Below, in pieces: positions 1-53,669 of a stretch of 53,669 nucleotides of DNA. Both the position numbers and the translations under genes were made by a program. Source of the DNA: Pedosphaera sp. (GTDB taxonomy: Bacteria > Verrucomicrobiota > Verrucomicrobiia > Limisphaerales > F1-12-MAGs170); assembly GCA_009695275.1 (NCBI GenBank), contig SIBF01000003.1:1-53669 (forward strand), read 5' to 3'. How positions within the stretch are numbered: the stretch's first letter is position 1; every line of letters starts with the position of its first letter. The notes beneath the pieces were generated by a model. That model saw nothing but the letters and a program-made list of their open reading frames with translations. It ran no database searches and was not told the origin of the DNA.

Positions 1-1
1 G

Positions 2-130
2 CCTTTCATCTGGACGGCGAAGGTGGCCGACATTATCCAGAAGCTTGAGCGGGCGCGGGCCAAACTGGAGGGGATCAAACCCGGCTGTACCCAGCCTCGT
101 GGCAAAAAGAAGAAACGTAAAGTTATTTAA
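2..130 (+). pseudogene. C-terminal tail of IS630-type transposase (cut by window edge)
   Basis: An open frame enters from the left edge and ends with TAA at 128-130. The 42 visible residues hold the pattern PFIWTA, then an amphipathic helix rich in R, K and L, then a basic tail. This resembles the extreme C-terminus of IS630-family (DDE) transposases, where a 'WT' followed by a short helix closes the protein. The catalytic part lies outside the window, so I cannot say whether the copy is intact. Its stop is only 11 bases from the rpmB stop on the other strand, so the element would have landed just downstream of rpmB. No clear terminal inverted repeat is visible at this end. Confidence 0.55.
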
Positions 131-141
131 GAGACACTACA

Positions 142-408
142 CTAGGCTTTGACGGTTACGGGCTTCTTCCAGGTGCGCTTTGGTGCTTTGATCACAAGCC
201 CCTTCTTGATGGCCTTCGCAGACACGCGGATGTAGCTCACTTTACCATTCACCAGTGCTTTGACGCGTTGCAGGTTCGGATAAAACTTCCGCTTCGTGAT
301 CGCGGTGATATGCGTGCCGATGCCGCCTGTCTTCTTCGCTTTGCCGCTGCGCCAGATGATGCTGCCTTTGATCGAACCCTTGCCTGTCAATTCACATACT
401 CTCGCCAT
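142..408 (-). CDS. rpmB: Large-subunit ribosomal protein L28 (bL28)
   Basis: 88 residues beginning MARVCELTGKG, the usual bL28 opening, with the conserved THITAITKRKFYPN and NLQRV segments and a lysine-rich end. It is a structural component of the 50S subunit. The longer open frame starts at 525, but the ATG at 408 gives the family's normal length and has AGGA about 6 bases upstream, so I take 408. bL28 often has zinc-binding cysteine pairs; here only one cysteine is seen, so this is a C-minus (non-zinc) form. It converges with the transposase tail at 2-130. The 296 bases on its 5' side separate it from the divergent gspE. Confidence 0.95.
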   Translation of the reverse strand: MARVCELTGKGSIKGSIIWRSGKAKKTGGIGTHITAITKRKFYPNLQRVKALVNGKVSYIRVSAKAIKKGLVIKAPKRTWKKPVTVKA

Positions 409-704
409 AAAATTCCTGTCTGATTTAAGGAGCGCGAAACCTATCGATTCCCTGACTAGTGGCAAGATATATTTCCGGCCAATTCCACCCCCAGGCTTCA
501 ACCGACAAATTCCGGCCTGGCCCACTGGCCTTGCGAACCAATCCCCCCAGACCGCATGCCATCAATTGACTTCCTTCCAGGAAAGAAGGAGAGATTGTGA
601 GGCACTGGGTTAACACGTGGGCACGAAGAGCGAGGATTGCGAAGCTGCATGCCGATCATGCTTTGAAGAGGGCGCAAGGATTTCGCGTCGATGATGGCTG
701 AGGA
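409..704. promoter_or_regulatory. Divergent intergenic region between rpmB and gspE
   Basis: About 296 bases without a convincing gene. It must carry the promoter of rpmB (leftward) and of the T2SS cluster (rightward). No strong -35/-10 pair stands out. Just before gspE there is GCAAGGA at 674-680, then a five-codon open frame (ATG 691, stop TGA 706-708) that overlaps the gspE ATG at 705. This could couple initiation of gspE to a leader peptide or simply be chance. Confidence 0.35.
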
Positions 705-2375
705 ATGATTATCACTCAGATATTACTGGAGAAGGGATTGTTGACGCTGGAGCAGATTGATGAAGCCCTGGCGCTGCAACGAGCCGAAGGGCTGCGTCTG
801 GACCGGGCGCTGATTCAATTGGGACTCTTGAGCGAGCAACAACTGCTCGAGGTCATGGCGGAGCAATTACACCTGCCACTCGTCAAACTGGACGAAATCA
901 ACTTCGACCCTGAAACGCTACGCGCGCTTCCTTCCAAGGTCGTTTACCGCAAACGCCTGGTTCCCATCTCGCAAAGCAACGGCACACTCAATGTGGCGAC
1001 GAGCGATGCCTTCGACCTCTATGTCTTTGATGACATCCGGCTCATGACCGGTTTGAACATCCAGCCGGTTCTGGCGATGCGCGACGACATTGAGAAGGTC
1101 ATCAAGACCCATTACGGGCTCGGCGGCGACACGCTCGATGAGATGGTCGGTGAGGATGACGCAACCGGCATCAGCAGCACGATTGAAGGTGGTGAAGATC
1201 TCCTGGAAATGGCGCAGGAGGCCAGCGTCATCAAGCTGGTCAATGAAATCATCCTCGAGGCGGTCAACGAACGCGCGAGCGACATCCATATCGAGCCGTA
1301 TGAACACCAAATGTCGATCCGCTACCGCATCGATGGCATCCTTCAGGACGCGCCCGTGCCGCCGCAGATGCACCGGTTCCAGGCTGCCATCATCAGCCGC
1401 GTCAAGATCCTGGCCAACATGAACATCGCCGAACGGCGGTTGCCGCAAGACGGGCGCATCAAGTTCCAGGTGGGTGGACGGCAGATAGACGTGCGCGTGA
1501 GCGTGATTCCGATGCTCTTCGGTGAAGGCGTCGTCATGCGTTTGCTCGACAAGGCGAACGTGCTCCTCACACTGAAGGACCTGGGCATGGATGATCAGAC
1601 GCTCGGCTTGTTTGACGGATTGATTGCGCGTCCGCACGGCATCATTCTGGTGACCGGGCCCACAGGCTCAGGAAAGACTACCACGCTCTACGCGGCATTG
1701 AATGCCATTGTCGGCCCCGGTCTCAAGGTGCTGACCGTCGAGGATCCAGTCGAGTATCATTTGCAGGGCGTGAATCAGATTCCGGTGGACCAAAAGGTCG
1801 GCATGACGTTCGAGCGCGCACTGCGATCCATCCTGCGCCACGACCCGGACGTTGTGATGATCGGCGAAATCCGGGATCTCGAAACCGCCCGCGCAGCCAC
1901 GCAGGCATCGCTGACCGGCCATCTTGTTCTCTCGACGTTGCACACCAACGATTCCGCTTCCGCTCCGATGCGTCTCATCGACATGGGAGTGGAGCCTTAC
2001 CTGGTCAGCAGCACTCTCATCGGTTGCATGGCGCAACGCCTCGTCCGGAAAATTTGTGCGAAGTGCAAGATCGAGCATGAACCGGAGCGCGAGAAGTTGC
2101 CTCGTGATCTACATCTCCAGCCTGGAGAAAAGCTCTTCCACGGAAGCGGCTGCCAAAACTGTCGCAATACAGGTTTCCGTGGGCGCTCTGGCCTTTACGA
2201 ACTGATGGTTATGAGCGACGCCATCGGAGTCAAAGTCATGGAGAGAGCGTCCGTGCCGAAAATCATTGCCGTCGCCCGGGAATCCGGGCTCCGGCTGCTG
2301 CGCGAAGACGGCTGGCTGAAAGTCCGCGAAGGCATCACCACGCCCGATGAAGTCGTGATGTGTACGGCGATTTAG
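705..2375 (+). CDS. gspE: Type II secretion ATPase GspE
   Basis: 556 residues, normal for GspE/PilB. Cytoplasmic hexameric ATPase that drives pseudopilus assembly. The N-terminal T2SSE_N domain covers about residues 1-150. The ATPase core follows, with Walker A GPTGSGKT at 318-325, a Walker B/Asp-box region DPDVVMIGEIRD at 380-391, and a His-box region near LVLSTLHTND. A zinc-binding loop has CxxC pairs at 451/454 and 483/486, the tetracysteine arrangement typical of GspE. It is the first gene of the cluster and is followed after about 86 bases by gspF. GspE and PilB are close relatives; the G-H-I-J-K-L-M-D partners further on favour a T2SS assignment. Confidence 0.93.
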   Translation: MIITQILLEKGLLTLEQIDEALALQRAEGLRLDRALIQLGLLSEQQLLEVMAEQLHLPLVKLDEINFDPETLRALPSKVVYRKRLVPISQSNGTLNVATSDAFDLYVFDDIRLMTGLNIQPVLAMRDDIEKVIKTHYGLGGDTLDEMVGEDDATGISSTIEGGEDLLEMAQEASVIKLVNEIILEAVNERASDIHIEPYEHQMSIRYRIDGILQDAPVPPQMHRFQAAIISRVKILANMNIAERRLPQDGRIKFQVGGRQIDVRVSVIPMLFGEGVVMRLLDKANVLLTLKDLGMDDQTLGLFDGLIARPHGIILVTGPTGSGKTTTLYAALNAIVGPGLKVLTVEDPVEYHLQGVNQIPVDQKVGMTFERALRSILRHDPDVVMIGEIRDLETARAATQASLTGHLVLSTLHTNDSASAPMRLIDMGVEPYLVSSTLIGCMAQRLVRKICAKCKIEHEPEREKLPRDLHLQPGEKLFHGSGCQNCRNTGFRGRSGLYELMVMSDAIGVKVMERASVPKIIAVARESGLRLLREDGWLKVREGITTPDEVVMCTAI

Positions 2376-2461
2376 CCTTGTAGCGGCGACCGGTAACAAG
2401 TTCCCTTCGCTCAAACCAAACCGCCTGAACACCTGCATTGGCTGTTCATGCCGCCTCGACG

Positions 2462-3664
2462 ATGACGCAGTTTCAATACACAGCGATGACCGAGACCGGT
2501 GAGAAAGTCGCCGGCGTGCTCGAAGCCGAAAGTGAGGCGGCCGCCTTGCGACTGCTGGAGGACAAAAAACTCTTTCCGGTGACCGTACGCGGCCATGGCG
2601 TGGCCGTTGGAAAAGAAAAGCCTCGTCGGCGAGTCCGCTCTCGTGATCTCGGATTGATGTACGGGCAGCTCGCGGACTTGATCGGTTCAGGCGTCCCACT
2701 GCTTCGAGCTCTCGATTCTCTCATCCGATCCACCGTCAGCGTTTCGCTACGAGAACTGCTAAAGGAAATCCGCGCTGCCGTCGCGGACGGCAGATCCCTC
2801 ACGGAAACGCTGCGCCAGTTCCCGGAGGTTTTTCAACCGCTGCACATCGCCATGATCCAGGCGGGTGAACGTGCCTCATTCCTGGAGGAAGTGCTGCGCA
2901 GCTTGTCCGGCTTCCTGGAACGTTTCGAGGAGCTTCGGAGCAAAGTGCTGGGCGCAATGATTTATCCGGCCATGCTGAGCGCCCTCGGGATGGTCGTCAT
3001 GATCGGCGCGTTGATCTTCTTTGTCCCCAGATTCGAACCATTGCTTGCCAGTGCCAAGAAACCACTGCCTACCGAGTTGCTTTTTGGCGCCAGCAAGATG
3101 GTGCGCAGCTATTGGTACGTCCTCATCATTGGCGCCGCCGGTCTGGTGGCATTGATCTGGACCAACATCAAGAGTGAGAAAGCGCGCCGGACGATGGAGC
3201 GGTGGCGTCTGAAAATCCCAGTCGTCGGCAGTGCCTTGCGCCTGCTCGCCATCACCCGGTTCTGTCGCATTCTCGGGACGATGCTGACCAATGGTGTCCC
3301 TCTGCTCCAGGCGTTGAAAATCAGCAAAGACGCCACCGGCTCCACGATTCTTTCAGACCGGATCGCGGAAGCCACCGAAGCCGTTCGCGACGGAAAGCGG
3401 CTTTCCGAACCGCTTGCACAAGGCGGCTTCTTCCCGGACCAGATTCTCGCCATGATCGCCGTGGCTGAGGAATCGAACAAGCTGGACAAAGTACTGGTCC
3501 AGATTGCCGACACCGTCGAGCGCCGCACCAATCGCGAAGTGGACCAGGCCGTCCGGTTGATCGAACCGGCGATTTTGTGCCTGGTGGCCGCCGCGATTGG
3601 TTTTCTCGCCTTGGGACTCCTTTTGCCCATCTTCACCATGGCGAGCCAGCTTGGGTCGCGGTAA
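2462..3664 (+). CDS. gspF: Type II secretion inner-membrane platform protein GspF
   Basis: 400 residues from ATG 2462 (MTQFQYTAMTETGEK), which matches the usual GspF/PilC opening of FxYxAxxxxG followed by a V-x-G-x-x-E-A-E strand. The open frame extends 24 bases upstream to a TTG, but that adds an unlike segment. Two T2SSF domains are seen (about 70-190 and 270-395), each with a helical bundle followed by membrane segments; clear hydrophobic stretches occur near residues 165-190, 215-235 and 370-395. In the inner membrane it contacts GspE and the pseudopilus base. After this gene the T2SS order is interrupted; gspG comes only at 9270. Confidence 0.92.
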   Translation: MTQFQYTAMTETGEKVAGVLEAESEAAALRLLEDKKLFPVTVRGHGVAVGKEKPRRRVRSRDLGLMYGQLADLIGSGVPLLRALDSLIRSTVSVSLRELLKEIRAAVADGRSLTETLRQFPEVFQPLHIAMIQAGERASFLEEVLRSLSGFLERFEELRSKVLGAMIYPAMLSALGMVVMIGALIFFVPRFEPLLASAKKPLPTELLFGASKMVRSYWYVLIIGAAGLVALIWTNIKSEKARRTMERWRLKIPVVGSALRLLAITRFCRILGTMLTNGVPLLQALKISKDATGSTILSDRIAEATEAVRDGKRLSEPLAQGGFFPDQILAMIAVAEESNKLDKVLVQIADTVERRTNREVDQAVRLIEPAILCLVAAAIGFLALGLLLPIFTMASQLGSR

Positions 3665-3787
3665 GAAGCGTAGAGTTCCTGGTGGTATCAACATATAAGG
3701 TTCCACCCGAACGTGAGCCTCACTCGAAATGGAAACATGGTTTCTCCCGCCTTGCGACTCATGAGCGATGGGCCTAGCTTTCCAACC

Positions 3788-4036
3788 ATGAGCACCATCG
3801 AACAAATCGAGCGGCTGATCGAGCAACTTCCTTCCGAAGACTTCACCAAGCTGGCCGCTTGGGTCGAGCAGCGGCGCGGAGCGCCCGCGCAGACGAACGG
3901 AATGAATTCAGACTTGCCCAGCTCACCAAAATATCCGGATGCCAACACGCCCTCGACGGTTCGCGACCACAGTGCGTTCCTGAACGGCTATGCTCCGGAG
4001 GACGAAGGCCTCTACGATAATGCCGCTTCCCGGTAA
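3788..4036 (+). CDS. Putative antitoxin of a MazF/PemK-like pair
   Basis: 82 residues. The N-terminal part is a helix of the type STIEQIERLIEQLP followed by SEDFTKLAAWVEQR, a pattern common in small proteobacterial and verrucomicrobial antitoxins ('eqLp.ee...l..W...r'). The remainder is polar and probably the disordered toxin-binding tail. It overlaps the following toxin-like gene by 17 bases, the usual tight coupling of toxin-antitoxin pairs. The frame continues upstream to 3713, but ATG 3788 begins the recognisable part. The pair lies in the accessory insert between gspF and gspG. I infer the function from context more than from the sequence. Confidence 0.6.
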   Translation: MSTIEQIERLIEQLPSEDFTKLAAWVEQRRGAPAQTNGMNSDLPSSPKYPDANTPSTVRDHSAFLNGYAPEDEGLYDNAASR

Positions 4037-4343
4037 TATCTGGCTGGCAGACATCCCCTTCACGAGCGGTGCTGCCTCAAAATTGCGTCCCGTGCTGATC
4101 CTCTGGACCGACGCGGCTGACGCCGTGGTTGCCGCCGTGACCTCCTCAGCTCCGCGCTCACCCTCCGATGTGCCGCTGCGGGATTGGCAGGCGGCAGGAT
4201 TGCGCGTGGTTTCCACCGTGCGGCTTGCCCGCCTCGATTGTCTGGAGCAAACCCTTTTGCGGCGTTGTCTCGGCTCCATCACTTCTGTGGACGCCGCCAA
4301 TCTCAAACAGATTTGGAACAATCACATCCAACTGCGATTCTGA
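4020..4343 (+). CDS. MazF/PemK-family toxin-like protein
   Basis: 107 residues from ATG 4020. The opening GNIWLADIPF followed by KLRPVLIL matches the start of the PemK/MazF fold (G-D-I-w-x-x-x-F ... K-x-R-P-x-x-x-L), whose members are mostly mRNA-cleaving endoribonucleases. Later segments 'AAVTSSA' and 'LRVVSTVRLARLDCLEQ' fit the central strands and the T/S-containing catalytic strand. It starts inside the end of the upstream antitoxin-like gene. The usual GD of the first strand is GN here, which is tolerated in some relatives. An active toxin is likely but not shown. Confidence 0.7.
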   Translation: MPLPGNIWLADIPFTSGAASKLRPVLILWTDAADAVVAAVTSSAPRSPSDVPLRDWQAAGLRVVSTVRLARLDCLEQTLLRRCLGSITSVDAANLKQIWNNHIQLRF

Positions 4344-4689
4344 ATTCAAAAGTAACATTCGGTCCCGCCATGAGAACTAACCTCATTAACCTCCGCTCGC
4401 TTTTCCTCATTCTCGCCTAGGCGATCAGCGGCGCCGAAATTCACGCCCTCGAAATCACTTCGCCCAGACGCGCGGGAATCCGAATGGCGTGACGGCCAGC
4501 TTCCCCGCGCGGGTCTCTGTATTCGCAGGCGCCAATCCGGCCAAACCTCAAAACCTCTTGAAAGCCTTGGAAGCCGGCCTAATCTGTGACCATCCATACG
4601 CGGCTGTCCGATGCTTCGACTCGCCGGCGCAGAGCGTTGTAGCAGAAGAAAGTTGTAACAGAAGATCTGCGCAGCACGATTAAGAAGTT
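4344..4689. other. Intergenic region with a possible decayed secreted-protein start
   Basis: 346 bases with no intact gene. At 4371 an ATG opens a signal-peptide-like stretch (MRTNLINLRSLFLILA) that meets an amber stop at 4419-4421. Read through, it continues with AISGAEIHALEI before another stop. This could be the stub of an exported protein killed by a nonsense change, or chance. A short direct repeat of the type TTGTAGCAGAAGA/TTGTAACAGAAGA lies at about 4639-4666, just before the next gene. Confidence 0.3.
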
Positions 4690-6647
4690 ATGAACATGAA
4701 TAAACACACCCATTCCTGGCTGAGTAATTGGAAAGGACCCGCCGTCTTCCTGCTGTGTTTTGCATCTCTGCACGTCTCGTTGTGGGCTCAAATTGATGGG
4801 ACCCAATATACAACCTCGACCACGTTGACAGTCCAGCCAGCCGTTGCCGCTCCAGGGGAACAGATCATTCTCACTTCGACCACGTCGGGGATAAATCTGG
4901 CGGGTCTCGCTGTCTCCTTCTTCGTGGATGATGTATTGGTTGGCAAAGCCGTAACTGATGGAACATCCGTGGCGAAATTCGTCATCTCACCGGGGACTCT
5001 GAAGACCGGCTCCCATACTGCGAAGGCAAAGTTTGCTGGGGGAGTTGTAAGAAGTCAGAGTTTCATTTCTGACGCGATCGACGGTGACACTGGAAGGCTC
5101 ATTTGCCGGCGGTGTACAACTCTTACCATCACGGACACGGCGACTGCGAGCTCTGGAAAGATTTCATTTACGATTGCCGATGGTCCGCCCGTTTTTCGAA
5201 CTCAACCAACGAACGAGATCGTCCTGGTTGGTTCCGACGTGCGCCTTGCCCCGGTTGTTGTGGGTACGCAGCCTCTCTCCTATCAATGGCGATTGAATGG
5301 CAACCCGCTGCCGACGGCCACGAATGCAACGTTGACGCTGACCAGCGTTCAACCCGATCAGGCTGGTATTTACTCGGTAGTGGTCAGCAATTCGTTGGGC
5401 ACGCTCACCAGTTCAAACGCGTCGATCACAGTGTTTACGGTCTCCACCTCTCTACCATCAACCGGAACTGCAATTGTCAAGGAAGGCTCCGATGTGACCT
5501 TTACGGTGAGCGCATCCAGTGCTGTTCCGTTGAGCTATGAATGTCGCCTTGACGGCGGCAATTTCCCCGGCGCCAAGACACCAATCCTCAGTCTGAGGAA
5601 CGTGGAACCGGCGGATGCTGGCGATTACAGTGTGGTGATAAGTGATGGGGTTGTTTCGGTGACGGCCCACGCGGCTGCTCTCTCCGTCAGGCCTGAAGCT
5701 GAATTCTTCACCCTGGCGTCTTCGCGCAGCGCTTTGGACGGACAGGTCCAATTGACGTTGAACGGCAAAGGTGGAACCGACTATACGATTGAAGCTTCGA
5801 GCGACCACGTGCTGTGGACGGTGCTTACGAATTTATCGAGTCCCAGTGGCACCCTGCTGGTGGCGGACTCCGAGGCTGGCAGACAGCCGCACCGGTTTTA
5901 CCGGGGCGTGATCACGGCCACCTGGGTTCCCCAGAGTCCGAATCCCAACATGGTGTGGATCAAACCTGGGACTTTCACGATGGGCAGCCCGGCCAGTGAA
6001 GTGGATCGATCCTCAGATGAAGGTCCGCAAACTCAGGTGACGATCAGTCATGGGTTCTGGATGGGCAAGTATGAGGTGACTCAAGCGGAATACCAGGCGG
6101 TGGTGGGTCTGACCCGAGTTTCTTTAAGGGAGATGTGAATCGTCCGGTGGAGCGGGTGAGTTGGAATGATGCCATCAACTACTGCGCGAAGTTGACGGAG
6201 AAAGAGCATCAGGCGGGGCGCTTGCCGAGCGAGTATGTGTATCGCTTGCCGACGGAAGCGGAGTGGGAATATGCGGCCCGGGCAGGGAGCACGGCGCGGT
6301 TCAGCTATGGAGACGACCCCGGTTACACCAAACTGAAAGACTACGCGTGGTATGACAGCAACAGCTCCAGCACGACCCATCCAGTTGGGCAAAAGCTGGC
6401 GAATGCCTGGGGGTTGTATGATATGGCCGGCAATGTTTGGGAGTGGTGTTTGGATTGGTATGGCAAGTATCCTGGAGGGAACGTGACAGACCCTCGAGGT
6501 CCTGCTTCAGGCTCGCCCCGCGTGTTTCGCGGCGGCAGTTGGGACTCCGTTGCGTGGCACTGCCGGTCGGCGATCCGCTACGGCGGCGACCCGGGCGGCC
6601 GGTACGGCATTTTCGGTTTCCGGGTTGTCCTGGCCCCAGGTCAGTAG
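4690..6647 (+). pseudogene. Ig-like repeat protein with FGE-sulfatase (SUMF1) domain, frameshifted
   Basis: Two frames make one protein. The first (4690-6138, 482 aa) has a signal peptide ending near WAQ, a Big_3-type Ig-like domain (about 38-115), two I-set-like domains (YQWRLNG ... GIYSVVVSN and YECRLDG ... GDYSVVISD), a module ending HRFYRGV, and the start of a formylglycine-generating-enzyme-like domain (MVWIKPGTFTMGSP, GKYEVTQAEY). The second (6135-6647) continues it: RPVERVSWNDAINYC, LPTEAEWEYAARAG, GNVWEW, RGGSWD and a closing GFRVV. A missing base near 6104-6112 explains the change; adding one restores a family-like G-x-D-P-S-F-F-K-G-D-V-N junction. SUMF1-type domains in such proteins often bind or modify targets rather than activate sulfatases. 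It is either a pseudogene or a sequencing error. Confidence 0.85.
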
Positions 6648-6950
6648 AGCTGGAACAGGAGAGGAGCGGAGTGGCCAGCAGAGGTCGAATTGGAGCGAGG
6701 GACACCGGCGCGCGGCCTTCCAGGTCGCAGCAGCTCCGACAGCCCCGAGCCGCTCACGAATTTCCAGCAGGCAACACCTGTCACCATTGCCGCTGCGCCC
6801 AGGATGGGCGCGGCCTTCCAGGCCGCAGCGGCCCCGAAGAGCCCACGGGGGGGTTGTAGTGTTCCCCTGTTCACTTGCACGACCTCATTGCTCGCAAGAT
6901 CTCCTCGCTTTAATCACCCGCTGCGACTAAGAACACCGTCCGTCGTTTCC
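6648..6950. repeat. REP-like palindromes upstream of the RAYT gene
   Basis: This gene-free stretch holds two copies of a palindromic unit with the core GCGCGGCCTTCCAGG(C/T)CGCAGC, at about 6707-6732 and 6806-6831, both in the same orientation. The core is self-complementary around CCTTCCAGG, as REP elements are. The same core appears twice on the other side of the transposase (7628-7654 and, inverted, 7710-7735). That arrangement is the one expected for REPs served by a neighbouring REP-associated tyrosine transposase. Confidence 0.75.
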
Positions 6951-7665
6951 ATGAACAAACCGCCTCATAATCCCGGTGTGCGGGACTTGATCGATGGTAA
7001 ACGTCAGCGGCATTACCGCCAAACCCCGGACGATGGTCGGCAGGGTTTCCGAGGCTGGCACGAACGCGGGTATCTTCCGCACTTCGACGCGCCTGGCCGC
7101 ACGCAGTTTGTCACCTTCCGTCTTGCAGATTCCTTCCCCGCCAGCCGCCGAACCGAATGGGCCGCTTTGTTAGGTATTGAGAACGATCGTGAACGTAACA
7201 CAAAGCTCGAAGCCTATCTTGATCTGGGCCACGGCGAAGCGTATTTACGCCGTCCGGACGTGGCGCAACTGGTCGAGAACGCGCTGCTGTTTTTCCACGA
7301 GGAACGGTACGAACTGCGCGCCTGGGTGGTGATGTCGAATCACGTCCATGCACTCTTCCAGGTGGGGAACGTTCCGATGGAGGACATCGTTGAAAGCTGG
7401 AAATCCTACACTGCCAATGAAGCGAACAAGTTGTTGGGCCGGCGAGGCCGGTTCTGGCAGCCGGATTATTGGGACACGTACATGCGGGACGCGGCGCATG
7501 AGGTGAAAGCGGTGCGTTACAATTGAGAGCAATCCGGTGAAAGCGAAGCTGGTTGGAGAGGCAAAGGACTGGCCCTGGAGCAGCGCACGGTTCCGGGAGA
7601 AATATGGGCGGCTGATGTTGCCGCCCCGGCGCGCGGCCTTCCAGGCCGCAGCGGGTGGGAAGTGA
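6951..7665 (+). pseudogene. REP-associated tyrosine transposase (RAYT, Y1_Tnp family), 1-bp frameshift
   Basis: From ATG 6951 the protein shows the RAYT pattern: GRTQFVTFRLADS, then the metal-binding strand WVVMSNHVHALF (H131-V-H133), W-K-S-Y-T-A-x-x-x-N, and FWQPDYWDTYMRD with the likely catalytic tyrosine. The frame stops at 7526 just after 'AVRYN'. One extra A near 7521-7522 is the cause: skipping it gives the family ending I-E-S-N-P-V-K-A-x-L-V ... WPWSSARF, running to a stop at 7663-7665 inside the next REP copy. RAYTs are HUH-type nucleases that cut single-stranded REP DNA. The longer frame starting at 6690 is translated REP sequence and not part of the gene. It is either inactivated or carries an assembly error. 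Confidence 0.85.
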
Positions 7666-7735
7666 GAGAGTCCGAGCGAACATTTCGGGCGCAGCGGTGA
7701 GAGCGAGCGTGCTGCGACCTGGAAGGCCGCGCGCC
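7628..7735. repeat. Inverted pair of REP-like units downstream of the RAYT gene
   Basis: Units at 7628-7654 (forward) and 7710-7735 (reverse) share the core seen upstream at 6707 and 6806. Together they form a BIME-like head-to-head pair separated by about 55 bases, able to fold into a large hairpin. The forward unit overlaps the reconstructed end of the transposase frame. Confidence 0.75.
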
Positions 7736-7880
7736 GAGATTACCACGTGATCTGCGGTGGTAGTTGACCGCAGGCAAAAAGCAGCCAGCAGCCGCCCCGT
7801 GTGAGTAGGAAACCCGAAAACTCCGGGCGGCTTTTTGAACGCTCACGCTCAGGAATCGGCCTGGATTCCTTCTGCCGAGC
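7666..7880. other. Spacer between RAYT remnant and He_PIG fragment
   Basis: After the inverted REP pair (to 7735) no gene is visible up to the He_PIG fragment. The sequence at about 7800-7860 reads like another dispersed non-coding repeat. The frame of the next gene is open only from 7839, after a TGA at 7836-7838. Confidence 0.4.
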
Positions 7881-8861
7881 TTGGCCGTCATTCCCGATCA
7901 AACCGTCGATGAACTACGCGAACTGACGTTCATGGCAACTGCAACAGACGGCGATCTTCCGGCGCAGAAGCTCACGTTCAGTCTGGTTCCGGTGAGCGCG
8001 ATTGCCGCTCGTAGCAGCCGAGTTAACGAGGCTCCGGGTAAATCCGGCAGCGGGAGTTGGGAATCCGAAATCGAAGCAGGCGTGAAGCCGGTTCCATTGG
8101 TGAGCGCGGTGAGCGGTGATGAAAAGCGGCAACCTTCCCTTGGCCCCATCGCCGCAGTCCAAGGCGCTGGCGCGCGCCCTATTCCCGAAGGTGCGACGCT
8201 TGATCCAGCCACCGGCGTCTTCCGCTGGACACCAACGGAGGCTCAGGGTCCGGGCAAGTATCCAATCACCGTGCGGATAACCGACAGCGGCGGGCCGCCG
8301 TTGAGCGCGGAACAGACTTTTATCGTCACGGTCAACGAGGTGAACGTTGCGCCGAAGTTATCCGTTGTCAGTGATCAGTCGATTGAAGTTGGCCGCGAAC
8401 TCACCTTCACAGCCACCGCCTTGGACGCCGACCTTCCGGCGAACATCCTGATCTTCTCCCTCAACCCCGGCGCACCGGACGGCGCGAAGATCTCATCTAT
8501 GGGCGTCTTCTCCTGGACGCCCATTGAATCCCAAGGCGGGGTGACTTATCCCATCGGCATCACTGCGGTAGACGATGGCACGCCTTCCATGAGTGACAGC
8601 AAGGTGTTCAAAGTCACCGTCGCGGCGGTGCAGCGGGAGATTCGCGTGACCGGCGCGAGCGTCTCAGGCGATAGCAAGTTCTCCTTCACCTGGAGCGCGC
8701 AGGTGGGCCGCTCCTATCAGGTGCAGTTCAAGAGCAGCTTGAGTGATACGGAGTGGATCAACGTCGAGCCGCCGGTCACGCCCACTGGCGAGACTGCCAC
8801 TTTCTCATCCTCGATCAGCGACGCATTCGCGCGCTTCTACCGGGTGACGACCAAGCCGTAG
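7839..8861 (+). pseudogene. Fragment of a He_PIG (putative Ig) cell-surface protein, 5' end missing
   Basis: The visible part begins inside a He_PIG domain (LAVIPDQTVDELRELTF) with only a TTG at 7881 as possible start and no signal peptide, so the front of the gene is gone. The first He_PIG domain is interrupted after FSLVP (about 7991) and resumes at EGATLDPATGVFRWTP (about 8186); the roughly 195 bases between are an in-frame insertion unlike the domain. A second, intact He_PIG domain follows (LSVVSDQSIEVGRELTF ... GVFSWTP). The protein ends with the verrucomicrobial tail module YQVQFKSSLSDTEWINV ... RFYRV. Such proteins are long secreted or surface adhesin-like chains. A neighbour relation to the Ig/FGE gene at 4690 is possible but unproven. 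Confidence 0.65.
7992..8185. repeat. Dispersed repeat inserted in frame in a He_PIG domain
   Basis: The segment separates two halves of a domain that should be continuous and is about 65 codons long, so the frame is kept. It contains GTAGCAGCCGAG...GAGGCTCCGG and CGCCGCAGTCCAA, resembling interspersed verrucomicrobial repeats known to me from memory. Part of it (TTGGACTGCGGCG on the minus strand) also occurs at 28427. Exact ends are uncertain by a few bases and no target duplication is clear. Confidence 0.5.
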
Positions 8862-9269
8862 CCATGCAGTTGATGAGCCCGCGAATCACACGAATGGACG
8901 CGGATGAAAGGCTTGCGACTACGATGCTCAAGGCGGGGATTGAATCGCCGAAAATTGTCGATCGAACCGGCAGATACACCTCCTGATTTCCCCTCTCGAT
9001 CCGGGTGATTTGGGTCATTCGCGGGCACTCAGACTTTAGGGTCTCAGCCTATGTCCCGTGCCGGGACAACTTCGGATCTTGTGCGGATATGCCCTCACCC
9101 ATCGCCTCTACCGTCATCCGTAGATGGCCAGGGTGAGGATCGAGCCGTTACCCAAACTTCCTTTGAACCAGTTGTGCGTGAACACCGTCAAAACTTTTAC
9201 GTGACGAACACAGGTTGAATCTTGTCTCGTCCGCCAGCGTCCGGATAAGCTCTGTCAGTCAAAAAAGTT
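8862..9269. other. Intergenic region with short palindromes before gspG
   Basis: 408 bases, no gene. It holds the perfect palindrome GTCCCG-tgc-CGGGAC at 9053-9067 and an inverted pair CCTCACCC (9093-9100) / GGGTGAGG (9131-9138). The start (about 8877-8910) resembles the 'CACGAATGGACGCGGAT' type of dispersed repeat. The promoter for the gspG-to-gspD block should lie here, but I cannot place it with confidence. Confidence 0.4.
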
Positions 9270-9794
9270 ATGATATTGAATCAAGTTCTGTTGAAAAAGC
9301 GCCGGAGTGCGCGTGCATCCGGCTTCACGCTCATTGAAATCCTGCTCGTCATCGTCATCATCCTGCTGCTCGCCGGGGCATTGGTTGTGTTCGTCCTGCC
9401 GCAGCAGCAAGGCGCGGAGAAGAACACGACTAAACTCATGCTCAACCAGGTCGGGACCGCGCTGGACACCTACCGGCTCAATCTCGGCCATTATCCGACC
9501 GAGCAGGAAGGCGGGCTCGATGCGCTTTTGAAAAAGCCGACGTTCGAAAATGAAAAGCTCGGCGAAAAATGGTCCGGTCCCTACATCAAGCCTGGCACGC
9601 AACTGGACGATCCGTGGGGTCACAAGATCCGTTACGAAGTCGCCGACCGCACAACCGACGGTGAACAGAAAGGTGGCCTTCCGTATAAATTGTTCTCCGT
9701 GGGCCCGGATGGTCAACCTGACACCGATGACGACATCAAGCTGATGCCTGGTGAAGGGGACAAAGGTTCGAGTTCCTCCACTTCGGAGAAATAG
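9270..9794 (+). CDS. gspG: Major pseudopilin GspG
   Basis: 174 residues. A class III prepilin signal with basic leader ends at G18, followed by FTLIEILLVIVIILL with the required glutamate at +5 (E23). The globular part has the GspG signature: L-x-x-Y-x-x-x-x-G-x-Y-P-T-x-x-x-G-L-x-A-L, W-x-G-P-Y-I and D-P-W-G-x-x-I-R-Y, with a calcium-loop-like G-x-D-x-x-x-x-T-D-D-D-I near the end. It builds the periplasmic pseudopilus that pushes substrates through the secretin. It restarts the T2SS order after the accessory insert and is followed 15 bases later by gspH. No strong ribosome site is visible. Confidence 0.95.
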   Translation: MILNQVLLKKRRSARASGFTLIEILLVIVIILLLAGALVVFVLPQQQGAEKNTTKLMLNQVGTALDTYRLNLGHYPTEQEGGLDALLKKPTFENEKLGEKWSGPYIKPGTQLDDPWGHKIRYEVADRTTDGEQKGGLPYKLFSVGPDGQPDTDDDIKLMPGEGDKGSSSSTSEK

Positions 9795-9809
9795 AGGAAG
9801 CCTTACCCC

Positions 9810-10508
9810 ATGATCACGCAGGCTGGTCTGACGCGACGCAGAACCAGCCGGGGGTTTACTCTCGTGGAGTTGTTGCTGGCGGTGGTGCTCCTCCTGATGT
9901 TGATCGGCGCTCTCGCGTTCAACTTTTCCACGCTTCAGCGTGGCGCGGAACTGGAGGAAGGCGCGGCACAGTTCGAGAGTCTGCTTCGATTTGTTCGAGC
10001 CAGCGCCGCGAATTCTGGCCGGCAGATTCAACTCCGTTTTGGTGCGCCGGGCGGCGATGGACGGAGCCAACCAGTCACCAGCATGCGCGTCGTGTGGGAG
10101 CCGGACCCTCTCGGTCAGCCTGGTAACTTTGTGGACCTGCCCGAGGCGGATACATACCTTCGTGCGATCACGGATCTGGTCCAGGCCGGGCCCAAGCCTC
10201 AAGAAAATCGAGTATCCGGGAGAGCCGGGCCAATAACTGAATCAAAAAATGAAAACCCATCCGAAATGACCGTTGAAATGCCAATCACGTTTTACCCGGA
10301 CGGCTCGAGTGATTCCGCAGAGATCATCCTCAAGTCGCGCGATGTTGACGACCAGCGTCTGATGTCTGTGCGATTGTCGGGAGTGACTGGCTCCATCCGC
10401 AGGCGGATCATCACTCTCGATTCACAACTTAATGAACCGGAAGAACCGGAACCCGAGGAGATCGGACCAGAACCTGGCGAAAATGCCCTGACCGAAAAAA
10501 CTCAGTGA
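9810..10508 (+). CDS. gspH: Minor pseudopilin GspH
   Basis: 232 residues. Short basic leader cleaved after G15, then FTLVELLLAVVLLLMLIG with E at +5 (E20). The residues after the helix (EEGAAQFESLLRFVRASAANSGRQ) match the GspH/FimT pattern, where a helix is followed by a strand carrying 'A...gr.v.l'. The C-terminal 25 residues are almost all E, P and G and look disordered. It is part of the pseudopilus tip complex. The stop overlaps the GTG start of gspI by 4 bases, indicating translational coupling. Confidence 0.85.
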   Translation: MITQAGLTRRRTSRGFTLVELLLAVVLLLMLIGALAFNFSTLQRGAELEEGAAQFESLLRFVRASAANSGRQIQLRFGAPGGDGRSQPVTSMRVVWEPDPLGQPGNFVDLPEADTYLRAITDLVQAGPKPQENRVSGRAGPITESKNENPSEMTVEMPITFYPDGSSDSAEIILKSRDVDDQRLMSVRLSGVTGSIRRRIITLDSQLNEPEEPEPEEIGPEPGENALTEKTQ

Positions 10509-10960
10509 ACACCAGCTCGCAATATCATCTTTTGAGCACATTACGAAGCGATGCGCGAGGCGCGGTCTTGCTGGAAGTTGTGCTCGCACTTGTCCTGTTC
10601 GTTGGCACGGTCGCCATTGTCACCAGCGCCATGAACTCCGCGCTGGACGGGGTCGAGCGTCAAAAACTGGATCTCCATGCCTCCGACCTCGCCGTCTCCG
10701 TGCTCTCGGAATTGCAAATGGGTGCCCGCTCCATTGACACCGCTGGCCCGGATGCCTTTGCCCCGCCTTTCGAGAATTGGACCTGGCAGTTGGCGCTCAC
10801 TCCTACCGAAACCGAAACGGGGGATAACAGCGGTCTTACCCGTGTCGAGGTAGTGATCCGCCACAAGGAGGCATCCGTGGTTCATCGGCTGGCGCAGGTG
10901 CTCAAGCTGGATCGACCCAAACCAGCCCCAACGCCCGCCGAGGCGAACGTCTCATTCTGA
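10505..10960 (+). CDS. gspI: Minor pseudopilin GspI
   Basis: 151 residues starting at GTG 10505, which overlaps the gspH stop. Leader cleavage is predicted after G19, giving AVLLEVVLALVLFVGTVAI with E at +5. The following stretch (SALDGVERQKLDLHASDLAVSVLSELQMG) resembles GspI, where a residue run after the helix counts leucine-rich 'A..LA..vl.el..G'. GspI nucleates the tip complex with GspJ and GspK. It sits between gspH and gspJ in the canonical order. Confidence 0.85.
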   Translation: MNTSSQYHLLSTLRSDARGAVLLEVVLALVLFVGTVAIVTSAMNSALDGVERQKLDLHASDLAVSVLSELQMGARSIDTAGPDAFAPPFENWTWQLALTPTETETGDNSGLTRVEVVIRHKEASVVHRLAQVLKLDRPKPAPTPAEANVSF

Positions 10961-10973
10961 TGTTGTGTACCGA

Positions 10974-11753
10974 ATGACAACGAGCTCAAAAGGCAATCCA
11001 AAGTCCAACGGCGCGTTCACGCTTTTGGAAATCCTGCTGGCGATGAGCATCGCCATTGGCCTCTTCCTGGTTGCGCTTCATTTCTACCAGCACGCCACCG
11101 ATCTGCGCGCACAACTGATCCAGGAGTCCGAGCGCCTCTCGACGATCCGACAAGTGATGGACCGCATGAGCACGGATCTGCGTGCCGCTTTCGCTCAATC
11201 TCCCCAAGGCTTCATGGGCGATTCCAATTCCTTGCGCTTCGTGACTACTCATTTTCCATCACGGCTTGCCTGGAGCTTCGGTGCCGCTGACCCGGCTGCG
11301 GTTCGAGAAACAGACTTGAAGCTGATCCGTTACGAAGTCGCACGCGGGACTGAAGGAACGAACCTTGTTGCGAAAGGCTTCAGCCGCACTGAACATATGC
11401 TGGCCGAGGTGAAGCCCGCCGTTACAAAATCACTCCTGACAAACAACATCAGTGCGGCGATGACGATGACGAATCTCGTCGCCGAACCGATCACCGATGC
11501 GATCCGTTTTCTCCGTTTTCGATTTTGGGATGGCTCCGCCTGGACGGATTCATGGATAGGAAGCTCTCACCCGATCGGTGTTGAAGTGACGCTGGCCACT
11601 GACGCATTGCCAGAAGCAGAGCATCCGGACGATTATTCAGGCGAGATTTTCCGGCGAGTTATCTACCTGCCAAGCGGCAGCCCGAGTATCGGCGACTTCG
11701 AGCTGGCCCGGCGGTTGTCGCAACCATCGAAGCTGACGGCGAACGTGCCATGA
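10974..11753 (+). CDS. gspJ: Minor pseudopilin GspJ
   Basis: 259 residues from ATG 10974; a GTG at 10965 would add three residues and cannot be excluded. Prepilin motif SNGAFTLLEILLAMSIAIGLFLV. Cleavage is either after G13 or after A14, and the latter puts glutamate at +5. The next part (RLSTIRQVMDRMSTDLRAAF) is the GspJ 'R...i..al..l..Dl' helix. The later region has an R-F-x-F-W-D-G-x-x-W-x-x-x-W strand, typical of GspJ. It overlaps gspK by 4 bases (ATGA). Confidence 0.88.
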   Translation: MTTSSKGNPKSNGAFTLLEILLAMSIAIGLFLVALHFYQHATDLRAQLIQESERLSTIRQVMDRMSTDLRAAFAQSPQGFMGDSNSLRFVTTHFPSRLAWSFGAADPAAVRETDLKLIRYEVARGTEGTNLVAKGFSRTEHMLAEVKPAVTKSLLTNNISAAMTMTNLVAEPITDAIRFLRFRFWDGSAWTDSWIGSSHPIGVEVTLATDALPEAEHPDDYSGEIFRRVIYLPSGSPSIGDFELARRLSQPSKLTANVP

Positions 11754-13300
11754 GGTCGCCTCTTTCAACCCACTCTCCGCGTGGCTTCGTCCTTGTCGCC
11801 ATTCTAGTCCTCGTCATGCTGATCTCGATGATTGCCATCAGTTTGTTATTCCGGCTCAGAGCCGAGGAGACTGCGGCCAGCGCCAGTGCCGGTTCCGAGC
11901 AAGCATGGTCGGTCGCGATGAGCGGTGTGCAGGAAGCCATGCGCATCGCTGCTGCGGCCACGCCTGGCTCGGATGATTGGCAGGACAAACCGGGCGCATT
12001 TCGCAGTCGCTTTGTTTTCGAGGACGGATCGGATCAATGGTTCTTCACGGTTTGGTCTCCAGCTTTCATTGATTCGCTCGCAGAAATCCGTTACGGACTC
12101 ACCGACGAAGCGAGCAAACTAAACCTGAATCATACCGACGCGACAAACATCACTCGCCTGCCCAATTTGCCCCAAGCGCTTATCACTTCGCTTCGCGGTG
12201 GCGCGGACACAAACACCACAAGTTTTCAGGAAGTGCCGTCAGTCTCGGATCCAAGTTCCATCTCGAGTTCCAATACCGTCCAGCAGGCAACATTCGCGAC
12301 GGTGGACGAACTCCTCCGCGTCCCCGGCTTCTCGCCAGCTTTGCTCTACGGCGAAGATGCCAATCAGAACTGGCAGCTCGATCTGAACGAAAATGACGGT
12401 GAAGACCGTTTCCCTTCAGATAACACCGACGGCAAACTGGATCTTGGCCTGCGCCAGTATCTCACCGTGGTCTCCTCGGAACCCAACGAATATAGCCGTG
12501 GCATCCCGAAGACGGATATCAATGACCCTCTCCACGCACTTCCCGCCATGGAACTCCCGCCCGCGCTCACAAACTTCATCGCCGCGCTGCGTGCAAACAA
12601 ACTCCAGATCGCCCACCCCGCCGATCTGCTCGAAGCCACGATCAAGGTGAAGGACGGCAAGGGCGCTGAAGTTGAAGTCCCATCAGGCGTGGGCAAGGAG
12701 GAGTTGCCGAAGGTCCTGGAGCTTTTCACGACAACTCACGAAGACCGGCAGCATGGCCTGATCAACATCAACACGGCTGGCGTGCCGGTGTTGGCGACCA
12801 TCCCAGGCATTGATGAAACCCTCGCTGAATCCATCCTATCGACACGCCGCAGCATTGGTCCGGAACGACGCACAACGATCGCGTGGCTCTATCAGGAAAG
12901 CGTCGTAGATGCGGCTCTTTTCAAACGCATCGCTCCACATCTTACCGCGCGCAGCTATCAATACAGTTTTCATGTCGTCGGCTACGGATTGCCAAGCGGC
13001 CGCTTTCGCGCGCTTGATGTGATTATCGATCTGTCCGGCGGCGAACCGCGCGTCAGTTATCTTCGTGATCTCACGCGGCTGGGAATTCCTTTTGCGCTCG
13101 AAGCCGAGCGCACAGAAGCGCCAGTCGCGCAAGCTGCCGCTCAAGGATTTCCAAAGCTCGCTTCCAGCCAGAGTTCAAAGGCAGGCAACCACTCGACGAT
13201 CAGGCGTCAGCTTGCGAAACGAAACATTACCTCCAATCTTCCAAGTCTCCGAAGGTTCAATCCCACCGACAATCGCGGACCGGAGGTGCCTCGTGGCTAG
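11750..13300 (+). CDS. gspK: Minor pseudopilin GspK
   Basis: 516 residues, somewhat longer than the usual 320-350. The N-terminus SPRGFVLVAILVLVMLISM is a prepilin-like helix lacking the +5 glutamate, as is characteristic of GspK, the tip subunit. It then shows DEASKLNLN, the GspK 'D...kiNLN' strand, and later NINTAGVPVLATIPGIDETLAESIL, a helix-hairpin-helix-like segment also typical of GspK. An Asp/Asn-rich insert (EDANQNWQLDLNENDGED) around 200-220 looks like a dockerin- or EF-hand-like calcium loop. The last 100 residues are basic and low in structure. The stop overlaps the GTG of gspL. Confidence 0.88.
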   Translation: MRSPLSTHSPRGFVLVAILVLVMLISMIAISLLFRLRAEETAASASAGSEQAWSVAMSGVQEAMRIAAAATPGSDDWQDKPGAFRSRFVFEDGSDQWFFTVWSPAFIDSLAEIRYGLTDEASKLNLNHTDATNITRLPNLPQALITSLRGGADTNTTSFQEVPSVSDPSSISSSNTVQQATFATVDELLRVPGFSPALLYGEDANQNWQLDLNENDGEDRFPSDNTDGKLDLGLRQYLTVVSSEPNEYSRGIPKTDINDPLHALPAMELPPALTNFIAALRANKLQIAHPADLLEATIKVKDGKGAEVEVPSGVGKEELPKVLELFTTTHEDRQHGLININTAGVPVLATIPGIDETLAESILSTRRSIGPERRTTIAWLYQESVVDAALFKRIAPHLTARSYQYSFHVVGYGLPSGRFRALDVIIDLSGGEPRVSYLRDLTRLGIPFALEAERTEAPVAQAAAQGFPKLASSQSSKAGNHSTIRRQLAKRNITSNLPSLRRFNPTDNRGPEVPRG

Positions 13301-15047
13301 CATTCCCTTGAAGACGCTCGTTGCATTCAAGCGACTCTCGAAACCGCGCCGACGCCGATCTCGACCTCCCGCACAAGTCACCGCGATCGACGTGGACGGT
13401 CAATTCTTGCGCCTGGTTCAAACCTCACCTCGTGGCAACCGCACCGTTGTCACTCGTCTTGAAGCTGCTCCACTGGAGCTGGCGGCTGGGGCTGATCGCA
13501 CCGATCCGAATGTGTTGGGACAGGCAATTGCAAAGACGCTCAACCGGCTCAACTTCAAACCCTCCTCTGTCGTCATGGGCGTCTCACGCGCCCAGGTTGT
13601 CCTTCGCACGCTGACGCTGCCCGTCATGGAAGACATCCATGAACTTGCTTCGATGGTTCATTTCCAGGTCGGACGAGATCTGCCGTTCCGCATGGATGAA
13701 GCTGTCATCGACTTCAAAGTGCGCCGGCAGATCAGCAGTCCACCGCCACGTTCTGATACGATCCCCGCCGAAGGCCCAGCCACCGCGGAATCCAAAGTTG
13801 AACCGGCTCACGTTCCAAAGCTCGAAGTTCTCGTAGCCGCCGTGAAGCGGGATGTGGTGGATTTCTACCTGCAGGTGACCGAAGCCGCCGGCCTCAAGCT
13901 TACCGCGCTCGGGCTGCTCTCCTACGCCAACGCCCGTTGCCTTGACGCCTGCAATGTTGCCGAAGGCGATCAGGCCGTCGCTCTTGTCTCCCTTCGTCCG
14001 GATGAGATGAACATCGACGTCATCGCGCAGCAGACGCTGTTGTTCAGCCGTGGCGCAAGCGTGAAGCCGTCGTCCGAGACGCCTCCCGCGGCACTGGACA
14101 CAACATTACTTCCGAAAGTGGAGCCAGCCGGTGCAGATGCCATCACTCCCCTGCCCTCCTCAGCACCTGAAAGCTTTGCCGACGCGGTGACCATTGAAGT
14201 CGTCCGCAGCATGCACAGCTACTCGGGCATGGAGCCGAACAATCCCGTGGCCAAGGTGGCCGTCACGGGCGCCACCGGTCACGAAACCGCTGTCGTCGAA
14301 GCCCTCGGAAAGCGGCTCAGTACTCCATGCAGCCTGCTCGATCTTGCAACGGCGCTCGATCTTCCATCAGACGCCCGCGAGCAAACTCCCGGCGGCATCG
14401 CTCCAATTGGGCTGGCTCTTGGTGTCAGCGATCCAAAGGGATTGCCGTTCGACTTCCTCAATCCAAAACGCCCGGCGGTGCAGCGCGACATGCGTCGCAT
14501 CCGCATTCTCGCCGGCATCGCGGCGGCGGCGGCGGTTTTGATTTTCACGTTGGCAATCCGCACATTTCTCATCAACCGCCATGAGAACATCCGGACTGAA
14601 CTCGCCGCCGAACTTGCCGAAGCCGAAAAGAAAAGCCCGCTCTACCGCCAGATGACCCGCCAGGCCACGGTGCATGACGGTTGGGTCAAGGGCGGGCGCG
14701 ATTGGCTGAAACAATTCGCTTATCTCAGCGCCATCCTTCCATCGAGCGAGGAAATTTATGTCACATCACTTGCCATCAGCGGTGCTGGAACGATTCGTCT
14801 CAATGTTCAGGCTCGAAGCGGCGAAACCCTTGCCAAGCTCGAAAAACAACTGAGCGCCGCCGGCTACGATGTGAAACCGCTTGCCATCACACCCGGCGCC
14901 GACCGTCATGGTTACGAGTTCAGATCCAGCGTGGAGTTCACCTCGCCGGAGAAGATGAAAATCGATCTGTCCAAGGTGAAAACTCCGCCACGTCTCGCCG
15001 ATGATGGCTCGCTGGATCCGGTCGTGAGAAGGGAGACGAGCCGATGA
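13293..15047 (+). CDS. gspL: GspL-like (PilM-PilN fused) platform protein
   Basis: 584 residues from GTG 13293. This start has a perfect GGAGGT six bases upstream (13282-13287) and overlaps the gspK stop by 8 bases; the open frame extends to 13065, but that part is only the shadow of gspK. Residues 30-470 read like a PilM/GspL actin-fold domain (AIDVDGQFLRLVQ, VVMGVSRAQVVLRTLTLP, FQVGRDLPF, ALGLLSYANARCLD). A membrane helix lies at about 405-425. The remainder resembles PilN (coiled coil, then W-L-x-x-L-S-x-x-L-P-S-x-x-x-x-V-T-S-L). GspL recruits GspE to the membrane. A low-complexity linker at about 145-185 and 260-290 is unusual. Confidence 0.82.
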   Translation: MASIPLKTLVAFKRLSKPRRRRSRPPAQVTAIDVDGQFLRLVQTSPRGNRTVVTRLEAAPLELAAGADRTDPNVLGQAIAKTLNRLNFKPSSVVMGVSRAQVVLRTLTLPVMEDIHELASMVHFQVGRDLPFRMDEAVIDFKVRRQISSPPPRSDTIPAEGPATAESKVEPAHVPKLEVLVAAVKRDVVDFYLQVTEAAGLKLTALGLLSYANARCLDACNVAEGDQAVALVSLRPDEMNIDVIAQQTLLFSRGASVKPSSETPPAALDTTLLPKVEPAGADAITPLPSSAPESFADAVTIEVVRSMHSYSGMEPNNPVAKVAVTGATGHETAVVEALGKRLSTPCSLLDLATALDLPSDAREQTPGGIAPIGLALGVSDPKGLPFDFLNPKRPAVQRDMRRIRILAGIAAAAAVLIFTLAIRTFLINRHENIRTELAAELAEAEKKSPLYRQMTRQATVHDGWVKGGRDWLKQFAYLSAILPSSEEIYVTSLAISGAGTIRLNVQARSGETLAKLEKQLSAAGYDVKPLAITPGADRHGYEFRSSVEFTSPEKMKIDLSKVKTPPRLADDGSLDPVVRRETSR

Positions 15048-16051
15048 ACCAACGCGAGAAAATCCTGGCGGCGGCTGTCGGAGGGATCGTTTTTATCTTC
15101 ATCGTCGGCTTCGGAATTCGCGGCGTAATTCTCAAGCCGGTTAGCGAGATCGACAAACGCAGCGCGGCCATTCGCGAGAAGCTCGACAAGATCAAAGCAG
15201 AGCGACGCGCCTACTTCGACGCGGAAGATCGGATGAAGGCTCACACCTTGCGAACGTTTGCCGATACTGTGGATCAGGCGAGTGCCCGGTCGGGTGAACT
15301 GCTGACCAAGCAAATCCTCGCGAGCGGATTGCAAGAGGCAGAGTTCACCCGCCTGCCCGTTGGCCCGCGCAAGCTGCGTGGGGCGCAGGAACTGGGCTGG
15401 AGCATTCAGGGCGATGGCCCGCTGGCGGATGTCACTGATCTGATATTCATGCTGCAAACCTCTCCTTACTTGCACCGGATCGAGAACCTCAGCGTTTCCA
15501 CCGGCGACGCACCCGGCATCGTGCGGGTTCGCTTCCGTTACCTGACACTTGTCCCGGAACCCGCTCCTGAAGTGCAACGCAAGGAGCTGGCTTCGACCCT
15601 CACCCTCGAAAGTGCGGAACGTCACATCTTCGACGGCATCGTGTCGCGCGACATCCTCCGGCCGTACATCAAACGCACACCGCCGCCGTCGCCCGAATCA
15701 ACGTCGAGTTCCAGCTCGCCTTCCACCAAAGCCGGCTCGGCGCAAGGGCCGGAAGCATTCCGCATCGTCTCTCTGTCCGAATGGCAGGGAGAGCCGGAGA
15801 TCCATGTGCGCGATCAAGCCCACCAGACAACCAAGCGCTACAAAGCCGGCGATCAACTGGCCGGCGGAACGGTCGTTTGTGTTGATTACCGGTCGATGCC
15901 GATGCCGGGTAACGAAGGCCTCCGCTCGGACAGCCGCGTGATCGTAAAAATCGGTTCCGAGTTCTTCGCCATCGAGCGCGGCAAAACACTTGCGGATAAG
16001 CGGAAGCTGACCTCGGAACAACTCCCGACGGAGCTGGCGAAGGTAAAGTGA
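15044..16051 (+). CDS. gspM: GspM/PilO-like protein with a GspC/PilP-like C-terminal part
   Basis: 335 residues, overlapping gspL by 4 bases (ATGA). A single N-terminal membrane helix (about 8-27) is followed by a coiled coil (about 33-75) and a ferredoxin-like region, as in GspM/PilO. After a serine/proline linker at about 205-225 comes a separate strand-rich part (FRIVSLSEWQGEPEIHV ... YKAGDQLAGGTVVCVDYR) that resembles the periplasmic HR/PilP domain of GspC, which binds the secretin. No gspC gene is present, so this tail may supply the missing link to GspD. That last point is inference. Confidence 0.7.
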   Translation: MNQREKILAAAVGGIVFIFIVGFGIRGVILKPVSEIDKRSAAIREKLDKIKAERRAYFDAEDRMKAHTLRTFADTVDQASARSGELLTKQILASGLQEAEFTRLPVGPRKLRGAQELGWSIQGDGPLADVTDLIFMLQTSPYLHRIENLSVSTGDAPGIVRVRFRYLTLVPEPAPEVQRKELASTLTLESAERHIFDGIVSRDILRPYIKRTPPPSPESTSSSSSPSTKAGSAQGPEAFRIVSLSEWQGEPEIHVRDQAHQTTKRYKAGDQLAGGTVVCVDYRSMPMPGNEGLRSDSRVIVKIGSEFFAIERGKTLADKRKLTSEQLPTELAKVK

Positions 16052-16060
16052 CTTTGTGAA

Positions 16061-16111
16061 GACAGAAAAATTATACAAAGATTCACTTCTCCGTCGTCCA
16101 AGTTTTCTGTC
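16061..16111 (+). promoter_or_regulatory. Possible hairpin between gspM and gspD
   Basis: Exact 9-base arms GACAGAAAA (16061-16069) and TTTTCTGTC (16103-16111) enclose about 33 bases. It lies in the 132-base gap ahead of the giant secretin gene, the only sizeable gap in the G-to-D block. It could be a processing or attenuation site; no U-tract follows, so it is not a classic terminator. Confidence 0.3.
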
Positions 16112-16183
16112 AAACATGATGTTGAAGCAAAGATCAGGCTGGCGCTCGTCGTCCCGGCAAAAATGAATTTTGAGGTACAAGTT

Positions 16184-19100
16184 ATGAAGAAGATCCAACC
16201 AAGCCGTATCCACCCATTTGAATTGGGGAGCACACGCGCCACCGCGTGTTTTCGTCGGCGCCTCGCCGACGAAACGAAGGTTCAAACCGACTCCCAGAAT
16301 GGTGATGCGCTCACGATTGAGACGTGGTGGGCGGGGCGCCCACCACAACACGCGAGGCGCGTCTGCTCCCCAATCCGTAGGGCCTTGCTGCCTTTAAGCA
16401 TCCTGCTCATCTGCTCTCTGTGGCTCGCCCCCGCTTCCGCCCAGGAAATCAAACCAGCCGTCACGGACCAACCCGCGCCTGTCCTGGCCCAAGCAACGCA
16501 GCCAAAACCCGCTGCCACTCCCACTCCATCCGCCGCAGCATCACCGGCACGCAACATCCGCTTCCAATTCGACGGCATTCCCTATTCGGATGTCATCGAA
16601 CGGTTCGCGCAGATGGCGGGCAAACCTTTGCTCGCTGAAACGAACATCGCCGGAAGCGTCACCTTCAACGACCCGAATCCCTACACCTACACCGAAGCGC
16701 TGGACACGTTGAACCTCATGCTTTCGATGAAGGGGCAGACGCTCGTTGAATCCGGCCATTACCTCCGGCTGGTCCCGCTGAAGCAACTGCCTTCGATGCC
16801 GCTTCGCATCATGCGCGGCATCGATCAGACCGGCGACACCCGCCCAAGCGAGGTCGTCACCGTGGTGCTCGATGTCAAAAATGTCGATACCAAGGACATC
16901 GTCGAGGCCATCACATCCATGCTCTCGAACGCGGGTTCAATCGCGCCCTTGTCGAAAGGGCGCGGCCTCATCATCACGGATCGGCTTGCGAACATTCAGC
17001 GCATCCGGACCCTGCTCACCACCATCGATACCGAGGCGGCCGTCGAGCGCCAGATGAAGACCTACACGCTGCTCCATTCATCGGGCGCGATCATCTCAGA
17101 TTTGCTCAACCGCACCTTCGGCCTCGCGACCGCTCCCAAGCGCACCAGCTACAATCCGAACTCCAAGGCGATGGAAACTCTGCCACCCGATCCCGCGGAC
17201 TATATCACCGCCGTCTATGACGATGCTTCGAGAACGCTCGTCCTCTTTGGCCCGAATGAACGAATCATTCTGGCCGAGGAACTGATCAACAAGTTCGAGC
17301 AAAAGGAAGGGCCGGGCGGTGATGTCCGGATTTATTATCCGCAAACGATCAAGGCCGAAGATCTCGCGAACGTCATCCGCCAGGCTGTTCCTGGTGTGGC
17401 CGCGCCGGGCGAAACCGCCGCCGCTGCCGCCACAAAAGCCCGCGTCATCGCGGACGCCTCACAGAACCGGCTCATCGTCGCCGCGCCCATTCCCGGCCAG
17501 CTCGAACAAATCGAACAGCTCATCAATCGCATCGACAAACCAGTTCATGGACAGGCGGGAGTATTCACGAACGTTCCGTTGCGGTCTCAAACGATTCAAC
17601 TCACGAAAGTCTTCCGTCCACGAGCCGCCGAAGTCTCCAACCTTGCCACGATTCTCACGCAAGCTCTCACGCGGCGCTCGCCCTCGGGCCAGATCAACAG
17701 CACCGCAAGCATCACCCACGATCCCGTCAGCCAAAGCGTCGTCGTCAGTGGCAGTCCGGGCGATCTCCAGATCGCCACCGACATCGTCGCCCAGCTCGAA
17801 ACCGGCACCACGCAGCCCACACCAATGCTGACGCGCTTCATCGACGTCGGCACCGCTGCCGAGGCGAAGCGGTTGCAGCCGCTGGTCGAGCAGCTTTACC
17901 GCAGCCAGGTCAGCAACGGCGGCCAGGGTCCGGTCGCTCATGCGAAGATTCTCTCCGATGGCGATGGTGGCAGGCTGATCGTCACCGCCAGCGAGGATCA
18001 CCTCACGCGCATCGAGAATCTCGTCATCCAACTGCGCTCGGATCGGGGCAAATCACTGTCGCGCCGACTTGAGATTATCTCCCTCAAAAACGCCCGCATC
18101 GAAACCGCGCTGACCAGCATTCAAAACCTGGTCACGGAGAAGATGAACGACCGGCGCTACACCGATGCGCCAAAGCCATCGTTAATTTCCGATCCGGCAA
18201 ACAACCGCCTGCTCGTCACAGCCACGGAAGAACAGATCACGGAGGTGCAGCAAGTCGTCACGGTCATTGATGTCGCTCCGCCGACCGCTCGCCGCGAAAT
18301 GCGTGTCATCGCACTCCGGGCGAAAACTGCGGCAGAAGTAATTGCGGTGGTCAACCCGCTGCTCGAACAAACCGCCGAACAACCCGCCAACCCCCAGTTC
18401 GCGCCGAAACTCCTGCCTGATCCGACGGGCAGGCAGATCATCGCGCTGGCGCTCCCTGCGGACTTCGAACGTGTCGAGAAACTCATCCAGCAGTTCGACA
18501 CCTCGCAGGCGACCTCCGCGCCACGCCAGTTCAAAGGCGTTGAGCTCTACAGCCGCAGCACCGCCGAACTCACGCCGCTCGTGACGCAGCTTTACACTGA
18601 ACAATTGCGCGGCCAGCCCGAGCCTGCCGGCGGCCCGGCCACCCTGCTCCCGGAGGCCAAAGGCAACCGCATCATGGTCAGCGGCGCCGAAAAGGAAATC
18701 GCGCGCGTCGAGGCGATCATTCGCCAGCTTGATCCCTCCGGGAAAAAGGGCGCGCGTGAGGAAACCCGGGTCATTCGCTTGAAGTCAGCGCTCGCTGCCG
18801 AACTCGCCGCCCTGGTCGAGAAGAGCCTCAACGCTCAATCCCAGCAGTTGAAGGTGCTCGTGGACGCGCGCAGCAACAGCCTCGTCGTCACCGGCGATTC
18901 CGCCGCGGTCGAGTCCGCTTCCGAAGTCGTACGACAACTCGATACCCGGCCCGACCTCCAGCCGCGCGAGATGCGGATCATTGAATTGAAACAAGGCGAC
19001 GCCACCAGCATCGCAACTCTCGCAAACAACCTCGCCACCGAACTCATCAAGGATCAGCGCGGCGCGGAATACACTCCGCAGACCAAAATCGTCGCCGACG

Positions 19101-22100
19101 CCACCTCGAACCGCCTCATCGTCAGCGGGCCGAAAGACGAATTGAAGACTGTGGCCGGCGTGGTCGAACAGCTTGATCAAGCGCCGGAGGCCACGGGCGG
19201 CGCCAAGGTGTTCAAGCTGATCAATGCCGATGCTGCGCAGATCATCGGCGTCGTCTCGAATGCGATGCTCAAGTTTGACGCGCGCAATCAGCCGATCCGC
19301 CGCGTATCGATCTCACACGATCGCGAATCCAACAGCATCGTTGTCTCCGGTTCGCGCGCTGACTTGAAGGACGCCGAGGGCATCATCCAGCGGCTCGACA
19401 ATGAGGGCATCGAGCCGGGTGCAACGGGCGGCAATGTCGGTCGTGCTCGTGAATTGAAAATCATTCCCGTGCGCGGCGATGATCCTGATGCGCTTGCCAC
19501 GCTCGCGCTGCGAGTGTTCACGGCGCAGAATGCCGGGCGCGCCGTCACCAACCTCGTAAGCATTACACCCGAGCCGAACGGCAAGCGTTTGATCGTACTT
19601 GCGCCCGCTGGCATTTTGCCGCAGGTCGAGACGGTTATCAGCACCCTCGACAGCGCCCCGGAACAGGGATCGCGCGAACTCCACGCCATTGAGTTGAAGA
19701 ACTCAACAACCGCTGAATTGCTGCCGAAGGTTCAACAGATTTACGGAGAGCAATCCCAGGGCAAGACGGTGAAGCCCGCGACGATCTACGCCGACGCCAG
19801 CCGCGCGCGCCTCATGGTCTATGGCACCAAGGAACAGTTGGCGACCATCGGACAGATCGTCGAGACCCTCCAAAGCCAGGCTCCCGTTCCACGCGAGGCA
19901 AAGTCGTTCGATTTCGGAAGGCTTGCCGAAGCTCAGCGCGTTCTGCCTCTCGCCCGCCAGCTTTACCGGGATCAAGTCACGAACAACCCGGCGCTCGGGC
20001 CTGCCGACGCGCAGTTCATCAGTGACGGCAAGACAGGCCGGCTCATCGTCAGCGCACGCGCAAATCAACTCAAAGCAATCGAGCTTGTCGTTTCGAACCT
20101 GTTGAGCACCGTCGCGACAAACCAACCCGGGAGGGAAACACGCACCTTTGAAGTCGGCAGTGCAAACGATGTGCAACGTCTCCAGCCCCTCATCCAGCAG
20201 CTCTACACCGATCAGTGGAAGGACAAGGCCGAGAACGATCCCGCCGATGCTCAGATCGTCGCGGATGCCAGAACTGGCCGGCTGATCGCCACCGGCAAGC
20301 CCGATCATCTCAAGCAGATCGAGATGATCCTGCAACAGCTCGGAGCCGGAAAAGCCAGACAGGAGGCGCGCGACACCCGCGTCTATGACCTCACTACCGC
20401 GAGCGCGGTTGAACTGGCAACGACGGTTCGCACTCTCTACCTCGAACAAGCGAAGGCTCGCTTCGGTGCGCAGCCGCCGGACACGCTCATTACTCCAGAC
20501 ACGGGCGGCAACCGCCTCATCGTCGTCGGCGACACCAATGAATTGCAGGCCATTGAAAGCATCGTTCAAAAGCTCGACAAGGTCAGCGCACAAAGCTCGA
20601 CCGCGCGCGTCTTCAAGCTAAAATCCGCCGAGCCGGACAAGGTGGCCGAGATCCTTTCCGCCGCGCTCGTTCGCTTCGACGCTTATGGACGTCCACAAAA
20701 GCGCGCCTCGGTTTCAGTGGATGCCAAGACCCGCACTCTCATCGTTACGGGCGACCCGAAAGAACTTCAAGGTGTCTCGGTTATCATCGACCAGCTTGAC
20801 CAGTCCCTCGGCTCCCAACCCGAGCGGAAGATGAAAGTCCTGCCGCTCAAGGCAGCCAAGGTTGCGGAACTTACTGCCAAAGTCCGCCAGCTCTACAATG
20901 ATCAGGTCAAGAGCCAGCCTACACTGGGCGTTGGAGATGCGCTGATCATGGAAGACGCGTCCAGCAGCCAGCTCATCCTGGCGGGCAGCGACGCTCAACT
21001 GTCACTCATCGAACGTATCGCGACAGATTTGCAGGCAGCTCAGGCCAACCAACCTCCGCGCGAAACAAAGTATTTTGAAGTGGGAAGCTCCGAGGAACTC
21101 ACACGCGTCCAACCGCTCGTTCAGCAACTCTACGCAGATCAATGGCGCGACCGTGGTGCCAGCGACCCGGCGGATGCCAGAATCATCCAGGACACCAAGA
21201 ACGCGCGGCTCATCGTCACTGCCCGGCCAGAGCACTTGAAGGCAATCGAGAAGATTCTTGCCGACGTGAACGCGCCGGCCACGAGCACCGAACCCCGCGA
21301 TACACGGGTTTATGACCTGAACACGACAGCGGCGGCGGAACTTGTGATCACGGTTCGCTCGCTCTACCTGGACCAGCTCAAGTCAAGGCAGGTGACCGCC
21401 GGCGGGCAGGCAAAAATTCTTCCAGACCTCGCGGCGAACCGGCTCGTTGTCTCGGGCAACACCAATGAACTCGCCGCTGTCGAAGCCATCATCACCAAGC
21501 TCGACCAGGTCAGCACGAAGACAGGCGGCGCACGCGTCTTCAAATTGAAAAACGCGGATGCCGAGCAGGTCGGGCGTGTCATCTCGACATCGCTTGTTCA
21601 AATCAACCAGAACGGCAGATCCATCCCCCGCGTGAGCGTCGGGCCGGACACGGCAAACAACCTGATTGTGGTCTCGGGTGATCCGAAAGATCTCCAGTCA
21701 GCGGCGGTGATCATCGAGCAGATGGACAGCATCGCCACGAAGCAACCGCGCCAGATGAAGATTGTTCCCCTCAAGTCAGGCGTGGCCACCGACGTCTCGA
21801 AGCGCGTTCGTCAGCTTTACGAAGATCAGCTCAAAGGCACGCCCGGCAGCGGTGCGCCCGATGCGCTCGTCCTGGGTGACGACGCCAGCAGCCGGTTGAT
21901 TCTCACCGCCAGCGAATCCCACATGAAGCTGATCGATGACATCGTGAACAAGCTTCAGGAATCCGGCGAAGGCCAGGGCCGGCAGTTGCGCGTGCTGACG
22001 CTCCAGAGGAACTCAGCCCGCCCGATCGCGACCATGCTCTCCCAGTTGTTTGCCCGGCAGGTCGCGAGCCAGGATCCGGCGGAGAGGCTGGTGGTGAGCG

Positions 22101-25100
22101 CTTCGGGCGATGACCGCACCATCGTCGTCGAAGCCGCGAACAAGACGCTGGAGAGCATCGATCAACTGGTGAAGCAACTGGATCAGGCTGAAGGCGACGG
22201 GCAGAGCGTGATTCAGACCGTTCGTCTGAAGAAGGGCAACGCCACCGACCTTGCCGACGCTGTCAATAAATCCATTGCCGCGCGCACGCCGCGCCTCCAG
22301 AGGATCAGCGTGACCGCCGTCGCCGGTGCCAACAGCCTTCTCATCAACGGACCGACCAACTCCGTGGATCAGGTGATGAAAATCGTCCAGGAACTCGACC
22401 AGGAAAGTACAGGCGGAGATATCGAAGTGCGTATCTACAAGTTGGAGAATGGAAACTTGAAAGGTGTGCAAGGGGTGCTCAATCAACTTCTTGAAAGCGT
22501 CACACGTTCGCTCGCAAACGCTGGAGGAGCCCACCGCGAACTGCCCGTCACAGTGACAATCGATGACCGCGCCAACAGCCTGATCATCGCCGCCACACCA
22601 GCCCACTTCAAAGTGGTCGAGAAGATACTGCCAACTCTCGACAAGGCGCCCGACCGTTCGGATCGTGATGTTCAATTCGTCTGGCTGCGCAAAGCCAAGG
22701 CGTTCGAAGTGGTCTCGAAAGTTGAAGCGGTCTTCAGCAACCGGCCCAGTGAAGAGCGGCCTGTGGTCGAGGCGGATTCGTCCAACAACTCCGTGACGAT
22801 CATCGCCCGTCGCGGCGACATAGCCCAGGTGCAGGATTTGATTTCACGCCTGGATGACACATCGAAAGACAGCAACATCCAGGTGCGACTCCGCCCGCTC
22901 GAGCGCGTCGCCGCCGAGCAAATGGCCAGAATGCTCCAGAGCATCTATCCACAAATGGCGAACGGACAGTTGCGCGTCGTGGAAAGGATCACACCGCCGA
23001 AAGCCGGCCAACCCGTCGCTCCTGCCGTTCAGCCACCGACTCCCCAGGCCGCACCGCAACCCTCCCCTGCCCCGCCGGCCGAGAAGAAAGAAGATGCGAA
23101 ACCCACGCCCGAGGTTGTCATCGCGGTGGACAAGGAAGCGAACTCCCTCATCCTCTCCGGCCCGGCGCAGGAACTGGACAACATCGATCGCATCATCAGT
23201 GATCTTTCGTTCAGTTTTTACGGCAATGAAGCGGAGTTCCGCCTGTTCCCGCTCAAGGAGGCCGATCCCGTCGCCGTCGCACGAACGTTGAGCGACTTGT
23301 TGAAGCAGGAGCCCGTTGCCGTTCCGCAGCAGCCCGGCCAGCCGCCACGCACCGTCACACCGCAGCATCGCATCACCGTCGTTTCCGAGCCACGTACCCG
23401 CAGCATCATTGTGCGTGCCCGTCCGACAGACTTCCCATTGATCGAATCGATCGTGAAGCAACTCGACGCAGGCGGCCAGACGGCTCAACTGGAATTCCGG
23501 CTCGTCCCGCTGACCAACGCTCCGCCGGGAAAAGTTCTTCCGCTCGTGCAGCAGATGGTCACGCAGCTTAACCTCGCCCGTCCTGGCGAACCTCTCACCG
23601 TTACCGTGGACCCTCGCACCCGTGGGTTGCTTGTGGTCGCCCGCGACACGTTGCTCACTCAGATCGAGAAGATGATTCACCAACTCGATTCACCGTCAGC
23701 TTACGTGGAGGCCGAGGTCATGGTGGTGGGATTGAAGAAGGCGAACGCCACCCAACTCGCGACCATCCTTCAAAACATGCTCAAGCCTGGTGTGCAGGGC
23801 GAATGGACGATCGACGCGCGTGAATTACAGGAGCAGGTACGACGCCTCAAGGTGCAGAATGATCAGGGCAAGGAAGTCCTGCTCGATCTCACCAAACCAA
23901 TCAAGATCGCAGCCGATCCAGTAACCGGGCAGGGCGGTGGCAACCGGCTCGTGTTGACATCCACATCCGACAACTTGAAAGCCCTTGCGGCAGTCGTCAC
24001 GATGATGGACACGGTTCCGATTCTTGAAGACGTGGTGGTGAAATTGATGCCGTTGAAATATGCCGACGCCGCGGCGCTCTCGCAGACACTTACAACCATC
24101 TTTACTCAAGGCAAACAGCTCGGCACCGGACCGGCGGGCGCAGGAGCCCAGCCGGATGGAGCTGCGGGCAAGGCACTCGTGAATCCGCTGAATGTCGCGG
24201 TGGATGCACGGTCAAACACACTCATTTTGAGTGGTCAGATCGAGACGATGAATCTGGCGCTTCGAGTGGTTGCCGACATTGACAAACCGATCGACCGCTT
24301 CGTAACGGAGGTAAGACTTTTCCGTCTCAAGCACGCCTCCGCCATCCGCCTTGTGCCATTGCTCCAAAGCGTCTTCGCCGAAGGTCCGCCCGTGCCGGGC
24401 ACCGAGGGCTTGAACACTCAAGTCACCCGGCTCCGAACCGTGAAAGACGTGGCCGCTTCCAAAACCACTGACACCGCCAAGAATCGCTCAGCGCTCGTGA
24501 TACAGGCGGATGATTTGTCGAACATCCTCATCGTCGCCGCCCGGAGCGATACGCTGCCACTGATTCAGGACGTCATTGATCAGCTCGACATTCCCGCCGC
24601 TTCCGGACTCGAAACGGTCCGCATCTATCCGCTCAACCATGCGGATCCGGCTTCGATCCAAAAAGTTCTCAGCGACATTTACACCAGCCCGCGCGCCACC
24701 GCGACGGTGCGAAATGAAGACAAGCCGGTCATCACCGTTGACGCCCGCACCAGCGCACTCGTGGTCGCGGGGAACAGCAAGAGCTTCGCGGTTATTGAAG
24801 GCTTGCTGCTACAGCTTGATCAAAAGCTCCCGTTCGAGCTGCGTGAAATCCGCATCATCCCGCTGGAAAATGCAGACGCGAATGTGATCGCAACGACAGT
24901 TCAAAAGCTGATGGATGCCCGCGTCACCCAACGCGCGTCCCTCAACCAGGGCACACCTGACACGCTAAAGGTCACGATTCTGGCCGACCCGAGAAGTAAC
25001 AGCCTGCTTGTCGCCGGCGGCCGCGAGAGCTTCGACATGGTGGAATCGCTCGCCAAACAGTTGGACAAGGCCGGCATGGCTTTGAGCGGACGCATCCGCT

Positions 25101-28100
25101 TGATCCCGGTGCAATTCGCGGACGCCCGGGTGCTCGCTGCCACGTTGACCACACTGTTCACCGAGCGCTACGCCGTCGCGCGCACGCCCGACATGCAGCG
25201 GACCAAGCCCATCGTCCTGGCAGATCCTCGAAGCAACAGTCTTCTGGTCACCGCAAATCAGGAGGACAACGGCGTGATCGACGATCTCTTGAAACGGCTC
25301 GACGCGAAGACCGACAACCCGGCGCTCACGCTGACGGTGGTTCCTCTCAAGCACAACGATGCCAGCAGGGCTGCAACGCTCATCGAGGGCATTTTTACCG
25401 CGCGCATGAAGGCACAGACGCTGCCCAACCAGACACCGCTGCCAAGCGAGCAGATCAAACTGGAGCCCGACTCCTTGAATAATGCGCTCATCATCTCCGC
25501 CAGCAAAGAGAACCTGGAGTTGATTCAAGTTCTCATTCAGAAGATCGACGTTGAGCCAGGCATCGAAGGTGGCGCGCTCCAAACTTTCACTCTCGAATTC
25601 GCCGACGCACAGCGAGTGGCGGGAATCTTGAACTCTCTTGTCCAGCAGGGGCTTTATCGTCCCGGTCTCATACCTGGGACACCAGTCAAAGGCACACCGC
25701 GTGACGCCCTGGCGATCAGCGTCGATCCTCGCAGCAACACATTGATTGTCAGTGCGAGCCCGGAAAACCTGGCGCTTGTTAAAGCTATCATCACCAAGCT
25801 CGACACGAAGGATTTCACAGCTTCAACAAATGTCCGGCTCTATCAGTTGAAAAAAGCCCGTGCCAGTTCTCTGGCAGCCACGCTTGAACAATTCTTCCGC
25901 GCCAAGCGTGCGGGTGATGCAGTCGTCGCAAATGCCGGTGACCGCGCCATTCCCGTGGGTGTGATTCCCGATGACCGGGTGAACACGTTGCTGGTTACGG
26001 GCAGCAAAGAGGCCTTCGACGTGATCGAGAACATCCTTCCGCAGCTCGATAGTGAAAGCGTTTTTGCGAGGATGAACTTCAAGGTGTTCCCGCTTAAGAA
26101 AGCGACGGCACGGGCGCTTCAAGGAGTGATCCAGCAGATCGTCGCCAACCGGCCGCCAAAGGTAAAAGGCGAGCCCGTGGATCCAATCACCGTCGTCGCT
26201 GACCAGTGGGTCAATGCCCTGCTCGTGGGCGCAAGCGTTGATGACATGGGCACGGTCGAATCGCTCATCGAACGGCTGGACAGCGAGCCCGCGGAAACCG
26301 GGATTGCGATTCACGTCTTTCCTCTGGCGAAGGGTGACGCCCGCCGTGTCGCGCAAACGATTCAAAGTCTTTTCCGCGAAAACACGACCGGAACTGGCAC
26401 GGCTGGGGCGGTTCTCCCAGTGACCGTCAGCGCGGACGAACGCATCAACGCCATCGTTGTCTCCTGCGGCGAGAATGACGCCAAGCGCATCGGCGAGCTG
26501 GTAAAGAAACTCGACACCGAGCAAGTGGCGCGGGTGAGCGAGATCAAAGTGTTTCCTCTCAAGTACGCCAGGGCGGAATCGCTCTCCTCGATCCTGAATA
26601 CGGCGCTGAACACCAAGCCAACGCCATTAAGCGAGCAGAGTCCCAATGCTCAATCCGTGCTCCAATTCATCTCGCACACGCAGGAAGGCAAGGAGTTGAT
26701 CTCCGCCGCCTTGAAGGAAGCCGTGCTGATCACGCCGGACGCGCGGATGAACTCTCTGATTGTTTCCGGACCGGTGGATTACATGGGAATGATCGACCAG
26801 ATCATCACGCGCCTTGATTTAAGTTCTCCACAGGAGGCCAAGATCAAGGTCTTCCCCCTGCAGAACGCCGACGCCAATCAAATGGCCCGCCTGTTGATGC
26901 AGCTCTTCCGCATGAGCCAGCTCCAGACGGCGGCGCAAACCGGCAACCAACGGTCCATTCAATACACGCTCGTTCGCTCCCGGCAGGATGAAGAAGGCGA
27001 ACCTCTGAAGGAAGAAGCCCTGGCCAGCGCCACTCTTGGAACCGCCGAACAGAACGCGCTGACCGTCACGGTGGATGCGCGCACGAACAGTTTGCTCGTC
27101 GGAGGCACGGAGCATTATGTGTCGCTCGTTTCTCAGGTCATTGAATCTCTCGATTCCACACCGGCCAATGAACGCCGCACCGAGGTCGTGCGGCTCAAAA
27201 ACTCGCAGGCTACGGAAGTAGCACTGGCCATCCGCACCTTCCTCGATCAGGAACGGCAAAAAGTCACTCAAATCCTCGGTGCTGAAGGGATCGGCACGAA
27301 GGAACAGGTTCTCGAACGGGAAGTTGCCGTCGTCGCGGAAACCGCCAGCAACACCTTGCTGGTTTCAGCGGACCCTCGTTACTTCGAGCAGGTCAAGGCG
27401 CTCATCGAGGAACTCGACCGTCCGCAAGCGCAGGTGCTCATCCAGGTGTTGCTCGCTGAAGTGACACTGGATGCGATGACCGATCTGGGCGTCGAGTGGA
27501 GTTACGCCGGCAAGAAGGGCGACGTGAGCTATGGGATCGGAACGGACTTTGGCGTCAAGGACGCATTGAAGTCGTTTGGTGGGTTCTCCAGCGCGGTGAG
27601 CGGGAGTGATTTTAACTTCCTCCTGCGTGCTTTGAAAAACGAGGGCCGCCTCGAAGTGTTGAGCCGCCCCGAGATCGTCACCGCCGACAACAAGCCCGCC
27701 AGCATCAATGTGGGGCAGCGTGTGCCGTTGATCACCGACAGCCGCGTCACGCCACAAAACGACACGATCAATTCCTTCCGCTACGAGGACGTTGGCATCA
27801 ATCTCACCGTCACGCCCAAGATCAGCCCGGACGGGTTTGTGAAAATGGAGATCAGCACCACCAACAGCAGCATCAGCAGCTCGACCGTCGAAATCAACAA
27901 ATCCGCCACCGTCCCGATCATCGCGCAGCGGCGCGCCACGACCACCGTCAGCGTGCAGAGCGGTCAGACGGTTGTCATCGGCGGATTGATTGAAACCGTG
28001 GATGACCGGCGCGTCCGGAAGTTTCCGGTCTTGGGAGAAATCCCCTACCTTGGCGCTCTCTTTCGCACCACCACCACCAGGCGCGACCGTAAAGAACTGA

Positions 28101-28369
28101 TCATTCTTCTGACACCACAGGTCGTGGCCGACTCGAGACAGCCGGAACATCAGCGCCCTGCTGGAGAGGGCACTTTGAAATATGACAAAGGCGCACGGGA
28201 TTTCGACAAAATTACCCGTGAACATCTGGACAACTCGGGAATCAAGGACGGAATGAAGAATGACCGCCTGCGCAAACAGATCCTCGCTCCACTCTATCCT
28301 TCCCCGACGCAACCAGACGCAAAGGGCAAGCCAGCGCCATCAGACGAGTCGAATCGAAAATCGCCCTGA
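16184..28369 (+). CDS. gspD: Giant GspD-type secretin with about 43 N-domain modules
   Basis: About 4,061 residues; ordinary GspD has 600-750. I choose ATG 16184 (GAGG 8 bases upstream) over ATG 16163. Residues then run: a basic leader enlarged by an inserted repeat; a hydrophobic signal core ending APASAQ; an N0-like (STN) domain from about 124; about 43 tandem Secretin_N (N1-like) modules of 75-110 residues; and one secretin pore domain (about 3751-3981: VLIQVLLAEVTLD, SRPEIVTADNKPASINVG, VPIIAQRRATTTVSVQSGQTVVIGGL, VPxLGxIPxLGxLF-like KFPVLGEIPYLGALF). Most modules carry D-x-R-x-N-x-L-x-V and I-x-x-L-D. Modules 15-18 and 19-22 form a tandem four-module repeat. A proline-rich insert lies in module 27. 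The frame is open for 12 kb without a defect. It should form the outer-membrane channel; what the extra modules do is unknown. Confidence 0.93.
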   Translation: MKKIQPSRIHPFELGSTRATACFRRRLADETKVQTDSQNGDALTIETWWAGRPPQHARRVCSPIRRALLPLSILLICSLWLAPASAQEIKPAVTDQPAPVLAQATQPKPAATPTPSAAASPARNIRFQFDGIPYSDVIERFAQMAGKPLLAETNIAGSVTFNDPNPYTYTEALDTLNLMLSMKGQTLVESGHYLRLVPLKQLPSMPLRIMRGIDQTGDTRPSEVVTVVLDVKNVDTKDIVEAITSMLSNAGSIAPLSKGRGLIITDRLANIQRIRTLLTTIDTEAAVERQMKTYTLLHSSGAIISDLLNRTFGLATAPKRTSYNPNSKAMETLPPDPADYITAVYDDASRTLVLFGPNERIILAEELINKFEQKEGPGGDVRIYYPQTIKAEDLANVIRQAVPGVAAPGETAAAAATKARVIADASQNRLIVAAPIPGQLEQIEQLINRIDKPVHGQAGVFTNVPLRSQTIQLTKVFRPRAAEVSNLATILTQALTRRSPSGQINSTASITHDPVSQSVVVSGSPGDLQIATDIVAQLETGTTQPTPMLTRFIDVGTAAEAKRLQPLVEQLYRSQVSNGGQGPVAHAKILSDGDGGRLIVTASEDHLTRIENLVIQLRSDRGKSLSRRLEIISLKNARIETALTSIQNLVTEKMNDRRYTDAPKPSLISDPANNRLLVTATEEQITEVQQVVTVIDVAPPTARREMRVIALRAKTAAEVIAVVNPLLEQTAEQPANPQFAPKLLPDPTGRQIIALALPADFERVEKLIQQFDTSQATSAPRQFKGVELYSRSTAELTPLVTQLYTEQLRGQPEPAGGPATLLPEAKGNRIMVSGAEKEIARVEAIIRQLDPSGKKGAREETRVIRLKSALAAELAALVEKSLNAQSQQLKVLVDARSNSLVVTGDSAAVESASEVVRQLDTRPDLQPREMRIIELKQGDATSIATLANNLATELIKDQRGAEYTPQTKIVADATSNRLIVSGPKDELKTVAGVVEQLDQAPEATGGAKVFKLINADAAQIIGVVSNAMLKFDARNQPIRRVSISHDRESNSIVVSGSRADLKDAEGIIQRLDNEGIEPGATGGNVGRARELKIIPVRGDDPDALATLALRVFTAQNAGRAVTNLVSITPEPNGKRLIVLAPAGILPQVETVISTLDSAPEQGSRELHAIELKNSTTAELLPKVQQIYGEQSQGKTVKPATIYADASRARLMVYGTKEQLATIGQIVETLQSQAPVPREAKSFDFGRLAEAQRVLPLARQLYRDQVTNNPALGPADAQFISDGKTGRLIVSARANQLKAIELVVSNLLSTVATNQPGRETRTFEVGSANDVQRLQPLIQQLYTDQWKDKAENDPADAQIVADARTGRLIATGKPDHLKQIEMILQQLGAGKARQEARDTRVYDLTTASAVELATTVRTLYLEQAKARFGAQPPDTLITPDTGGNRLIVVGDTNELQAIESIVQKLDKVSAQSSTARVFKLKSAEPDKVAEILSAALVRFDAYGRPQKRASVSVDAKTRTLIVTGDPKELQGVSVIIDQLDQSLGSQPERKMKVLPLKAAKVAELTAKVRQLYNDQVKSQPTLGVGDALIMEDASSSQLILAGSDAQLSLIERIATDLQAAQANQPPRETKYFEVGSSEELTRVQPLVQQLYADQWRDRGASDPADARIIQDTKNARLIVTARPEHLKAIEKILADVNAPATSTEPRDTRVYDLNTTAAAELVITVRSLYLDQLKSRQVTAGGQAKILPDLAANRLVVSGNTNELAAVEAIITKLDQVSTKTGGARVFKLKNADAEQVGRVISTSLVQINQNGRSIPRVSVGPDTANNLIVVSGDPKDLQSAAVIIEQMDSIATKQPRQMKIVPLKSGVATDVSKRVRQLYEDQLKGTPGSGAPDALVLGDDASSRLILTASESHMKLIDDIVNKLQESGEGQGRQLRVLTLQRNSARPIATMLSQLFARQVASQDPAERLVVSASGDDRTIVVEAANKTLESIDQLVKQLDQAEGDGQSVIQTVRLKKGNATDLADAVNKSIAARTPRLQRISVTAVAGANSLLINGPTNSVDQVMKIVQELDQESTGGDIEVRIYKLENGNLKGVQGVLNQLLESVTRSLANAGGAHRELPVTVTIDDRANSLIIAATPAHFKVVEKILPTLDKAPDRSDRDVQFVWLRKAKAFEVVSKVEAVFSNRPSEERPVVEADSSNNSVTIIARRGDIAQVQDLISRLDDTSKDSNIQVRLRPLERVAAEQMARMLQSIYPQMANGQLRVVERITPPKAGQPVAPAVQPPTPQAAPQPSPAPPAEKKEDAKPTPEVVIAVDKEANSLILSGPAQELDNIDRIISDLSFSFYGNEAEFRLFPLKEADPVAVARTLSDLLKQEPVAVPQQPGQPPRTVTPQHRITVVSEPRTRSIIVRARPTDFPLIESIVKQLDAGGQTAQLEFRLVPLTNAPPGKVLPLVQQMVTQLNLARPGEPLTVTVDPRTRGLLVVARDTLLTQIEKMIHQLDSPSAYVEAEVMVVGLKKANATQLATILQNMLKPGVQGEWTIDARELQEQVRRLKVQNDQGKEVLLDLTKPIKIAADPVTGQGGGNRLVLTSTSDNLKALAAVVTMMDTVPILEDVVVKLMPLKYADAAALSQTLTTIFTQGKQLGTGPAGAGAQPDGAAGKALVNPLNVAVDARSNTLILSGQIETMNLALRVVADIDKPIDRFVTEVRLFRLKHASAIRLVPLLQSVFAEGPPVPGTEGLNTQVTRLRTVKDVAASKTTDTAKNRSALVIQADDLSNILIVAARSDTLPLIQDVIDQLDIPAASGLETVRIYPLNHADPASIQKVLSDIYTSPRATATVRNEDKPVITVDARTSALVVAGNSKSFAVIEGLLLQLDQKLPFELREIRIIPLENADANVIATTVQKLMDARVTQRASLNQGTPDTLKVTILADPRSNSLLVAGGRESFDMVESLAKQLDKAGMALSGRIRLIPVQFADARVLAATLTTLFTERYAVARTPDMQRTKPIVLADPRSNSLLVTANQEDNGVIDDLLKRLDAKTDNPALTLTVVPLKHNDASRAATLIEGIFTARMKAQTLPNQTPLPSEQIKLEPDSLNNALIISASKENLELIQVLIQKIDVEPGIEGGALQTFTLEFADAQRVAGILNSLVQQGLYRPGLIPGTPVKGTPRDALAISVDPRSNTLIVSASPENLALVKAIITKLDTKDFTASTNVRLYQLKKARASSLAATLEQFFRAKRAGDAVVANAGDRAIPVGVIPDDRVNTLLVTGSKEAFDVIENILPQLDSESVFARMNFKVFPLKKATARALQGVIQQIVANRPPKVKGEPVDPITVVADQWVNALLVGASVDDMGTVESLIERLDSEPAETGIAIHVFPLAKGDARRVAQTIQSLFRENTTGTGTAGAVLPVTVSADERINAIVVSCGENDAKRIGELVKKLDTEQVARVSEIKVFPLKYARAESLSSILNTALNTKPTPLSEQSPNAQSVLQFISHTQEGKELISAALKEAVLITPDARMNSLIVSGPVDYMGMIDQIITRLDLSSPQEAKIKVFPLQNADANQMARLLMQLFRMSQLQTAAQTGNQRSIQYTLVRSRQDEEGEPLKEEALASATLGTAEQNALTVTVDARTNSLLVGGTEHYVSLVSQVIESLDSTPANERRTEVVRLKNSQATEVALAIRTFLDQERQKVTQILGAEGIGTKEQVLEREVAVVAETASNTLLVSADPRYFEQVKALIEELDRPQAQVLIQVLLAEVTLDAMTDLGVEWSYAGKKGDVSYGIGTDFGVKDALKSFGGFSSAVSGSDFNFLLRALKNEGRLEVLSRPEIVTADNKPASINVGQRVPLITDSRVTPQNDTINSFRYEDVGINLTVTPKISPDGFVKMEISTTNSSISSSTVEINKSATVPIIAQRRATTTVSVQSGQTVVIGGLIETVDDRRVRKFPVLGEIPYLGALFRTTTTRRDRKELIILLTPQVVADSRQPEHQRPAGEGTLKYDKGARDFDKITREHLDNSGIKDGMKNDRLRKQILAPLYPSPTQPDAKGKPAPSDESNRKSP
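16222..16374. repeat. 153-bp palindromic element inside the gspD leader
   Basis: The ends are 19-base inverted repeats with one mismatch (ATTGGGGAGCACACGCGCC at 16222-16240 against its complement at 16356-16374). Inside are two further hairpins (GTCGGCGCCTCGCCGAC and GTGGTGGGCGGGGCGCCCACCAC-like). The length is exactly 51 codons, so it adds about 51 residues ahead of the signal core without shifting the frame. It looks like a member of a dispersed repeat family; no target-site duplication is evident. Confidence 0.8.
20129..21976 (+). repeat. Tandem duplication of a four-module block within gspD
   Basis: Block A (20129-21055, 309 codons) and block B (21056-21976, 307 codons) align module by module: RETRTFEVGS/RETKYFEVGS; RDTRVYDLTT/RDTRVYDLNT; ARVFKLKSAE/ARVFKLKNAD; MKVLPLKAAK/MKIVPLKSGV, and QLYTDQWKD.../QLYADQWRD... 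Earlier modules (5, 11, 13, 14) are further relatives of the same types, so the array grew by segmental duplication. The copies have diverged, which argues against an assembly artefact. Confidence 0.85.
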
Positions 28370-29010
28370 TGCCGCACAGATTGGACATGCATTGGGACGA
28401 TGAACCGTGTTTGCATCGGCGGCCCGTTGGACTGCGGCGGCACGGCACCGCTTTGGCTGCGCCGTGGACGAGCCAAACCGTTTCAGACTTTTGTAGCGTG
28501 AAGCCAAAGCGGGGACCTGTCCCCGCAATCCAAAGACCTCGTTCTGTCTTCCGGTTCATGGGGAGGGAACACCTCCGAAAATTGGACGTGAATCGAGGCC
28601 ATGAACCGATGACGGATAGGAGCGCGGACAGCCATGTCCGCGAGTGGGAAAGATCGGGTTCGCGCGGACATAGCTGTCAGCGCTCCGGCGGCCGGTTCAT
28701 GGGGAGCCTCCACGATCTCCAAATCGCGCATGGGGACCATGAATTTCGGAAGGACGAGTTACACGAGTCCCCAACTAGAATGGGGTGTTCTTGTCAGAGT
28801 GGGCCTCGTGTAACTCGGCCCTCCGAGGCAGGGAGGTTCATGGAAAGCCTCCACGATCTTGAAATCGCGGATTGGCACCATGAACCCAGGGAAACCACTG
28901 GGAACGTGAGCACAGAGTTTTGGAAGACACCGCGGCTCGGTCTGCCTTCTTTCCCTGTGTCCTCCCAAACTCTGTGCTCCATCCCCAGGTTCATGAAAAA
29001 CATCTGAGCG
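28370..29010. repeat. Array of unlike palindromes separated by a repeated ~50-bp unit
   Basis: No credible gene. A unit of about 50-55 bases that starts GGTTCATG and ends CATGAA(CC) occurs at 28553-28607, 28694-28743 and 28835-28886, with a right half at about 28380-28407 and a left half at 28988. Starts are 141, 141 and 153 bases apart. Each interval holds a different inverted repeat: TTGGACTGCGG/CCGCAATCCAA with CTTTGGCT/AGCCAAAG (28427-28533); GGAGCGCGGACAGCCATGTC/its imperfect complement (28619-28686); CGAGTTACACGAG/exact complement (28755-28817); GAGCACAGAGTTTTGG/complement with one base missing (28908-28979). A read-through frame at 28369-29007 is not gene-like. Confidence 0.8.
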
Positions 29011-29115
29011 ATGAGAACTTCAATGTCAGTTTCTTCTGGGCTGCCGGGTCCTTCGATGGGCCGCAAAACCACTACGGATGCACTTCCTTGGACGTCTCAA
29101 CCACGGATTTCAAGG

Positions 29116-29706
29116 ATGTTAAGGAATGGGCCGGAATACACCCTCAGCTTATCCGTGCAATCCGCGAAATCCGAGGTCAATTCCCTGAAGCGTCGCTCTG
29201 GTGCTGTCGTCAGTGTGATTTTTCTGGTTTTGCTGATGGTGCTGACTCATGGCTGCGCTTCACGCCAGAGAGGCAACGTGAGCCGTCCGTCTGGCGGCGG
29301 AGGCGGTGGCATCGGTGCCCTCCACCTCTTCGGAGCTCCCCTGGCACTCGACTTCGATGACAAGCCGGGGTCGGATGGATTTGCGGTCACAATTTACGCA
29401 AGCAACGGTACTCAGGCGCGCGGACTTCAGATCAGGACTGGCACGATGGAAGTTCTGATGTTCGATGGCACCCCACACGCACAAGGATCGACGGCGCCGG
29501 AGCCGAGCCGAACCTGGACGTTCACCGCAAAGCAACTGGACGCTTATGCTCACAAATACGCGATTGGAATTGGCTACCGGCTGACCCTGTCCTGGGCGGA
29601 GACGCTTCCAACACGAGATCGCATCACAGTCCTGGCCCGCTACACTTCGCCAAAAGGAGAGACGATTTCATCAGGCCCGAGCACGATAGCGGTCCTGGCG
29701 AGATAG
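29116..29706 (+). CDS. Lipoprotein of unknown function
   Basis: A hydrophobic signal followed by the lipobox LTHGC (SVIFLVLLMVLTHGCAS) shows a lipid-anchored exported protein. A glycine run follows, then a compact domain (LFGAPLALDFDDKPGSDGFAV ... GLQIRTGTMEVLMFDG ... TWTFTAKQLDAY ... GYRLTLSW ... ITVLARYTSPKG). Similar lipoproteins with a 'D.DG.PG.DGf.v.iy' opening are, as far as I recall, common in Planctomycetes and Verrucomicrobia and have no known role. The start is uncertain: the frame is open from 29011, but that part is repeat DNA (including a CCACGGATTT...AATCCGAGG type repeat at about 29100-29182). ATG 29116 still gives a long leader, so a non-ATG start nearer 29185 is possible. Confidence 0.6.
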   Translation: MLRNGPEYTLSLSVQSAKSEVNSLKRRSGAVVSVIFLVLLMVLTHGCASRQRGNVSRPSGGGGGGIGALHLFGAPLALDFDDKPGSDGFAVTIYASNGTQARGLQIRTGTMEVLMFDGTPHAQGSTAPEPSRTWTFTAKQLDAYAHKYAIGIGYRLTLSWAETLPTRDRITVLARYTSPKGETISSGPSTIAVLAR

Positions 29707-29747
29707 CCAGCCACCGATCACGGATCTCTCCACAAAACCCAGGGCGA

Positions 29748-30059
29748 TCAGCTTGCTCCGGGTTCAACGCCCGCCAGTTTCCGGTGCCTTGATGTCGTAA
29801 TTGTGATTTGCATGGACAGCTTGGTGAATTCGATTTTCTTCCCACCAATCCGAGCGACTTCCAAGCTTTCAGTTTCTCGCGCGCCACCGAGCTTCAGGCT
29901 GGAGACAGCAATCCTGCCACCACCGCCATCATCACCGCGAAACTCGTAGCGCCAAGGGCGGGCAATTAGCCGCACTTTACGTGAGCGCAGGGAAGCCGTG
30001 GCCGCCGGCACGATCCACATGGCGATGAACAGGGTCAAAAGGGAATCGGGATCAATCAC
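29748..30059 (-). CDS. Doubtful small protein after uspA
   Basis: A 103-codon frame from GTG 30059 overlaps the uspA stop codon by 4 bases, so it could be the last gene of the manganese operon. It has a short hydrophobic start, a basic middle and a strand-rich end (GGGGRIAVSSLKLGG ... KIEFTKLSMQITITTS). I do not recognise it. It may be real or an extension of non-coding sequence in the 349-base gap between the lipoprotein gene and uspA; nothing else is visible in that gap. Confidence 0.3.
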   Translation of the reverse strand: MIDPDSLLTLFIAMWIVPAATASLRSRKVRLIARPWRYEFRGDDGGGGRIAVSSLKLGGARETESLEVARIGGKKIEFTKLSMQITITTSRHRKLAGVEPGAS

Positions 30060-30484
30060 TTCTCCGTTGCGCGCACCAGCAGCACGGGCAGGCTGGTATT
30101 GTGGCGGACGGTGTGGATGGTACTTCCCAGAATTAAATCTCCAACGAGTCGATGCCCGTGTCCAGCCATGGCGATGAGTTCACAGTGTTCGGCCTCGGCG
30201 AGCTTGATGATTTCAGCCGGCGGATCGCCCAGCGCCAGTTGAACCGACACGGAAATTCCGTCGCGGCGGAGTTCCTCGGCCCGCTCCTCAAGGTAGCGGC
30301 GGTCCGCGCGCATCTCCTCGGATTCGGTGAGTTTCAACTGATCGAAGGTGCGCGCAGCCCAGCCGTCCGCGACGTGGACGAGCAGCAGGTGCGAGCCTAG
30401 CAGTTGCGCCAGTTGCCGCACATGAGGCAGCAGGCTTTTATCGGCGCGACTGTTCTCGAGGGCGACGAGAATTTTTTTATACAT
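30056..30484 (-). CDS. Universal stress protein (UspA family)
   Basis: 142 residues from ATG 30484, which has GGAG 7 bases upstream. The frame is open further upstream to 30598, but that overlaps mntH and is unlike the family. The start MYKKILVALENSRADKSLLP and the end MAGHGHRLVGDLILGST ... VRHNTSLPVLLVR match the UspA nucleotide-binding fold, with a variant G-x-G-9x-G-S loop that usually means ATP binding. It is cytoplasmic. It lies 11 bases after mntH on the same strand, so it is probably co-transcribed and manganese-regulated; UspA-Nramp pairs occur in other bacteria. Confidence 0.9.
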   Translation of the reverse strand: MYKKILVALENSRADKSLLPHVRQLAQLLGSHLLLVHVADGWAARTFDQLKLTESEEMRADRRYLEERAEELRRDGISVSVQLALGDPPAEIIKLAEAEHCELIAMAGHGHRLVGDLILGSTIHTVRHNTSLPVLLVRATEK

Positions 30485-30495
30485 GACGGACTCCG

Positions 30496-31869
30496 TTACT
30501 TCACCAGCTTCATCACCCAGTCGGTGAGGCCGAACACGTCGGCCAGCAGTTTCAGATTGAGCACGATGATGATGGCTGCGGTCGTCCATGCCAGCCAATT
30601 AATCCACTTCTTGTTGGCGAACTCACCCATCTTCGCGCGCTCGCTGGTGAAGAGGACGAGCGGCACGACGGCGAAGGGCAGTTGCATGGAGAGAATCACC
30701 TGGCTGAGCACGAGCAGTTTGTCCGTCGCGCCGTCGCCAAAGATCACAAGACAGATGATCGCAGGCACGATGGCGATGAGGCGGGTGATAAGCCGCCGCA
30801 GCCACGGGCGCAGTCGGATGTTCAGGAAACCTTCCATGACGATCTGGCCGGCAAGCGTGCCGGTGAGCGTGGAATTCTGACCGGACGCGAGCAGCGCCAC
30901 GGCGAAGAGAGTGCTGGCGATGCCTACACCCAGGGTCGGACTAAGAAGCTCATACGCCTTTTCGATCTCACCAACTTCATTCCGTCCGTGAAAAGTCGCT
31001 GCTGAGAGGATGAGAATCGCCGCATTGATGAAGAGCGCGAACATTAGCGCTACCGTCGAGTCGATGGTGGCGAATTTGATCGCCTCCCGCTTGCCGCCCG
31101 GGTTTTGCTCGTACTTTCGGGTCTGCACGATGGACGAGTGGAGATACAAGTTATGCGGCATGACCGTCGCGCCCAGGATGCCGATGGCGACGTAGAGCAT
31201 CTCGCGGTTGCGCAAAATTTCCGCACTCGGGATGAATCCATTCGCGATGCCAGCGAGACTCGGGCGCGAGAAAATCATTTCCGCGAAGAAGCAGCCACCG
31301 ATGGTGATGATGAGCACGACGACGAGGGTTTCGATGTAGCGGAATCCCTTGTTCTGCAAATACATCACAGCCAGCACATCCAGTGCGGTGATGCACACAC
31401 CGGCGACGAGCGGGATGTGAAAAAGCAGTTTCAGAGCGATGGCCGAGCCGAGCACTTCCGCGAGGTCGCAGGCGCAGATGGCGATTTCGCAGAGGAACCA
31501 GAGCGAAAACGAGACGGGCTTGGAATAATGATCGCGACAGGCTTGGGCGAGGTCGCGCCCGGTGACGATGCCAAGTTTCGCGCAGAGCGATTGCAGCAGA
31601 ATCGCCATGAGGTTCGAGATGAGGATGACGCTCAGGAGCGTGTAGCCGAACTTCGAGCCGCCCTGCAAATCCGTGGCCCAGTTGCCCGGGTCCATGTAAC
31701 CAACGGCTACGAGATAACCCGGACCCGAGAAGGCGAGCAGCTTGCGCCAGAAGCCGAAATGCTTGGGCACCGCCACGCTGGCATAAACTTCGGGCAGGCT
31801 CGGCGACGTGCTGTCCGCACGCCACGCGGAACCCCCGGTGATCCGGGCATCTGGTGTTGAGGTTTCCAT
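30496..31869 (-). CDS. mntH: Nramp-family manganese/divalent metal transporter
   Basis: 457 residues with eleven or so membrane helices. The two metal-site motifs of Nramp are present: DPGN at residues 60-63 in helix 1 and MPHN at 237-240 in helix 6, whose Asp, Asn and Met bind Mn2+. The [13 protein letters not shown] loop after helix 3 is also typical. It imports Mn2+ (or Fe2+) with protons across the inner membrane. The first 35 residues are a polar tail. It follows the small lipoprotein gene by 3 bases and precedes uspA; the divergent mntR shows who regulates it. Confidence 0.95.
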
Positions 31870-31872
31870 AAA

Positions 31873-32163
31873 TCAAACGCGAAGCGTGAGGCCTGCCAAT
31901 AGGGAGATGTCAGCCACGCCGAAAGAAAGTCCACAGGTCAGGCCCATGGCCATCCTCGCTCCCGATGGCGTCAGGCGATGTTGCGGGTTCAAATTGTTGA
32001 AGGCGACCTCGCGTGCGATGTCCGTGACCATGCCGAGGGTGAACGGCAGCGCTTTCACCGCGGCGTCACTGCATGAAGCAAACGTGATCACCACAAGAAC
32101 AAGCGCGCTGATTCCCGTCCAGGTCCGTTTCCCGATAGAGCAGAGTCGAATTAAATTAGTCAT
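31873..32163 (-). CDS. Small putative lipoprotein heading the mntH operon
   Basis: 96 residues. A signal-like hydrophobic stretch (about 17-30) ends in TFASCSDAA, a lipobox-like cysteine. The remainder has PFTLGMVTDIAREVAFNNLNPQHRL and a glycine-rich hydrophobic end. I do not recognise the family. It is the first gene of the leftward mntH unit, 3 bases before mntH, and faces mntR across a 99-base gap, so it is probably under manganese control and may help metal uptake at the envelope. That role is inference from position only. Confidence 0.6.
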   Translation of the reverse strand: MTNLIRLCSIGKRTWTGISALVLVVITFASCSDAAVKALPFTLGMVTDIAREVAFNNLNPQHRLTPSGARMAMGLTCGLSFGVADISLLAGLTLRV

Positions 32164-32262
32164 ACCTAAGATTGACTAGGGTAGCTATACGTCATACTCC
32201 CCGAGCGTCAATGGAAAACTTGTGTTGTAGAATAATCTTAGCATCATCTATATTCGCTGCGA
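32164..32262. promoter_or_regulatory. mntR-mntH divergent control region
   Basis: 99 bases, AT-rich compared with neighbours. CTAAGATT at 32166-32173 and its exact complement AATCTTAG at 32234-32241 lie next to the two divergent starts. The first also sits in an imperfect palindrome ACCTAAGATTGACTAGGGT. These are the best candidates for MntR operators and for the overlapping promoters. Confidence 0.5.
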
Positions 32263-32724
32263 ATGAAAACGGACGCCCTGCCAAGCACCTCCACCGAGGA
32301 TTATCTCGAACGCATCCATGAGTTGATCGAGGAAAAGGGATACGCGCGCGCGGTGGACATCGCCGAGGCGCTGAAGATCAGCCAGCCTTCCGTGACGGCG
32401 ATGGTTCAGAAGCTGGCGGACGCCGGTTACCTGAATTACCAGAAGTACCGGGGCCTGACATTGACTCAAAAGGGGCGGGCCGTGGCGGGCAACATTCGAG
32501 CGCGCCACCAGACCCTGGAGCGCTTCTTCACTCTTCTGGATCTTCCATTGGAGACCCGCGAGCGTGACATCGAGGGCATCGAACACTGCCTCAGCCCGGT
32601 GACACTTTCCTCACTGGCGCGGCTGGCGGACTTCTTCGAGGCTAATCCGCGCATCCTGCGTGAGTTGACGGCATTTAAGAAGCGGCCGGCTTCGCGCCGA
32701 GTTAACCCTCCTGCCGGGCGGTGA
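32263..32724 (+). CDS. mntR: MntR, DtxR-family manganese-responsive repressor
   Basis: 153 residues. Winged helix in the first 70 (ARAVDIAEALKISQPSVTAMVQKLADAGYLNYQKYRGLTLT with the recognition helix QPSVTAM), then the helical metal-binding and dimer domain. The metal ligands of MntR are in place: D13 and E16 in TEDYLERI, the His of RHQTLERFF, and the E-x-x-H of GIEHCLS. With Mn2+ bound it would repress mntH. It is divergent from the transporter operon, as in many bacteria. The C-terminal dozen residues are basic and variable. Confidence 0.93.
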   Translation: MKTDALPSTSTEDYLERIHELIEEKGYARAVDIAEALKISQPSVTAMVQKLADAGYLNYQKYRGLTLTQKGRAVAGNIRARHQTLERFFTLLDLPLETRERDIEGIEHCLSPVTLSSLARLADFFEANPRILRELTAFKKRPASRRVNPPAGR

Positions 32725-33022
32725 GGACAGACCTTCAATTCCGGCGGCGGCGGCGGGCCAGCAACAACCAGACTCCAACAGCCATCCCCACCAACGAGAA
32801 GCACTATGGTTCAAGAACGATGATTCCGATCTGGTCGATGATGTGTGCAGTCGGCGCGATTGCCGGAAACTTCAAGTCAGGATCTATTTCTTAAGCCGGA
32901 AGAATTGCGTTTTGCCGATGAGCGTGATCGTGGCCTTCCTGTTGTTCGCAGGCACCAGCACCCAGCGCCCTGAATCGAGGTCCAGTGTAGATTCGAGAAC
33001 ATAACAGCGTATGGAGGCCGCT
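32725..33022. other. Non-coding or decayed stretch after mntR
   Basis: No intact gene. On the minus strand, up to about 33000, a frame with CYVLESTLDLDSG and a lysine end may be the out-of-frame remainder of the zinc-ribbon pseudogene that follows. Nothing else is recognised. Confidence 0.35.
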
Positions 33023-33334
33023 TCATCGTGGTCTGAAATCCTCTCCAATCCCATCCACAAAAAACTCGACGCGACCGCAGCGCGGTCAAACGTAAACGTC
33101 AAAGCTCTCGCGATTGACGAACAACTCGCCTAGGTCGCCGAGGAGCCTCCATCGCGCCCCCTCGTAAAACTTCCTCGTCCGAGCGTAATCGAGAGTCGCT
33201 GGGCATCTGGGGCAGCGGAGTGGGTCTGCCAGTAGGGAAGTTGCGCCGCTAGGCGCAGTGGTCAAACCAGCGCATTTCCAACATGAGTCGAACTGGTCAT
33301 CGTGCTGCTCTCCGCGTTTAGTGCATGTCCACAT
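33023..33334 (-). pseudogene. Decayed zinc-ribbon protein
   Basis: The frame starts MWTCTKRGEQHDDQFDSCWKCAG and continues PLRCPRCPATLDYA ... GDLGELFVNRESFDVYV, then hits TGA at 33086-33088. Read through, it goes on with PRCGRVEFFVDGIGEDF, so the stop stands where a ribbon cysteine (V-C-P-R-C-G) is expected. The first ribbon is also damaged: CTKR instead of CxxC. Intact relatives, as I recall them, are small verrucomicrobial proteins with two or three zinc ribbons of unknown role. Two of the metal-binding cysteines are lost, so I call it a pseudogene. Confidence 0.65.
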
Positions 33335-33423
33335 AGAATTAGGGCGTGCTGCAGTCGAGGATTTCCAGCTCGGGATATTTGCGGCTCTCGATTTTCAAGG
33401 CTGGCATGGTAGCGGAATGGAAA

Positions 33424-33492
33424 CGAGTCCTGTCAGGGATGGCAGTGCCCTTTCTGGTGAAGCATGGCTTCTTGCGTCCCTGACGGGACTCG
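33424..33492. repeat. Inverted repeat of the 'GTCCCTGACGGGAC' type
   Basis: Arms CGAGTCCTGTCAGGGATG (33424-33441) and CGTCCCTGACGGGACTCG (33475-33492) are complementary with two mismatches around a 33-base loop. Related GTCCCTGGCGGGAC-like sequence follows at about 33544-33558. It fills the gene-free gap 33335-33593 and looks like a dispersed REP-like element. Confidence 0.6.
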
Positions 33493-33593
33493 ACACCGTC
33501 TCTCGACGATTCCCACCGATGAATCGATGGGCTATTCTCGCTCGTCCCTGGCGGGACTTTGGGCTGACTTTGCAACCCTCCCAACACGACACA

Positions 33594-34508
33594 TCAGGGC
33601 AACTTGATCCATTCCCGCAACGTATCGAAATCCTTGCGGAAAGCCGCACGCAGCGCTTCTTTGCCAATGCCTTCGCCGTATTCCACGTGGAGAGAAATCG
33701 GCCCTCTGAATGTTGATTCTTTCAGCCAGGTCATGTGTTTCTTATCGACCCGGCCGGTGCCAAGCGGGACATCTTTCACTTTGTTTTGGTCCCACACAAA
33801 ATCCTTCACGCAGACGGCGTTGATATGGGATTTAACCAAATGAAATTGAGTCGGCCAGGAGAGGCCCCCTTCCACTTGAGAGTGGTGAATGTCGTACGCG
33901 AGGCCGATGTCCTTCGGCGGATAGTCCTTGATCAGGTCGAATATGTCCCATAGCGGCGCGCCGACCAAATCCGCGCCTGAATGATTCTGATAAAGGCCGC
34001 TGATGCCGACTTCACGATTGAGTGCCACCAGATCGCTCAGGACGGGTCGCAGCGCCTCGATTTGAGGCCGGATTGCCTTTTTCAAATCATATCGCCACCA
34101 CAGCATCCGATACCGCTGGATGCCAAGCCTGGCCGCCGTGCGGAGCACTTTCTCGGTGTGTGCCTGCGCGGCGCTGTTGATCCCCGAAGTCAGTATCGTG
34201 ATCTCCAACCCGCGCTTCTTGAGCGCCTCGGCGAACTTCGGCAAATCCTCCTCGACGCGTTCAGGCAACACATGTCCACCGGGGCGCACGGTTGCCTCAA
34301 TGCCGTCGAACCCCAGCTCCGCCATCAAGTCCGCAAGATCGTCGTAGCTCAGGAACTGCAGCGGTTTCTCGAATGCGCAAAATTTCCACGGGCCGATTTT
34401 ACCCGTTGCTCCTGCGAAAAACGCGCTGGGTATTACAGCCGCGGCCAGGGTCGCCGTCGCGCTCTGCTTGAGGAATCGGCGGCGGTTCAGGGTCGAATGG
34501 TTTTTCAT
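33594..34508 (-). CDS. TAT-exported sugar phosphate isomerase/epimerase-like protein
   Basis: 304 residues. It begins with a twin-arginine signal, NRRRFLKQSA, followed by a hydrophobic segment ending about residue 32, so it is exported folded. The rest is an AP-endonuclease-2/xylose-isomerase-like TIM barrel: YDDLADLMAELGFDGIEATVRPGGH, the strand-helix repeats through VALNREVGISGLYQNHSG, DIFDLIKDYPPKDIGLAYDIHHS, and SHINAVCVKDFVW with H-x-x-Y. Several His, Asp and Glu residues could bind a metal. The true substrate is unknown; such exported barrels usually act on carbohydrates in Verrucomicrobiota and Planctomycetes. Confidence 0.85.
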   Translation of the reverse strand: MKNHSTLNRRRFLKQSATATLAAAVIPSAFFAGATGKIGPWKFCAFEKPLQFLSYDDLADLMAELGFDGIEATVRPGGHVLPERVEEDLPKFAEALKKRGLEITILTSGINSAAQAHTEKVLRTAARLGIQRYRMLWWRYDLKKAIRPQIEALRPVLSDLVALNREVGISGLYQNHSGADLVGAPLWDIFDLIKDYPPKDIGLAYDIHHSQVEGGLSWPTQFHLVKSHINAVCVKDFVWDQNKVKDVPLGTGRVDKKHMTWLKESTFRGPISLHVEYGEGIGKEALRAAFRKDFDTLREWIKLP

Positions 34509-34553
34509 AAGAGGTCGTGCAGTGGCGCGGCATCAGTATGTAACCCGGATGCT

Positions 34554-34587
34554 CTCGAAAGGAAACCATTCCTTGCATGGTTTCGAG
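34554..34587 (-). terminator. Possible stem-loop between two minus-strand genes
   Basis: CTCGAAAGGAAACCA and TGGTTTCGAG can pair with a small bulge. It lies between the unknown gene ending at 34645 and the isomerase-like gene starting at 34508. No T-run follows, so a terminator role is only a guess. Confidence 0.25.
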
Positions 34588-34644
34588 GGTCTTTCCCTTC
34601 GACAATTGGGGCGCCCATGGCAGCCAGCGTTGACTGATGGTTCA

Positions 34645-35376
34645 TCATGGGCATATATGCCTCAACAGCACTTCAAACTCGATTTGTTGGATCTGTTGCA
34701 GAAGCAGACGTTGAGGCTCGTTCGCCGGGTTCGAAGCGATTTCTTCACAAGCATCAATGAACTTCATTGGATTCCATTTCCTACCTTCCACCAGCGAGGT
34801 GAGCGCCGGGTTCGATTCCTTTGCCAGAATCTCTGCGGCGTGACTGGCGATGAGTGAAAATGTCTCGTGACGACCGACACGGTGAAACCAGTACTTCGCG
34901 TTCGAGTAATCCGGCTCGCGGCGGTGCATGATTCCGTGGATGAATGCGGCATCGGTGGAATGCTCGTCCTGAACGAGCACATGGGCTTCGTCGAGATGAT
35001 CGTGCCACAGGAACGTGGCCGCTCGGACGAGTGGTTGCGCTGGTTGCGAAATTCTCTGACTTTTGAAAACCGCTTCGAGCCGGGACGTTAATTCACCGAC
35101 GGATAGAACTCCCGGACGCACTCTCGGCCCAAGATCGGGAAGAGTGTCGGTTTGGATGGCCTGGTGAATGGCAGAGAATGCGGGAGGATTTGGGTTGGAG
35201 TGGACGTTCACGCCGAAACTTTTCCAAATTGATTCCCATTGGTCAATGCGTGGGCGCGAAACAAGACAATCACCAATAGACACGAACGAGGCCGACTGTC
35301 TTCCGCAGGCTGCAAATGCGTCGAGAACTGCGACGAACGAAACCTCCACAAAACGACCATGGCGATTCGTGTCCAT
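34645..35376 (-). CDS. Conserved protein of unknown function
   Basis: 243 residues. The C-terminal half has a distinctive pattern, ATFLWHDHLDEAHVLVQD followed by FIHGIMHRREPDYSNAKYWFHRVG, which I have seen in uncharacterised proteins of Verrucomicrobia and Acidobacteria. The repeated His, Asp and Glu residues (HDH, HGIMHRRE) suggest a metal site, but no reaction is known. No signal peptide is clear; the first 60 residues are less family-like, so the real start may be downstream. It is followed, 136 bases later, by the TAT isomerase-like gene on the same strand. Confidence 0.7.
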   Translation of the reverse strand: MDTNRHGRFVEVSFVAVLDAFAACGRQSASFVSIGDCLVSRPRIDQWESIWKSFGVNVHSNPNPPAFSAIHQAIQTDTLPDLGPRVRPGVLSVGELTSRLEAVFKSQRISQPAQPLVRAATFLWHDHLDEAHVLVQDEHSTDAAFIHGIMHRREPDYSNAKYWFHRVGRHETFSLIASHAAEILAKESNPALTSLVEGRKWNPMKFIDACEEIASNPANEPQRLLLQQIQQIEFEVLLRHICP

Positions 35377-35493
35377 AAGTGTCCATTCTTGGTTAACAGA
35401 ACTTTAGGGTTTACCAGATCACAGCTTTCCGTGGACGACAGCAGGTGCGGCTGTTAGCGTTGCTTTCGAACCCAATTCAAAGGCGCAAAAACT

Positions 35494-36225
35494 ATGAGTC
35501 CATTCACTGCCGAGATCATCGGCACCATGCTGCTCGTCGTGTTCGGAGATGGAGTGGTAGCCAATGTCCTGCTGAACAAATCCAAAGGCCAGAACGGCGG
35601 CTGGATCGTCATTACGACCGGCTGGGCGCTGGCAGTCACGATTGCCGTGTACGCGGTCAGGTCGATCAGCGGCGCGCATCTCAACCCGGCGGTAACGATC
35701 GCGCTGGCGGTCATCGGACAATTTCCCAGGGCCAGCGTGCCATCGTACATCATCGCGCAGATGATCGGCGGAATTTTTGGCGGAGTTCTTGTATGGCTCG
35801 CTTATCTGCCGCACTGGGGAATCACCGCGGACAAAGGCGCGAAGCTCGGTGTCTTCTGCACTGGCCCGGCAGTGCGCAGCCCGCTGGCGAATCTTCTCAC
35901 CGAAATCATCGGCACAGCCCTGCTGGTGCTGGGGTTGCTTGCCATTCTGACGCCAAAGAATCTCGTGCCGAATTCAGGATTTGAGACGGGCTTCGCGCCG
36001 GTGCTCGTGGGCGTAATCGTTTGGGCCATCGGACTGTCGCTCGGCGGACCGACGGGATATGCGATCAATCCAGCCAGGGATCTCGGTCCACGGATTGCGC
36101 ATTATGTCCTGCCCATCGCAGGCAAAGGCGACTCCGACTGGGGCTATGCCTGGGTGCCGGTGGTGGGACCGATCCTCGGAGGCGTGGCGGGGGCCTTGTT
36201 CTACAAAGCATTCTGGGTGGGTTGA
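35494..36225 (+). CDS. glpF: Glycerol facilitator (aquaglyceroporin, MIP family)
   Basis: 243 residues, six membrane helices plus two half-helices. Both NPA boxes are present: GAHLNPAVT (N64-P-A) and GYAINPARDLGPR (N192-P-A-R-D). The aspartate after the second NPAR is the mark of glycerol-conducting members rather than pure water channels. It lets glycerol cross the inner membrane. It is followed after 46 bases by glpK, which traps glycerol as glycerol-3-phosphate, so the two form one uptake unit. Its promoter should lie in the 117 bases upstream; no operator was recognised. Confidence 0.95.
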   Translation: MSPFTAEIIGTMLLVVFGDGVVANVLLNKSKGQNGGWIVITTGWALAVTIAVYAVRSISGAHLNPAVTIALAVIGQFPRASVPSYIIAQMIGGIFGGVLVWLAYLPHWGITADKGAKLGVFCTGPAVRSPLANLLTEIIGTALLVLGLLAILTPKNLVPNSGFETGFAPVLVGVIVWAIGLSLGGPTGYAINPARDLGPRIAHYVLPIAGKGDSDWGYAWVPVVGPILGGVAGALFYKAFWVG

Positions 36226-36271
36226 GTCTTCGGAGCAAGAGCTTCAATTCGCTTCATGAACTTCACGAAAT

Positions 36272-37756
36272 ATGAAATACATCCTCGCACTTGATCAAGG
36301 AACGACCAGTTCGCGCGCCATTGTTTTCGACCATGCCGGCTCCGTTGTCTCAATGGCGCAGCAGGAGTTCAGGCAGATCTTCCCGCAGCCAGGCTGGGTC
36401 GAGCACGACGCGCAGGAAATCTGGGCCACACAGTCAAGCGTCGCCGCCGAAGCCATCAGCAAGGCGCGTCTCGCCGCGACTGATGTGGCCGCAATCGGCA
36501 TCACCAACCAGCGGGAAACCACCGTGGTTTGGGATCGCCAGACTGGGAAGCCCATTTGTAACGCCATCGTCTGGCAGGATCGGCGCACGGCCAAGGCTTG
36601 CGATCGTCTCCGGGCACGCGGGCTGGCTAAATCGATCCGCAAGAAGACAGGCCTCGTTGTGGACGCCTATTTCTCCGGTACCAAGTTGCAGTGGATTCTG
36701 AACAACGTTCCCGGTGCGAAGGCGAAAGCGCGCGCGGGTCAGCTCGCCTTCGGTACGATTGACTCATGGCTGGTTTGGAATCTCACGAGCGGTCGCCAGC
36801 ACATCACCGATCCAAGCAACGCTTCGCGCACAATGCTGTTCAACATTCACACGGGCGACTGGGACGATGAATTGCTGAAGCTCTTCGGCGTGCCACGCTC
36901 GATCCTCCCGGAGGTGCGTTCGTCAAGCGAAGTCTATGGCGAGAGCCATCTACTCGGTGCGCCGGTCCCAATAGCAGGTATTGCAGGTGACCAGCAGGCG
37001 GCGCTTTTCGGGCAGGTCTGCACCCGGCCCGGCATGGTGAAGAACACTTACGGCACCGGTTGCTTCATGCTGATGAACACGGGTGCAAAGCCCATCGCAT
37101 CGCGGAACAATCTGCTGACCACCGTCGCCTGGCGCATTGGAGGACGAACGGAATACGCTCTCGAAGGCAGCATCTTCATCGCGGGTGCAGTGGTGCAATG
37201 GCTGCGTGATGGGCTTGGAATCCTGACTTCCTCGTCCGAGGTGGAAGCTCTCGCCGCGCAGGCACCCGACAACGGAGGGGTGTATCTCGTGCCGGCGTTC
37301 GCCGGGCTGGGTGCGCCGCATTGGGATCAGTACGCGCGGGGTTTGCTTATTGGGCTCACACGCGGCTCCGGCCGGGCGCAGATCGCTCGTGCCGCGCTGG
37401 AGGGCATCGCTTATCAAGTCGCCGATGTGCTTCATGCGATGGAGAGCGACGCGAAGATTCGCCTCAAGGAATTGCGGGTGGACGGCGGCGCTTGCTCGAA
37501 CAACCTGCTGATGCAATTCCAAGCCGACCTGCTCGGCGTGCCCGTGGTGCGCCCCAAAGTTTCAGAAACAACCGCCTTGGGCGCGGCCTATCTGGCGGGA
37601 TTGGCCGTCGGTTACTGGAAGGACACGAAGGAAATTGCCACGCAGTGGCAGTCCGATCGCCGCTTCGTGGCTTCGATGAAGTCCTCCACGCGCAAGAAGC
37701 TCATTGCGGGTTGGGACAAAGCGCTGGCCCGCGCCAGGAATTGGTCTGAGGTGTGA
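36272..37756 (+). CDS. glpK: Glycerol kinase
   Basis: 494 residues, the family's normal length. FGGY kinase with [13 protein letters not shown] near the N-terminus (phosphate 1), [10 protein letters not shown] and IVWQDRRT (glycerol contacts R-E), [34 protein letters not shown] (phosphate 2), and [24 protein letters not shown] near the end. It phosphorylates glycerol with ATP in the cytoplasm. It lies directly after glpF. It ends 114 bases before the convergent parE; a possible stem TCCGGGAT/ATCCCGGA between them (about 37797-37831) could help termination. Confidence 0.97.
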
Positions 37757-37870
37757 GCCTGAGCTTCGAGGAAAGCGCCAGTCTTCAAACTATGAATCCG
37801 GGATATTGTTGAGCGGGGAGGACATCCCGGAAGAGTTCACTCCGGAATTGAACCCTTCCCGAGCGAGTCG

Positions 37871-39700
37871 TCACTCAGCCAGATCCACAACGAGGTTGTC
37901 CATGATGTAATCCTTGCGCTCAGGAGTATTCTTCCCCATGTAAAACGTGAAAATGTTGGAAGCATCATGCTTGGCGGCGTACTCCACCTGGTTCAATTTC
38001 ATTTCCTTCCCGATAAACTGTTTGAACTCGCCCGGAGAAATCTCCCCCAAACCTTTGAAGCGCGTGATCTCGGCGCTCTTGCCTAACTTGGCCGCTGCGG
38101 TGTCGCGCTCGGATTCACTGTAGCAATAGATGGTCTCGTGCTTGTTACGCACCCGGAAGAGAGGCGTTTCCAACACGTAAAGATGTCCCTCGTGAACCAC
38201 TTGCTCGAAAAACTTGAAGAAGTAAGTGATCATCAAGTTCCGGATGTGCATGCCGTCCACGTCAGCGTCTGTGGCCAGAATGACCTTGTCGTAGCGCAAG
38301 TTCTCGATGGTGTCCTCGATGTCGAGCGCGCGCATCAAGTTGTACATCTCATCGTTTTTATAGACGATGTCGCGCTTAAGGTCCCAGACATTGAGCGGTT
38401 TGCCCTTCAGGGTAAATACGGCCTGTGTGTTCACGTCGCGGCAACTTGTGATCGAACCCGAGGCAGACTGACCTTCGCAAATGAACACCATCGAACCGCG
38501 GCCTTTCTCCTTCGCCTTGTCGAAGTGAACCTTGCAGTCCTTGAGCTGGGGGATGCGCAATGTCACCGCTTTGGCACGTTCCCGCGCGAGCTTCTTCACC
38601 TCCTGTAATTCCTTTCGGAGCTGCTTCGTATCCTCGACCTTGGTGAGGATCATTTCGGCAACGCCCTTGTTCCGGTTGAAAAAATGCAGCAACTCCTCAC
38701 GCACGTTGTTCACGAGTTCTGTGCGGATTTCCGTGTTGCCAAGCTTGTTCTTGGTCTGCGACTCGAAGACTGGATCTTTAAGGCGGATGGCCACCGCACC
38801 GACCATGCACTCGCGCACGTCGTCGCCATCGTAGCCCTTTTTGGCATACTCGTTGACCGCCTTGAGCAAACCCTCGCGGAAGGCACTGAGATGCGTGCCG
38901 CCGTCAGCGGTGTACTGGCCGTTCACGAACGAGTAAAAGGACTCACCGTAGCGGCTGTTGGTATGCGTGAAGCAGAATTCCAGAGTCTTGCTCGAGTAAT
39001 GGAGCGGCGGATAAATGGGCTCGGCGTTGTCGTTTGCGAGATCTTCCATGACAAGATCATGCAGGCCATGTCGCGAGACAAATTCCTTTCCGTTGTAAAT
39101 CAGCCTCAAGCCCGTGTTGAGGTAACTGTAATGACGCAAACGGCGCTCGACGAATTCCGGCCTGAACTCGCTCTCCTTGAAAATGGTTGGGTCTGGCTCG
39201 AAGGCGATGAACGTGCCGTTCGGTTCCTTGGTCTTGCCCTTGGATTCCTTCTTGAGCCTGCCCTGCTTGAAAACCGCCTCAACGAAATCGCCGTCCCGAT
39301 GGCTGCGGACGACGAACTCCTTCGCGAGTGCATTGACCGCCTTGGTGCCGACGCCATTGAGGCCGACGCTAAACTGGAAGACATCGTCGTTGTATTTCGC
39401 GCCGGTGTTGATTTGCGAAACGCACTCGATCACCTTGCCAAGCGGAATTCCTCGTCCGTAATCGCGCACGCAAACATTGTTGCCCTCGATGGAGATTTCC
39501 ACCTGCTTTCCGAAGCCCATGATGTACTCGTCGATCGCGTTGTCGATGACCTCCTTGAGCAGGATGTAACAGCCATCGTCATGATGGGCGCCGTTGCCGA
39601 TGCGCCCAATATACATGCCTGTGCGCAGCCGGATGTGTTCGATGCTTGAAAGCGTCTTGACCTTGCTCTCGTCGTAAATGTGTTTCTTGTTGTCAGCCAT
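37871..39700 (-). CDS. parE: Type IIA topoisomerase subunit B (ParE/GyrB-like)
   Basis: 609 residues. GHKL ATPase domain with EVIDNAIDEYIMG (ATP-binding Glu/Asn/Asp), RDYGRGIPLG, and GLNGVGTKAVNALA; transducer domain; TOPRIM domain with ICEGQSASGS (acidic Glu) and ATDADVDGMHIRNLM (DxD metal site). The length and the 'QSASGS' box favour a topoisomerase IV ParE-like subunit rather than a long GyrB. It forms the ATP-driven part of a complex that passes one duplex through another to unlink chromosomes. The partner ParC/GyrA subunit is not adjacent on either side. No clear ribosome site precedes ATG 39700. Confidence 0.92.
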   Translation of the reverse strand: MADNKKHIYDESKVKTLSSIEHIRLRTGMYIGRIGNGAHHDDGCYILLKEVIDNAIDEYIMGFGKQVEISIEGNNVCVRDYGRGIPLGKVIECVSQINTGAKYNDDVFQFSVGLNGVGTKAVNALAKEFVVRSHRDGDFVEAVFKQGRLKKESKGKTKEPNGTFIAFEPDPTIFKESEFRPEFVERRLRHYSYLNTGLRLIYNGKEFVSRHGLHDLVMEDLANDNAEPIYPPLHYSSKTLEFCFTHTNSRYGESFYSFVNGQYTADGGTHLSAFREGLLKAVNEYAKKGYDGDDVRECMVGAVAIRLKDPVFESQTKNKLGNTEIRTELVNNVREELLHFFNRNKGVAEMILTKVEDTKQLRKELQEVKKLARERAKAVTLRIPQLKDCKVHFDKAKEKGRGSMVFICEGQSASGSITSCRDVNTQAVFTLKGKPLNVWDLKRDIVYKNDEMYNLMRALDIEDTIENLRYDKVILATDADVDGMHIRNLMITYFFKFFEQVVHEGHLYVLETPLFRVRNKHETIYCYSESERDTAAAKLGKSAEITRFKGLGEISPGEFKQFIGKEMKLNQVEYAAKHDASNIFTFYMGKNTPERKDYIMDNLVVDLAE

Positions 39701-40119
39701 AATCAGTCAGTAGCAATTGTAAAATCCCCGGGGGAAAACATCTGCGAGCCGGGTTTGGATGCAAGTCGAAATACAGAATTTGAAACTACTCCACTTTGAC
39801 TTGAAACTCACTCTGTCTTCGAATGATACACGTCGGAACCACCGCCAGTTGCATTCCAGGTTAGCGGAATCAGTGCTCCCCCACCCTGCCCCTCCGCCAA
39901 TCAGGTTACGCTTTTTGAAAGCGAGAAAACGTTGCAGACTTCAACGGGCGCTGTCTCCAACCAGGTTCACGGCTGCGACGGTTGCACTAAAGGTTCGAAG
40001 TATCTGCCCTTGCTTTCGTTCATCAGCGGGCACGTCGCGACAAAGGGAACGTCAAAATGAGTTTCAATCCAAACGGTTTGCAGTTAACAAACTAGAACTT
40101 AGATCCAACCCCAACACAC
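39701..40119. other. Divergent intergenic region parE / TolB-like gene
   Basis: 419 bases with no convincing gene on either strand; the frame that crosses it is in the wrong phase for the next gene. It must hold both promoters, but no box is clear enough to name. Confidence 0.4.
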
Positions 40120-41649
40120 ATGAAAATTTCCACATTCCTAATCCTCGCCTCGCTGACCACCGGCTTGACGACTCTCGCTGCATCCGCCCAGGGTGCTTCG
40201 CTGGGGCAGTTCGACGACCATGGCGACATCGGCTCACCGAAGCTGACCGGGTCAGCCACTTACAACGCGGTCTCGCAGGAGTATTCCATCACCGCCGGGG
40301 GGGTCAACATGTGGGCGAATCGCGATGAGTTTCATTTCCTCTGGAAGCGGATGCGGGGCGATTTCATCCTGCAGGCCCGGGTCGAATTCATCAGCAAAGG
40401 TGTCGATCCTCATCGAAAACTCGGCTGGATCGTTCGCAGCAATCTCGACACGGATTCGCCCTACGCGGACGCCACAACTCACGGTGACGGCCTTACCTCG
40501 CTGCAATTCCGGCGGACGAAGAGCGCGATCACGGAACAGGTGCGTTCGACTGTTACCACGCCGGATTTCATCCAGCTTGAACGGCGGGCAGGCGAATACA
40601 TTTTCTCAGCAGCTCGCTTCGGTGAGACGCTCGTGACTTGCCAGACCAATCTCGCGCTTGGTGATGAAGTGTTTGCCGGATTGTTCCTGTGTTCGCACAA
40701 CTCGAACGTGGTGGAGAAGGCCGTCTTTCGCGACGTGCGCATCGTCCGCCCGGCGGCAACGAACTTCGTGCCCTATCGCGACTATATTGGCAGCCATCTG
40801 GAAATCCTGGAAGTGGCGACCGGACGCCGCGAATTGATTCACAGTTCCTCGCAACCCTTCGAAGCGCCGAACTGGACGACCGACGGACGCGCGCTGATCT
40901 ACAACAGCAGCGGACGCGACGCGGCTTACCGCGGCCGCCTTTATCGCTTCGATCTCGCGACCCGGCAGGCGACGCTCATCAACACGGACTTCGCCACACG
41001 CAACAACAACGACCATGTCCTGTCCTTCGACGGCAGGATGCTGGCCATCAGCCATCACAGCACCAATCTCGGCGGACGCTCGGCGGTGTTCACGGTTCCG
41101 GTCACGGGCGGGACGCCCAAGCTCATCACGCCTTTGACGCCTTCCTATCTGCACGGCTGGTCGCCGGACGCGAATTGGCTGGTTTATACCGGCGGCAGAA
41201 ACGACGAGTACGACATCTACAAACGAGCCGCCGATGGCAGCGGTGATGAAATCAAACTAACCGACGTCAAAGGGCTGGACGACGGCCCCGAGTTCACGCC
41301 GGACGGGAAGTTCATTTACTTCAACTCGACCCGCAGTGGCACAATGCAACTCTGGCGCATGAAACCGGATGGCGAGGAGCCCGGGCAAATCACCAAAGAT
41401 GAGTTTAACAACTGGTTCCCGCACATTTCACCGGACGGCAAATGGATCGCGTTTCTCAGCTTTTCCAAGGACATCCCGCCAACGGACCACCCCTACTACA
41501 AACAAGTCGCGTTGCGTCTCCTGCCAATCAATGGCGGAATACCCAAAGTCATCGCTTACATTTACGGCGGTCAGGGCACCATCAATGTTCCGTCGTGGTC
41601 GCCCGACAGCACGAAGCTGGCGTTTGTCAGCAATTCCGACATGAAATGA
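40120..41649 (+). CDS. Secreted TolB-like beta-propeller protein
   Basis: 509 residues with a signal peptide ending near SAQG. Residues 30-210 resemble a concanavalin-type (DUF1349-like) domain (FDDHGDIGSPKLTGSATYN ... HFLWKRMRGDFILQARVEF ... RKLGWIVRS). The C-terminal half has PD40/WD40-like TolB repeats: NWTTDGRALIYNSSG, HGWSPDANWLVYTGG, PEFTPDGKFIYFNSTRSG, PHISPDGKWIAFLSF and SWSPDSTKLAFVS. Proteins with this arrangement are periplasmic or extracellular and may bind saccharides or proteins; the exact job is unknown. Confidence 0.85.
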   Translation: MKISTFLILASLTTGLTTLAASAQGASLGQFDDHGDIGSPKLTGSATYNAVSQEYSITAGGVNMWANRDEFHFLWKRMRGDFILQARVEFISKGVDPHRKLGWIVRSNLDTDSPYADATTHGDGLTSLQFRRTKSAITEQVRSTVTTPDFIQLERRAGEYIFSAARFGETLVTCQTNLALGDEVFAGLFLCSHNSNVVEKAVFRDVRIVRPAATNFVPYRDYIGSHLEILEVATGRRELIHSSSQPFEAPNWTTDGRALIYNSSGRDAAYRGRLYRFDLATRQATLINTDFATRNNNDHVLSFDGRMLAISHHSTNLGGRSAVFTVPVTGGTPKLITPLTPSYLHGWSPDANWLVYTGGRNDEYDIYKRAADGSGDEIKLTDVKGLDDGPEFTPDGKFIYFNSTRSGTMQLWRMKPDGEEPGQITKDEFNNWFPHISPDGKWIAFLSFSKDIPPTDHPYYKQVALRLLPINGGIPKVIAYIYGGQGTINVPSWSPDSTKLAFVSNSDMK

Positions 41650-41734
41650 TAGCGCACATGCTTTCCAATCACTGTAGTGCCGGTCAAAAGGGAAGGTCGA
41701 AACTTCTCAGCACCCAGCCCTCAAAACCCGCGTT

Positions 41735-41941
41735 ATGTACAAACTGCTCGCCTCCTGTCTGCTCATCGCCCTCGGCCAATCCACACTTTTCGCGCAGGAC
41801 GCTCCGCGAGTCATCCCACTCTGGACAACCGGCGCTCCTGGCTTCGAGTCACGGCGCAATGAGCCGGAGCAGGCGGCGGGCTATTGGGTGAAGAACGTCC
41901 ACAACGCTAAGGCACCTCCGGGCCGGACACGCCCCGGTTGA
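41735..41941 (+). pseudogene. N-terminal stub of a secreted esterase-like hydrolase
   Basis: 68 codons: signal peptide ending FAQD, then IPLWTTGAPGFESRRNEPE and YWVKNVHN, which is the start of a family of verrucomicrobial alpha/beta hydrolases (acetyl-xylan-esterase-like). The similarity ends at about 41911, where the frame runs into KAPPGRTRPG and a stop. The catalytic core is absent from the window, so the gene is truncated. Confidence 0.6.
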
Positions 41942-42001
41942 TCCGGCTGATTCTGAAGCCTGCGAACAGCGCCATCTCAAGAACCGCAGCAGAGGCCCGC
42001 A

Positions 42002-43231
42002 CTACAGATAACTCAACCAGACATCCTTGCGCCTGCGTTTCAGATCGGCAAACCAGCGGCAAGCCGGGTAGAGGAGCAATACGGCCAGAATCCAGACTGC
42101 GTAAACGAGGCCCAAACCATACCCGTAGCCGATCACGTGCGGAGTTCCCAGAAAGGAACCCATGGGCACCTGGTAGTTGGGCCATGCAAAGGCCACTGCC
42201 AACAGGTGGATCAGTGGCGCATGCAGGAGATAGTAAAACATCGGCACACGCCCGAACGTGATGAACGGCTGCGCAAGCCTGCCGAGCGGACGGTCAGCCA
42301 ACGAGATGAAGACAATTCCCGGACCGATGGTCATCAGCGCATAGAGCAACGATGGAGGGTATTTGGTACAGTCCAGAAATGACAGGAAGGTAAGGAGTGC
42401 CGTCTTCTGATGCACCCACGGTTTCATGTCCCCATACATGTTGATCGTACGGAGAATGACGAACAGACCGCACAGTCCGAGGCCAAGCTTGAGCAGCAGC
42501 GGCCGGCGCCGATCGCGCTCAAGGCGAAACAATGTTCCAAAGCCATAACCTGCAGCCATGACACCGAGCCACGGAACCAAAGGGTACATGACAATAAATT
42601 TTACGTTAGGACCGAACTGAATCGTCCCTTTCGAAAACAATATTTTCCAAAGTCCTGAAAGCGCGCCGAAGGTTTCGGGCTGGATCTGGTCTAACAAGTT
42701 ATGCAGGGCGACGATGGCCACTCCCATGAACCCGACGAGGTGTGCAGGGACGTAAACGAGCCCCGCGAGCACGATCATTGCGAAGCCAATCGGCCAGAGG
42801 ATCATCATGAAGTTAAACGTGAAGTCCCAGTTGAAGGCCCAGGAAAACCGGATCACGGTCATGTCGAGCAGGATCAACCACAGGCCTCGCGTCCACAGGA
42901 AGCGGGAAAGATCAGGCTTGGATTTCCCACGGGCCGCCCCAAGGAACGCGCCTGTGCCGGCGAGAAAGATGAAATTGGGCGCGCAGTAATGGGTGATCCA
43001 GCGGGTCATGAACAGCAGAGGGTTGGTCCGATCCAGGTCCAACGGTTCGAAATCCACGTTGGTGAAGAAATCACGTACATGGTCCAGAGCCATCACAACC
43101 ATGATGATTCCTCTCAACAGATCCACCGAATCGAGGCGCGGAGCTTTGCTTGCCGGGCGCGGAGCATCAACAGTAGTTTGAACTTCAGCGCTTTCCATGT
43201 TGGGCACAGGCGTGTTGCTCAAGGTTCTCAA
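42002..43231 (-). CDS. DUF1624/HGSNAT-like integral membrane acyltransferase-type protein
   Basis: 409 residues, about ten membrane helices. It opens with RLDSVDLLRGIIMVVMALDHVRDFF, the signature of the heparan-alpha-glucosaminide N-acetyltransferase-like family (DUF1624), in which a membrane His is thought to accept the acyl group. A second family segment is FGRVPMFYYLLHAPLIHLLA. The likely role is moving acetyl groups across the inner membrane to a periplasmic sugar; unproven here. Its start overlaps the stop of the M20 gene by 4 bases, so the two are translated together. Confidence 0.85.
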   Translation of the reverse strand: MRTLSNTPVPNMESAEVQTTVDAPRPASKAPRLDSVDLLRGIIMVVMALDHVRDFFTNVDFEPLDLDRTNPLLFMTRWITHYCAPNFIFLAGTGAFLGAARGKSKPDLSRFLWTRGLWLILLDMTVIRFSWAFNWDFTFNFMMILWPIGFAMIVLAGLVYVPAHLVGFMGVAIVALHNLLDQIQPETFGALSGLWKILFSKGTIQFGPNVKFIVMYPLVPWLGVMAAGYGFGTLFRLERDRRRPLLLKLGLGLCGLFVILRTINMYGDMKPWVHQKTALLTFLSFLDCTKYPPSLLYALMTIGPGIVFISLADRPLGRLAQPFITFGRVPMFYYLLHAPLIHLLAVAFAWPNYQVPMGSFLGTPHVIGYGYGLGLVYAVWILAVLLLYPACRWFADLKRRRKDVWLSYL

Positions 43232-44595
43232 GGTTTCGCAGCCGGCATGTTGCCCATGAGTTCAAGCACCGCCGCAGTCATGGAGGTGATGCACGCTTTG
43301 AGCGTGGGCTCGGGGACGGGGGCAAAGGTCGCGGAATGGTTCGAAGGCACGGGAACGCCGGTGCGCTCGCTCTCGGCGATCTTTTCTGGAGCGGTGCCGC
43401 CGACCGACCAAATACAAATCGGTACCCGGTGAGATGCGCGACCGAACTCGGAAAAATCTTCACCTCCCGTGGTCGGCTCCCGCGACTGCACCCGGTCGGT
43501 TCCGAACCACGCGGTAAAAGCGCGGCTCAAGCGACGAGTCAGGGCGGAATCGTTGTCCGTCACGTGAACCGACTCAGGTGTGAGTGTGATAATGGGCATT
43601 CGGTCCTCGGGCACGCCAGCAGCCTGGGCGAGACCCGCGCAGATGCGTCGAATGGAGGCGAGCAACTGGACCATCACCTTCTCGTCAAAGGCGCGGAGCG
43701 TGAGTTCCAACTTCACATCGTCCGAGATGATGTTGCGTTTCAGCCCACCGTGAATGGTGCCGACCGTGACAACAGCGGGAGTGCCAGGCTTGAGTTCGCG
43801 GCTCACAATGGTTTGAAGCGCGAGGACTATTTGCGAAGCGAGCACGATGGGATCCTTGGTCGTATTCGGGCGGGAGCCGTGACCGCCGACGCCGCGCACC
43901 AGAATATCAACCGAATTGACGCTGGCATAGAACGCGCCTTCGCCGTAGCCGATGGAACCGGCCGGAATCCCGGAAAAGGTATGCAACGCCACGGCAAAGT
44001 CCGGCTTGGGAAATCGCTTGTAAAGACCGTCTGCCAGCATGGAACGGGCGCCAGCGACAATTTCCTCGGCGGGTTGCGCCACGAGCACAAGCGTGCCAGC
44101 CCATTTGTCTTTAAACGCTACGAGGAGGCGCGCGGTGCCGATGAGGCCGGTGACATGCGTGTCATGCGCGCAACCATGCATGGCGGGCTGATCTTTGCCG
44201 GAAAGATCCTTCACGATGTCGGTGCTTGCGTAGGGCACGCCCGAACTTTCCTTGATCGGCAACCCGTCCATGTCCGCACGGACGAGCACGGTGGGCCCGG
44301 GGCCATTGGTGAGCACGCCGACCACGCCGGTGTTGCCGACCTTCTCCGTTACTGTGAAACCAAGCCTGCGCAATTCGCCGGCCACGAGCGCAGCAGTCTT
44401 CACCTCCATGAACGAAAGTTCGGGATGCGCGTGCAGGTTGGTGTAGATGCTGTAGAGCGAAGGATACTCGGCCTCGATGCGGTTCGTCACAATGCCGCGC
44501 AGTTGTTCAGGCGAGGCGGCTTCACCCTGGACGAGTTGGATCGCACAGCCAAGGAGGACAACTACCAATGGAGTCGAGGTGATGATGGATTTCAT
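43228..44595 (-). CDS. Secreted M20 amidohydrolase (IAA-amino acid hydrolase type)
   Basis: 455 residues from ATG 44595; a TTG 42 bases upstream is the only longer start. A signal peptide ends near VQGEAA. The dinuclear metal site of this M20D subfamily is visible: MHGCAHDTHVTGLIGTA (Cys and His), EEIVAGARSML (catalytic Glu region), and a late THxFSGIPAGS / GEDFSEFG segment. The lid domain is ASVNSVDILVRGVGGHGSRP. Such enzymes cleave N-acyl or N-aminoacyl amides (hippurate, indole-acetyl-amino acids, N-acetyl amino acids). It is the first gene of a two-gene unit with the DUF1624 protein; a link to amide or acetyl-sugar breakdown is inference. Confidence 0.9.
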   Translation of the reverse strand: MKSIITSTPLVVVLLGCAIQLVQGEAASPEQLRGIVTNRIEAEYPSLYSIYTNLHAHPELSFMEVKTAALVAGELRRLGFTVTEKVGNTGVVGVLTNGPGPTVLVRADMDGLPIKESSGVPYASTDIVKDLSGKDQPAMHGCAHDTHVTGLIGTARLLVAFKDKWAGTLVLVAQPAEEIVAGARSMLADGLYKRFPKPDFAVALHTFSGIPAGSIGYGEGAFYASVNSVDILVRGVGGHGSRPNTTKDPIVLASQIVLALQTIVSRELKPGTPAVVTVGTIHGGLKRNIISDDVKLELTLRAFDEKVMVQLLASIRRICAGLAQAAGVPEDRMPIITLTPESVHVTDNDSALTRRLSRAFTAWFGTDRVQSREPTTGGEDFSEFGRASHRVPICIWSVGGTAPEKIAESERTGVPVPSNHSATFAPVPEPTLKACITSMTAAVLELMGNMPAAKP

Positions 44596-44931
44596 GTTCT
44601 GGAGGCGGACTATCAAGCACTCGTTCGGAATAATCAACTGTCGCAGCGGTTGATCATTCGTGGAAAAAAGGCGCTGGAACGGATATCTATGTTTGAGTTT
44701 TTTCGACTCGTAGTTTCAAAACCTCAAACTGCCGCACTCGATCAAACTTCAAGATTTTCAAGAAATCACTGACTTTCCGGAAGCATGACGGCGGCGGGCC
44801 TGATGTGTTCTGTTGAACGCTTCCGGGAAACGACCGTTGATCGCCAGGTTCCGATGGGAAGATGCACTTTGGCCAGATTGGCGCATGAAAAACCTTGTCG
44901 CGACGGATTAGAGGAGGATGCTCGGACCGAA
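44596..44931. other. Divergent intergenic region M20 / GH39
   Basis: 336 bases with no reliable gene; the frame before ATG 44932 lacks protein character. GAGGAGG at 44911-44917 could serve as ribosome site for the GH39 gene although its distance to the ATG is long (about 14 bases). No operator is obvious. Confidence 0.4.
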
Positions 44932-46626
44932 ATGCACATGACGCACCTACCCCGGCTCACCTTCATCCTCGCCGCGACACTACTGATCGCGCCGCCTTTG
45001 CGCGCAGCGGAGGAAGGTCCGTCCTTCCCCGTGTTCATCCGCGTCGATGCGGCGAAGCCAAAGGGCGAATTGAAACCGGTCTGGCGTTTCTTCGGCGCGG
45101 ACGAGCCGAACTACGCCTACATGAAGGACGGCAAAAAGCTGCTGACCGAATTGGGCCAGCTTGGCTCGCACACCGCCTATTTCCGCGCGCACAGTTTGCT
45201 GGTCTCCGGAGATGGCACCCCAGCGTTGAAGTGGGGTTCCACAGGCGCGTATGGCGAGGACGCAGAGGGCAATCCAATCTACAACTGGACGATTGTGGAT
45301 CGCATCTTCGACACCTACCTCGAGCGCGGCTTGAAGCCCTACGCGCAAATCGGGTTCATGCCCCGGGAACTTTCCGTGAAGCCGGAACCGTATCAGCATC
45401 ACTGGACGCCCAAGGCCAAGTACGATGAGATCTATACCGGCTGGGCCTATCCGCCGAAGGATTACGCGAAATGGGGCGAGCTTGTCTTCCAATGGGCAAA
45501 ACATTGCGTCGAAAGATACGGACGAGCCGAAGTTGAGAAATGGTATTGGGAAGTCTGGAACGAACCGAACATCGGCTACTGGCGGGGGACTCAGGAGGAA
45601 TTCTTCAAACTTCACGATTACGCCATTGATGCCGTGCGACGAGCGCTGCCGACCGCGAAAGTCGGCGGGCCAGACGTGGCCGGCGGTCCCGGCGGCAAGT
45701 TCCTGCCCAACTTTCTTGAGCATTGCCTTCGCGGCACCAACTACGCGACCGGCAAGATCGGGACACCGGTTGACTTCGTTTCATTCCACGCCAAGGGCAG
45801 CCCGAAGTTTGTCGATGGCCACGTCGAGATGGGCATCGCCAATCAATTGCGGAACATCAGCGACGGCTTCGCGGTCGTTGCGAGCTTCCCCGAACTGAAG
45901 CGCACGCCGATCGTCATCGGCGAGTCTGATCCCGACGGATGCGCCGCGTGCCAGGGGCCACAGCTCGGCTATCGTAACGGCACGATGTATTCCAGCTACA
46001 CTGCGGCCAGCTTCGCACGCAAACACGAACTGGCCGCGCAACACGGCGTGAACCTCGAAGGCGCATTGACTTGGGCCTTCGAGTTTGAGGACCAGCCGTT
46101 CTTCGCGGGCTTCCGCGTGCTCGCAAGCAATGGCCTGGATCTGCCGGTGCTCAATGTCTTTCGCATGTTCGGCAAGATGAGCGGTCAGCAGCTTGCAGTG
46201 GAAAGCTCTGGAGGCACAACACTCGACGCGATGATGAAAAGCGGCGTGCGCGCCCAGCCGGACGTCTCGGCTCTTGCGTCACTCGACCAAAACAAACTTT
46301 GCGTCCTTGTGTGGCATTATCACGACGATGATGTTCCCGGCCCTGCCGCGGCTGTGGAGCTGTCGCTCGCCGGACTAGCGCAGCGCGACGGCACGGCCAA
46401 GTTGCGCCACTACCGCATCGACGCCGACCACAGCAACTCGTTCGAGGCATGGAAACGAATCGGTGCGCCAGCGCAGCCGACGCCGGAGCAATACTTGGAA
46501 CTGGAGAAAGCCGGCCAACTCGCCACGCTCAGCGGGCCGGAGTCCGTGTCCATGAAGGACGGTGGAGCCACCCTGCGCATGGTTTTGCCGCGCCAGGGCG
46601 TCTCCCTGCTCGTGCTGGAGTGGTAG
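44932..46626 (+). CDS. Secreted glycoside hydrolase, family 39-like (beta-xylosidase type)
   Basis: 564 residues from ATG 44932 (a second ATG follows at 44938). Signal peptide ends near LRAAEE. It is a GH39-type TIM barrel: KPVWRFFGADEPNY at the start, the acid/base in WYWEVWNEPN (E211), and a probable nucleophile in IVIGESDPDG (E331). A strand-rich C-terminal domain with VLVWHYHDDDVPGPAAAVEL fits the usual GH39 tail. It would release xylose or related sugars from plant polysaccharides outside the cytoplasm. The frame upstream to 44785 is not protein-like. It is followed on the opposite strand by vapC after 36 bases. Confidence 0.88.
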   Translation: MHMTHLPRLTFILAATLLIAPPLRAAEEGPSFPVFIRVDAAKPKGELKPVWRFFGADEPNYAYMKDGKKLLTELGQLGSHTAYFRAHSLLVSGDGTPALKWGSTGAYGEDAEGNPIYNWTIVDRIFDTYLERGLKPYAQIGFMPRELSVKPEPYQHHWTPKAKYDEIYTGWAYPPKDYAKWGELVFQWAKHCVERYGRAEVEKWYWEVWNEPNIGYWRGTQEEFFKLHDYAIDAVRRALPTAKVGGPDVAGGPGGKFLPNFLEHCLRGTNYATGKIGTPVDFVSFHAKGSPKFVDGHVEMGIANQLRNISDGFAVVASFPELKRTPIVIGESDPDGCAACQGPQLGYRNGTMYSSYTAASFARKHELAAQHGVNLEGALTWAFEFEDQPFFAGFRVLASNGLDLPVLNVFRMFGKMSGQQLAVESSGGTTLDAMMKSGVRAQPDVSALASLDQNKLCVLVWHYHDDDVPGPAAAVELSLAGLAQRDGTAKLRHYRIDADHSNSFEAWKRIGAPAQPTPEQYLELEKAGQLATLSGPESVSMKDGGATLRMVLPRQGVSLLVLEW

Positions 46627-46662
46627 TGGAATCCAGGAAGACGGTGGTTGAATGCAAATCAA

Positions 46663-47100
46663 TCATTTTTTCACCAAAGGATTGCGTACTTTGAGTTGTG
46701 GAAAGCCGGAGAAATCACGGTCCGCCGACCATAGTTCCTTCACCCCGTGATGCAGGCAGATTGCGGCAATGCGTGCGTCATGGATGCGCGGGCCTTTCAG
46801 TCGCGCCGCCGTGGCCAGGTCGCGCAGCTTCTCAAAGTAGCCGGGGCTTTCCGCGAGCAGATGCAATTGCTCTGACGAGATCAACGCGTCGAGGAAGCCC
46901 AAGGCTTCGGCCAATGTGGATGCCGGCTTGTAGATGCGCGGATGCGTCGTCATGGCGATGAATTCATGCAGGCAAGGCCAAGGAATCGCCCATGGGGCGG
47001 TTTGATGGCGCAGCGCTTCGATCGCCTTGCTGGCTTCGGCGTGGAATGGACTGTCTTCGCGATGCGAATAGATGAGCAGGTTGGAATCAACCGCGATCAC
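46663..47100 (-). CDS. vapC: VapC-type PIN-domain toxin
   Basis: 145 residues. The acidic PIN residues are present: D5 in MIAVDSNLLIY, the Glu of CLHEFIAM, and the Asp pair of HDARIAA and LWSADRDF. PIN toxins are Mg2+-dependent endoribonucleases acting on tRNA or rRNA. It overlaps the upstream antitoxin gene by 4 bases, so it is translated after it. No transposon marks are seen around the pair. Confidence 0.92.
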   Translation of the reverse strand: MIAVDSNLLIYSHREDSPFHAEASKAIEALRHQTAPWAIPWPCLHEFIAMTTHPRIYKPASTLAEALGFLDALISSEQLHLLAESPGYFEKLRDLATAARLKGPRIHDARIAAICLHHGVKELWSADRDFSGFPQLKVRNPLVKK

Positions 47101-47342
47101 GAGCCATGTCCCCGGTAAATTTCATCACGGATTTTGTCCCATGAGGCGTTCTTGAACTCATCGGTCAATCCTTTGCCGCGCACCGTGACCAGCTTTGGGA
47201 GTTTCCTGAGTTTCGCCTGCCTTCCCTGCAACACCAGCCGCAGACCCTGTTCGGTCAAGGAACGAAAAGTCGTCTTCTCCCTTCGGGCAACACGTTGGGC
47301 ACGCTCAAAGAGGTCGTCGGCGATTTCAATGGTCGTTTTCAT
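47097..47342 (-). CDS. vapB: VapB-type antitoxin
   Basis: 81 residues from ATG 47342; the open frame extends upstream but that part is unlike the family. The start MKTTIEIADDLFERAQRVARREKTT is a ribbon-helix-helix or DUF2191-like DNA-binding motif (strand, helix, helix). The C-terminal half is charged and would wrap the VapC toxin. The pair should repress its own promoter. Its stop overlaps the vapC start. Confidence 0.88.
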   Translation of the reverse strand: MKTTIEIADDLFERAQRVARREKTTFRSLTEQGLRLVLQGRQAKLRKLPKLVTVRGKGLTDEFKNASWDKIRDEIYRGHGS

Positions 47343-47382
47343 GATATGGCAACCCATATTCAAACACATTCCCACCCATATC
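47343..47382 (-). promoter_or_regulatory. Candidate vapBC operator
   Basis: A perfect inverted repeat ATATGG-caac-CCATAT (47344-47359) touches the vapB start codon. A third half-site CCCATATC follows at 47375-47382. Ribbon-helix-helix antitoxins bind such paired short half-sites, so this is probably where VapBC represses itself. Confidence 0.6.
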
Positions 47383-47560
47383 AAGAGGCGATTTCGAGAC
47401 AAATGGAGGCCAGTCCTAAAGGGATTCCCGGACTGCACGGGAGCGTGGCCTCGGAAAAGGACTTGGGTGTTTCACACGCTCGCCGCGCATTGAAATGATG
47501 ACGAGGGCACGAAGTCCTTCATGCAACGCAGCGACGGATGCGAATTGACGGAGCTTCAGT

Positions 47561-49429
47561 TCAATCCTTCACCGATCCATGGCAGATCGCGCACGCCTGA
47601 ATCAGTGCGTGTCGATCGAGTTGATCGGCGGTAAGCGCCAGTGGCGACGACTCAAAATGGCATCGGGCGCAATCGAAGTTTCGTTCCAGCACGACGGCGT
47701 GTGCCTTCTCGAAATGCAGATAGCCGGGACGTGGTTCCGCCACCAGTTGCCGCAGCACCTCGCGCCAGGCGCGGAGCGACTCGGGAGCCCTGACGATCGT
47801 GGCGGGAGGTTTCTCGGGTGGGGCCGGCGGGACGCCAGCGCTCCTGGTGACACTTGCGGACTGGGACGTGAACAAACGGCCGCCCAGCTTCTGTTGCGTG
47901 ACAACCTCACGCGCGGCGATGCGGCCCATCAAGAGGCCCGGGCCCAGCATCGTGCCTTCCAGCGCGGCCCTGCCGTTGATGCCGCCGACGCCGGCCAGTT
48001 CGCCCACGGCGTAAAGATTGGGAATGGGTTGACCACGCCGATCGAGGACGCGGCACGAAAGATCCACCGCCACGCCGCCCATGCTCTTTCGGGAGAGCGG
48101 AAAATACTGCACGGCGTAGAACGGCGGAGTGGTGATGGCTTTAGGCCGGTTCGTGGCATTTCGATCAAATCGTTTCCACTCGATGTCCTCGCCCGCGTCG
48201 ATCATTTCATTCCAACGATCAACGGACTTCACCAGAGCATCCGAGGGCAGGCCAGCGGCACGAGCGAGATCAGCGATGTTGTCGGTTCGCTTGACCCACG
48301 CGTTCATTCGCAGGTTGGCAAAGATTTCGCGCTGGACGTTGTTGGTGTCGTCCCAGCCGGAACCGGAGACAAAGAAGTTGGTGCGACCCCGGGCATCGAA
48401 GATGGACCAATACGTCGCATGGGGCTGCCGCAGAACCGCCGGGACCGAGCCGCCGAAATCCGGGACGCCTCCGGCAATCTCCCGCACGAACCGGCGGCCT
48501 TGTTGATTCACCCAGATGGACTCGGCATTGAAGCTGTTGAGGCCGCGTTTACCGGAAAGATCGCGCGGGTCCACCAAGCCGGTGGAATAGAAAAGTTGGT
48601 GGTCAAGGTTGGTCAACGCCGCGCCGCCGGTCGTAGCGACTTCGAAACCGCTGCCCTGTGAGTTGATCCCGGAACCCAGCAGCACTTTCGCCCCGCCCTC
48701 GAGACCAGGCAGGACCGTCGGCCAATGCTGACGCACCATTTCCAGATTGCTCTCGAATCCGCCGGTGGCGAGGACGACTGCGGTCGCGCGGAACTCATTC
48801 GACGTCCCGGAGCGGAGGCTCACGCCGCGCACGCCCCGGACCTGGCCGCCTTCGATGAGCAGCGACGTGACCTTGGTGTTCCAGACGAAGTGAATGTTCG
48901 TCCAACGCAGGCATTCCTGGTAAATGGGACTGACCAGCCCGACTCCACGCGCCTTTGCCACGTGTTGACGCTGGACACTGTTACCTGGCATGAGCGGGAA
49001 AAGCCCGGACCAGCCAACGCCCAGCGCGTCGAGCCAGTCAAAGACCTCGCGCTTGGAATCCCGCGCATAGAGATGAACCCAGTCCGGGTTGGCGTCCTGG
49101 CCATGAGTGATAAAATCGCGAACGGCCAGCTCCGGGGAGTCGGCGATGTGGCTCGCGCGTTGCACCGGCGTGTCCACCAGGCAGACCAATCCGCTCGACA
49201 TCACGGCATGGCCCCCGAACACCGACCACATGTCGATGACCGTGACATTCGCCCCGGCGCGTCCCGCATCCAGCGCGGCCGCCAGACCAGAGATCCCGGT
49301 ACCGACGATGACGACGTCCGCCTTCGGTGGTGGCGCGATGGAAGCCGGGGCTTGCGCGCCCAGCACCCTTTGCCCCATTCCAGACAGGACAAAGCTCAAC
49401 AACAGCAAGGTCGTTCTCATGCTATTCAT
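47561..49429 (-). CDS. Secreted FAD-dependent reductase with C-terminal dihaem tail (flavocytochrome c type)
   Basis: 622 residues. Signal peptide ends near VLGAQA. The FAD site is VVIVGTGISGLAAALDAG (G43-x-G-x-x-G48), then an FRD/SDH-type fold (FGGHAVMSSG, LATGGFESNLEM, the capping domain, and the late AVGELAGVGGINGRAALEGTMLGP). Fumarate-reductase-like or urocanate-reductase-like substrates are possible. The end carries two haem-c sites, CARCH at 587-591 and CAICH at 613-617. In Shewanella-type flavocytochromes the haems are at the N-terminus, so the order is reversed here. Electrons would pass from a periplasmic donor through the haems to FAD. It lies 9 bases after the D-aminoacylase-like gene. 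Confidence 0.85.
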   Translation of the reverse strand: MNSMRTTLLLLSFVLSGMGQRVLGAQAPASIAPPPKADVVIVGTGISGLAAALDAGRAGANVTVIDMWSVFGGHAVMSSGLVCLVDTPVQRASHIADSPELAVRDFITHGQDANPDWVHLYARDSKREVFDWLDALGVGWSGLFPLMPGNSVQRQHVAKARGVGLVSPIYQECLRWTNIHFVWNTKVTSLLIEGGQVRGVRGVSLRSGTSNEFRATAVVLATGGFESNLEMVRQHWPTVLPGLEGGAKVLLGSGINSQGSGFEVATTGGAALTNLDHQLFYSTGLVDPRDLSGKRGLNSFNAESIWVNQQGRRFVREIAGGVPDFGGSVPAVLRQPHATYWSIFDARGRTNFFVSGSGWDDTNNVQREIFANLRMNAWVKRTDNIADLARAAGLPSDALVKSVDRWNEMIDAGEDIEWKRFDRNATNRPKAITTPPFYAVQYFPLSRKSMGGVAVDLSCRVLDRRGQPIPNLYAVGELAGVGGINGRAALEGTMLGPGLLMGRIAAREVVTQQKLGGRLFTSQSASVTRSAGVPPAPPEKPPATIVRAPESLRAWREVLRQLVAEPRPGYLHFEKAHAVVLERNFDCARCHFESSPLALTADQLDRHALIQACAICHGSVKD

Positions 49430-49438
49430 GAACGAACT

Positions 49439-51130
49439 TCAACGTTTTCCCTTCCACCCTGGCCCACGCACCACACGGCCCGGTTTTTCGCCGGTGTGTT
49501 CGCCGTTCTTCAATACCTGCGTGCCATTGACGAACACATGCACCATGCCGGTCGCGTATTGGTGCGGCTTGTCGAACGTCGCGTGGTCTTGAATCTTCGC
49601 CGCATCGAACACCACTACGTCGGCGTAGTGGCCGGGCTTGAGTGCGCCGCGACGGTCGAGTTTTAGATTCTCCGCGGGCAGGGTGGTCAGGCGGCGCACC
49701 GCCTCCTCAAGCGGGATGATTTTTTCGTCACGCACGTAGCGGCCCAGCAGCCGTGCGAAGTTGCCGTAGGCGCGCGGGTGCGGATTCGATTTGAGGAATA
49801 CGCCGCGCGGCGAGTACGAGCCTTCGTCCGAACCAAAGCTGACCCACGGCAAACCAGCTTCCTTCCGCACATTGTCCTCCGACATCATGAAGTAAACCGC
49901 GCCGACGCGACTGCCGTCCTCGATCACCAGGTCCATCGCGGTTTCCTCCGGCGATGTGCCTCGCAGCTTGGCGACGTAGGCAAGCGTCTTTCCGGTGAGC
50001 GGTTTGAGCTTCGGATTCTTGAAGGCGACCAGCAGAATTTTGTCGGGTGAACCGGCCTCCAGGTAACCGTTCTCCCACTTGTCGGTCGGCGTGGCCATCT
50101 CCCGCTTCACGCGTTCTCGTATGGAAGGGTCTTTCAAACGCTTCGCCCATTCCAGGTAGCCGCCTTCCTGAACCCACGGCGGCATCGCGGCATCGAGGCC
50201 CGTCGCGCCGGCAACGTAACAGTACATATCGGCGGTGATGCGCAGTCCGCCGGCACGCGCCGCTTCGATCTTCTGAATGGCCGCGTCGAGCTTGGACCAG
50301 TTCAATTGGCCGGCGGCTTTAAGGTGATAAATCTCGGCGGGAATCTTTGCCTCTCGTGAAATGGTAAGGAGCTCATCCAGGGCCTGGAGGAACTGATTCC
50401 CCTCACTGCGTAAATGCGAGATGTAAACGCCGCCGTAAGACGACGCCTCCCGACAGAGCGCGATCAACTCGTCCGTCTTCGCGTAAAACGCCGGCGCGTA
50501 GATGAGCGACGAACCGACGCCGAGCGCGCCTTCCTCCATCGCCTGCCGGACCAGCAGTTTCATCCGTTCCAGCTCGGCGGCGGTCGGCGGACGATCCGCA
50601 TACCCGATCTCATGAACGCGCACAGTCGTCGCCCCAACGAACGATGCGACGTTTGCTGACACGCCGCGTTTCTCCAGATGCTCCAGGTATTCGCCGAGCG
50701 TGGTCCACTTGACTGGGTATTTGATGTCACCTTGCATCGCGATCATTTCCTTCTTCATCTTCGCGTTGAGCGGCCCCATCGATTGGCCTTCCCCCATCAC
50801 TTCGAGGGTCACGCCCTGTCGGATGTCGCCCTGCGACCTTCCGTCCTCGATCATCGATTCGTTCGCCCAACTGAGCATGTTGATGAACCCGGGCGCAACG
50901 GCCAGGCCACTCACGTCAATTTCGTTCCGCGCGGTCCGGCCCTTCAGATCGCCCACCGCCGCGATGGCATCTTTTTTGATGGCCACATCGCCAACCACGG
51001 GCGGGGTGCCGCTGCCGTCGTAAATCAGCCCGTGGCGAAGGATGACGTCATAGTCCGCCGCGCGGGCGGGCGTCAGTGCGAATACGGTGACGCATAAGGA
51101 AGCAAGAACGGCTCTAAATTGGTTTTTCAT
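49439..51130 (-). CDS. D-aminoacylase/N-acyl-D-amino-acid deacylase-like amidohydrolase
   Basis: 563 residues with a signal peptide ending PARAAD. It belongs to the amidohydrolase superfamily: DYDVILRHGLIYDGSGTPP and the C-terminal GALKPGHYADVVVFDAAK form the small beta-sandwich. The barrel holds EMEEGALGVGSSLIYAPAFYA, YISHLRSEGNQ (metal His), AEIYHLKAAG (metal His) and WVSFGSDEGS (Asp). The usual first motif HxH after APGFI is replaced by APGFINMLSWANES, so it is the subfamily without that His pair. It may cleave N-acyl or D-amino acid amides in the periplasm. It precedes the flavoprotein gene by 9 bases. Confidence 0.85.
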   Translation of the reverse strand: MKNQFRAVLASLCVTVFALTPARAADYDVILRHGLIYDGSGTPPVVGDVAIKKDAIAAVGDLKGRTARNEIDVSGLAVAPGFINMLSWANESMIEDGRSQGDIRQGVTLEVMGEGQSMGPLNAKMKKEMIAMQGDIKYPVKWTTLGEYLEHLEKRGVSANVASFVGATTVRVHEIGYADRPPTAAELERMKLLVRQAMEEGALGVGSSLIYAPAFYAKTDELIALCREASSYGGVYISHLRSEGNQFLQALDELLTISREAKIPAEIYHLKAAGQLNWSKLDAAIQKIEAARAGGLRITADMYCYVAGATGLDAAMPPWVQEGGYLEWAKRLKDPSIRERVKREMATPTDKWENGYLEAGSPDKILLVAFKNPKLKPLTGKTLAYVAKLRGTSPEETAMDLVIEDGSRVGAVYFMMSEDNVRKEAGLPWVSFGSDEGSYSPRGVFLKSNPHPRAYGNFARLLGRYVRDEKIIPLEEAVRRLTTLPAENLKLDRRGALKPGHYADVVVFDAAKIQDHATFDKPHQYATGMVHVFVNGTQVLKNGEHTGEKPGRVVRGPGWKGKR

Positions 51131-51311
51131 ACGGTTTTATGGAGCATCATTGAAAACCAGAGATTGCTTCGCACCAAGGAGATTTGCGAGAGCACCGAAG
51201 AGATGATTATGAGTTCGATCCGGCGGAACGGCGGTGTTTGTAGGACACGGAGTGAAAGCGACCGATGATCAAGTGTAGGACGCTCATCACCTTGCATCTG
51301 AAACAGGAGAA

Positions 51312-53655
51312 TCAGGCAACTCCAAGGCCGGGTTTCTCGAAAAAGTCCTTTCGGCAGGAGACGGATGCTCGCGTGGGCCGTGGGCATGACCGGGAAATCC
51401 TCGGGACGCGCCACATGAGTTACGCCGAAAGTGTACCACAGGACGACATCCTGGTTCAGAAGACTTTCGTTATCTCGCGTCCAGGTTGGGAGATTTTGAA
51501 TGGGGTGGGTTCCGACGGGATATTTGCCGCCGGCGTAGAGTTCACTCTCGCGGTAGCGGGTGGCGGCAAAATCATGGTCGATAAAACCGGCGCGTTTTCG
51601 AACGGGGGAATTCTTGTGGAGAAACGGCACGGTATTCATGCCCGGCTCAATGGAATAGGCGGCAGGGTGGCCGAGAGAAGAAACCGATCCGGGATTGAAC
51701 ACCACCCACATGCGATGCGAGGCCGGATTCAAATCACGCACGGCCTGGCGTTCGCGGGCAAACACCGTTTGAGACAGCGAGAAGCCGTTGCCGTGGGGAT
51801 TGCGCCGATCGCGGGCATCGGTGGAGAGGTTGAGCTCCTTGACGCTGTTGCTCGTGCCGTCCACGTCGAAATCCAGGCGCAAGTTGAACCAGTGCTGGTG
51901 ATGCGGCGCGAGGAGATGGTCCGCCACGAGCACGCCGTGAGCGTGTTCGCCTTTTCCGGTGAACGTGCCGGCCTTGCCCGCGAGAGTGGTGCAGGCGACG
52001 CAAGTTTTGGCGTGAGTGCCTTTGAGTTGCACCACGCCGGTAAGATAAACGTGAAACTCGATCGAACCGTCCTGGCGAAAACTCCATTGGATTCGGTAAT
52101 CGTAATTGCCGACCGTGCTCATCGACCCGATGACCAGTTCGCGGGCGCGCGGGCCGACGGTTCCTGCGTCATCCTCGTGGTGCGCCCAGAGGATGCCCGC
52201 GTCACGTTCGTAGAGATCCACGACATTCGTGGCCAGCCGGGTGCCACCCAATTGATTGGGCAAAGGCTCGCTGAACAATGTCGCGTGGGCAACCGTTGTT
52301 CGTCCGCGGAACAAAGGCTTGGCATTATAGCCAAATCCGAAGTCGCTCTCATCGAAATAGGCGCGCCACGACCACATGTTGTCTGTGTCCGCGTAAGGCA
52401 CGAGGAGATCCGAGATGGAGGCACGGTAAAGAATTGAGCGCCGTTTACCCGGCGCTTCTTCCCAGGAAATCTGATGAAGAACCAGGCCATCGCGCGGATG
52501 CATGGAGTAACGAAACCGCCAGCGATCCCAGGAAACTTCATGATCCTGGACGGTGAAACTCGGCCCCTCCGGCTGCGTGGTGACGAGCGGCTTCAATCCT
52601 TCCCGCCGCCCCCGCACCGCCGGATCGAAGAAGTCCATCGAACTATACTGAGCGCGGTCACAAACTGCGCTTTTGGCACCGTGACACTTGAGTTGTCAAG
52701 TAGCTCACAATCAATGGGAAGCGACCATTTTCGCTCGATTTCAAAAAGCGCAATCTATGGCCGCGCAGAGTATACTTGATCTGGGAAACACCTCGCGATC
52801 GATCACTTGCAATACTTTGCGGTGGCTCATGTCGAACACCGCTTCCAACCCCTCGATGGGCTCCCAGATCATGTGATTGGTGTTTCGCGTAAAGGCAGAA
52901 TTGCGAAGCACCATCACTCCTTCCGCGCTTACGGGTGGTGCAATCAAACCGAACGGAATGCCGGATCCATCCACACTCGCTGCGTTCGTAATGCCGCGCC
53001 GCCGCAGGGCAGCCAGCCAAAGTTCATTCGTCTGGAGCAAACGGTTGCTCGCATCGAGCAGAGCCAAAGTATAGGGCGGTTCCACATTCGGCATGTGCCG
53101 CCATTCGGCGACCCGCCGCTCGTCCAGATTCACGACGGCTTCGTAGGTGCGATGATCGGAAAGTTCGTAGGCCGTCACCAAGGCCTCGCGCGGGAGTCGT
53201 GAACCGGGTTGCCACGAGAGGACTTTTTCCTTGGGCGGCTCCCGCAGCGCGACAATGGGAAAGAGCGTGTTGGTCGTGGCCTTGTTCGCCTTGATCAAGA
53301 CTTCGACCGCGGCGCGCAGTTCGTTTGTCGAGAGTGGATCGAGCGGGTGCGCGGCGATGGCGGCGAAACCGACGGACACACTCAGAATGAACAAGGCAAG
53401 CTTGGCGGGGATCAGGGAGAGATTCCCCCTGACTTTGTGCGCGCTCTGCGCCCCGTAACCTGGAAGGCGATTGGCTTCTTCTCCCTCTCCTCCCCACTCA
53501 GGGAGGAGAGGGCCGGGGAGCACTGCCATTGAATTAGATTGCAAGTGGTTTACAGTTAGATATTTACATTGTACAAATTGGACTGCGCACCTATTAGCCT
53601 TGGGATGCGAACAATTCTGCATGATATTCCTGAGCATCTCATCATCCTTGTCCAA
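51312..53655 (-). pseudogene. Copper amine oxidase, broken by an inserted element and a frameshift
   Basis: Two open frames in the same reading phase make one enzyme. 52741-53655 holds a signal peptide (AKLALFILSVSVGFAAIAAHP) and the N2/N3 domains (HPLDPLSTNELRAAVEVL ... VFDMSHRKVLQVIDREV). 51127-52638 holds the catalytic domain: base D96 (RAYFDESDFG), the topaquinone precursor Y179 in VGNYDY, copper ligands in HHQHWFNLRLD (H247, H249) and VTHVARPEDFPVMP. A 127-bp element with stops splits them. Near the end an extra G at 51345 shifts the frame; without it the protein would finish GFFEKPGLGVA at 51312. It would oxidise amines to aldehydes, peroxide and ammonia. The start is unclear because repeat-like DNA (about 53470-53535) lies in the 5' part. 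Confidence 0.85.
52646..52772. mobile_element. 127-bp MITE-like palindromic element flanked by TA
   Basis: The termini are imperfect inverted repeats of about 32 bases: TACTGAGCGCGG...ACTGCGCTTTT at 52646-52674 and the complement of TACTCTGCGCGG...ATTGCGCTTTT at the right end. A TA lies on both outer sides (52644-52645 and 52773-52774), as for Tc1/mariner-IS630 targets. Removing the element with one TA takes out 129 bases and joins the two amine-oxidase halves in frame (…PRSSSS-MDFFDP…). It carries no gene. An IS630-type transposase tail lies at the start of the window, but a link is only a guess. Confidence 0.8.
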
Positions 53656-53669
53656 GCACTCCGCGCCAG

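What the first reader, a model, noticed from the sequence alone, without database searches (positions are those of the whole stretch)
16184..28369. A T2SS secretin of about 4,060 residues with roughly 43 N-domain modules
Seen: one uninterrupted 12.2-kb frame with signal peptide, N0-like domain, about 43 hand-counted N1-like modules (most with D-x-R-x-N-x-L-x-V and I-x-x-L-D), then a single ordinary secretin pore. Known: GspD has N0 and three N modules that stack as periplasmic rings. Inference: if each module forms a ring, the channel would be far taller than any usual periplasm, so either the modules form a long tube or filament across an unusual envelope, or most do not stack as rings. The rest of the T2SS cluster is conventional, so the machine itself seems to have been changed at the secretin. 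This is my best candidate for an undescribed system.
Basis: partly seen in the sequence, partly recalled or inferred. Interest (0 to 1): 0.95.

Follow-up and report, generated by a model that had tools for sequence, protein, structure and literature searches.

The report
Giant forty-three-module T2SS secretin
A bacterial gene encodes a predicted outer-membrane secretion gate about six times longer than usual, with 43 diverged copies of a ring-building module whose order is shared by many relatives; the copies would likely stack into an exceptionally long tube across the cell envelope.

Summary
One open frame (16163/16184-28369) encodes a GspD secretin with an N0-like domain, 43 N1-like modules and one secretin pore. 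It is no assembly artefact: modules are about 24% identical to each other, so there is no DNA repeat array to collapse, and a search reports 254 giant relatives, some on contigs of 0.4-1.9 Mb. In 120 proteins counted by profile (window = 42, its first module being too weak) numbers run 38-55, mode 42; 57 more have 20-50. Modules are position-specific: module i matches module i of relatives (68% identity, 24% to other positions; 10 order inversions in 4631 pairs). dN/dS is below 1 in every module scored. Length differs mainly in the middle, often by four-module blocks. The gene sits in a conserved cluster, GspG-H-I-J-K-L-M-D-lipoprotein. In its order 98 of 320 genomes (its own included) have it; in a phylum-wide draw, 0 of 386 others. 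A 45-module protein is named Phycisphaeraceae. Best reading: a T2SS secretin whose periplasmic part is a long stack of distinct rings, likely 0.1 micrometre or more. Ring stacking is not shown: predicted inter-module geometry was unreliable and coevolution tests inconclusive. No paper on such secretins was found in six searches.

The parts
16163..28369 (+). giant gspD, 4068 aa (4061 aa from ATG 16184)
16370..16441 (+). signal-peptide-like stretch, residues 63-86 (PIRRALLPLSILLICSLWLAPASA)
   Evidence: read from the sequence; no predictor was run. Relatives begin with comparable stretches
16586..16762 (+). N0-like domain, residues 135-193
   Evidence: PF21305 23.5 bits, below cut-off 27; phmmer to GspD/XcpQ N-domain chains 4e9j and 5mp2, residues 136-286, E about 3e-7
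16859..17038 (+). first N1-like module, residues 226-285
   Evidence: PF03958 36.7 bits over cut-off
17147..27418 (+). array of 42 further N1-like modules, residues 322-3745
   Evidence: module profile, 42 hits at E<1e-3; linkers median 10 aa
19925..22186 (+). lineage-variable zone, array modules 13-22, where four-module blocks are gained or lost
22220..27418 (+). pore-side block, array modules 23-42; 26, 27 and 35-42 kept in all 14 loci mapped
27629..28126 (+). secretin pore domain, residues 3816-3981
   Evidence: PF00263; model matches solved GspD pores
705..2375 (+). GspE ATPase
   Evidence: PF00437, PF05157; TIGR02533 615 bits, cut-off 630
2438..3664 (+). GspF
   Evidence: PF00482 over cut-off; TIGR02120 below cut-off
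9270..9794 (+). GspG major pseudopilin
   Evidence: PF08334; TIGR01710 over cut-off
9810..10508 (+). GspH minor pseudopilin
   Evidence: PF12019 over cut-off
10505..10960 (+). GspI-like minor pseudopilin (by position only; no family match)
10965..11753 (+). GspJ-like minor pseudopilin
   Evidence: PF11612 22.3 bits, below cut-off 28; TIGR01711 below cut-off
11750..13300 (+). GspK-like minor pseudopilin, 516 aa
   Evidence: HHH_3 over cut-off, PF03934 below; NF037980 below cut-off
13323..15047 (+). GspL/PilM-like inner-membrane protein
   Evidence: PF11104 over cut-off
15044..16051 (+). GspM-position protein with a conserved C-terminal domain
   Evidence: no family match; 18 sequences aligned, one of them a split gene; co-occurs with the giant gene
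29197..29706 (+). predicted outer-membrane lipoprotein, candidate secretin partner
   Evidence: homologue at 23 of 26 giant loci; lipobox cysteine invariant in 22 aligned sequences

Best explanation
This gene encodes a T2SS secretin (GspD) with one N0-like domain, 43 N1-like modules in fixed order and one C-terminal pore, and its modules would likely stack as rings into a periplasmic tube of about 0.1 micrometre or more. Shown: the module count, the positional orthology, dN/dS below 1 and the gene neighbourhood. Predicted: the ring-building fold of the 16 modules modelled. Inferred: about 15 subunits assemble through the pore domain as in solved GspD; each module position forms its own ring; N0 and the first modules meet the inner-membrane platform (GspL and the GspM-position protein); the pseudopilus pushes folded substrates up the sleeve; and the downstream lipoprotein pilots or braces the secretin. 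Length is likely set by adding or removing modules, often in blocks of four, in the middle of the stack, while both docking ends stay fixed. The likely reason is an unusually wide periplasm or paryphoplasm.
Against: Relative placement of modules was not confident in either model (pTM 0.37, 0.26). Within-position covariation between neighbouring modules was no stronger than between modules 2-5 or 2-8 apart. No coordinates were available to build a ring. The pseudopilins are not scaled up several-fold (GspG 174 aa against a 134-position profile; GspK, 516 aa against 307, is the longest). A tube this long exceeds every secretin I know of. The periplasm evidence is electron microscopy of strain Ellin514, of a kind whose interpretation is debated (PMC5287468, abstract in the listing). 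I did not test whether Ellin514 carries the gene.
Confidence: 0.5

Rival explanations
1. Most modules do not form closed rings: only the pore-proximal few stack, and the rest is a bendable string of beads that tethers the pore to the inner membrane across a variable gap.
For: Low confidence of inter-module geometry; no neighbour-specific covariation. N0-N2 of ordinary secretins are described as flexible or disordered (PMC5646246 and PMC6882859, passages).
Against: A mere tether should tolerate module exchange, loss and drifting linkers. Here order and identity of modules are kept over 119 proteins, linkers stay near 10 aa and dN/dS is below 1 in every module scored.
Confidence: 0.28
2. The modules do form rings, but the stack is compact or sideways (tilted, nested or folded back), giving a broad vestibule or cage that holds many substrates rather than a long tube.
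For: Avoids a 0.1 micrometre channel; some modules have long loop insertions (residues 2235-2341, 2514-2610, 2711-2802, 3455-3545, 3555-3658) that could mediate lateral contacts.
Against: Short linkers; two to three consecutive modules align to the ordinary N1-N2-N3 order of GspD, although with rmsd of 8 A or more over three modules.
Confidence: 0.12
3. The modules are substrate-binding sites: each holds a different exoprotein or glycan, and their number follows the size of the secretome.
For: Secretin N domains are reported to interact with secreted substrates (PMC5646246, passage); modules differ from each other but are conserved by position, as distinct binding sites would be.
Confidence: 0.09
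4. Assembly artefact or decaying repeat gene.
For: The window is one contig of a 66%-complete genome in 232 contigs; two relatives are reported with one stop inside.
Against: No DNA-level tandem repeat array; relatives on contigs of 0.4-1.9 Mb and one protein seen on 13 contigs; dN/dS 0.09-0.20.
Confidence: 0.01

Closest known systems
GspD/PulD/XcpQ, T2SS secretin (solved structures 5wq7, 6hcg, 5wln)
   Same: Pore domain, N0-like domain, N1-type modules, T2SS neighbourhood; best solved-structure match by sequence (5wq7, E 2e-49) and by fold.
   Different: 43 N1-type modules instead of three; 4061 aa against 624-657 aa for the five longest GspD chains; no separate GspC gene found; partner lipoprotein finds no solved pilotin by profile search.
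Thermus thermophilus PilQ (type IV pilus/DNA uptake secretin)
   Same: Extra N rings stacked in the periplasm, linked by its authors to a wide periplasm (PMC5745081, passages).
   Different: Six rings and 757 residues; a pilus secretin, not among T2SS genes.
Secretins with 5-12 N1-type modules, some named Planctomycetota or Pirellulales (P0228, P0213); P0207 and P0210, with 12, carry no name
   Same: Same domain order with extra modules and a signal-peptide-like start.
   Different: 1.2-1.5 kaa; separated from the giants by one branch in the pore-region tree (support 98, midpoint root, long branches flagged).
Other secretins of the same genome (frames of 377, 463, 579 and 994 aa)
   Same: PF00263 pore.
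   Different: No large array: Secretin_N matches are one on C134, one on C167 and three on C187; three more lie on C131, where no Secretin match was found.

Membership tests
GspD / T2SS secretin | C-terminal secretin pore domain | tested here: met
   PF00263 172 bits, cut-off 27.5; fold match to GspD pores
GspD / T2SS secretin | GspD equivalog profile | tested here: met
   TIGR02517 1193 bits, cut-off 351; the total is swollen by repeated modules (23 stretches), the best stretch 3620-3985 covers profile 189-594 of 600
GspD / T2SS secretin | N0 domain at the N-terminus | tested here: inconclusive
   PF21305 23.5 bits against cut-off 27; phmmer to GspD/XcpQ N-domain chains, E about 3e-7
GspD / T2SS secretin | three N1-type modules | tested here: not met
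   43 modules of the right family, not three, with the right predicted fold in the 16 modelled: hence a variant
GspD / T2SS secretin | oligomeric outer-membrane channel, N modules as stacked rings | not testable with these tools
   no multimer prediction or coordinates
T2SS | ATPase, platform and pseudopilin genes in one cluster | tested here: met
   GspE, F, G, H and GspL/PilM by Pfam over cut-off; GspJ and K below cut-off; GspI and M by position; neighbourhood recurs in relatives
T2SS | GspC connector | tested here: inconclusive
   no GspC match among the window proteins scanned; the C-terminal domain of the GspM-position protein may stand in for it, but its profile finds no such structure
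T2SS pilotin | outer-membrane lipoprotein that targets the secretin | tested here: inconclusive
   conserved neighbour with lipobox; no similarity to a solved pilotin; function untested

The most novel reading that the evidence does not exclude
A secretin forms a continuous protein tube of 40 or more chemically distinct stacked rings, well over 6 MDa and 0.1-0.2 micrometre long, which carries folded proteins across a paryphoplasm-like wide periplasm; its length is encoded by the number of modules and re-set in evolution by inserting four-ring blocks, making it a molecular ruler for envelope width in Verrucomicrobiota and Planctomycetota.
Probability: 0.35. Interest if true: 0.96.

Novelty: new variant of a known kind. 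Interest (0 to 1): 0.88.

Why it matters
In the papers I saw, six periplasmic rings already make a secretin one of the largest (PMC5745081, 2017). A family with 20-55 ordered, individually conserved modules would turn envelope width in these bacteria, long argued over as compartmentalisation, into something that gene length may predict, and gives a natural series of lengths for testing how a pseudopilus works over distance. If it stacks, it would be among the largest protein-export channels known. Annotation hides it: where named at all, it is a 'hypothetical protein', a 'secretin N-terminal domain-containing protein' or a plain GspD.

Tried and rejected
Assembly artefact: rejected. Decay by drift: rejected by dN/dS; pair L086/L087 was saturated (dS near 3) and left out.

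Coevolution as a test of stacking: two versions of within-position direct-coupling analysis. First: top adjacent-module z 8.0, controls (offsets 2-5) up to 8.8. Second, with more proteins: 7.5 against 8.2 at offset 2 and 8.9 at offset 7. Inconclusive.

Structure prediction did not fix inter-module geometry. An alignment for a different segment (A2) began inside a module and was not folded.

Identity of the GspM-position protein and of the lipoprotein: no credible match among solved structures and none in Pfam.

The frame 28369-29007 overlaps the gspD stop (TGATG) but has no family match and was set aside; I think it spurious.

Literature: no paper on giant or multi-N1 secretins in the listings (one search was on the cell plan). 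The library holds only openly licensed PMC papers. Beyond listings I saw passages of six papers; in a seventh, PMC6532946, the words sought did not occur.

Counts: the module histogram covers the window's protein and 119 others of the 254 that one search reports; one search adds 57 of the 120 listed of 536. Module counts shift by about one between runs (for example L079 39, 38), because E-values depend on the set searched. Module mapping printed 14 of 20 loci. The neighbourhood count uses 26 loci: lipoprotein not found at L079, L084 and L039 (locus ends at the gene); GspM not found at L040 (contig edge), L083 and L099 (in those two genomes it matches on another contig). GspE-F is not always upstream: inverted at L092, downstream of the lipoprotein at L083.

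Full report
OBSERVATION. The frame at 16163/16184-28369 is open over its whole length. Pfam finds 38 Secretin_N stretches, one Secretin domain and a sub-threshold N0 domain. A profile trained on the protein itself gives 42 modules at E<1e-3, and a Pfam match over its cut-off at 16859-17038 adds the first one: 43 in all. 38 of the genome's 46 Secretin_N matches are in this gene. The genome also has four other Secretin matches, in frames of 377, 463, 579 and 994 aa, so the giant is one secretin among several. Codon positions have GC 0.64, 0.43 and 0.72, as coding DNA does.

NOT AN ARTEFACT. There is no DNA-level repeat array. Modules of the protein share on average 24% identity with each other. 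The search for homologous proteins, which only looks at proteins of 0.55-1.75 times the query length, reports 254 relatives; the 120 listed, the window's own among them, have 3661-5121 aa, lie on contigs up to 1.86 Mb, and several are seen on more than one contig. A second search with a 25-module relative reports 536, 120 listed.

A FAMILY WITH A GRADED SIZE SERIES. In 120 proteins (the window's, counted as 42 by this profile, and 119 others) 38-55 modules were found, mode 42 (57 of 120), next 46 (17 of 120). Fifty-seven more proteins have 20-50. Loci from the same order show 25, 28, 28, 29, 30, 30, 32, 33, 35 and 39 modules, beside others with 40-46. Proteins with a signal-peptide-like start and 5-12 modules, some named Planctomycetota, are the shorter kin. 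One protein named Phycisphaeraceae has 45 modules (P0300). In a pore-region tree of 92 rows the 15 rows with 5-12 modules are one side of a branch with support 98, and the size classes are clustered; the root is midpoint only, and the program warns of long branches that meet.

POSITIONAL ORTHOLOGY. Against 119 relatives P0001 has 4631 reciprocal-best module pairs of 4998 possible, with 10 order inversions; mean identity is 0.68 at the same position and 0.24 elsewhere. Array modules 18-21 have partners in only 28-39 of 119 proteins; every other position has partners in 102-119. In this zone P0003 carries four extra modules, DNA similarities recur at 927 bases (four modules), and modules 4-24 resemble each other most at offset four (0.31 against 0.23-0.27 at the other offsets up to 12). 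Not all differences are multiples of four: counts of 39, 41, 43, 44, 45, 48, 49, 51 and 55 also occur. In 14 mapped loci of 25-46 modules, positions 1, 2, 26, 27 and 35-42 are always kept in order. So the two ends are fixed and the middle varies, as a length-setting spacer would.

SELECTION AND LINKERS. Four unsaturated gene pairs give whole-gene dN/dS of about 0.09, 0.14, 0.20 and 0.15; every module that could be scored is below 1 (highest 0.52). For the array alone the ratio is about 0.09-0.19 and for the pore region about 0.03-0.19, the array being the faster in three pairs and the slower in one. Linkers between module matches have median 10 residues (5768 linkers; 5th-95th percentile 8-20).

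NEIGHBOURHOOD AND DISTRIBUTION. GspE, F, G, H and GspL/PilM are identified by Pfam over cut-off, GspJ and K below it, GspI and M by position. At 26 giant loci GspM precedes GspD at 23 and a lipoprotein follows at 23; the misses are told under Tried and rejected. GspF and GspG are separated in the window by about 5.6 kb of unrelated genes. With a query of the last modules and pore, 98 of 320 genomes of the window's order (its own included; 36 of 118 genera) match at E<=1e-60, against 0 of 386 other genomes of a phylum-wide draw, one of them of the same order. GspM is found in 106 of the same 320; 94 have both, 4 the secretin alone, 12 GspM alone, 210 neither; eleven of those 12 genomes are under 90% complete. 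In genomes at least 90% complete with at most 5% contamination both counts are 53 of 154. Frames under 2000 aa (26 of 102 rows) were not all checked for contig ends.

HOW IT LIKELY WORKS. The best reading is a normal T2SS whose outer-membrane channel has been lengthened on the periplasmic side. Thermus PilQ, with six N rings, is 350 A long, is called one of the largest such systems, and its rings are said to span most of a wide periplasm (PMC5745081, passages). Taking 25-40 A a ring (upper value from that paper's length less a recalled 100 A for the pore; lower value recalled), 43 rings would be 110-170 nm. Fifteen copies (the chain number of most GspD entries) at 4061 aa make about 6.7 MDa. 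A wide outer compartment has been described in strain Ellin514 of Verrucomicrobia subdivision 3 by electron microscopy (PMC2647929, passages); whether that strain carries the gene was not tested. Other steps (N0 to inner membrane contact, role of the lipoprotein, pseudopilus action) rest on the T2SS in general (PMC6882859, passages) and are inferred.

AGAINST. Covariation between neighbouring modules is no greater than between distant ones. The pseudopilins are not scaled up several-fold. A flexible tether or a compact vestibule remains possible.

PRIOR WORK. No paper on such secretins appeared in the listings. Giant genes are noted as frequent in several PVC-superphylum lineages (PMC12057145 and PMC11573180, passages); the word secretin does not occur in the main text of either.

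Noticed in passing
window 3665-9269: GspF and GspG are separated by an Ig/FGE-sulfatase protein split over two overlapping frames (4690-6138, 6135-6647), a Y1-type transposase-like frame (6690-7526) and a He_PIG protein (7881-8861). A gap of similar size lies at L096 (2979-9613), while most other loci that show both genes have F and G close together.
   Followed up: partly
window 16251-16273: A perfect 10-base inverted repeat with a 3-base loop sits inside the 5' end of the giant frame, in a ~60 aa extension that most relatives printed lack; it may be a REP-like insertion.
   Followed up: no
P0300; P0212, P0221: Planctomycetota-named giants: a 4277 aa Phycisphaeraceae protein with 45 modules, and partial Planctomycetota proteins with 17 modules each.
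   Followed up: partly
window 15044-16051: The GspM-position protein has a Pro-rich linker and a conserved C-terminal domain with no family match; it could stand in for the missing GspC.
   Followed up: partly
window 29197-29706: An unnamed lipoprotein family follows the giant secretin at 23 of 26 loci.
   Followed up: partly
L045 (G395:C22), G317:C5; L089: Two relatives are reported with one stop codon inside, and at L089 the GspM homologue is split in two frames.
   Followed up: no
L083 (G288), L099 (G572): The giant secretin is not next to GspM here; GspM matches lie on other contigs of the same genomes.
   Followed up: no
G290: The only same-genus genome among the 320 (82% complete) has no giant-secretin match and no GspM match.
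   Followed up: no
P0001 whole protein: Pfam also reports KH-domain families (PF24471, PF23248, PF14611) in the array, probably cross-matches from the similar fold.
   Followed up: no
window 30496-53655: Downstream genes look unrelated: Nramp with an iron-dependent repressor, aquaporin with an FGGY kinase, a gyrase-B-like protein, a GH39 and a copper amine oxidase.
   Followed up: no
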